The notes under the pieces: generated by a model
Database searches by the model: none
What the model saw: the letters and a program-made list of their open reading frames with translations, nothing else
Told to the model about the DNA's origin: nothing
Shown: positions 1 to 31,180 of the stretch, in pieces
Layout: every line of letters starts with the position of its first letter
Position numbering within the stretch: the stretch's first letter is position 1
Program-made: the position numbers and the translations under genes
Source of the DNA: Acidithiobacillus sulfuriphilus
GTDB taxonomy: Bacteria > Pseudomonadota > Gammaproteobacteria > Acidithiobacillales > Acidithiobacillaceae
Direction: 5' to 3'
Assembly: GCF_003721225.1 (NCBI RefSeq)
Contig: NZ_RIZI01000171.1
Location: 1 to 31,180 of the forward strand
Length of the DNA stretch: 31,180 bases

Positions 1-1
1 C

Positions 2-88
2 GGCGGCGTCCAGTACGCCGACTACCGCGCCACCGGCTACGGCGTGAACACCCAGGGGGCCTGGGTCTTCGTCACCGCCCAGTATTGA
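2..88 (+). CDS. C-terminal end of an unidentified protein, possibly an outer-membrane beta-barrel
   Basis: An open frame enters from the left edge and stops at TGA 86-88, giving 28 residues that end in GAWVFVTAQY. The last residues alternate, with aromatic or hydrophobic side chains at positions -1 (Tyr), -3, -5 and -7. This pattern is seen at the C-terminus of many outer-membrane beta-barrels. Too little is present to name a family. A porin beside a nitrate operon would make sense but is only a guess. No clear hairpin plus T-run follows the stop. Confidence 0.45.
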   Translation, partial: GGVQYADYRATGYGVNTQGAWVFVTAQY

Positions 89-131
89 GAGCCGAAGGCC
101 GGCGCTGTCGTGGTGCATGCGGCCGCAGAAG

Positions 132-148
132 CGCACCACGGCGGTGCA
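132..148 (+). promoter_or_regulatory. NtrC-like enhancer dyad
   Basis: The sequence CGCACC-ACGGC-GGTGCA matches the NtrC consensus TGCACC-N5-GGTGCA at 11 of the 12 specified positions. Its centre is near -76 relative to the start predicted from the sigma-54 box at 190-205. A weaker copy, GGCGCT-GTCGT-GGTGCA, lies at 101-117, and a GGTGCT half-site lies near 155. Paired sites at such distances are usual for NtrC-activated promoters. The match is seen directly; binding by NtrC is inferred. Confidence 0.6.
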
Positions 149-189
149 GAATGATGGTGCTCATGGAGGCAAGTGCTTGATTCCATGAA

Positions 190-205
190 TGGCACAAGTT
201 GTGCT
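190..205 (+). promoter_or_regulatory. Sigma-54 (-24/-12) promoter of the nirB operon
   Basis: TGGCAC-AAGTT-GTGCT fits the RpoN consensus TGGCACG-N4-TTGCW. The invariant GG (191-192) and GC (203-204) are exactly 10 nt apart. Deviations are A for G at position 7 and G for T at position 12. Transcription would start near 216, which places the whole terminator leader inside the transcript. The NtrC-like dyad upstream supports nitrogen control. Confidence 0.65.
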
Positions 206-215
206 TTGGATCATG

Positions 216-307
216 CAACGCCCTCTCTGGAGAGGGTTCGCAGTCTGCGACAAAGACGTCGTCGGGTGAACAGCCCGCGGCGTTTTTTTATTTTCTGGAG
301 AGACAGC
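216..307 (+). promoter_or_regulatory. ANTAR-type antitermination leader RNA of the nirB operon
   Basis: The predicted leader holds two hairpins and then a terminator. The first (221-236) has stem CCCTCT/AGAGGG; read with a hexaloop it is UCUGGA, with G at loop position 4 but U rather than A at position 1. The second (247-262) has stem GCGAC/GUCGU closing hexaloop AAAGAC, with the A1 and G4 typical of ANTAR target RNAs. Positions 252-262 are also the outer 5' arm of the terminator, so the two folds exclude each other. This is the architecture described for NasR- and NasT-controlled leaders. The NasT-like protein encoded at 8225-8803 is the likely ligand. The structure is seen; the regulation is inferred. 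Confidence 0.6.
252..289 (+). terminator. Intrinsic terminator (attenuator) in the nirB leader
   Basis: Positions 252-266 pair with 274-287 around loop UGAACAG. The stem has 14 pairs with one bulged U at 262 and three G-U pairs. The 3' arm runs into seven T (283-289). The stop lies 18 nt before the nirB ATG, so it acts inside the operon's own leader rather than at the end of the upstream gene. Confidence 0.75.
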
Positions 308-2758
308 ATGACCCTGCAACTCATTTCCCAACGCAAATCTCGTTTGGTGGTCGTGGGCAACGGCATGGCCGGGATGCGTACGGTGGAGGAATTGCTGAAG
401 ATGGCGCCGGATCTCTACGCGATCACGGTCTTTGGCGCCGAGCCCCACCCCAACTACAATCGCATCCTCCTGTCTCCGGTGCTCGCCGGGGAAATCACGG
501 TGGACGAGATCATTCTCAACGATTGTGACTGGTACGAGGCGCACGGCATCGCATTGCGGCTGGGGGAGCCGGTGCTGAAGATCGATCGCGTCCGCCGCGA
601 GGTACGCAGCGCCGATGGCAGCACGACGCCCTATGACCGCCTCCTCCTGGCGACGGGCGCCACGCCCCTCCTGCCGCCCATCACCGGCATGGATCTCGCC
701 GGGGTGCTGGCCTTTCGCAATATCGGTGACGTCGAGCAGATGCTGGTGGCGGCGCGGCATGGCGGCCACGCCGTGGTCATCGGCGGCGGCCTGCTCGGCC
801 TGGAGGCGGCCCACGGTTTGCTGGCGCGCGGCATGCAGGTCACCGTCGTCCATCGCCATGCCTGGCCCTTGAGCCAGCAGGTGGATGCGGCGGGCGGCGC
901 CTTGCTGCGCCAGGCCCTGGAAAGCCGGGGGGTGCGTTTTTTGCTGGGCGGGCAGGCGAAGGCGCTACTGGGCACGACGGCGGTGGCGGGCGTGCGCCTC
1001 GGCGACGGTAGCGAGATCGCGGCGGATCTGGTGGTCATGGCGGTGGGGATCCGTCCCAACATGGCCCTGGCCCAGGCAGCGGGGCTCCATTGCGAGCAGG
1101 GCATCGTCGTCAACGACACGCTGCAGACCTTCGATCCCCGCGTTTACGCCGTCGGCGAGTGTGTGCAGCATCGTGGCAGCACCTACGGCCTGGTAGCCCC
1201 CCTCTTCGAGCAGGCCAAGGTGGCCGCCAACCACCTCGCCGAGTACGGACAGATGCGCTATACCGGCTCCATGACCAGCACCAAGCTCAAGGTCAGCGGC
1301 ATTGACCTCTTTTCCGCCGGAGACTTCATGGGCGGTGCCGACAAGGAGGAAATCACCCTGCTGGACGGCACCCACGGGGTCTACAAAAAGGTCGTGGTGC
1401 AGGACAACCGGGTGATCGGCGGTCTGCTCTATGGCGATACCAGCATCGGCCCGTGGATCTTCCAGCTCATGCGCGACGGCACGGATATCTCGGCCTTTCG
1501 CGATCACATCCTCTTTGGCGAGACCCATCTGGGCGATGCCGGCCATGCAGGCGAGAGCCAGGCCGCGCGCCTGCCCAATACGGCGGAGATCTGCGGCTGC
1601 AACGGGGTATGCAAGGGCGCCATCGTCAAGGCCATTCGCGAACAGGGCCTCTTCACCCTGGAGGAAGTGCGCAAGCAAACCAAGGCCAGTTCCTCCTGCG
1701 GCTCCTGTACCGGGTTGGTGGAACAGCTCCTCGCCAGCACCCTCGGTGGCATCTATGATCAAACCCCGAAAAGGCGGGCCCTCTGCGCCTGCACCGAGCT
1801 CAGTCATGAGGAGCTGCGGGAAGCCATCGCGGCGCAACACCTGCTCTCCGTGCGGGATGTCTTCGCCGCCCTCGACTGGCGGCATCCGGGGGGCTGCGCC
1901 ACCTGCCGCCCCGCGGTCAATTATTACGTGCGCACCGCCTGGCCCGCCCAGGCCCTGGATGACCCCCAGGCCCGTTTCATCAATGAGCGCGCCCACGCCA
2001 ACATCCAGAAGGATGGCACCTACTCGGTGGTGCCGCGCATCTACGGCGGCATCACCAGCCCGGCGGAGCTCAAGCATATCGCCGAAGTCGCGGAACGCTA
2101 TCAGGTGCCCATGGTGAAGTTCACCGGCGGCCAGCGCCTGGACCTCCTCGGGGTGCGCAAGGAAGACCTGCCCAAGGTCTGGGCCGATCTGGGCATGCCT
2201 TCGGGACATGCCTACGGCAAGGCCTTGCGTACGGTCAAATCCTGTGTGGGCACGGAGTTCTGCCGCTTCGGCACCCAGGACAGCACCAGCCTGGCCATTG
2301 ATCTGGAACAGGCCCTGGAACGCATGTGGGCGCCGCACAAGGTCAAGCTTGCGGTGTCCGGCTGCCCGCGCAATTGCTCCGAGAGCACCATCAAGGACTT
2401 CGGCATCATCGGCGTGGATTCGGGCTGGGAGTGCTATGTGGGCGGCAACGGCGGGATGAAGGTCCGGGCGGCGGAGCTGCTGTGCAAGGTTCCCACCGGC
2501 GCGGCGGTCATCGAGATGGCCAAGGCCTTTCTGCAACTCTATCGCCAGGACGCCACCTATCTCGAACGCACCGCCCCCTGGGTGGAGCGAGTGGGACTGG
2601 ACAGCATCAAGGCGCGCATCGTCGATGACGCCGCACAGCGCCAGGCCCTGGCCGCGGAGCTGGACTTTGCCATCGCCCAGGAGCGCGATCCCTGGGCGGA
2701 TGTGGTGGCCGGACGGCTGGACATCCATGCCGCGCCGTTGCGGCGGATTGCGGGCTAA
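308..2758 (+). CDS. nirB: Assimilatory nitrite reductase [NAD(P)H], large subunit
   Basis: The 816-residue cytoplasmic flavo-siroheme protein reduces nitrite to ammonium with six electrons from NAD(P)H. Its domains in order are an FAD/NAD(P) pyridine nucleotide-disulfide oxidoreductase (dinucleotide motif GNGMAG near residue 17 and a second GGGLLG further on), two Fer2_BFD cysteine modules (first C429, C431, C464 and C467; then CAC and CATC), and the ferredoxin-like half domain plus siroheme/4Fe-4S domain with C646-x5-C652 and C686-x3-C690. Length and order fit NirB. The ATG at 308 is preferred over upstream in-frame starts because GGAGAGA (297-303) precedes it and the upstream codons overlap the leader hairpins. 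It is the first gene of the operon; nirD follows after 66 nt. Confidence 0.95.
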   Translation: MTLQLISQRKSRLVVVGNGMAGMRTVEELLKMAPDLYAITVFGAEPHPNYNRILLSPVLAGEITVDEIILNDCDWYEAHGIALRLGEPVLKIDRVRREVRSADGSTTPYDRLLLATGATPLLPPITGMDLAGVLAFRNIGDVEQMLVAARHGGHAVVIGGGLLGLEAAHGLLARGMQVTVVHRHAWPLSQQVDAAGGALLRQALESRGVRFLLGGQAKALLGTTAVAGVRLGDGSEIAADLVVMAVGIRPNMALAQAAGLHCEQGIVVNDTLQTFDPRVYAVGECVQHRGSTYGLVAPLFEQAKVAANHLAEYGQMRYTGSMTSTKLKVSGIDLFSAGDFMGGADKEEITLLDGTHGVYKKVVVQDNRVIGGLLYGDTSIGPWIFQLMRDGTDISAFRDHILFGETHLGDAGHAGESQAARLPNTAEICGCNGVCKGAIVKAIREQGLFTLEEVRKQTKASSSCGSCTGLVEQLLASTLGGIYDQTPKRRALCACTELSHEELREAIAAQHLLSVRDVFAALDWRHPGGCATCRPAVNYYVRTAWPAQALDDPQARFINERAHANIQKDGTYSVVPRIYGGITSPAELKHIAEVAERYQVPMVKFTGGQRLDLLGVRKEDLPKVWADLGMPSGHAYGKALRTVKSCVGTEFCRFGTQDSTSLAIDLEQALERMWAPHKVKLAVSGCPRNCSESTIKDFGIIGVDSGWECYVGGNGGMKVRAAELLCKVPTGAAVIEMAKAFLQLYRQDATYLERTAPWVERVGLDSIKARIVDDAAQRQALAAELDFAIAQERDPWADVVAGRLDIHAAPLRRIAG

Positions 2759-2824
2759 CGGAATGAACCCGGATGCCGCCAACGACCGTTTTTGGGATGA
2801 ACGGACAGCAACAGTAAAGGACGC

Positions 2825-3145
2825 ATGACGATGGCACAGTGGATGGAAGTAGGCAGTTTGATGGAGATTCCCCAGTTGGGCGGGCGTTACGTGGACACCC
2901 CCCGAGGGCAGATCGCCCTGTTGCGGAACGAGGCGGATGAAGTCTTCGCCGTGGAAAACCGTTGCCCCCATCGCGGCGGGCCCCTTGCCGAAGGCTTCGT
3001 GTCCGGGCGGCTGGTCTTTTGCCCGCTGCACAACTGGCAGATCGACCTCGACAAGGGCGAGGCCCTGCCGCCCGATGTGGGTTGCGTCAAGACCTACCCG
3101 GTGCGTGTGGAGGAGGGGCAGGTCTACCTTGCTCTGACGGAATGA
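2825..3145 (+). CDS. nirD: Nitrite reductase small subunit, Rieske type
   Basis: The 106-residue cytoplasmic partner of NirB is a single Rieske-fold domain. The full [2Fe-2S] ligand set is visible as C47-P-H49 and C66-P-L-H69. Some NirD proteins, such as that of E. coli, have lost these ligands, so this one probably carries a real cluster. AAAGGA (2816-2821) sits 3 nt before the ATG at 2825; an internal ATG at 2831 could also serve. It lies between nirB and nasA in the same orientation. A free-standing Rieske ferredoxin is the alternative, but position and length favour NirD. Confidence 0.9.
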   Translation: MTMAQWMEVGSLMEIPQLGGRYVDTPRGQIALLRNEADEVFAVENRCPHRGGPLAEGFVSGRLVFCPLHNWQIDLDKGEALPPDVGCVKTYPVRVEEGQVYLALTE

Positions 3146-3185
3146 AGCGGGTGAACGGGCAAGGCCGCGGCAGAGGAGAGCGGGC

Positions 3186-5978
3186 ATGGGCGGAGACATG
3201 AACACGGACATCCAGGCAGGGGCCGGTACGGTGGCGGTGCGGGAAACCCGTTCGGTCTGCCCCTATTGCGGCACCGGCTGCGGCGTGTTGATCCAGCACG
3301 ATGGGCAGCGGATGCTCGGTGTGCGCGGCGACCCCGATCATCCCGCCAACTTCGGCCGCCTGTGTACCAAGGGCCGTACCCTGCACCAGACCGTGCATGG
3401 GGCAGACCGCGCTGTCCAGCCGCTGTGGCGGGACCGGGACAGCGGCAGCCCCCTGCCATGGAGCGAGGCCCTCCACCGCGCTGCCGAGGGTTTTGCCGGA
3501 ATCATCCGCGCCCACGGCCCGCAGGCGGTGGCCTTTTATGTCTCCGGCCAATTGACTACCGAGGACTATTACGTTGCCAACAAGCTGGCCAAAGGCTTCA
3601 TCGGCACCAATCATATCGATACCAATTCGCGCCTGTGCATGGCCTCGGCGGTGGCCGGCTACAAATCGAGCCTGGGCATGGACAGCGTCCCCTGCGCCTA
3701 TGAGGATATCGACCTCGCCGACTGTATCTTCCTCATCGGCAGCAATACCGCCTATGCCCATCCCATCGTCTTCCGCCGCATCGAGGATGCGAAGGCCGGC
3801 AACCCCAATCTGCGCATCATCGTCGCCGACCCCCGGCGCACCCCCACGACCAGCATTGCCGACCTCTACCTGCCCCTCAAGCCCGGCACCGACGTGGCCC
3901 TTCTGCATGGCATCCTGCACATCCTCATCTGGGAAGGCTGGATCGACCGCGCCTTCATCGACACCCACACCGAAGGCTGGGAGGCGCTCAAGGCCCTGGT
4001 CCAGGACTACAACCCCCAGACCGTCGCCGAAACCTGCGCCATTGCCGTAGCCGACCTGCGCCGCGCGGCAGAGATCTTCGGCACCGCCCGGGCCGCCCTG
4101 TCCCTCTGGTGTCAGGGGCTCAACCAGTCCGCCCATGGTACCGACAAGAATACGGCCCTGATCAACCTGCACCTCGCCACCGGCCAGATCGGCAAGCCCG
4201 GTGCCGGGCCCTTCAGCCTTACCGGCCAGCCCAACGCCATGGGCGGCCGCGAGGTGGGCGGCATGCCTGCCCTCCTGCCCGGACACCGCGATGTGCTCAA
4301 CCCTGCCCATCGGGAGGAAATCGCCCGGTTCTGGGGGGTCGAAGGCATCTGCCCCGAGCCCGGCCTCACCGCCGTACCGCTCTTCCAGGCCATGGAGCGC
4401 GGCGAGATCAAGGCGGTGTGGATCGTCTGCACCAATCCGGTGCTCTCCATGCCGGACCAGGCGCAGGTCATCCGTGCGCTGGCCCGGGCCGAGCTGGTCA
4501 TCCTCCAGGACGCCTATCTGGAGACTGAAACGGGGGCCTACGCCGACCTGCTCCTGCCGGCGGCGAGCTGGGGAGAGCGCGAGGCCCTCGTCACCAACTC
4601 GGAACGCCGTATCAGCCATCTCGGCCAGGCCATCCCCGCCCCCGGAGCGGCCCTGCCCGACTGGGAAATCTTCCGCGATTTCGCCTATGCGCTGGGGGCG
4701 GCCCTGGATGAATCCGGGCAGCCGGCGCCGGCAATCATGGATGGTTCCTGGACCGCCCGCGCCCAGCGCCTCTTCGCCTTCTCCACGGCCGAAAGCGTCT
4801 TCAACGAATACCGCGAGACCACCCGGGGCCGGGATCTCGACATCACCGGCCTGTCCTTCGCCCGCCTCGACCGCGACGGTCCGCAGCAATGGCCCTTCCC
4901 GGAAGGCGCGGAGAAAGGCCGCGCGCGTCTCTACGGCGACGGCATCTTCCCCACCCCCAGCGGTCGCGCCCGTTTTCGCGCCCCTGCCTATGCCCCGGTG
5001 GCGGAGGACATCGACGCCCGTTATCCCCTGCGCCTCATCACCGGCCGCCTGCGCGACCAGTGGCACAGCATGTCACGCACCGGCAAGGTCACCGCGCTCT
5101 TCCAGCACAGTGAAGAGCCGCTGCTGGAAATTCATCCGCGCGATGCGCAACGGTTGGGACTGAAGGACGGCCAGTTGTGCCGGGTAAGCAGCCGCCGGGG
5201 CAAGGTGGTGGTCAGGGCGCAGGTCCTGGCCACCGCCCCCCCCGGCGTGCTCTTTTTGCCCATGCACTTCGGCACCCGCTTCGCTCCCGCCGGGGAATGC
5301 AACCGCCTGACCCTGCCCGCCATCGATCCGGTTTCCGGAGAGCCGGAATTCAAGCATACCGCCGTGCGGGTGGAGCCCCTGGCCTTTGCCTGGACCGGCG
5401 CCATCCTCGCCCTTCTTGATGACGAAGCGCAGTTCCTTGCCGCCCGCGCCGTGGCCCAGGGCTTTCCCTATGCCAGCCTCGCACGCATCGGGGGTGCTAC
5501 GCAAAATGGCTTTTTACTGCGCCTCGCCGCCGAAGAAGCACCCCCCGCCTGGGCGGTCCGGGAGTGGGATAGGGCACTGGGGATCGGCGGCGCTGATGCC
5601 CTGGATTACCAGGATCTGCGCCGGGGGGTAAGCAAGCGCATCTGCGTCCGCGCGGGCCGCCTCATTGCCGCCCGCCTCTTCGGCGAAACCGAAACCCTCG
5701 ACTGGCTGCGGGAACTGCTGCTCGCGGGGACCGATATCCAGCCCTACCGTCACGCCCTCTTCGCGCCCACGGTGCCGCAGCAACTCGGTGCCCAGGCCCC
5801 GTCGCATACGGTGTGCACCTGCCGGGGCGTGCGCGAAACGGTGATCTGCGCCGCCATCGCCCAAGGGGCGAAGAGCGTGGAGGCGGTGGCTCAGGCTTGC
5901 GGCGCGGGCAGCGAATGCGGCTCCTGTCGTCCCGAGATCAACGCATTGCTGCGCGCCCCGGTGCAGGAGGCCTCATGA
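3186..5978 (+). CDS. nasA: Assimilatory nitrate reductase, catalytic subunit
   Basis: The 930-residue molybdenum bis-MGD enzyme reduces nitrate to nitrite. The N-terminal 4Fe-4S site is C25-x2-C28-x3-C32 with C60 (motif CPYCGTGCG, then GRLCTKG). The likely Mo-ligand cysteine is C151 in NSRLCMAS. The molybdopterin oxidoreductase and MGD-binding domains follow, ending near residue 740. A C-terminal Fer2_BFD-like module holds C877, C879, C911 and C914, as in many NasA proteins, and probably accepts electrons. No Tat signal is seen, so the enzyme is cytoplasmic. The ATG at 3186 has GGAGAG upstream; a second in-frame ATG lies at 3198. The stop overlaps the next start (ATGA). No separate NasB-type reductase subunit is present. 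Confidence 0.93.
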   Translation: MGGDMNTDIQAGAGTVAVRETRSVCPYCGTGCGVLIQHDGQRMLGVRGDPDHPANFGRLCTKGRTLHQTVHGADRAVQPLWRDRDSGSPLPWSEALHRAAEGFAGIIRAHGPQAVAFYVSGQLTTEDYYVANKLAKGFIGTNHIDTNSRLCMASAVAGYKSSLGMDSVPCAYEDIDLADCIFLIGSNTAYAHPIVFRRIEDAKAGNPNLRIIVADPRRTPTTSIADLYLPLKPGTDVALLHGILHILIWEGWIDRAFIDTHTEGWEALKALVQDYNPQTVAETCAIAVADLRRAAEIFGTARAALSLWCQGLNQSAHGTDKNTALINLHLATGQIGKPGAGPFSLTGQPNAMGGREVGGMPALLPGHRDVLNPAHREEIARFWGVEGICPEPGLTAVPLFQAMERGEIKAVWIVCTNPVLSMPDQAQVIRALARAELVILQDAYLETETGAYADLLLPAASWGEREALVTNSERRISHLGQAIPAPGAALPDWEIFRDFAYALGAALDESGQPAPAIMDGSWTARAQRLFAFSTAESVFNEYRETTRGRDLDITGLSFARLDRDGPQQWPFPEGAEKGRARLYGDGIFPTPSGRARFRAPAYAPVAEDIDARYPLRLITGRLRDQWHSMSRTGKVTALFQHSEEPLLEIHPRDAQRLGLKDGQLCRVSSRRGKVVVRAQVLATAPPGVLFLPMHFGTRFAPAGECNRLTLPAIDPVSGEPEFKHTAVRVEPLAFAWTGAILALLDDEAQFLAARAVAQGFPYASLARIGGATQNGFLLRLAAEEAPPAWAVREWDRALGIGGADALDYQDLRRGVSKRICVRAGRLIAARLFGETETLDWLRELLLAGTDIQPYRHALFAPTVPQQLGAQAPSHTVCTCRGVRETVICAAIAQGAKSVEAVAQACGAGSECGSCRPEINALLRAPVQEAS

Positions 5979-7045
5979 GAACGCTGCCGCAACTCATCGG
6001 TGACGTGGCGCGCGGCAAGGAGCATGCCCGCGATCTCCCCGAGGATGAGGCCCAGGCCCTCTTTGGGGCCTGGCTTGCCGATGACCTCGACGCCTATAGC
6101 CAGGGCGCCTTGTGGACCGCCTATCGCATCAAGGGCGAATCCATGGAGGAATTGCTGGGCTTCGTGAGCGCCAGCGAGCACGCCATGCACCGCGTCAACG
6201 GCCCCGCAGGGCCCCTGCCCATCATCCTGCCCAGCTACAACGGCGCCCGCCGCGAGGCCAATCTGCTCCCCCTCCTGGCCCTGGTTCTGGCCCGCGCCGG
6301 GGTGCCCGTCCTGCTGCATGGGAGCCATGGCGGCGCAGCCGAGGATGCCGACCTGGCCCTCACCGACCACAGTCCGGCCAAGCGCGTCAGCAGTGCCGCC
6401 CTCCTCACCGCCCTCGGTCTGCCGGCGGCCGGCAGTCCCCAGGCCATCCATGACGATCTGCGCCAGCGGAACCTCGCCCACGCCCCCATCGATGTCCTCA
6501 GCCCCGGCCTGGCGCGCATCCTCGCCCTGCGCCGGCGGCTCGGCGTGCGCTCCAGCGTCCATACCGTGGTCAAGCTCATCAACCCCTTTGGCGGCCCCGC
6601 CATGCACTGCGCCGCCGTCACCCATCCGCCCTACCTGGAACGCCTCAAGGCATTCTTTGGCCGGACGCGGAGACGCGCCCTCTGCCTGCGCGGCACCGAG
6701 GGCGAGCCCTTCGCCCACCCCAAGCGCCGCCCCGCCCTCCTGGGCTGTGAGGATGGTGTCTGCACGACGCTGATGGAAAAAGACGGGCAGCCGCTACTCC
6801 GCCTGCCCGATCTGCCGGCCGATGGCGGCGTCACTGCCACCTGCCGCTTCATCGAAGAAGTCCTCAATGGCACCCTTGCCCTGCCCGATCCGCTCTTTGA
6901 TCAAGCGGCCTGCCTGCTCGTGCTGAGCGGACGCAGCCCCGATCTGGACGCCGCCGGAGCCGTGCTCGCAGCCATCCTGCCCGCGCAACGCCCGCACGCA
7001 TCATCCCGCAAGTCATTACCACCGTCCCCAGGAGCCCTCCCATGA
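5975..7045 (+). CDS. ybiB: YbiB/TrpD2-family protein (anthranilate phosphoribosyltransferase-like)
   Basis: The 356-residue protein has the TrpD2 layout: an N-terminal helical bundle (IGDVARGKEHARDLPEDEA), then a glycosyltransferase family 3 core with IPSYNGARREANLLPLLA, HGSHGG, a LGVRSSVHT segment and LRGTEGEPFA near residue 235. It resembles E. coli YbiB closely in motif order. Relatives have the phosphoribosyltransferase fold but lack tryptophan-synthesis function and are reported to bind nucleic acid. The gene overlaps nasA and cobA by ATGA at both ends, so translation is probably coupled. GGAGG lies 5' of the start. Its role in nitrate assimilation is unknown; its position inside the operon is the main clue. 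Confidence 0.8.
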   Translation: MRTLPQLIGDVARGKEHARDLPEDEAQALFGAWLADDLDAYSQGALWTAYRIKGESMEELLGFVSASEHAMHRVNGPAGPLPIILPSYNGARREANLLPLLALVLARAGVPVLLHGSHGGAAEDADLALTDHSPAKRVSSAALLTALGLPAAGSPQAIHDDLRQRNLAHAPIDVLSPGLARILALRRRLGVRSSVHTVVKLINPFGGPAMHCAAVTHPPYLERLKAFFGRTRRRALCLRGTEGEPFAHPKRRPALLGCEDGVCTTLMEKDGQPLLRLPDLPADGGVTATCRFIEEVLNGTLALPDPLFDQAACLLVLSGRSPDLDAAGAVLAAILPAQRPHASSRKSLPPSPGALP

Positions 7046-7818
7046 ACTGCCCGTCCAAGGTGTATCTCATCGGCGCCGGACCCGGCGACCCCGAACTCCT
7101 GACCCTCAAGGCCGCGCGTCTGCTCCAGACCGCCGACATCCTCTTTCACGACGCCCTGGCCAATCCGCGCATCCTCGATCTGGCGCGCCCCGACGCGCAA
7201 CGGGTCGATGTCGGCAAGCGCGGCGGTCGCATCTCCACCCCCCAGCTCAGCATCCAGGCGCAGATGATCCACGCCGCCCAACGGGGTCTCCAGGTCGTGC
7301 GGCTGAAAGGCGGCGATCCCTTCATCTTCGGCCGGGGCGGAGAGGAGTGCATGGCCCTCAGGGCCGCCGGCATCGCCTATGAAATCGTCCCCGGCATCAC
7401 CAGCGGCATGGCCGCCGCCGCCTACGCCGGCGTACCGTTGACCTATCGCGCCGTCAGCCAGTCGGTATTGTTGGTGACCGGCCACGAAGCGCCGGGAGCC
7501 GCGCCCGTGGATTGGCGGCGCATGGCGGGCGTCGCCGACACCCTGGTCATCTATATGGGCGTGGAGCGGGTGGAGAAAATCCGCGACGGCCTCCTGGCCG
7601 GCGGCCTCTCCCCAAGCACGCCGGCCCTGGCCGTGGAATGGGCCACCCTCCAGCAGCACGAGGTCCACAGCACCCTCGCCGACCTCCCCGCGCAGATCGC
7701 CCGCAACGGGCTGAAGAGCCCCGCCATCCTCGTCATCGGCGCCGTCGTCGAGATGTCCGCCTGCCTCTCCTGGCGGCCTAGCGGTTCCGGCGCATTGCCA
7801 CAGGCCGCCTGTTTATGA
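7042..7818 (+). CDS. cobA: Uroporphyrinogen-III C-methyltransferase (SUMT)
   Basis: The 258-residue SAM-dependent enzyme methylates uroporphyrinogen III at C2 and C7 to give precorrin-2, the branch point to siroheme. The N-terminal signature GAGPGDPELLTLKA, the VGKRGG stretch, RLKGGDPFIFGRGGEE and VPGITSG are all present and typical of SUMT. The length matches the single-domain enzyme; the CysG oxidase/chelatase half is absent. The start overlaps the ybiB stop (ATGA). With cbiX next, the operon carries part of the supply of the NirB cofactor. A precorrin-2 dehydrogenase is not seen in the window. Confidence 0.93.
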   Translation: MNCPSKVYLIGAGPGDPELLTLKAARLLQTADILFHDALANPRILDLARPDAQRVDVGKRGGRISTPQLSIQAQMIHAAQRGLQVVRLKGGDPFIFGRGGEECMALRAAGIAYEIVPGITSGMAAAAYAGVPLTYRAVSQSVLLVTGHEAPGAAPVDWRRMAGVADTLVIYMGVERVEKIRDGLLAGGLSPSTPALAVEWATLQQHEVHSTLADLPAQIARNGLKSPAILVIGAVVEMSACLSWRPSGSGALPQAACL

Positions 7819-7855
7819 GAGAAGGGTCTTATCCCGATCCGGATGGAAAGCGCCC

Positions 7856-8212
7856 ATGACCCAAGCCCATATCCTCCTCGCCCACGGGTCCCGCAATGCC
7901 GACTGGCGGCGGCCCTTCGAAGGCATCGCCGCCCGTTTTGGCGAGCGCCATCCCGAGCGCCGCGTCTTCCTCTGCTACCTGGAGATGTGGGCGCCGGACC
8001 TGCCGCAGACCATTGCCCGTGCCTATGCCGAAGGGGTCCGCCAGTTCCGCATATCGCCGCTGTTCTGGAGCAGCGGCCGCCATCTCCAGGAAGACCTGCC
8101 CCTCCTCCTTGGCGAACTGGAACAACGTTTCCCCGCGATCCGGATCAGCGTGGACGAACCCCTCGGCGAGCGTGAGCCCGTGCTTGCCGCCGTGCTCGAC
8201 GTACTGGCCTAA
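7856..8212 (+). CDS. cbiX: CbiX-type sirohydrochlorin chelatase
   Basis: The 118-residue single-domain protein has the short CbiX form. The LLAHGSR motif places one likely metal-binding histidine at H10, and H76 in SSGRHLQEDLP fits the second. The family inserts cobalt, iron or nickel into sirohydrochlorin. Here the neighbourhood (cobA, nirB) argues for Fe insertion giving siroheme (the SirB role). The ATG at 7856 follows GGAAAG at about 5 nt. It lies 37 nt after cobA and 12 nt before the regulator gene, so it belongs to the same operon. Confidence 0.85.
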   Translation: MTQAHILLAHGSRNADWRRPFEGIAARFGERHPERRVFLCYLEMWAPDLPQTIARAYAEGVRQFRISPLFWSSGRHLQEDLPLLLGELEQRFPAIRISVDEPLGEREPVLAAVLDVLA

Positions 8213-8224
8213 GCCCCGAGCTCC

Positions 8225-8803
8225 ATGTTCCGCGTCCTGCTCATTGACGACGACCACGACCGCGCCGTCGGGGTCAAGGCCTTGCTCGAAGCCGTCGGCC
8301 ATACGGTGATCGCCATCCTCTCCTGGGAAGCCACCACCCTGCACCGCCTCGACAGCCTGCGCCCGGATGTCATCATTGCCGATGCCGGCAGCCCGGAGCG
8401 TGATGCCCTGGAGCATATCGTCCTCCTCAGCGAAACCCTGGAACTGCCCGTCGTGGTGCTTGGTGCCGCCGGCGACGAAGACAGCATCCGCCGCGCCATG
8501 CGCGCTGGTGTGGCGGCCTATGTCGCCCACGGCATCTCCATCCACGACATCGCCCCCATCCTCAAGGTCGCCACCCTGCGCTACGCCGAACACCATAAGC
8601 TCAAGCGCGAACTGCAGGACGCCAAAAGCGAGCTATCCGCCCGTAAACGCATCGAAAAGGCCAAGGGCATCCTCATGCAGGACCTCGGTCTGAGCGAAGA
8701 CGATGCCCATCACCGCATGCGCCGCCTGGCCATGGACCGCGGCAAAAAGCTGGCGGAGATCGCCGAAGCGATCATTCTCACCAAGGAACTGGGAAAGCAT
8801 TAA
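8225..8803 (+). CDS. nasT: NasT-type ANTAR antitermination regulator
   Basis: The 192-residue cytoplasmic protein has an N-terminal receiver-like domain (about 1-120; acidic triad D8-D10, candidate acceptor D53) and a C-terminal ANTAR RNA-binding domain (about 130-185) with RKRIEKAKGILMQDLGLSE and the usual A..RMRRLAM helix. The expected receiver lysine is not apparent (YVAHG), as in other NasT-like atypical receivers. NasT promotes readthrough of nitrate-operon leader terminators. The leader at 216-289 has a fitting hexaloop hairpin. Relatives are often held inactive by the nitrate sensor NasS; no nasS is in this window. It is the last gene of the operon, 12 nt after cbiX. Confidence 0.88.
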   Translation: MFRVLLIDDDHDRAVGVKALLEAVGHTVIAILSWEATTLHRLDSLRPDVIIADAGSPERDALEHIVLLSETLELPVVVLGAAGDEDSIRRAMRAGVAAYVAHGISIHDIAPILKVATLRYAEHHKLKRELQDAKSELSARKRIEKAKGILMQDLGLSEDDAHHRMRRLAMDRGKKLAEIAEAIILTKELGKH

Positions 8804-8882
8804 CCTTGATCCGGCGGTTCCCGCACCCCCCAATGCCTGTACCCGCGAAGCGCCCCCTTGCCGGACGGCGCGGAGTGGATCC

Positions 8883-8893
8883 TGTGCTATGCT
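8883..8893 (+). promoter_or_regulatory. Possible extended -10 promoter upstream of glgA
   Basis: TGC-TATGCT (8885-8893) resembles an extended -10 element; no good -35 lies at normal spacing. It sits in the 319-nt gap between nasT and glgA (8804-9122). If used, it would give a leader of about 230 nt that contains the hairpin and T-run at 9047-9069. Apart from these two signals I see no gene or RNA family in the gap. Confidence 0.25.
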
Positions 8894-9046
8894 TCAAAAC
8901 AACGGGAATGTCTCCATGTCCATCCTTCCGGGCGCTGCTGTCGGGGTTCCTCAACCGTGGAGTCATCCCGGGTTCCGGCCGTGGCAATGGGCCCGGAGCG
9001 CCCGGATGTCCCGGTATGGGTCTGCCGTATTCCTTGGAGTCAGCCT

Positions 9047-9069
9047 TGCCGCCACCGGCGGTGCTTTTT
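9047..9069 (+). terminator. Intrinsic terminator between the nitrate operon and glgA
   Basis: CCGCC-ACC-GGCGG forms a five-pair GC stem extended by two G-U pairs (9047-9063), and five T follow at 9065-9069. It could end the nitrate operon 244 nt after nasT. It also lies only 53 nt before the glgA ATG, with little room for a promoter between, so it could instead be a glgA leader attenuator. Confidence 0.5.
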
Positions 9070-9122
9070 CTGGTCCGGGCGTAAGAAACAGCCATTTTGC
9101 GGTAATCCTCAAGGGAGATATT

Positions 9123-10595
9123 ATGTATGTGATTCAGGTGGCTACGGAATGTGCGCCGGCAGCCAAGGTGGGCGGACTGGCGGATGTGGTCTATGGCCTG
9201 AGCCGGGAATTGGAGATCCGCGGTCATGCGGTGGAAATCATCCTGCCCAAATATGTCAACATGCGTTACGATCAGATCCAGAACCTGCAGGTGAGCTATC
9301 GGGATCTCTGGGTGCCGTGGTATGGGGGTGCCATTCATTGCACGGTCTACTTCGGTTTTGTGCATGGCCTGAAATGTTTTTTCATCGAACCCCACTCCGC
9401 CGATCATTTTTTCGAGCGCGGTACTTATTACGGCTATCTCGATGACCACATGCGCTTCGCTTTTTTCAGCAAGGCCGCGCTGGAATTCATGCTGGAAACC
9501 GGCAAGCGGCCGGAAGTCATTCATTGCCATGACTGGCAGACGGGCCTGCTCCCGACCATGCTCTTCGAGATCTACAAATACCATGGGATGGAACATCCCC
9601 GCGTTTGTTACACCATCCACAACTTCAAGCACCAGGGTATCGCCGGAGAAAACATCCTGCGGGCCACCGGCCTCGGCCGCCCCTGGCATTATTTCCACCC
9701 CGACCGCCTGCAGGACGACCACAATCCCACGGCCATCAATTTCATGAAGGCGGGTATCGTCTATGCCAACTTCGTCACCACCGTATCGCCGCAGCACGCC
9801 TGGGAGGCACGACATACGGACCAGGGCTACGGCCTGGGCCATGTCCTCTACCGCCATCAGAACAAGTTTTCCGGGGTCCTGAACGGGCTGGACTATAATT
9901 TCTGGAATCCGCAGACCGATCCCCTGATACCGCACCATTACGACTACCAGGACCGGTCCGGCAAGGAAGGGGACAAACGCGCCCTGCGCGACCGCCTCTG
10001 GCTGCGCGATGACCGCAAGCCGCTGATTGCTTATGTGGGCCGCCTGGACTGGCAAAAGGGCGTACACCTCATCCGCCACGGCCTTTTTTATGCGCTGTGG
10101 AACAACGCCCAGTTCGTCTTGCTGGGCTCCAGTCCGGAATCGGGCATCAACGATTATTTCTGGCACCTCAAGAATTATCTCAACGAGAGCCCGGATTGCC
10201 ATCTGGAGATCGGTTTTAACGAGGAACTGGCCCATCTGATTTATGCCGGCGCGGATATGCTCATCGTGCCCAGTATTTATGAGCCCTGCGGCTTGGCCCA
10301 AATGATCGCCTTGCGTTATGGCACCGTCCCCATCGTGCGCGGCGTGGGCGGTTTGCTGGATACGGTATTTGATCGGGATTACAGCGATAAGCCCTTCCCT
10401 GAGCGCAACGGCTATGTTTTTTATCAGGACGACTATCCGGCCCTGGAATCGGCCATGGGGCGGGCCATCGCCCTCTGGCATGAAGAGCCCGACAGCTTTC
10501 ACGATCTGGCCGCCAACGGCATGGCTTGCGACTACTCCTGGAACAAGCCGGGAGAGTATTATCTAGGGATTTACGATTTTATTCGTGACCGATGA
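9123..10595 (+). CDS. glgA: Glycogen synthase (ADP-glucose type, GT5)
   Basis: The 490-residue GT5 enzyme extends alpha-1,4-glucan from ADP-glucose. The N-terminal K15-V-G-G-L motif (KVGGLADVVYGLS) matches the ADP-glucose-binding KxGGL of bacterial GlgA. The C-terminal half shows AYVGRLDWQKGV and PSIYEPCGLAQMIALRYG, the conserved acidic active-site region. Length is close to the 477 residues of E. coli GlgA. The ATG at 9123 has AAGGGAGAT just upstream; the longer open frame 5' of it has no family similarity. The GH57 gene follows after 15 nt, so the two are probably co-transcribed. A vanished or distant glgC is implied, as none is present here. Confidence 0.92.
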   Translation: MYVIQVATECAPAAKVGGLADVVYGLSRELEIRGHAVEIILPKYVNMRYDQIQNLQVSYRDLWVPWYGGAIHCTVYFGFVHGLKCFFIEPHSADHFFERGTYYGYLDDHMRFAFFSKAALEFMLETGKRPEVIHCHDWQTGLLPTMLFEIYKYHGMEHPRVCYTIHNFKHQGIAGENILRATGLGRPWHYFHPDRLQDDHNPTAINFMKAGIVYANFVTTVSPQHAWEARHTDQGYGLGHVLYRHQNKFSGVLNGLDYNFWNPQTDPLIPHHYDYQDRSGKEGDKRALRDRLWLRDDRKPLIAYVGRLDWQKGVHLIRHGLFYALWNNAQFVLLGSSPESGINDYFWHLKNYLNESPDCHLEIGFNEELAHLIYAGADMLIVPSIYEPCGLAQMIALRYGTVPIVRGVGGLLDTVFDRDYSDKPFPERNGYVFYQDDYPALESAMGRAIALWHEEPDSFHDLAANGMACDYSWNKPGEYYLGIYDFIRDR

Positions 10596-10610
10596 AAGGG
10601 AATAACGACG

Positions 10611-12062
10611 ATGCCAACCGGACTGCTGGATGATTTGCCCGATTTCTGCGGCCATGAAGACAGGATAGCGCAAGCGCTGCGGGGGCGCCCTGCCCAGGAC
10701 ATTACCCGAAGCGGCATCGACTTTCCCCATATCCGGAGTGCCGCGGCCATCGCCCTGCACATGCATCAACCGTTGATACCGGCCGGTGGGGACGATCTCC
10801 GCAGCGCCGCCATCATCAGCAACCTGCAATACATGATGGAGCACCCGGAGAGCGGCGACAATCACAACGCATCGGCCTTCCAGTGGTGTTACGAGCGCAT
10901 GGCGGAGTTCGTGCCGGAGCTGCTGGCTGGCGGCAAGCAGCCGCGGGTGATGCTGGACTATTCGGGCACGCTGCTCTACGGATTGCAGCAGATGGGCTTG
11001 CATCATGTCCTGCAATCCTTGCGTACCCTGGCCACCGACGAGCGCTATCAGGGTGCGGTGGAATGGCTGGGCACGGCCTGGGGCCATGCCGTGGCGCCCT
11101 CGACGCCGGTGCAGGATTTCCGGCTCCACGTGCTGGCTTGGCAGGAACACTTCGCCGCCCTCTTCGGTGACGCGGCCCTGGCCCGGGTGCGCGGCTTTTC
11201 GCCGCCGGAAATGGCGCTGCCCAACCATCCCGATGTCGCCTATGCCTTCGTCAAGACCCTGCTGGACTGTGGGTATGAGTGGGTCCTGGTGCAGGAGCAC
11301 ACGGTGGAGCAGCAAGGCAACGGCCAGCCCCTGCAGCAGAAGCATCTGCCCCAGCGACTGGTATGCACCAACTCCCAAGGGGAGAGCATCAGCATCACCG
11401 CCATCATCAAGACCCAGGGCTCCGACACCAAGCTGGTGGGCCAGATGCAGCCCTGGTACGAGGCGCAGGGCCTCTCCCGCATGGACCTGGGCGGACGGCG
11501 GGTACCGCCGTTGGTGACCCAGATCGCCGACGGCGAGAATGGCGGGGTCATGATGAACGAGTTCCCGCCCAAGTACCGACAAGTGGTGGAAGCGGCCTCG
11601 GGTTCCGTCACCCCGCTGGTCAATGTCAGCGGGTATCTGGCCTATCTGGCCGGCGAAAAGGTGACGATGGAAGCATTCCCGGCCATCCAGCCTGTCCACC
11701 AGCAGCGCCTCTGGGAGCGTTTTCATCCCGGCGACGGGCCGGAACGCCTCGCCGCCGTCATTGCCGAGTTGCACCGGGAGGATCAGCGTATTTCCATGGA
11801 CGGCGGGAGCTGGACGAATAATATTTCCTGGGTGCATGGCTATGGCGATCTGCTCGGGCCCATGGAGCGTCTGAGCAGCCTCTTTTATGAAAAGGTGCTG
11901 CGCCCCGGCATCCCCGCCAGCGATCCCCGCTACCGTCAGGCCTTGTTCTTCCTGCTGGTCAGCGAAACGAGCTGTTTTCGTTACTGGGGCGAAGGATTGT
12001 GGACCGATTACGGCAAGGAACTGTGCCGCCGCGGTATCGAATTTCTGGAAAAGGCGTTTTAA
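10611..12062 (+). CDS. Glycoside hydrolase family 57 protein
   Basis: The 483-residue protein shows GH57 motifs in order: HMHQP at 50-54, FSPPEMALP with E200 as likely nucleophile, a GYEWVLVQEH segment, IADGENGG with D307 as likely acid/base, and ETSCFRYWGEG near the C-terminus. GH57 members act on alpha-glucans as amylases, 4-alpha-glucanotransferases or branching enzymes, so the exact reaction is not decided. Its place 15 nt after glgA suggests glycogen remodelling or turnover. No signal peptide is seen, so it is cytoplasmic. AAAGGGA lies upstream of the ATG. The 239-nt gap after it contains a long inverted repeat. Confidence 0.85.
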   Translation: MPTGLLDDLPDFCGHEDRIAQALRGRPAQDITRSGIDFPHIRSAAAIALHMHQPLIPAGGDDLRSAAIISNLQYMMEHPESGDNHNASAFQWCYERMAEFVPELLAGGKQPRVMLDYSGTLLYGLQQMGLHHVLQSLRTLATDERYQGAVEWLGTAWGHAVAPSTPVQDFRLHVLAWQEHFAALFGDAALARVRGFSPPEMALPNHPDVAYAFVKTLLDCGYEWVLVQEHTVEQQGNGQPLQQKHLPQRLVCTNSQGESISITAIIKTQGSDTKLVGQMQPWYEAQGLSRMDLGGRRVPPLVTQIADGENGGVMMNEFPPKYRQVVEAASGSVTPLVNVSGYLAYLAGEKVTMEAFPAIQPVHQQRLWERFHPGDGPERLAAVIAELHREDQRISMDGGSWTNNISWVHGYGDLLGPMERLSSLFYEKVLRPGIPASDPRYRQALFFLLVSETSCFRYWGEGLWTDYGKELCRRGIEFLEKAF

Positions 12063-12070
12063 GACCGCGT

Positions 12071-12275
12071 TCATCCGGGATTTGGTTCCGGGTGAATCGT
12101 TTTTTGCTCCCGAGTCCCATGGCTGTTGTTCTGGGGCTCCTCTCGCTGGCCGTCGAAAACTCACCCTTCGGGTTCGGACAGTTCGACGTCCGGGCGCGAG
12201 AGTTCGCCAAGAACAACAACGCCATGGGCCAAAGGTCGCGGCAAAACGATTCACCCGGAACCAAATCCGGGATCA
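12071..12275. repeat. Long imperfect inverted repeat (MITE-like or giant hairpin)
   Basis: The two halves of the gap after the GH57 gene are inverted copies. A perfect 24-nt pair joins 12080-12103 with 12243-12266. Outside it, 12071-12079 matches 12267-12275 at 7 of 9. Inside it, alignable blocks (CCCATGG, TGTTGTTCT-like, CTCTCGC) continue to the apex pair CGTCGAA (12151-12157) and TTCGACG (12182-12188). A small hairpin ACCC-TTC-GGGT lies in the centre. The length and the full-length pairing fit a non-autonomous transposable element or a large structured spacer RNA. No flanking target duplication is clear. Confidence 0.7.
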
Positions 12276-12301
12276 TGCACGCATAATAGGGAGGGAGAAC
12301 G

Positions 12302-12961
12302 ATGTCCTTTGCAAACCGTGAAGAAGCCGCCCTGCAGTTGGCTCGGCGCCTGGCCCCCTATCGGGGGAAAAAACCACTCATCCTCGCCATCCCCCGAGGA
12401 GCGGTGCCCATGGGGCGGATCATTGCCGACGCCCTGGAGGGGGATCTCGATGTGGTCCTGGTGCGCAAGCTGGGGGCGCCCAACAACCCCGAGTTTGCCG
12501 TGGGCGCCGTGGATGAGGGAGGGAAAATCCTGGTGGAACCCTACGCCCGGCGTATGGGGATCAGCGATGCGTATCTCCAGGAAGAGGCGGCGCGCCAATT
12601 GGCGGTGATGAAAAGGCGCCGTGCCCAGTACACGCCTGTTCACCACCCCTTCGATCCGGCCGGCCGGCTGGTGATCGTCGTGGATGACGGCGTGGCCACT
12701 GGTGCCACCCTCAGCGCGGCCTTGCGCTTTCTGCGCGAACGGCGGCCCCTGCGCCTCGTAGCCGCCGTGGGCGTGGCACCGCCGGAGGTAGCCGCGCAAT
12801 TGACGACCCTGGCCGATGAAGTGCTCTGCCTGGAAACGCCCGACCCTTTTTACGCGGTGGGGGCCTTTTACGCTGACTTCGGCGAGGTTACCGATGATGA
12901 TGTGATCGCGATCTTGCGGGAATCGCAGGGGGCGCCGGAAAAGCCCGGAGAAAAGTCCTAG
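12302..12961 (+). CDS. Type I phosphoribosyltransferase-domain protein
   Basis: The 219-residue protein has the PRTase fold. The PRPP-binding loop VIVVDDGVATGAT lies at 125-137, and PRGAVPMG near residue 31 with RKLGAPNNPEFAVGAV near 55-70 is typical of the stand-alone group often annotated as predicted phosphoribosyltransferase (erythromycin-esterase-linked type). The substrate base is unknown. GGGAGGGAGA lies just 5' of the ATG. It starts 26 nt after the inverted repeat, so its promoter may lie in or before that element. The next gene is 60 nt on. Confidence 0.8.
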   Translation: MSFANREEAALQLARRLAPYRGKKPLILAIPRGAVPMGRIIADALEGDLDVVLVRKLGAPNNPEFAVGAVDEGGKILVEPYARRMGISDAYLQEEAARQLAVMKRRRAQYTPVHHPFDPAGRLVIVVDDGVATGATLSAALRFLRERRPLRLVAAVGVAPPEVAAQLTTLADEVLCLETPDPFYAVGAFYADFGEVTDDDVIAILRESQGAPEKPGEKS

Positions 12962-13021
12962 GCCTGGTATCCACGCGGGGCTCCGCTGGCCTTGCCCGCC
13001 CCGTGGGGAGATAATGGTTAT

Positions 13022-13825
13022 ATGGAGAATGCCGACACGGCCGTTTGGGCGGCGCTGATGGAGACCGATCCCGACCGCAAGGTGCGGCGGGTGGCGGCCT
13101 TGCGTTGCGGGGACAACCCGGCCGGGACGCCGGTGGCGATTCTGGTCCCGGGGCGGCCTGCACAACCCATCCTGGTGGCGCCCAAGGCCCTGCCGAAGCG
13201 GCGGAGTTTGCGCACTGCGGAAGGGCGGGCGGTGCTCATCCATGCCTTGACCCATATCGAGTTCAACGCCATCAACCTGGCCCTGGACGCGGTATACCGT
13301 TTCCCCGGCCTGCCCGAGGCCTTTTATCAGGATTGGCTGGCGGTGGCGCGGGAGGAAGCCCTGCATTTCCAGCTCTTGCGCGAGCACCTGCGCAGTCTGG
13401 GCAGCGATTACGGCGCCCTGCCCGCCCATGACGGGCTGTGGCAGATGGCCGCGGAGACGGCCGCCGATCCGCTCCTGCGCATGGCCCTGGTGCCGCGCGT
13501 GCTGGAGGCGCGGGGACTGGATGTGACCCCGGGTATCCAGGCCCGGCTGGCCCAGGCCGGGGATCTGCGGGCAGTGGAGATCCTGGAGCGCATCCATCAC
13601 GATGAACTGGGCCATGTGGCCGTGGGCAGCCGCTGGTTCCGTTACCTCTGTGCAAGCCGCGGCCTGGATCCGGAAGAAACCTTTTTCGCCCTCGTGAATA
13701 CGCATTTTCGCGGGCGTTTGCAGGGGCCATATCAGGAGGAGGTTCGCCTGCAGGCCGGCTTCAGCCCCCGCGAGATGGCCTGGCTGAAGGCGCGGCAAAA
13801 CCCTCCTGCCGACTGCCGTTTTTAG
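13022..13825 (+). CDS. DUF455 ferritin-like protein
   Basis: The 267-residue protein matches the DUF455 family, a ferritin-like helical bundle. Likely metal ligands are spread over helices as HIEFNAI, REEALHF and HHDELGHV, an arrangement expected for a di-iron or similar centre. Reaction and substrate are not known. ATG 13022 follows GGGGAG at about 11 nt; a TTG at 12992 in the same frame is the alternative. Just upstream, CCAC-GGGGC and GCCCCGTGG (about 12971-13007) can pair beside the ribosome site, which may reduce initiation. tsaD starts 9 nt after the stop. Confidence 0.8.
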   Translation: MENADTAVWAALMETDPDRKVRRVAALRCGDNPAGTPVAILVPGRPAQPILVAPKALPKRRSLRTAEGRAVLIHALTHIEFNAINLALDAVYRFPGLPEAFYQDWLAVAREEALHFQLLREHLRSLGSDYGALPAHDGLWQMAAETAADPLLRMALVPRVLEARGLDVTPGIQARLAQAGDLRAVEILERIHHDELGHVAVGSRWFRYLCASRGLDPEETFFALVNTHFRGRLQGPYQEEVRLQAGFSPREMAWLKARQNPPADCRF

Positions 13826-13834
13826 GATAGTTCC

Positions 13835-14854
13835 ATGCGTGTATTGGGTATCGAAAGCTCTTGCGATGAAACGGGTCTGGCCCTCTATGACACCCAGGGG
13901 GGATTGCTGGGAGAGGTGCTCTTCAGCCAGATCGACATTCACGCCCCCTACGGCGGGGTGGTGCCGGAACTGGCCTCGCGGGACCATGTGCGCCGCCTCC
14001 CCCTGCTGCTGCGCGAGCTGCAGCAGCAGACCGGCGTGGAGCGCCCCGATGCCATTGCCGTCACGGCGGGGCCGGGGCTGATGGGCGCCCTCCTGGTCGG
14101 GGTGAGTTTCGCCCGCGCCCTGGGCTTTGCCTGGGGGGTGCCCGTCTTGCCGGTGCATCATCTGGAGGGCCATCTGCTCGCCCCCCTGCTCGAAGGCGAG
14201 GCACCCTTCCCGGCCGTGGCCCTGCTGGTGTCGGGCGGCCACACCCTGCTCATGGAGGTGCGCGGCCTGGGGGACTATACCTTATTGGGTGAAACCCTGG
14301 ATGACGCCGCCGGCGAGGCCTTCGACAAAGCGGCCAAAATGATGGGGCTGGCCTATCCGGGAGGGCCTATCCTGGCACAGTGGGCGGAACGGGGCGATCC
14401 CACGGCCTTTGCCTTGCCGCGGCCCTTGCTGGATCGGCCGGGTCTGGATTTCAGCTTTAGCGGGCTGAAAACGGCCTTTCGCTATGCCCTGGACAAAGTC
14501 CGTCCGGCCAGCGATCAGCAATTGGCCGATCTCGCCGCCAGCTTTCAGGCGGCGGTGGTGGAAACGCTGGCGGAAAAGTGCCGGCGGGCCTTGGGGCAGA
14601 CGGGCCACCGGCGGCTGATCGTGGCCGGTGGTGTCGGGGCCAACAAGGCCTTGCGCTCTCGTCTGGCGGATCTCGCGTCGGGGGCCCGGAACCGGGAGCC
14701 CATTGCGCTGCATTATCCGCGCTTGAGCCACTGCACGGATAATGGCGCGATGATCGCCCTGGTGGGGGGATTGCGGCTCGCCGGCGGTCTGGTGCCCGCG
14801 CCGGATTTTCCCGTGCGGGCGCGCTGGCCCATGGAGAGCCTGGAGACGCGATGA
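13835..14854 (+). CDS. tsaD: tRNA N6-adenosine threonylcarbamoyltransferase
   Basis: The 339-residue ASKHA-fold enzyme transfers threonylcarbamoyl to A37 of ANN-decoding tRNAs, with TsaB and Tsa[11 protein letters not shown] opens the protein. The metal ligands H109 and H113 lie in HHLEGH, and the third ligand aspartate in [15 protein letters not shown], the FSFSGLKTA segment and the VAGGVGAN glycine loop are all present. Length is normal. An AGGATAG ribosome site precedes the ATG. The stop overlaps the start of the TPR gene (ATGA), so translation is probably coupled. Confidence 0.96.
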
Positions 14855-15381
14855 CGAACCAGCCTTTTTCCTTTACCGAAGCGGTGGAGGCCGTTGCCGC
14901 CCGCGATGCGGATTTTCAGGAAGGCCTCGACTGGCAGCAGACGGACCACCCCCTGGAGGCGGCGGCGGCCTTCCGGCGCTCCTTGGCGAAGGCGGGCGAC
15001 AATGCCGTGGTCTACACCTTTTATGGCTGGGCGCTGGCGGAGGCCGGCGATCATCACGGGGCTATCGCCGCCTGCCGCAAGGCCATCCGGCTGGATCCGG
15101 AATGGGGTCAGGCCTGGAATGACCTGGGCGAATATCTCATGGAGACGGGGCGGGTGGACGAAGCGCTCTTCGCCATTCGCCGCGCCCTCAAGTCCCGCTC
15201 CTTTGACAGCCCCCACCTGGCCTATATGAATCTCGCACGCTATTACCTCTACCAAGGCAGCCTGCGCCGCGCCCTGGGGGCCGCCGAGCAGGCCGGCCGT
15301 CTGGCGCCCGGTTTTCGTCCCGCCCAACACTTGGCAGAGTGGATCGCCGAACGCATGGCCGAGTGGAATATCCGCGATTAG
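14851..15381 (+). CDS. Tetratricopeptide-repeat protein
   Basis: The 176-residue cytoplasmic protein has about three TPR units, near 50-83, 84-117 and 122-155. Examples are [18 protein letters not shown] and [19 protein letters not shown], each with the conserved W/L-G-Y-A pattern and a following D-P turn. No signal peptide or membrane segment is visible. Such proteins are protein-interaction scaffolds; the partner is unknown. Its start overlaps the tsaD stop, and its stop overlaps the stop of the convergent plsY by 4 nt, leaving no room for a terminator between them. Confidence 0.8.
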
Positions 15382-15992
15382 GAGCGGCGGAAAGGGCGCT
15401 CGGCGCCGCTGCGCAGGCGGGCGATGTTGCCGCGATGGCGCCACAGGACGAGCAGGGCGAGAATCAGCAGGAGGGCTTGCTCGCCGCGTTGCTGGAGCAG
15501 GACGAGACCCAGTATGGGGGCCGCCAGGGCGGCGCCCAGGGCGGCCAGGGAAGACAGCCGGGTGAGCAGGAAAATCAGCACCCAGACCAGCAGCACCGCC
15601 CCGCCCAGCAGCGGTTGCAGGGCGAGCAGGATGCCCAGGGCGGTGGCCACGCCCTTGCCGCCGCGAAAGCCGAAATAGATGGGATACAGATGGCCGAGGA
15701 AGGTGGCCAGGGCCACGGCGGCCAGGGCCCAGCCCTCCAGGCCCAGGAAGCGGGCGAGGGCAACGGGGACGACGCCCTTGACGAGATCGCCGGCCAGGGT
15801 GAGGGCGGCGGCCCTCTTGCCGCCGAGGCGCAGGACGTTGGTGGCGCCGGGATTGCCAGACCCCGCCTGGCGGGGATCGGGCAGGCGCAACAGGCGGGCG
15901 ACGACGATGGCGGCGCTGATGGAACCCAGTAGATAGCCGAAAATCGGCAGGAGGATCGTGAGGGAGATCGCCCAAAGGCTGTGCTGCGGCAT
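15378..15992 (-). CDS. plsY: Acyl-phosphate:glycerol-3-phosphate acyltransferase
   Basis: The 204-residue inner-membrane enzyme starts phospholipid synthesis by moving acyl groups from acyl phosphate to glycerol-3-phosphate. The three conserved loops are present: GSGNPGATNVLR near 45, GHLYPIYFGFRGGKGVAT near 100-117 and HRGNIARL near the C-terminus. Hydrophobic segments between them fit five to seven membrane spans. Length is normal. It is transcribed divergently from folB, and its stop overlaps that of the TPR gene. Confidence 0.95.
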   Translation of the reverse strand: MPQHSLWAISLTILLPIFGYLLGSISAAIVVARLLRLPDPRQAGSGNPGATNVLRLGGKRAAALTLAGDLVKGVVPVALARFLGLEGWALAAVALATFLGHLYPIYFGFRGGKGVATALGILLALQPLLGGAVLLVWVLIFLLTRLSSLAALGAALAAPILGLVLLQQRGEQALLLILALLVLWRHRGNIARLRSGAERPFRRS

Positions 15993-15995
15993 GGC

Positions 15996-16060
15996 TTGTC
16001 TGCTGTACCCGAAAAAACGCTATTATACGGCGAGTCGCGGCGCAATGCCGCTTTTTCGGG
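15996..16060 (+). promoter_or_regulatory. plsY-folB divergent promoter region with an inverted repeat
   Basis: TTGTCT (15996-16001) and TATTAT (16021-16026) form a possible sigma-70 promoter toward folB, though the 19-nt spacer is long. CCCGAAAAA (16008-16016) and TTTTTCGGG (16052-16060) are a perfect 9-bp inverted repeat flanking the -10 box, possibly an operator or a leader hairpin. The gap between the two starts is 75 nt, so both promoters must lie in it or in the coding ends. Confidence 0.35.
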
Positions 16061-16067
16061 ATAAGCC

Positions 16068-16427
16068 ATGGATACGCTTTTTGTGCGCGAGTTGAAGGTG
16101 GAGACGCGAATCGGCATTTACGACTGGGAACGCCAGGTCAAGCAGACCATCCTGATCGATCTGGACGTGGCTGCCGATGCCGCTTTTGCCGCCCGGGGCG
16201 ACAAGGTGGAGAGTACGGTCAATTATCAGACCATCTGCCAGCGCCTAGTGGCGCATGTGCAGGATGCCGAAGTGGAACTGGTGGAGACCCTGGCCGAACA
16301 GATGGCCGCCATCATTCTCGGGGAATTCCGCGCGCCTTGGGTGCGGGTGACGGTGCACAAGCCCGCGGCGGTGCGCGGCACCCGCGATGTGGGGGTGCAG
16401 ATTGAGCGCGGTGCCCGCCCGGCCTGA
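16068..16427 (+). CDS. folB: Dihydroneopterin aldolase
   Basis: The 119-residue cytoplasmic enzyme of folate synthesis cleaves dihydroneopterin to 6-hydroxymethyl-dihydropterin and glycolaldehyde. IGIYDWERQVKQ carries the conserved Tyr/Glu region, the NYQTICQ segment is typical, and the catalytic lysine lies in VHKPAAVRG. Length is that of the family. GGATAAG precedes the ATG. folK overlaps its 3' end and uses the product. Confidence 0.93.
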   Translation: MDTLFVRELKVETRIGIYDWERQVKQTILIDLDVAADAAFAARGDKVESTVNYQTICQRLVAHVQDAEVELVETLAEQMAAIILGEFRAPWVRVTVHKPAAVRGTRDVGVQIERGARPA

Positions 16428-16914
16428 ACGGGCTCTGGTGGCCCTGGGTCTGGGGAGCAATCACGCGCCGGAGCGCCATCTGCTGCACGCCTTGGCGGCG
16501 TTGGCTCATGATTTTGCGCCGTTGCGGCTGGCCGCGCCGGTAGTGGGGCCGGATACGCTCCATGGCGGGGCGGATTATGCGAACTGGGTCTGTAGCTTCG
16601 TGACGGACTGGCCCGAGGAAAGGCTGCGCAGCCGCCTCCAGGCCCTGGAGCAGGCATGCCATCGGCAAAAGGGGGCGGCGGTGACGCTGGATGTGGACCT
16701 GCTCTATTTCGCCGGGGCGGATGGGGTGCGTTGCCATCGCCAGTGCCTGGAGCCCTACTGGCTGGCGGGCCTGGCGCAGCTCTTGCCGGAGGAGCGACCG
16801 GAGCCGAAGGGGGCGAATTTTGCCGAGCGCTGGCGAGCCATGCAGGCGCTTGGCAAAGTTGATCTTCGTCCTTGGTGGGCCTGGGCCTGCAACGGCCTGA
16901 GTCCACTGGCGTAG
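16411..16914 (+). CDS. folK: Diverged 2-amino-4-hydroxy-6-hydroxymethyldihydropteridine pyrophosphokinase
   Basis: The protein of about 167 residues follows the HPPK pattern: ALGLGSNHAPERHLLHAL at the N-terminus, a NWVCSF strand matching the usual N-x-V, and TLDVDLLYF matching the Mg-binding D-x-D of TLDLDLL. The RWGPR stretch normally just before that motif is replaced by KGAA, so the protein is diverged. It would pyrophosphorylate the FolB product. The start is uncertain: GTG 16411 is chosen, with ATG 16387 and GTG 16438 also in frame; all but the last overlap folB. Its location right after folB supports the call. Confidence 0.72.
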   Translation: MPARPERALVALGLGSNHAPERHLLHALAALAHDFAPLRLAAPVVGPDTLHGGADYANWVCSFVTDWPEERLRSRLQALEQACHRQKGAAVTLDVDLLYFAGADGVRCHRQCLEPYWLAGLAQLLPEERPEPKGANFAERWRAMQALGKVDLRPWWAWACNGLSPLA

Positions 16915-16963
16915 CTTCCGGGGCGAGAACCGGTTTCATCCTGAAATGGCCTGCCGGAACGTA

Positions 16964-17277
16964 CTAAATCAGTTCCACATCAGGGAGGTTGGCCATGCGG
17001 CGGTCGAATGTCAGGATCTGTTTGCACCCTGCGTCAAGGGCCTTCGCGACAATCAGACAATCCGGGAAGCCCACAGCGCCGGCGGCAAAGTGGGTGAGCG
17101 CTTCTCGTACCGCGGCGGGTGATTCGAGTGTAACCGTACTGTTGCCCAGCAGGGCGCGAAGAACGGTGACAATGGCTGCGCGGGGCAATCGATAGCTACG
17201 TTCCAACGTCCAGCACAACTCGACCAGCACGATGTCGGATACGAAACCCATAAAGAACAATCGGAATCAATGGCCAT
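16964..17277 (-). pseudogene. Decayed PIN-domain (VapC-type) toxin gene
   Basis: The 98-codon frame from TTG 17260 encodes only the later part of a VapC PIN domain: GFVSDIVLVELCWTLERSYR, then FPDCLIVAKALDAGC and LTFDRRMANLP, keeping the internal acidic residues. The usual start with the first catalytic aspartate is missing from this frame. An ATG at 17277 in another frame reads MAIDSDC, which looks like the VapC start MAIDTNV. This suggests loss of about 30 codons with a frameshift that joined the two ends. No antitoxin gene fits in the 63 nt up to rimO. A short translated product cannot be excluded. Confidence 0.72.
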
Positions 17278-17340
17278 AAAACGGCACCCGCAAGGCAACC
17301 AGGTTTTTCGTTGGGAAATGCTGCGCGGAAGGGGTGGCGT

Positions 17341-18672
17341 TTACCCCACCGCGACGCGAACGGCCTGCAGATCATGGACGTCGGCGCTGACGATCTCCAC
17401 TTCGGCCCAGTCTCCGGCGCTCAGGCCATGGGCTTTGCCGATACGGATCAGGCCGTCGATTTCCGGGGCGTCGAAGGCGCTGCGGGCGATGGCCCGGCCA
17501 CCCTGCGCTTCATCCACCAGGACCCGCAACCGCTGCCCCACCCGGCGCTGCAGGCGGCGGGCGCTGATGGTCTCCTGGATGGCCATGAGGCGGGCGCGGC
17601 GTTCTTCCTTGACGGCTTCGGGCACGGCGCCGGGCAGGGCGTTGGCCGCCGCCCCTGCCACGGCGGAATAGCTGAAGCAGCCCATGCGGTCGAGTTCGGC
17701 CGTTGCGACAAAATCCAGCAACATCTGGAAGTCTGCCTCCGTCTCGCCGGGGAAACCGACGATGAAGGTGCTGCGGATGGCCAGCTCCGGCACCTCGCGC
17801 CGCCATTGCTGAATGCGCTCCAGGCTCTTTTCGGCGGCGGCGGGACGGCGCATGGCCTTGAGGATGGCGGGGCTGCCATGTTGCAGGGGCACATCGAGGT
17901 AAGGGAGGATCTTGCCCGCCGCCATGAGGGGCAAGAGTTCGTCGACGTGGGGATAGGGATAGACGTAATGCAGCCGCACCCAGACCCCCAGCTCCCCCAA
18001 GGCCGCGCACAGAGCGGTGATGCGTGTGGCCAGCGGCCGGCCGTTGTGGAAGGCGGTGCGGTATTTGCGGTCCACGCCGTAGGCGCCGGTGTCCTGGGAG
18101 ATGACGAGCAGTTCCTTGACGCCGCTTTGCACCAGGGCCTCGGCCTCGCGCAGGATGCTGTCGGGGTCGCGGCTGACCAGCTTGCCGCGCATGCTGGGAA
18201 TGATGCAGAAGCTGCAGGACTGGTTGCAGCCTTCGGAGATCTTGAGATAGGCGTAGTGCCGGGGCGTGAGGCGGATGCCCTGGGGCGGGACGAGATCCAC
18301 GTAGGGGTCGTGGGCAGGGGGCAGGGCACTATGAATGGCGGCCATGACGGCCTCGCCCTGGTCTGGCCCGGTCACGGCCAGGACCTTGGGGTGGGCGCTA
18401 CGGATAAAATCACCGCCGTCCCGCGCGCCCAGGCAACCCGTTACCACTACCCGGCCGTTTTCCTCCAAAGCCTCGCCGATGGCCTCCAGGGACTCCTCCA
18501 CGGCGGCGTCGATGAAACCGCAGGTGTTGACCACCACCACGTCGGCGGACTGGTAGTCCCCCGCCACGACGTAGCCTTCGGCGCGCAGCCGGGTGAGGAT
18601 GCGTTCGCTGTCCACCGTGGCCTTGGGGCAGCCGAGGCTGACGAAGCCCACCCGGGGCGGCCGGCCGCCCAT
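17341..18672 (-). CDS. rimO: Ribosomal protein S12 methylthiotransferase
   Basis: The 443-residue radical SAM enzyme adds a methylthio group to the conserved aspartate of ribosomal protein S12. The N-terminal UPF0004 domain carries its cluster ligands at C15, C51 and C80. The radical SAM cluster is C149-x3-C153-x2-C156 in [16 protein letters not shown], the segment that separates RimO from MiaB. A C-terminal TRAM domain follows. ATG 18672 is chosen; GTG at 18675 is adjacent. GAGG precedes both. It is the last gene of the SDR-nfu-rimO operon, 13 nt after nfu. Confidence 0.95.
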
Positions 18673-18685
18673 CACCAGGACCTCA

Positions 18686-19069
18686 TCAGAACGTGTTGCT
18701 CACGCTGATCACCCCGGGCACGGCGCCGACGATGCGCTCCACCACCTGCCGCAGATCGAGCACGGCATTGGGGCAGCCGGCGCAGGCGCCCTTCATGCGC
18801 ACGCGCACGTCGCGCTCGTGGATCTCCACCAGTTCGATATCGCCGCCGTCGCGGTTGAGGATGCGGCGCACGGCTTGCACCGCCTCCGCTACGGCGGCGG
18901 GATCGGGCAGGGGATCGGCGGGGCCGTACTGGCGCTTGCGTCCGAGGTGGCGTTCGGCCATGGCCTGGGCGTGGGCGATCTTGGCGGCGGCCAGGGGATC
19001 GATGGCCTCCAGTTCGTCCAGTTCTTCCTCGCTGTACAGGCGGATGGGTTGTCTTGCGTTTTCGCTCAT
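18686..19069 (-). CDS. NifU C-terminal-domain (Nfu-type) iron-sulfur protein
   Basis: The 127-residue protein has an acidic N-terminal stretch of about 45 residues ([15 protein letters not shown]) followed by an Nfu domain with the cluster-binding C96-x2-C99 in [10 protein letters not shown]. Nfu proteins carry or transfer Fe-S clusters. Here it lies directly before rimO, which needs two 4Fe-4S clusters, so RimO may be a client; that is inference. The start ATG 19069 is 4 nt after the SDR stop, and a longer upstream frame is only overlap with the SDR gene. Confidence 0.85.
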
Positions 19070-19073
19070 GGAG

Positions 19074-19814
19074 TCAATATACCATACGCCCGCCATCCAC
19101 CACGAGATTATGGCCGGTGACGTAGGGGGCGTCGAAGAGGAGGTAGGCGACGGCGCCCGCAATGTCCTCGGGGCTGCCCTCGCGCTTCAGGGCGGTACGC
19201 TGGAGTATGCTCTGGCGATCGCCCTCGGCGGGCCGTTCGCTCTCGGCCCACAACGCCACCCCCGGTGAGACGGCATTGACGCGCACCTCCGGGCCCAGTT
19301 CCTTGGCCAGGGCGCGGGTGAGGGCGATGAGGCCCGCCTTGCTGACGGAATAGGGCAGATAGCCGGCCAGCGGTCGTTCGGCATAGATGTCGCCCATATT
19401 GACGATGGCGCCCCGGCTGTGGCGCAGATGGGGGGTCGCCGCCCGGGCGAGGAAGAGCGGCGCGCGCAGATTGACGGCCTGGATGCGCTCCCAGGCGGCA
19501 ATATCCAGTTCGCCCAGGGGCGTAGGCGCATAGAGGGAGGCGTTATTGACGAGGCCGTCCAGGCGGCCAAAATGGCCGATGGTCTCGTGAATCAATCGGG
19601 CGGGCAGGCCGGGGTCCGCCAGATCGCCTCCGAGCAGATGGACCCGGATGGGGTGGGCTCCCTGCAATTCGGCAGCGAGGGCTTCGGCCGCGGCGGCGGA
19701 ATGCCTATAATGGAGCAGGAGATCGCAACCCGCCGCCGCCAAGCGGCGGGCGATGCAGGCACCCACCCGGCGGGCGGCGCCCGTGATGAGCACCACTTTT
19801 CCATTGGCTTTCAA
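19074..19814 (-). CDS. Short-chain dehydrogenase, pteridine-reductase-like
   Basis: The 246-residue Rossmann enzyme has TGAARRVG at 11-18; the arginine in this loop is the pteridine reductase (PTR1/FolM) mark and favours NADPH. LVNNAS, the DIYAERPLAGY stretch (Asp where classical SDRs have Ser), YSVSK and the VSPGV turn also fit FolM-like enzymes. Such proteins reduce dihydrobiopterin or dihydrofolate. The start is TTG 19814, since no ATG is in frame nearby. Only 9 nt separate it from the start of divergent midA, so promoters of each lie inside the other gene. First gene of the nfu-rimO operon. Confidence 0.85.
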   Translation of the reverse strand: MKANGKVVLITGAARRVGACIARRLAAAGCDLLLHYRHSAAAAEALAAELQGAHPIRVHLLGGDLADPGLPARLIHETIGHFGRLDGLVNNASLYAPTPLGELDIAAWERIQAVNLRAPLFLARAATPHLRHSRGAIVNMGDIYAERPLAGYLPYSVSKAGLIALTRALAKELGPEVRVNAVSPGVALWAESERPAEGDRQSILQRTALKREGSPEDIAGAVAYLLFDAPYVTGHNLVVDGGRMVY

Positions 19815-19823
19815 GAGGCTTCC

Positions 19824-20987
19824 ATGTCACCGGATCGTCCTGTTTTTGTAACCCATTCCGCGGATGTGCGCAAGGCGGCGCTACCGCCGCCGGACCCGGA
19901 AGCGTTGGCCCTTTCCCAAGATCTGAGCGCAAGCATAGCCGCCGAGATCAAGGCGCGGGGCGGCGCCATTCCCTTTCGCCGTTACATGGAATTGGCCCTC
20001 TACGCCCCCGGTCTGGGCTACTATGTGGCCGGTCAGCAGCGCTTTGGGCCCGGCGGCGACTTTGTCACCGCCCCGGAGATGGGCAGCCTTTTCGGCGCCA
20101 CCCTGGCGCGGGCCGTGGCGCCCCTGCCGGGTTCCGACGGCGTGCTGGAGTTTGGCGCCGGCTCCGGGGCCCTGGCCGCGCAGTTGCTGGCCGCCCTGCC
20201 GCCCACGCCCTACGCCATCCTGGAGGTCAGCCCCGATCTGGCGGAGCGCCAGCGCCAGCGCCTGGCGGGCCTGCCGGTCCGCTGGTTGAGCGCATTGCCG
20301 GCATGTTGGCGCGGCGTGGTCCTGGCCAACGAAGTGCTGGACGCCATCCCACCCCATCTCGTCGAGCTGGACCAGGACGGTGTGCTCTGGGAGCTCGGTG
20401 TGGCCCTGGGTCCGGAGGGTTTTGTCTGGCGTCATTTGCCCGCCAGCGATGCCCTGCAGGAGCGTCTGGCGCCCTATCTGCCGCACTGGCCGCGCCCTTA
20501 CCGCAGCGAGGTGAACCTCGCGGCCGAGGCCTGGCTGCGCGACGTGGCCGAGCATCTGGAATGCGGGGCCATCCTCATCATCGACTACGGTCACGGGGCC
20601 GCCGAGTATTATCATCCCCAACGCAGCATGGGCACCCTGCGCGCCTACTACCGTCAGCACTGGCTGGAAGACCCTTTTTATCTGCCCGGTCTCTGCGATC
20701 TCACCGCGCACCTGGATTTTGATGCCCTGCAGAGGGTGGCGGTGGCCGCTGGACTCCAGGTGCGCAGTTACGATCCCCTGGCCCGCTTCCTCATCGTCAA
20801 CGGCCTGGCAGAAGTCTTCAGCGCGGCCAGCGGCAGCGCCGACCCGCTCACCCGGATGCAACTGGCCAACGAAGCCAAACGCCTCACCCTTCCCCAGGAA
20901 ATGGGAGAAAGCTTCAAAGTCCTGATCCTCAGCAAGGAGTCCCCATGCAAATCACCGTCTACGGCATCAAAAACTGCGACACCATGA
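19824..20987 (+). CDS. SAM-dependent methyltransferase of the MidA/DUF185 family
   Basis: The 387-residue protein matches the MidA (NDUFAF7-like) class. RYMELALYAPGLGYY, GGDFVTAPEMGSLFG, LEFGAGSGALAAQLL (SAM-binding glycine loop) and the NEVLDAIPPHLVE acidic loop come in the usual order, then LIIDYGHGAAEYYHPQR. The mitochondrial relative methylates an arginine of a complex I subunit; the bacterial substrate is unsettled. ATG 19824 is chosen; the open frame before it lies on the opposite strand of the SDR gene. Its last 43 nt overlap the next gene, and the tail after LILSKE is low complexity. Confidence 0.88.
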   Translation: MSPDRPVFVTHSADVRKAALPPPDPEALALSQDLSASIAAEIKARGGAIPFRRYMELALYAPGLGYYVAGQQRFGPGGDFVTAPEMGSLFGATLARAVAPLPGSDGVLEFGAGSGALAAQLLAALPPTPYAILEVSPDLAERQRQRLAGLPVRWLSALPACWRGVVLANEVLDAIPPHLVELDQDGVLWELGVALGPEGFVWRHLPASDALQERLAPYLPHWPRPYRSEVNLAAEAWLRDVAEHLECGAILIIDYGHGAAEYYHPQRSMGTLRAYYRQHWLEDPFYLPGLCDLTAHLDFDALQRVAVAAGLQVRSYDPLARFLIVNGLAEVFSAASGSADPLTRMQLANEAKRLTLPQEMGESFKVLILSKESPCKSPSTASKTATP

Positions 20988-21325
20988 AAAAAGCCTTCGC
21001 CTGGCTGAACGAGCAGGGCATGGCCTACCAGTTTCATGATTATAAGAAATCCGGCGTGCCTACGGCGCTTTTGGCGCAATGGGCGGCGCGTTGGGGTTGG
21101 GAGGCATTGCTCAAGAAAACCGGCACCACCTGGCGCAAGATCCCGGAAACAGAGCGACTGGATCTCGACGAAGCCCGCGCCCTGCTCCTCCTGAACGCCT
21201 GCCCCAGCCTGATCCGCCGGCCCATCGTCATGATCGATGGGGAAGCGGCGTTGGCGGGCTTTGCCGCCGATGGGTGGATGCAAGCGCTGCGGCAGCGCAC
21301 CCAGGAATCAGGAAACCCGTCCTAG
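20945..21325 (+). CDS. ArsC/Spx-family protein, YffB type
   Basis: The 126-residue thioredoxin-fold protein starts ITVYGIKNCDTMKKAFAWL, typical of YffB. Cys11 is the only cysteine in the active-site region, so it is not a CxxC oxidoreductase; the ArsC-family RPI motif appears as IRRPIVMIDG. YffB relatives are glutathione-dependent thiol reductases or regulators; true arsenate reduction is less likely. The gene overlaps midA by 43 nt and has GGAG just before the ATG. An inverted pair of REP-like sequences follows the stop after 8 nt. Confidence 0.85.
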   Translation: MQITVYGIKNCDTMKKAFAWLNEQGMAYQFHDYKKSGVPTALLAQWAARWGWEALLKKTGTTWRKIPETERLDLDEARALLLLNACPSLIRRPIVMIDGEAALAGFAADGWMQALRQRTQESGNPS

Positions 21326-21333
21326 CCCGCGTC

Positions 21334-21425
21334 GTAGGAGCGGCCCATGGCCGCGAACCCAACTCCTGAAAACACCCGCCAGCTTGGTACCGGATGGCTT
21401 TTTCGCGGCCATGGGCCGCTCCTAC
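21334..21425. repeat. Inverted pair of REP-like palindromes (BIME-like)
   Basis: Positions 21334-21356 begin GTAGGAGCGGCCCATGGCCG and 21403-21425 are the exact reverse complement over all 23 nt. Each copy also folds on itself (CGGCC-CAT-GGCCG). The GTAG head and size fit REP sequences mobilised by RAYT transposases. The pair lies in the 144-nt gap between two convergent genes and may terminate or stabilise both transcripts. No transposase is in the window. Confidence 0.8.
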
Positions 21426-21469
21426 GGGTTGTGCCGTGGGCCGCATTCGTCGCGCCACGGGAAGGGAGC

Positions 21470-23062
21470 TCAGGTCACCCCCTGACTGCGCAGGTAATCC
21501 TCATAACTGCCTTTGAAATCGGTGATGCCTTGGGGAGTGATTTCGAGGATGCGCGTGGCCAGGGAGGAAACGAATTCGCGGTCATGGCTGACGAAGATCA
21601 GCGTCCCGTCGTATTTCTCCAGGGCCTGGTTGAGGGATTCGATGGATTCCATATCGAGGTGATTGGTGGGCTCGTCCAGGATGAGGACATTGGGCTGCTG
21701 CAGCATGAGCTTGCCGAAGAGCATCCGCCCCTTTTCTCCGCCCGAAAGCACCTTCACCGGCTTTTTGATCTGATCCTGGGAAAAAAGGAGGCGGCCGAGG
21801 GTGCCGCGGATCGCCTGCTCGTCATCCTGCGGCTTGCGCCACTGGTTCATCCAGTCGAAGAGGGGGAGATCGGCGGCAAACTCGCCGGCGTAGTCCTGGG
21901 CGAAATAGCCGATCTGGGCATTGTCCGACCATTTGATTTCGCCCTCATCGGGTTCCAACTCTCCCATCAGACAGCGCAGCAGCGTCGTCTTGCCGAGGCC
22001 GTTGGAACCGATGAGGGCGATATGCTCTCCCGCCTCCACATGCAAACGCAGTTTGCGAAACAGGGCCTTCCCGTCAAAGCCCTTGCTGATGCCCTTGATC
22101 TCCAGGGCGTTGCGATAGAGCTTCTTGTCCTGGTTGAAGACCAGATAGGGGTTCTGGCGGCTGGACGGTTTGACGTCTTCGAGTTTGATCTTTTCCATCT
22201 GCCGGGCCCGTGACGTGGCCTGTTTGGCCTTGGAGGCGTTGGCGGAAAAACGGCTGACAAAGCTTTGCAGTTCGGCGATTTTTTCCTTTTTCTTGCTGTT
22301 ATCGGCCAGGAGCTGGTCGCGCACCAGGGTGGAAGCCGTCATGTACTCGTCATAGTTGCCGGGATAGATGCGCAGTTCGCCATAGTCCAGGTCGGCCATG
22401 TGGGTGCAGACACTGTTGAGGAAATGGCGGTCATGGGAAATGATGATGACCGTGCTGTTGAGGCCGTTGATGAGATCTTCCAGCCAGCGGATGGTGTTGA
22501 TGTCGAGGTTGTTGGTGGGCTCGTCGAGGAGCAGGATCTCGGGGTCGGCAAAGAGCGCCTGGGCCAGCAATACCCGCAATTTCCAACCGGGGGCCACGGC
22601 CGACATGAGGCCGTTGTGCTGTTCCATGGGGATGCCCACGCCGCTCAGCAGCTCCCCCGCCCGGGACTCGGCCGTGTAGCCGTCCAGTTCGGCGAATTCC
22701 ACTTCCAGGTCGGCCACCTGCATGCCTTCGGCCGCGCTCATCTCGGGCAGGGCATAGAGGCGTTCCCGCTCCTGTTTCACCCGCCACAGCTCGGCGTGGC
22801 CCATGATGACGGTATCCAGCACCGTGCATTGCTCAAAGGCAAACTGGTCCTGGCGCAACTTGCCCAGGCGTTCGCCGGCGCTAAGGCTCACGGTACCGGA
22901 GCTGGGCTCCAGATCGCCGCCGAGGATCTTCATCAACGTCGTCTTGCCACTGCCGTTGGCCCCGATGAGGCCGTAACGGTTGCCGTCGCCGAACTTGACG
23001 GAGATGTTTTCAAAGAGGGGCTTGGCCCCAAACTGCATGGTGATGTTCGCTGTGCTGAGCAA
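21470..23062 (-). CDS. ybiT: ABC-F ATPase, YbiT type
   Basis: The 530-residue soluble protein has two ABC domains and no membrane spans. Walker A is GANGSGKT at 34-41 and again GSNGLGKT; the Walker B segments DEPTNNLD and DEPTNHLD and the signature [11 protein letters not shown] are present, with a charged linker between. ABC-F proteins act on the ribosome. The TTG at 23062 gives [12 protein letters not shown] and exactly the length of E. coli YbiT (530); the next ATG would cut 8 residues. It is transcribed toward the REP pair and divergently from the lipoprotein gene. Confidence 0.92.
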
Positions 23063-23152
23063 GGTCTGGTTCCGGAAAGTGAGTGAAAAAACGCCAAAAT
23101 GGACGTGGCGGCGGCCCGCAGCGGGATCACGCGGGACGGGTCTGTCGCCCGC

Positions 23153-23168
23153 TGCATCCATAGATGCA
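23153..23168. promoter_or_regulatory. Palindrome between ybiT and the lipoprotein gene
   Basis: TGCATC-CATA-GATGCA is a perfect 6-bp dyad in the 190-nt divergent gap (23063-23252). It is a possible operator. About 10 nt downstream the sequence turns AT-rich (CTATATTAACATAAAG, from 23178), which may hold a -10 box for the lipoprotein gene. No regulator is identified. Confidence 0.3.
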
Positions 23169-23252
23169 AGGTTTCAGCTATATTAACATAAAGTCATGGG
23201 GTTTTTGGATCGCTCAAAGCTTCTATGCCATTTCAGTCCGCAAAGGAAACCC

Positions 23253-23798
23253 ATGCGTTACCGCAACCCCGCCGCGTTTTTCGCCACCCTGCTTTCCCTC
23301 GCCCTCCTCTCGGGCTGTGCCACTACGGCGAAAATCGGTCCGCCCGCATCCAACACGGCCGTCCGGGCCGATCGGACCGCCGCCCTGGCTCTGCGCGCGG
23401 CCCGGGAGGCCCGGCAGAAGGAAGCCGCGATCCGGGCGCAAAAGGCCCAGGCGGCGCAAGAGTTCTGCAGCCGCTGGCAGCGGGGCTTGCGCCTGGCCAG
23501 GCGCAACCTGATGGGCTGTGCGCAGATGCCGGGGAGGGATCTGCCCTTCTGCTGGGATGCGGTGTCCCAGTGGAGTGCGGACGAAGGGATGGCCTTTACC
23601 CGGCTGTCCGTAGTGCTGACCGGCACCTCTTTTTACGCCGCCAGCCGCCAGGCAGCGACATTTTTTTCCCTCTCCCAGTCCTGGACAAGGGCCTGCCGGG
23701 AAGATCATGGATCCTGCGCCGCTGCACCTCAGGTTGCCAGGATGCAATCCCTCAAGGCGCAGGTGAACGCCCGTTGCCAGACCCTGTCCCTACGCTGA
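23253..23798 (+). CDS. Predicted cysteine-rich lipoprotein of unknown function
   Basis: The 181-residue protein has a signal peptide with a hydrophobic core (residues 7-20) and lipobox LLSGC, with lipidation at Cys22. An alanine/charged stretch at about 37-70 (ALRAAREARQKEAAIRAQKA) looks like a short coiled coil. The mature part has six more cysteines (for example FCSRW, GCAQM, FCWDA), enough for three disulfides in the periplasm. I recognise no family. AAAGGAAA lies 5' of the ATG. The stop overlaps that of convergent ddpX by 9 nt. Confidence 0.75.
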   Translation: MRYRNPAAFFATLLSLALLSGCATTAKIGPPASNTAVRADRTAALALRAAREARQKEAAIRAQKAQAAQEFCSRWQRGLRLARRNLMGCAQMPGRDLPFCWDAVSQWSADEGMAFTRLSVVLTGTSFYAASRQAATFFSLSQSWTRACREDHGSCAAAPQVARMQSLKAQVNARCQTLSLR

Positions 23799-24452
23799 TG
23801 GCGCTGGTTCAGTTTCCAGGGGAAAATCGAAATAACGCCCCGGGTAGGGCTCGCTGCGCAGGGTGAAGTGCCACCACTCCAGGGGGCTTTGCACAAAGCC
23901 GTGGGCGAGCATGAGCCGCTGCAGCAGGAGGCGGTTGGCCCTTTCCTGGAGGCCGATGCCTAGGGCGTGGGGCCAGGATGCGGGACCAAAGAAGTCGAAC
24001 TCCGTCCCCATGGGGAGGGCGTCTTCCCCCGCATCCCGGGCGCAGAGGGTGAGATCCACCGTGCTGCCGCGGCTATGGCTGGAACGCGCTGCCAAATAGC
24101 CGGCGTCAAAGAGTTCGGTCTTGGCCAGGGTGGGATGAAAGCGTTGGCGAAGCTGCGCATCCTCCACCCCATCCCCGGCCCAGCACAGGAAGTGCCGCAC
24201 GGCCCGTGCCGGGCGATAGGCATCCAGGATCAGCAGGGAGAGATCCATGGCCAGCAGGGTCTCCTGCACCGGAAGCAGCGCCTGAGCCGCCGCCTTGCTG
24301 AGCCAGGGCCGGGGCTGTGCATAACCCGCCACCGGAGCTCCGGTAAAGTTGTCCGGCCCGCCATAGCGCAGATCGCAATGCAGTTCCGGAATGACTTGGA
24401 GCAGATCCGCGAAATCCGGCGGGCGTTCCTCATTCATTTTAGGCAATACCAT
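23790..24452 (-). CDS. ddpX: D-alanyl-D-alanine dipeptidase (VanX/DdpX family)
   Basis: The 220-residue zinc peptidase carries the family ligands in SHSRGSTVD (His and Asp of SxHxxGxAxD) and EWWHF (catalytic Glu and third zinc His), with ILDAYRPARAV upstream. DdpX enzymes split D-Ala-D-Ala, for cell-wall dipeptide reuse or, in van clusters, for glycopeptide resistance. No van genes are nearby, so reuse is likelier. The start is unsure: ATG 24452 has GGAGG only 2 nt away, and TTG 24446 or ATG 24437 are alternatives. No signal peptide is seen. Confidence 0.88.
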   Translation of the reverse strand: MVLPKMNEERPPDFADLLQVIPELHCDLRYGGPDNFTGAPVAGYAQPRPWLSKAAAQALLPVQETLLAMDLSLLILDAYRPARAVRHFLCWAGDGVEDAQLRQRFHPTLAKTELFDAGYLAARSSHSRGSTVDLTLCARDAGEDALPMGTEFDFFGPASWPHALGIGLQERANRLLLQRLMLAHGFVQSPLEWWHFTLRSEPYPGRYFDFPLETEPAPSA

Positions 24453-24670
24453 ATCCTCCAACCGGTGTTTCAACAGTAGCGATCTGGCCGCCACGCTGGC
24501 GGCAAAATCGTGGGACGACGCCCTTTTCGCTGTCCAGTGCTGCCACAAAGGGAAGTTATTAAGCAGTGCTCCATCCCGTGGCAGAGACTACGACCATCGC
24601 ATTGATATGACAAAGAATATTTGCCATCCATCGCGGCAGGCAACGCGCCGATCTCCGTCACTGTCGCGAC

Positions 24671-24698
24671 TGGACAAATAATAAATTTTTAATATATG
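24671..24698 (+). promoter_or_regulatory. Predicted sigma-70 promoter of the sucrose operon
   Basis: TGGACA (24671-24676), a 16-nt spacer and TATATG (24693-24698) lie in an AT-rich stretch that is unusual for this GC-rich window. The start would be about 55 nt before the MscS gene. The rest of the 308-nt gap between ddpX and the operon (24453-24670) shows no gene or clear repeat. Confidence 0.45.
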
Positions 24699-24760
24699 GT
24701 TAAAAGAAGCGCTCAAAATCTGGCTATTTTTCTCCACTATATCATGAAAGGAACCCGCTG

Positions 24761-25315
24761 ATGGAACTCATACAGCACTTGATCAATGATCCGGACTGGT
24801 GGTTGAAAAGACTGCTTGCCAGCATCTTGCTGATCTTGGGATATTGGCTTATTAACCACATCCTGGGCAATGTCATTGGCAGTCTCGATGGCCTGCTCAA
24901 AAAACACCGGCCCATATCCAGATCCATATCCAGCAGCTATGCGGCTATCCTCCAGCGGGTAACGCGCTGGGCCCTTGGACTGTTGTTGCTGGTACTCATT
25001 CTGCGGGTCTGGGGCGCCGACGTATCGGTGGTCTGGACGACTTTCGTCGGCATGTTGGCCGTTATCGGCGTTGGCCTTTTGGCCACATGGACCATGGCCA
25101 GTAATGTCACCGCACGCTTTTTCATCTGGTTCTGGCAACCCGTGCGCCTGGGTCAGCGCATCGAGATCTTTCCGGAAAATCTCTGTGGCCGGGTGACGGA
25201 AGAAAACCTCATGTTTACCGAATTGCGCCAGGATGACGGGCATGTCATCGTCATTCCCAACAATCTGCTTTTCCAGCGCGTCATCCGCCGCACTCCGGAG
25301 GACAAAAAGGAATGA
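24761..25315 (+). CDS. Small MscS-type mechanosensitive channel
   Basis: The 184-residue inner-membrane protein has three predicted membrane helices, near 17-38, 68-84 and 91-115, the last glycine/alanine-rich like the MscS pore helix. A short beta domain follows (PVRLGQRIEIF to HVIVIPNN, 127-168). It ends before the large C-terminal cytoplasmic alpha/beta vestibule of MscS, so it is a minimal form. AAAGGA precedes the ATG at 8 nt. The stop overlaps the pfkB start (ATGA). The neighbouring sucrose genes suggest a role in osmotic downshock or solute release, which is inference. Confidence 0.85.
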   Translation: MELIQHLINDPDWWLKRLLASILLILGYWLINHILGNVIGSLDGLLKKHRPISRSISSSYAAILQRVTRWALGLLLLVLILRVWGADVSVVWTTFVGMLAVIGVGLLATWTMASNVTARFFIWFWQPVRLGQRIEIFPENLCGRVTEENLMFTELRQDDGHVIVIPNNLLFQRVIRRTPEDKKE

Positions 25316-26253
25316 CGATGGAGGGGCAGATGGCGCGCCCGCCGACCATCGCCGGGCGCGCGCGCCGGGAAGGACTCATTTTTGGCGAATGTCTCTTTGA
25401 CCACTTCCCCGACGGCGATCGGGTAGGCGGCGCGCCCCTCAATGTGGCCCGCCATCTCTGGGCCCTGGGGCAGCAGCCGTTGCTGGTGAGCCGCGTCGGG
25501 CAGGATGGCGAGGGCGCGCGTATCCGTGATCTCCTACACACTTGGGGAATGGATGCGCGCGGCCTTCAGGAAGACCCCCAATATCCTACGGGCAGCGTCG
25601 AGGTGCTGCCCGATGCCGTCCTGGGTCACCAATTCCTCATCCTGCCCCGGCAGGCCTATGACCGGATTGCCTGGCCCGCCCAATTGCCCGCTTTGTCGCG
25701 GATCGCCTTCCTTTATCACGGCACCCTGGCCCTGCGGGAGCCGGGTTCGCGGGGCACCTGGGAGCGCCTGACCGGGCAAAGCGATTGGCGTTTTGTGGAT
25801 CTCAACCTGCGCGCACCCTGGTGGACAAGCGATCTGCTGGCGACCGTGCTTCCGGGTACGCGGGTGCTCAAACTGAATGCGGACGAACTCGGAACCCTGG
25901 CCCAGGCTTTTTCCCTCCAGGGGGGAGGGCGGCAAAGTCGGGTGGCCGACCTGGCGCAACGCTTTGCTATCGGCGAAGTGGTCATCACCCATGGCGCGGA
26001 GGGTGCCGTCGCCTGGGCGGGGGGCCTCTGGCAAGAATGTCCTGCCCCGGTGGTACGAGTCGAGGATTCCGTCGGCGCCGGTGATGCCTTTGCTGCGGTA
26101 TGGATGGTCGGCATTCTGCATGGCTGGCCGGTGGATCTGCGCCTCATCCGCGCCCAGGCACTGGCTGCGGCCATCTGCACAGTACGGGGGGCGTTGCCTA
26201 GTGATTCGGCATTCTATGCCCCCTTTCTCCGCGACTGGGGGCTGCACCCATGA
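25312..26253 (+). CDS. PfkB-family sugar kinase, probable fructokinase
   Basis: The 313-residue ribokinase-fold enzyme has the substrate-binding VGGAPLNVARHLWALG near 38-53 and the C-terminal PfkB signature DSVGAGDAFAA with catalytic Asp258. LNADEL and ITHGAEGA fit the nucleotide-binding part. Placed between a channel gene and sucrose-phosphate synthase, it most likely phosphorylates the fructose freed by sucrose synthase to fructose-6-phosphate, a substrate for new sucrose. ATGA overlaps at both ends show tight coupling. Other hexoses are possible. Confidence 0.85.
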   Translation: MTMEGQMARPPTIAGRARREGLIFGECLFDHFPDGDRVGGAPLNVARHLWALGQQPLLVSRVGQDGEGARIRDLLHTWGMDARGLQEDPQYPTGSVEVLPDAVLGHQFLILPRQAYDRIAWPAQLPALSRIAFLYHGTLALREPGSRGTWERLTGQSDWRFVDLNLRAPWWTSDLLATVLPGTRVLKLNADELGTLAQAFSLQGGGRQSRVADLAQRFAIGEVVITHGAEGAVAWAGGLWQECPAPVVRVEDSVGAGDAFAAVWMVGILHGWPVDLRLIRAQALAAAICTVRGALPSDSAFYAPFLRDWGLHP

Positions 26254-28385
26254 CGGACCAGGAAGGGCTTTATATCCTGATGCTCAGCATCCACGGACGG
26301 ATCCGCGGTGAACCCGAGCTGGGGGTCGATGGGGACACCGGCGGGCAGGTGGGCTATGTGCTGGACCTCATCAGGGCGCTGGACACCGATCCTGCGGTAG
26401 CGCAGGTGGACCTGCTCACGCGGCGCATCATGGATGTGCACGTGGACGCCGCCTATGCCCGGGAAGAAGAGCCTCTGGGGAAGAGGAGCCGTATCGTGCG
26501 TCTCCCCTTCGGTCCGCGGCGCTACCTGCGCAAGGAACTTCTCTGGGCCCACCTGGACTGCCTGGTGGACCGCTGCCTGCAGTTCATCCGCGCCCAGGGG
26601 CGCATACCCGACATCATCCATAGCCATTATGCCGATGCCGGTTACGTCGGTGTGCGCCTGGCAAGGCTGCTGGGGGTGCCGCTGGTGCATACCGGCCACT
26701 CCTTGGGGCGTAGCAAGCGTGAACGCCTCCTGGCGGCGGGGCACAAGGAAACGACCATTGACCGGGAATTCCATTTTCCGCAACGAATCGCCGCCGAAGA
26801 GGAAGTCCTCAACGAGGCCGCCCTGGTCATTGCCAGCACCCAGCAGGAAGTGGAGGAACAATATGGTCGCTATGCAGGACATCAGCGTGTCCGTTATGCG
26901 GTCATCCCGCCCGGGGTGCACCTGTCCCGCTTTGCTCCTGGCAGACGGCGGGGGGCTACGGCCTTGCTGGCGCAGTTGCGCCGTTTTTTACAGCATCCGA
27001 CACGGCCGCCCATCCTTGCCATTGCCCGGCCTGATGAAAAAAAGAATTTCGGCCGTTTGCTCCAGGCCTATGGCGAGTCGCCTGCACTGCAGGCCAGGGC
27101 CAATCTCATCCTCATCATGGGCCAGCGCGAGGACCTCAAGGACCTGGAGCATCCTGCGCGGCAGGTGATCGATGGCGTTCTGCAGGACATCGATCGCTAC
27201 GATCTCTATGGCAAGGTGGCCATCCCCAAGCAGCATGAGGCGGAGGAGATCCCCGAGTATTATCGTTTCGCGGCGGCCCACAAGGGGGTTTTCATCAACC
27301 CCGCCCTCACCGAGCCCTTTGGCCTGACGCTGCTGGAGGCCGCAGCATCGGGATTGCCGGTGGTGGCCACGGCCAATGGCGGTCCCCAGGAGATCCTGCG
27401 GCATTGCCACAATGGCCTGTTGGTGGACCCCCTGGACATCGCGGCCATCGGCCATGCCTTGTCCCAGGTCCTGGAAGACGGAACGGCCTGGCGACGCTGG
27501 GCGCGGAACGGCTTGAACGGCGTGCGCCGGGTCTACAGTTGGGAGGCCCACGCCGGTCGCTATCTCCTGGAGTTGAAGAAGCTCCTGCGCCGCCAGCGCA
27601 AATCACAGCGGCGCCAACGCGTGGCCCTGCATGAAACCAACAATATCCTGCCCTTGGCCGGTCAGGTGATCATGACCGACATCGACAACACCCTGGTGGG
27701 GGATACGGCCGGAACCCAGGCGCTCCTGGCCTGGCTGGATGCCCACCCGCAGGTGGCCTTTGGCGTCGCCACCGGACGCAATCTCAAACAAACCCTGAGC
27801 ATCCTGAAGGAATATGATATTCCGCGTCCCGACATCCTGATCACGGACGTGGGGACGCGGATCGTCTATGGCGCCAAGCTCCGCGATGATCTGGGCTGGG
27901 CGGGGCACCTGCGTCATCGCTGGTGGCGCGACGGCGTACTGGATGTCCTGAGAGACTGCCCCGGCTTGCGTCTGCAGGAGGCATCTACGCAAAGTGAATT
28001 CAAGGTGAGCTATTATGCCGACCCCAGGCGCCTGCCCTCACTGCCCGACCTGCGCCGCCGCCTGCGCGGGAACCATATAGCGGCCAATCTGGTCTTCTCT
28101 CATGAGCGCTTCCTCGATGTGCTCCCGGCACGGGCCTCCAAGGGTCACGCCATTCGCTTTCTCGCCTTCCGCTGGGGCTTGCCCCTGGGGGCGTTTCTGG
28201 CGGCCGGGGATTCGGGCAATGACATCGAGATGCTGGGCGGTGAAATGCTGGGCGTGGTGGTGGGCAACCATAGCACCGAACTGGCCCACCTCCAGGGCAG
28301 TCATCATGTCTATTTCGCCCAAGCGGAGTATGCCTTCGGGATTCTGGAGGGCATCGAACACTACGGTTTCGCCAAGGAGAAATAA
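26250..28385 (+). CDS. Sucrose-phosphate synthase fused to a HAD sucrose-phosphatase domain
   Basis: The 711-residue bifunctional enzyme should make sucrose-6-phosphate from a nucleoside diphosphate glucose and fructose-6-phosphate, then dephosphorylate it. The GT4 part (about 1-455) has DGDTGGQVGYVLDL near the N-terminus, HSHYADAGYVG, GHSLGRSKRERLL and the E355-x7-E363 motif (EPFGLTLLE). The HAD-IIB part (about 470-711) has the nucleophile motif D477-I-D479-N-T, a TGRNLKQT segment and AGDSGNDIEML, all catalytically intact. The start overlaps pfkB (ATGA) and sucrose synthase starts 2 nt after the stop. Confidence 0.93.
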   Translation: MTDQEGLYILMLSIHGRIRGEPELGVDGDTGGQVGYVLDLIRALDTDPAVAQVDLLTRRIMDVHVDAAYAREEEPLGKRSRIVRLPFGPRRYLRKELLWAHLDCLVDRCLQFIRAQGRIPDIIHSHYADAGYVGVRLARLLGVPLVHTGHSLGRSKRERLLAAGHKETTIDREFHFPQRIAAEEEVLNEAALVIASTQQEVEEQYGRYAGHQRVRYAVIPPGVHLSRFAPGRRRGATALLAQLRRFLQHPTRPPILAIARPDEKKNFGRLLQAYGESPALQARANLILIMGQREDLKDLEHPARQVIDGVLQDIDRYDLYGKVAIPKQHEAEEIPEYYRFAAAHKGVFINPALTEPFGLTLLEAAASGLPVVATANGGPQEILRHCHNGLLVDPLDIAAIGHALSQVLEDGTAWRRWARNGLNGVRRVYSWEAHAGRYLLELKKLLRRQRKSQRRQRVALHETNNILPLAGQVIMTDIDNTLVGDTAGTQALLAWLDAHPQVAFGVATGRNLKQTLSILKEYDIPRPDILITDVGTRIVYGAKLRDDLGWAGHLRHRWWRDGVLDVLRDCPGLRLQEASTQSEFKVSYYADPRRLPSLPDLRRRLRGNHIAANLVFSHERFLDVLPARASKGHAIRFLAFRWGLPLGAFLAAGDSGNDIEMLGGEMLGVVVGNHSTELAHLQGSHHVYFAQAEYAFGILEGIEHYGFAKEK

Positions 28386-28387
28386 CC

Positions 28388-30793
28388 ATGATCGACCGCT
28401 TGCGGGCCTTCCTCGCGACCCATCGCCAACTGGCCTACGCACTGCTCCGTCCGTTGGCGGATCTGGGTCGCCCCTTTCTTCTGCATACGGATCTGGAGAA
28501 AAGCCTTGAGGAATACTGTGCGCGGGAAGACTGCAACGCCATAGCCGAACTGGAAACCATCAAAGCCTTTTTTACCAGCACCCAGGAAGCGATAGTGACA
28601 CCCGCCTGGATTTGTTTCGCCCTGCGCCTGGCCCCGGGACGCTGGGAATATCTGCGCATCCATCAGGAACAGTTGGGTCTGGAACCCCTGGAGGTCGATG
28701 AGTTTTTGCGCTTGAAGGAGCTGCAGATCCTGCCGCAGCAGCGCGGGCCGGTATTGACCGTGGATTTCGCCCCCTTTCGCCAGAATCGCTTGCGCTTGCG
28801 CAATGAGGAAAGCATCGGTCACGGTCTGGTCTACATGAACCGGCAGTTGGGCGGCCAGCTTTTCGCCGACATCGAGAGCGGCCGCAAACGTATTCTCGAT
28901 TTTTTGACCCTGCACAAGTTGAATGGCCAACCGCTCATGACCTTTGATCAGGCGCCGGGTTTTGAGGACTTGCGCCAGGCCGTCCAGTTTCTGCGCCGCC
29001 TGCCCAAAGCCCTTCCCTGGGCGGACTTCGCGGCGGAGATGGCCCGGCGCGGCTTTGCCCCCGGCTGGGGAAATACCGCCGAGCGTACGGCCGAGACCAT
29101 GCGTTTGCTGATGGAACTGCTGGATGCCCCGTCCGCCCAGAACCTGGAGACCTTCATGGATCGCATCCCCATGATCTCCCAGGTGCTGATCCTCTCCATC
29201 CACGGCTGGTTTGCCCAGGACCAGGTGCTGGGCCGCCCGGATACGGGGGGGCAGGTGGTCTATATCCTGGACCAGGCGCGTGCCCTGGAGCGGGAGATGC
29301 GGCAACGCTTCATCGCCCAGGGCGTGGATATCGAGCCGCGCGTCCTCATCGCCACCCGCCTCATCCCCGCAGCCGATGGCACCACCTGCAACGAGCGCCT
29401 GGAATCCGTCAATGGCGGCGAGAATGTGCAGATCCTGCGCGTCCCCTTCCGGGAGGAAAATGGCGAGATCGTTCCCCAGTGGATCTCCCGCTTTGCCATC
29501 TGGCCTTATCTCGAACGCTATGCGGAGGATCTGGAGCGCGAGAGCCTGGCGGAATTCGGCCGCCGGCCTGATTTGCTGATTGGCAACTATTCCGACGGCA
29601 ATCTGGTCGCCAGCATGCTCAGCAACCGCCTCGGCGTCACCCAGTGCAACATCGCCCACGCCCTGGAGAAAAGCAAATATCTCTTTGCCGATCTCTACTG
29701 GCAAGATCATGAAGAGACCCACCACTTTGCCTGCCAGTTTACGGCGGACCTCATCAGCATGAATGCCGCCGACATCGTGGTCACCAGCACCTATCAGGAA
29801 ATTGCCGGCACCGATGACGAAATCGGTCAGTACGAGAGCCATCAGGACTACACGCTGCCCCGGCTCTACCGGGTGGTCAACGGCGTTGATGTCTACGATG
29901 CCAAGTTCAATATCGTCTCCCCCGGCGCCGATGCCCACTATTATTTCCCCTACGGCGAGGAAAAAAAACGCCTGCGCTTCCTCTCTGCGGAAATTGACGA
30001 ACTCCTTTTTGGCCACGCCGCGGGAGAGGACCGGCGCGGCGTCCTGACGGAGCCCGACAAGCCCATTCTGTTCAGCATGGCCCGTCTCGACCACATCAAG
30101 AACCTCACCGGTCTGGCCGAACTGTTTGGCGCCTCGCCACGCCTGCGGCAACTGGCCAATCTGGTCATCATCGGTGGCCACATCCCGGTCGAGCGCTCCG
30201 GCGACCGGGAAGAGCAGGAAGAGATCCACCGTATGCATGCCATCATGGATCAATACCATCTGGATGGTGAAATGCGCTGGCTGGGGACGCTCCTCGACAA
30301 GAATGTTGCCGGTGAACTCTACCGCTGCGTGGCCGATCATCGCGGTGCCTTTGTGCAGCCGGCCCTCTTCGAGGCCTTCGGCCTGACGGTCATCGAGGCC
30401 ATGAGTTCCGGTTTACCCGTTTTTGCCACCCGCTTTGGCGGACCGCTGGAAATCATCGAGGACGGCATTTCCGGCTTCCACATCGACCCCACCGACCATC
30501 AGGGCACCGCCGGGCGGCTCATCGCCTTCCTGGAAGCGGCGCAAGGGCAGGCCGAAACCTGGGAAGCCATCTCCCGCGGCGGCATTGCCCGCGTTGCCGC
30601 ACGCTATACCTGGCAAAACTATGCCGAACGCCTCATGACGCTGGCGCGGATCTACGGCTTCTGGCGTTATGCCCAAGGCATGGATCGGGCACCCCTGCGC
30701 CGCTATCTGGAGATGTTTTACCACCTGCAATGGCGCCCCCTGGCGGCGGCGATTGCAAGCGGAGCCTCCGGAACCGCGGTCGTGGGGGAATGA
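28388..30793 (+). CDS. Sucrose synthase
   Basis: The 801-residue GT4 enzyme reversibly converts sucrose plus NDP to NDP-glucose and fructose. An N-terminal sucrose-synthase regulatory-type region (about 1-250) is followed by LILSIHGWFAQDQVLGRPDTGGQVVYILDQ, shown here in part as PDTGGQVVYILDQ, GNYSDGNLVA, HALEKSKY and E662-x7-E670 (EAFGLTVIE). The nucleotide loop reads LLDKNVAGELYR and lacks the Gln/Asn pair of plant enzymes; bacterial forms of this type prefer ADP. If so it would give ADP-glucose, the substrate of GlgA at 9123. AAGGAG lies 8 nt before the ATG. It ends the operon. Confidence 0.95.
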   Translation: MIDRLRAFLATHRQLAYALLRPLADLGRPFLLHTDLEKSLEEYCAREDCNAIAELETIKAFFTSTQEAIVTPAWICFALRLAPGRWEYLRIHQEQLGLEPLEVDEFLRLKELQILPQQRGPVLTVDFAPFRQNRLRLRNEESIGHGLVYMNRQLGGQLFADIESGRKRILDFLTLHKLNGQPLMTFDQAPGFEDLRQAVQFLRRLPKALPWADFAAEMARRGFAPGWGNTAERTAETMRLLMELLDAPSAQNLETFMDRIPMISQVLILSIHGWFAQDQVLGRPDTGGQVVYILDQARALEREMRQRFIAQGVDIEPRVLIATRLIPAADGTTCNERLESVNGGENVQILRVPFREENGEIVPQWISRFAIWPYLERYAEDLERESLAEFGRRPDLLIGNYSDGNLVASMLSNRLGVTQCNIAHALEKSKYLFADLYWQDHEETHHFACQFTADLISMNAADIVVTSTYQEIAGTDDEIGQYESHQDYTLPRLYRVVNGVDVYDAKFNIVSPGADAHYYFPYGEEKKRLRFLSAEIDELLFGHAAGEDRRGVLTEPDKPILFSMARLDHIKNLTGLAELFGASPRLRQLANLVIIGGHIPVERSGDREEQEEIHRMHAIMDQYHLDGEMRWLGTLLDKNVAGELYRCVADHRGAFVQPALFEAFGLTVIEAMSSGLPVFATRFGGPLEIIEDGISGFHIDPTDHQGTAGRLIAFLEAAQGQAETWEAISRGGIARVAARYTWQNYAERLMTLARIYGFWRYAQGMDRAPLRRYLEMFYHLQWRPLAAAIASGASGTAVVGE

Positions 30794-31108
30794 GCGAGGG
30801 CGACGGGCGTTCTTGGTCATCTCCAGGGCCCATGGGGCAGGCGCATTTCCACCCGTAATCCGGCCCTTGGCCTTGGCAGAGCGTAGTGAATTGCCTTACG
30901 GTCGGCATCACGGTTTCATCGCCCTGCCGAGTGCGTCGCTGACCCTGTTCCTACCGCTCTCCGTATGCAAGACCCTGGAGTAGGTTGAAACGACCCCGAA
31001 GGCTTCGGAGCGATGCGGGCTGCGCCGTAGAACCCGCGGACCGCCGGAGTAAAAAACACCCCTGCCAACTGCCGGATCCAGGTTATCTATATATTATTAA
31101 CCCGGCCC
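30794..31108. other. Intergenic stretch without a recognised gene
   Basis: This 315-nt gap lies between convergent genes. No protein family or RNA gene is recognisable. CCGAA-GGC-TTCGG (near 31003) is a small hairpin without a T-run. An AT-rich patch with GGTTA and TAACC ends lies at 31081-31102. On the minus strand a T-run (complement of AAAAAA near 31053) follows a weak CCTG/CAGG stem and may end the partial gene at the right edge. Confidence 0.5.
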
Positions 31109-31180
31109 TTAAATATCCGACATGGCGTAGCGGGCGGCAGGGTGCCGAAAATAGCTGGCGACCTTGTGCGGCATTTGGCG
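31109..31180 (-). CDS. C-terminal end of an unidentified protein
   Basis: An open frame on the minus strand enters from the right edge and stops at TAA (31111-31109), giving 23 residues that end HPAARYAMSDI. The piece is too short to assign a family. It is convergent with sucrose synthase. It may be chance, but it fills the frame up to the edge and the gap before it has no competing gene. Confidence 0.4.
   Translation of the reverse strand, partial: RQMPHKVASYFRHPAARYAMSDI

Follow-up and report, generated by a model that had tools for sequence, protein, structure and literature searches.

A hexaloop hairpin overlapping the nirB leader terminator of Acidithiobacillus sulfuriphilus: a probable NasT-controlled attenuator with one canonical hexaloop

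How might an ANTAR protein keep a leader terminator from forming when only one of the two leader hairpins carries a canonical hexaloop, with A at position 1 (A1) and G at position 4 (G4)? This question is raised by a 31,180-nucleotide stretch of Acidithiobacillus sulfuriphilus DNA (contig NZ_RIZI01000171.1, positions 1 to 31,180; referred to here as the window), which starts with the end of an open frame, followed by about 220 bases leading to nirB at position 308. A first-pass annotation had described an ANTAR-type hexaloop hairpin that overlaps the nirB leader terminator, and this was confirmed as a real observation. We put the probability at roughly 80% that transcription of the nirBD-nitrate reductase-siroheme-nasT operon is attenuated at positions 216-289 under the control of NasT, and that in the nirB and nasS leaders of the host family only the terminator-proximal hexaloop is canonical. 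This estimate starts from what is observed, namely the anatomy of the leader, its conservation, a single ANTAR gene, and a NasS-like gene elsewhere in the genome.

Anatomy of the leader and its operon

The features of the nirB leader are as follows.

133..147, forward strand: NtrC-like site (GCAC-N7-GTGC) upstream of the promoter, a perfect match to the consensus
190..205, forward strand: sigma54-type promoter TGGCACAAGTTGTGCT, with GG at 191-192, N10, and GC at 203-204
216, forward strand: predicted transcription start, 12 nt past the -12 element, placed from the promoter geometry
220..237, forward strand: proximal (P1-like) hairpin, with a loop (TCTGGA when read as 6 nt) that is not of the A1/G4 type
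247..262, forward strand: P2 hexaloop hairpin (loop AAAGAC at 252-257), antiterminator and predicted NasT site
252..289, forward strand: intrinsic terminator, stem 252-267/273-287, T-run 283-289

In P2, positions 247-251 pair with 258-262 (-5.1 kcal/mol when folded alone), and in the terminator, positions 252-261 pair with 278-287 and 263-267 with 273-277 (-20.6 kcal/mol, z -4.5). The coordinates and the A1 and G4 of the AAAGAC loop given in the first-pass annotation hold, as does its claim that the two folds exclude each other, because positions 252-262 are used by both. It had described a terminator of 14 pairs ending in seven T; the seven T stand, whereas folding yields 15 pairs. In the lowest-energy structure of 205-292, the terminator is formed (-36.1 kcal/mol, z -3.2); for an RNA running from 216 to either 262 or 264, the lowest-energy structure contains the hexaloop hairpin. 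In the proximal hairpin, the minimum-energy fold pairs 220-226 with 231-237; alternatively, six pairs (220-225/232-237) close the loop TCTGGA, with T1 and G4. An additional small hairpin (TCGCA GTC TGCGA) is predicted at 238-250 in the terminator state, where it overlaps the P2 5′ arm; this sequence is absent from the aligned relatives that were compared.

A GG-N10-GC promoter was called in 17/19 nirB leaders of the host family. The NtrC-like site, with at most one mismatch of 8, was found in 17/19 upstream regions, compared to 58/1900 mononucleotide shuffles. The distance from this site to the P2 loop is 119 nt in the window vs. 159-164 nt in the 16 other regions that have the site, and so the position of the site in the window differs from that in relatives.

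The genes that follow the leader are listed below.

308..2758, forward strand: nirB, nitrite reductase large subunit (TIGR02374, 918 bits)
2825..3145, forward strand: nirD, nitrite reductase small subunit (TIGR02378, 94 bits, above the cut-off)
3186..5978, forward strand: molybdopterin oxidoreductase with a C-terminal BFD domain (PF00384, PF04879, PF01568, PF04324)
5813..7045, forward strand: YbiB-like gene (NF006005, 306.9 bits, cut-off 185, match from residue 60)
7042..7818, forward strand: uroporphyrinogen-III C-methyltransferase, siroheme (TIGR01469, 298 bits)
7856..8212, forward strand: small open reading frame, from the ORF list
8225..8803, forward strand: nasT-like gene, receiver and ANTAR domains (PF03861, 73.1 bits; PF00072, 40.5 bits)

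The oxidoreductase is probably the assimilatory nitrate reductase, with a score against NF047855 (499 bits) that lies below the cut-off. The true start of the YbiB-like gene is probably later than that of the listed ORF; the location of such a gene within a nitrate assimilation operon is recorded as an observation in its own right. The small ORF was judged by eye and is presumably CbiX-like. Beyond nasT, the window contains a glycogen synthase ORF (8703-10595, GlgA from residue 141) and, at 26250-30793, a sucrose-phosphate-type gene adjoining a sucrose synthase gene.

The first-pass annotation had also placed a NasT-like ANTAR gene at the end of the operon, and its PF03861 match turned out to be the only ANTAR match in the whole genome. 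The encoded protein aligns with the EutV and NasR proteins of solved structure (61 and 38 bits, respectively). Of seven EutV residues compared that contact RNA (PMC8934654), four are identical (K143, K147, R168, and M172), and the other three are changed (N173 to D, as in NasR; R175 to G; R177 to K), with the offset in EutV numbering derived by hand from the alignment. Among the 29 genomes of the host-family sample, 19 have an ANTAR gene, 19 have nirB, and 18 have both, such that the two are kept or missing together in 27/29. The exceptions are G016, which has nirB without an ANTAR gene, and G020 (71% complete), which has an ANTAR gene without nirB. In one genome (G027:C81:3188-3329), the ANTAR match falls into two adjacent pieces, and the gene may be shifted or misassembled.

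A NasS-like protein of the NMT1_2 family (265.5 bits; 393 amino acids from the chosen start) is encoded on another contig of the same genome, C178. No obvious signal peptide was seen by eye in this protein, and we infer that it is NasS and not a transporter subunit. In relatives such as G010, nasS, narK, nirB, and nasT follow one another on a single contig; C178 and the window would therefore be neighbors, with the break falling in the frame that separates narK from nirB, a frame that we take to be porin-like. At locus L010 (3525-5600, minus strand), molybdate-uptake-like and NadC/ModD-like genes were seen by eye upstream of nasS; the permease-like frame there, which has an unusual tail, may be shifted. 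The nasS-like matches of G003, G015, and G021 were each reported with one stop codon, which may be that of the gene end.

Conservation of the hairpins within and outside the host family

The window was scanned on both strands for A..G.. hexaloops (at least four pairs) with a loop or 3′ arm that a terminator also uses. It was found that there is one such site, at 252, relative to a mean of 0.325 in 40 dinucleotide-shuffled windows. In the 161-nt leader, an overlapping hexaloop with at least five pairs was obtained in 0/2000 shuffles. Therefore, given the number of sites expected by chance, the lone sequence is just suggestive at the scale of the window. The matter was settled by the relatives, because P2 with A1 and G4 is kept in all 19 host-family nirB leaders (the window included), and chance or a plain terminator was rejected on this ground. 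The pattern used (A..G.. between fixed stem letters) excluded 0 leaders. The loop reads AAAGGC in 18 leaders and AAAGAC in the window.

Compensatory changes in related nirB leaders, suggested earlier as a check on the hairpin, were found in part. At hexaloop position 5, the terminator has a G-C pair in 18 leaders and an A-U pair in the window, a two-sided change, and this is the nearest such change in the nirB leader outside of the proximal hairpin. The P2 stem is nearly invariant among these leaders and therefore lends no support by covariation. In the proximal hairpin, a six-pair stem near the predicted start is present in 19/19 leaders, with 114/114 pair cells standard and two-sided changes at 4/6 pairs (16 distinct rows), and the observed percentage paired was reached by 0/500 shuffles. 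The loop of this hairpin has A1 in 0/19 and G4 in 7/19 leaders (the window among the seven), and it is 5 nt long in six. Therefore, since the stem covaries and the loop is never A1, the proximal hairpin is a real, selected structure outside the ANTAR loop code. The absence of A1 from the proximal loop in the window had been pointed out before, together with the suggestion that the target varies the known two-hairpin motif, and both points are borne out by the relatives. In nirB leaders, this conserved hairpin would more probably serve the structure of the RNA (spacing, protection of the 5′ end, or prevention of mispairing within the leader) than act as an ordinary NasT site.

An upstream second hexaloop with A1 and G4 was found in 0/19 host-family nirB leaders. 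A scan for a hidden P1 covered the 120 nt upstream of P2 in 55 leaders and admitted stems of at least four pairs with two G-C pairs. In nirB leaders, it returned 2/19, namely one at 39 nt in L102, a leader predicted to start 36 nt ahead of its P2 loop, and one at 120 nt in L111; in nasS leaders, it returned 0/18 canonical hexaloops (at least four pairs) within 120 nt upstream. Among the three-pair candidates within 45 nt, three nirB leaders had AGCGAT (at 35 nt) and a fourth had AGCGGT; these were rejected as P1 because they clash with the conserved proximal stem. A canonical P1 in another register was thus rejected as well, the scan of 55 leaders having given only scattered weak or misplaced candidates in nirB and nasS leaders.

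Two similar leaders are present on C178, before narK (36.1 bits with the Rfam narK model) and before the nasS-like gene (22.9 bits, weak). The 18 host-family narK leaders have A1 in P1 in 17/18 and G4 in 18/18, and their P2 has G4 in 18/18, A1 in only 2/18, and G1 in 16/18. The sole leader with G1 in P1 (L142) has A1 in P2, and the own-genome narK leader (L131) has A1 in both hairpins and an interrupted P2 stem. The count of canonical narK P1 hairpins varies with the filter, from 17/18 by loop letters to 16/18 and 14/18 by stem rules. In the host-family narK leaders, it is P1 that covaries (two-sided changes at 5/6 pairs), and P2 does not. L148 yielded no narK leader because it covers just the 3′ portion of a split narK, with the 5′ portion in L149.

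The 18 nasS leaders all have A1 and G4 in the loop, with A, T, or C at position 3, G or A at position 5, and C or A at position 6; the search pattern itself required A1 and G4, and failures were 0/18. The distance from the predicted start to the loop is 10-12 nt in 12/18, which leaves no room for a second, proximal hairpin in these leaders. The own-genome nasS leader is unlike the others, with a distance of 24 nt and room for a small upstream stem; an ATGGCA three-pair hexaloop there was rejected as P1 because it is closed by three G-U pairs and was judged too weak. Five nasS leaders, all from one genus, have a promoter without GG, which was either uncalled or called too distant, and a P2 stem of just three pairs. 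Over the nirB, narK, and nasS leaders together, exactly one A1+G4 hexaloop is present per predicted transcript in 54/55 (with weak three-pair stems left out).

Other lineages were surveyed in the best 80 of 586 named loci with nirB plus one further locus, L169, from the same taxonomic order. At least 66 leaders of nirB, narK, or nasS-like genes were found to have P2 and a terminator; a sigma54 promoter was called in 57 of these, and the nine without a promoter call were excluded from the counts that follow. Among these best 80 of 586 loci plus L169, a canonical P1 lies beside P2 in 52/57 leaders (52/54 of those with at least 25 nt), relative to 162/5400 dinucleotide shuffles, whereas the same test gave 0/19 for host-family nirB and 16/18 for host-family narK. 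Five leaders lacked a canonical P1. In three of them (L017, L023, and L089), the leader as called was too short, probably because the scan took the upstream hexaloop for P2, and in the narK leader of L073, an AACGGC hexaloop on three contiguous pairs was seen by eye to have been missed by the filter. The fifth, the nirB leader of L093 (a metagenome-assembled genome of another lineage), has a non-ANTAR proximal loop (aggc TTTCTC gcct) beside a canonical P2 (AACGGC) and looks like a real second case. Pseudomonas-type nirB leaders (L058, L073, L079, L085, L088, L089, and L091) have three hexaloop hairpins, at about 41 and about 18 nt before P2 in addition to P2 itself. It seems that ANTAR hexaloops range from one to three per leader. 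We read the difference between 54/55 one-hexaloop leaders in the host family and 52/57 dual leaders elsewhere as a lineage-specific reduction of a dual-hexaloop target.

In 25 of the other-lineage leaders, both stems covary (score 0.63 vs. 0.19 when shuffled), and the fourth pair from the P2 loop has 14 changes on both sides; because the P2 stem covaries in these leaders, P2 is supported as a real helix. A covariance model, R1, was built from these 25 dual-hexaloop leaders outside the host family (L014 and L038 were dropped from 27 because P2 was misaligned). The own-genome narK, nasS, and nirB leaders scored 24.7, 16.8, and 14.0 bits, respectively, and the last of these values (E 1.4 genome-wide) is not significant. 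Five matches outside the three nas leaders outrank the window nirB leader genome-wide, of which one on C89 (19.7 bits) was set aside because of its position within long open frames. Over the host-family loci, with E up to 10, R1 marked nirB in 19/19 (10.5-19.4 bits) and nasS in 18/18 (7.5-16.8 bits), all weak, and narK in just 3/18 (L131, L142, and L147; 24.7-24.9 bits). Therefore, R1 is a poor yardstick for membership within the host family, and this result shows that the host-family narK leaders, although canonical in P1 by their letters, are far from the leaders of other lineages. A covariance search had been proposed in the first-pass annotation. The Rfam narK RNA model RF03032 aligned over its full 72 positions with 191-262 of the window at 30.0 bits, which is below the gathering score of 43.2, and R1 gave the 14.0 bits noted above.

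A predicted mechanism and its alternatives

The binding of NasT at the nirB leader, the response to nitrate, and the role of the proximal hairpin are parts of a mechanism that we infer from the sequence as follows. In nitrogen-limited cells, transcription would begin near 216 through NtrC and sigma54 and would end at the terminator unless NasT holds the hexaloop. Nitrate or nitrite would release NasT from NasS, as in Paracoccus (PMC5424462). Free NasT would then grip the AAAGAC loop of 247-262 and keep the 5′ arm of the terminator from pairing, such that polymerase could read through into the operon, nasT included. Because nasT lies behind the switch, induction would feed back on NasT, and because nasT is last behind this switch and nasS lies behind a leader of its own, induction would raise the activator and the inhibitor alike.

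A plain constitutive attenuator, consisting of a terminator with incidental hairpins and without ANTAR control, is very improbable. The chance of an overlap in a window of this size is not negligible, as given above, but A1 and G4 of P2 are kept in every nirB and nasS leader while positions 3, 5, and 6 of the nasS loop vary, nirB and the ANTAR gene are present or absent together in nearly all of the genomes sampled, and similar elements precede narK and nasS.

How NasT would use such a leader is less certain. A leader without a canonical P1 should work poorly, because removal of P1 or mutation of its A1/G4 lowers induction in eutP (PMC3369931), and the dimer is described as having to touch each of two hexaloops to stop termination (PMC8934654). 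We tentatively suggest, at somewhat less than even odds, that the NasT of the host family antiterminates from one canonical hexaloop, with a rule of at least one A1+G4 hexaloop per leader in place of two, and that the dual target may have been reduced in three ways within one cluster: to a stem with a free loop in nirB, to a hexaloop almost at the RNA 5′ end in nasS, and, in narK, to a canonical P1 beside a P2 in which A1 has become G1. It is rather unlikely that the target is an ordinary dual-hairpin one, in which NasT of the host family still recognizes the proximal hairpin, either by the stem or by a less strict code for the loop. The covarying proximal stem lies in the right place in all 19 nirB leaders, G4 is kept in seven of their loops, and the G1 of most narK P2 loops suggests that A1 is not under strict conservation in the host family; yet the proximal loop never has A1, has G4 in a minority, and has 5 nt in six leaders, and most nasS leaders have no room for such a hairpin. 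We also doubt that the proximal hairpin is a separate element, either a site for another RNA-binding protein or a 5′ stabilizer, added to a single-hexaloop NasT site. The conserved stem, the free loop, and the location at the predicted 5′ end of the transcript would be consistent with such an element, but no candidate partner was identified, and the nasS leaders lack the hairpin.

If antitermination from one canonical hexaloop is correct, the reduced leaders bear on the question of single-hexaloop action raised in the 2022 study of the EutV-RNA structure (PMC8934654). One ANTAR protein and three natural kinds of leader occur in one cluster, so the same protein could be tested on all three. The scores also suggest that models built on two A1/G4 hexaloops would miss such leaders, since R1 gave E 1.4 genome-wide for nirB and left 15/18 narK leaders unmarked at E up to 10.

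Comparison with known systems

Antitermination of nitrate assimilation by NasT is a mechanism that is already known. A 2012 study described ANTAR leaders before genes for nitrate/nitrite transporters and nitrite reductase (PMC3369931), and NasT leaders have been studied in Paracoccus and Bradyrhizobium (PMC5424462, PMC6759348). Of the two leader hairpins in Paracoccus, one had a strong effect and the other a small one (PMC5424462). In the EutV-RNA structure, one hexaloop is the minimal binding site, and single-hexaloop action was said to need more work (PMC8934654). Among the matches listed in our searches of the largely open-access literature, no paper was found on ANTAR leaders in Acidithiobacillus (the accessible part of PMC5438186 contains nothing on nitrate) or on single-hexaloop NasT leaders (that of PMC8164766 describes two stem loops), and no mention of the narK RNA motif was found among the matches listed.

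The consensus of RF03032 holds GGCaCAgcucUUGCU, which is sigma54-like, followed by a hairpin with the loop AACGGC and then by ACGAC AAAGAC GUCGC. The window differs in that it scores below the gathering score and its proximal hairpin is two bases off that of the model, with another loop. The second hairpin of the model (ACGAC AAAGAC GUCGC) is not marked as paired in RF03032. By this likeness, RF03032 probably represents a sigma54 promoter joined to an ANTAR dual-hexaloop leader.

The window shares with NasS-NasT systems (Paracoccus, Bradyrhizobium, Azotobacter, and Pseudomonas) a receiver-ANTAR protein, a NasS-like protein, and a leader before nitrate/nitrite reductase genes (PMC5424462, PMC6759348). 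Paracoccus has nasT and nasS together, upstream of nasA (PMC5424462), whereas in A. sulfuriphilus, the nirB operon ends with nasT and a separate leader precedes nasS. The leaders of eutP/EutV, nasF/NasR, and amiE/AmiR likewise have an A1+G4 hexaloop in the 5′ arm of a terminator and an ANTAR protein of the same pathway (PMC3369931), and the spacing between loop starts is 26 nt in the window compared to 24 in eutP (A29 and A53; PMC3369931). The host-family nirB leaders differ from the eutP/EutV type in that their proximal hairpin lacks A1 in 19/19. The departure from the known systems, as judged from the sequences, is the missing second canonical hexaloop in the nirB and nasS leaders of the host family.
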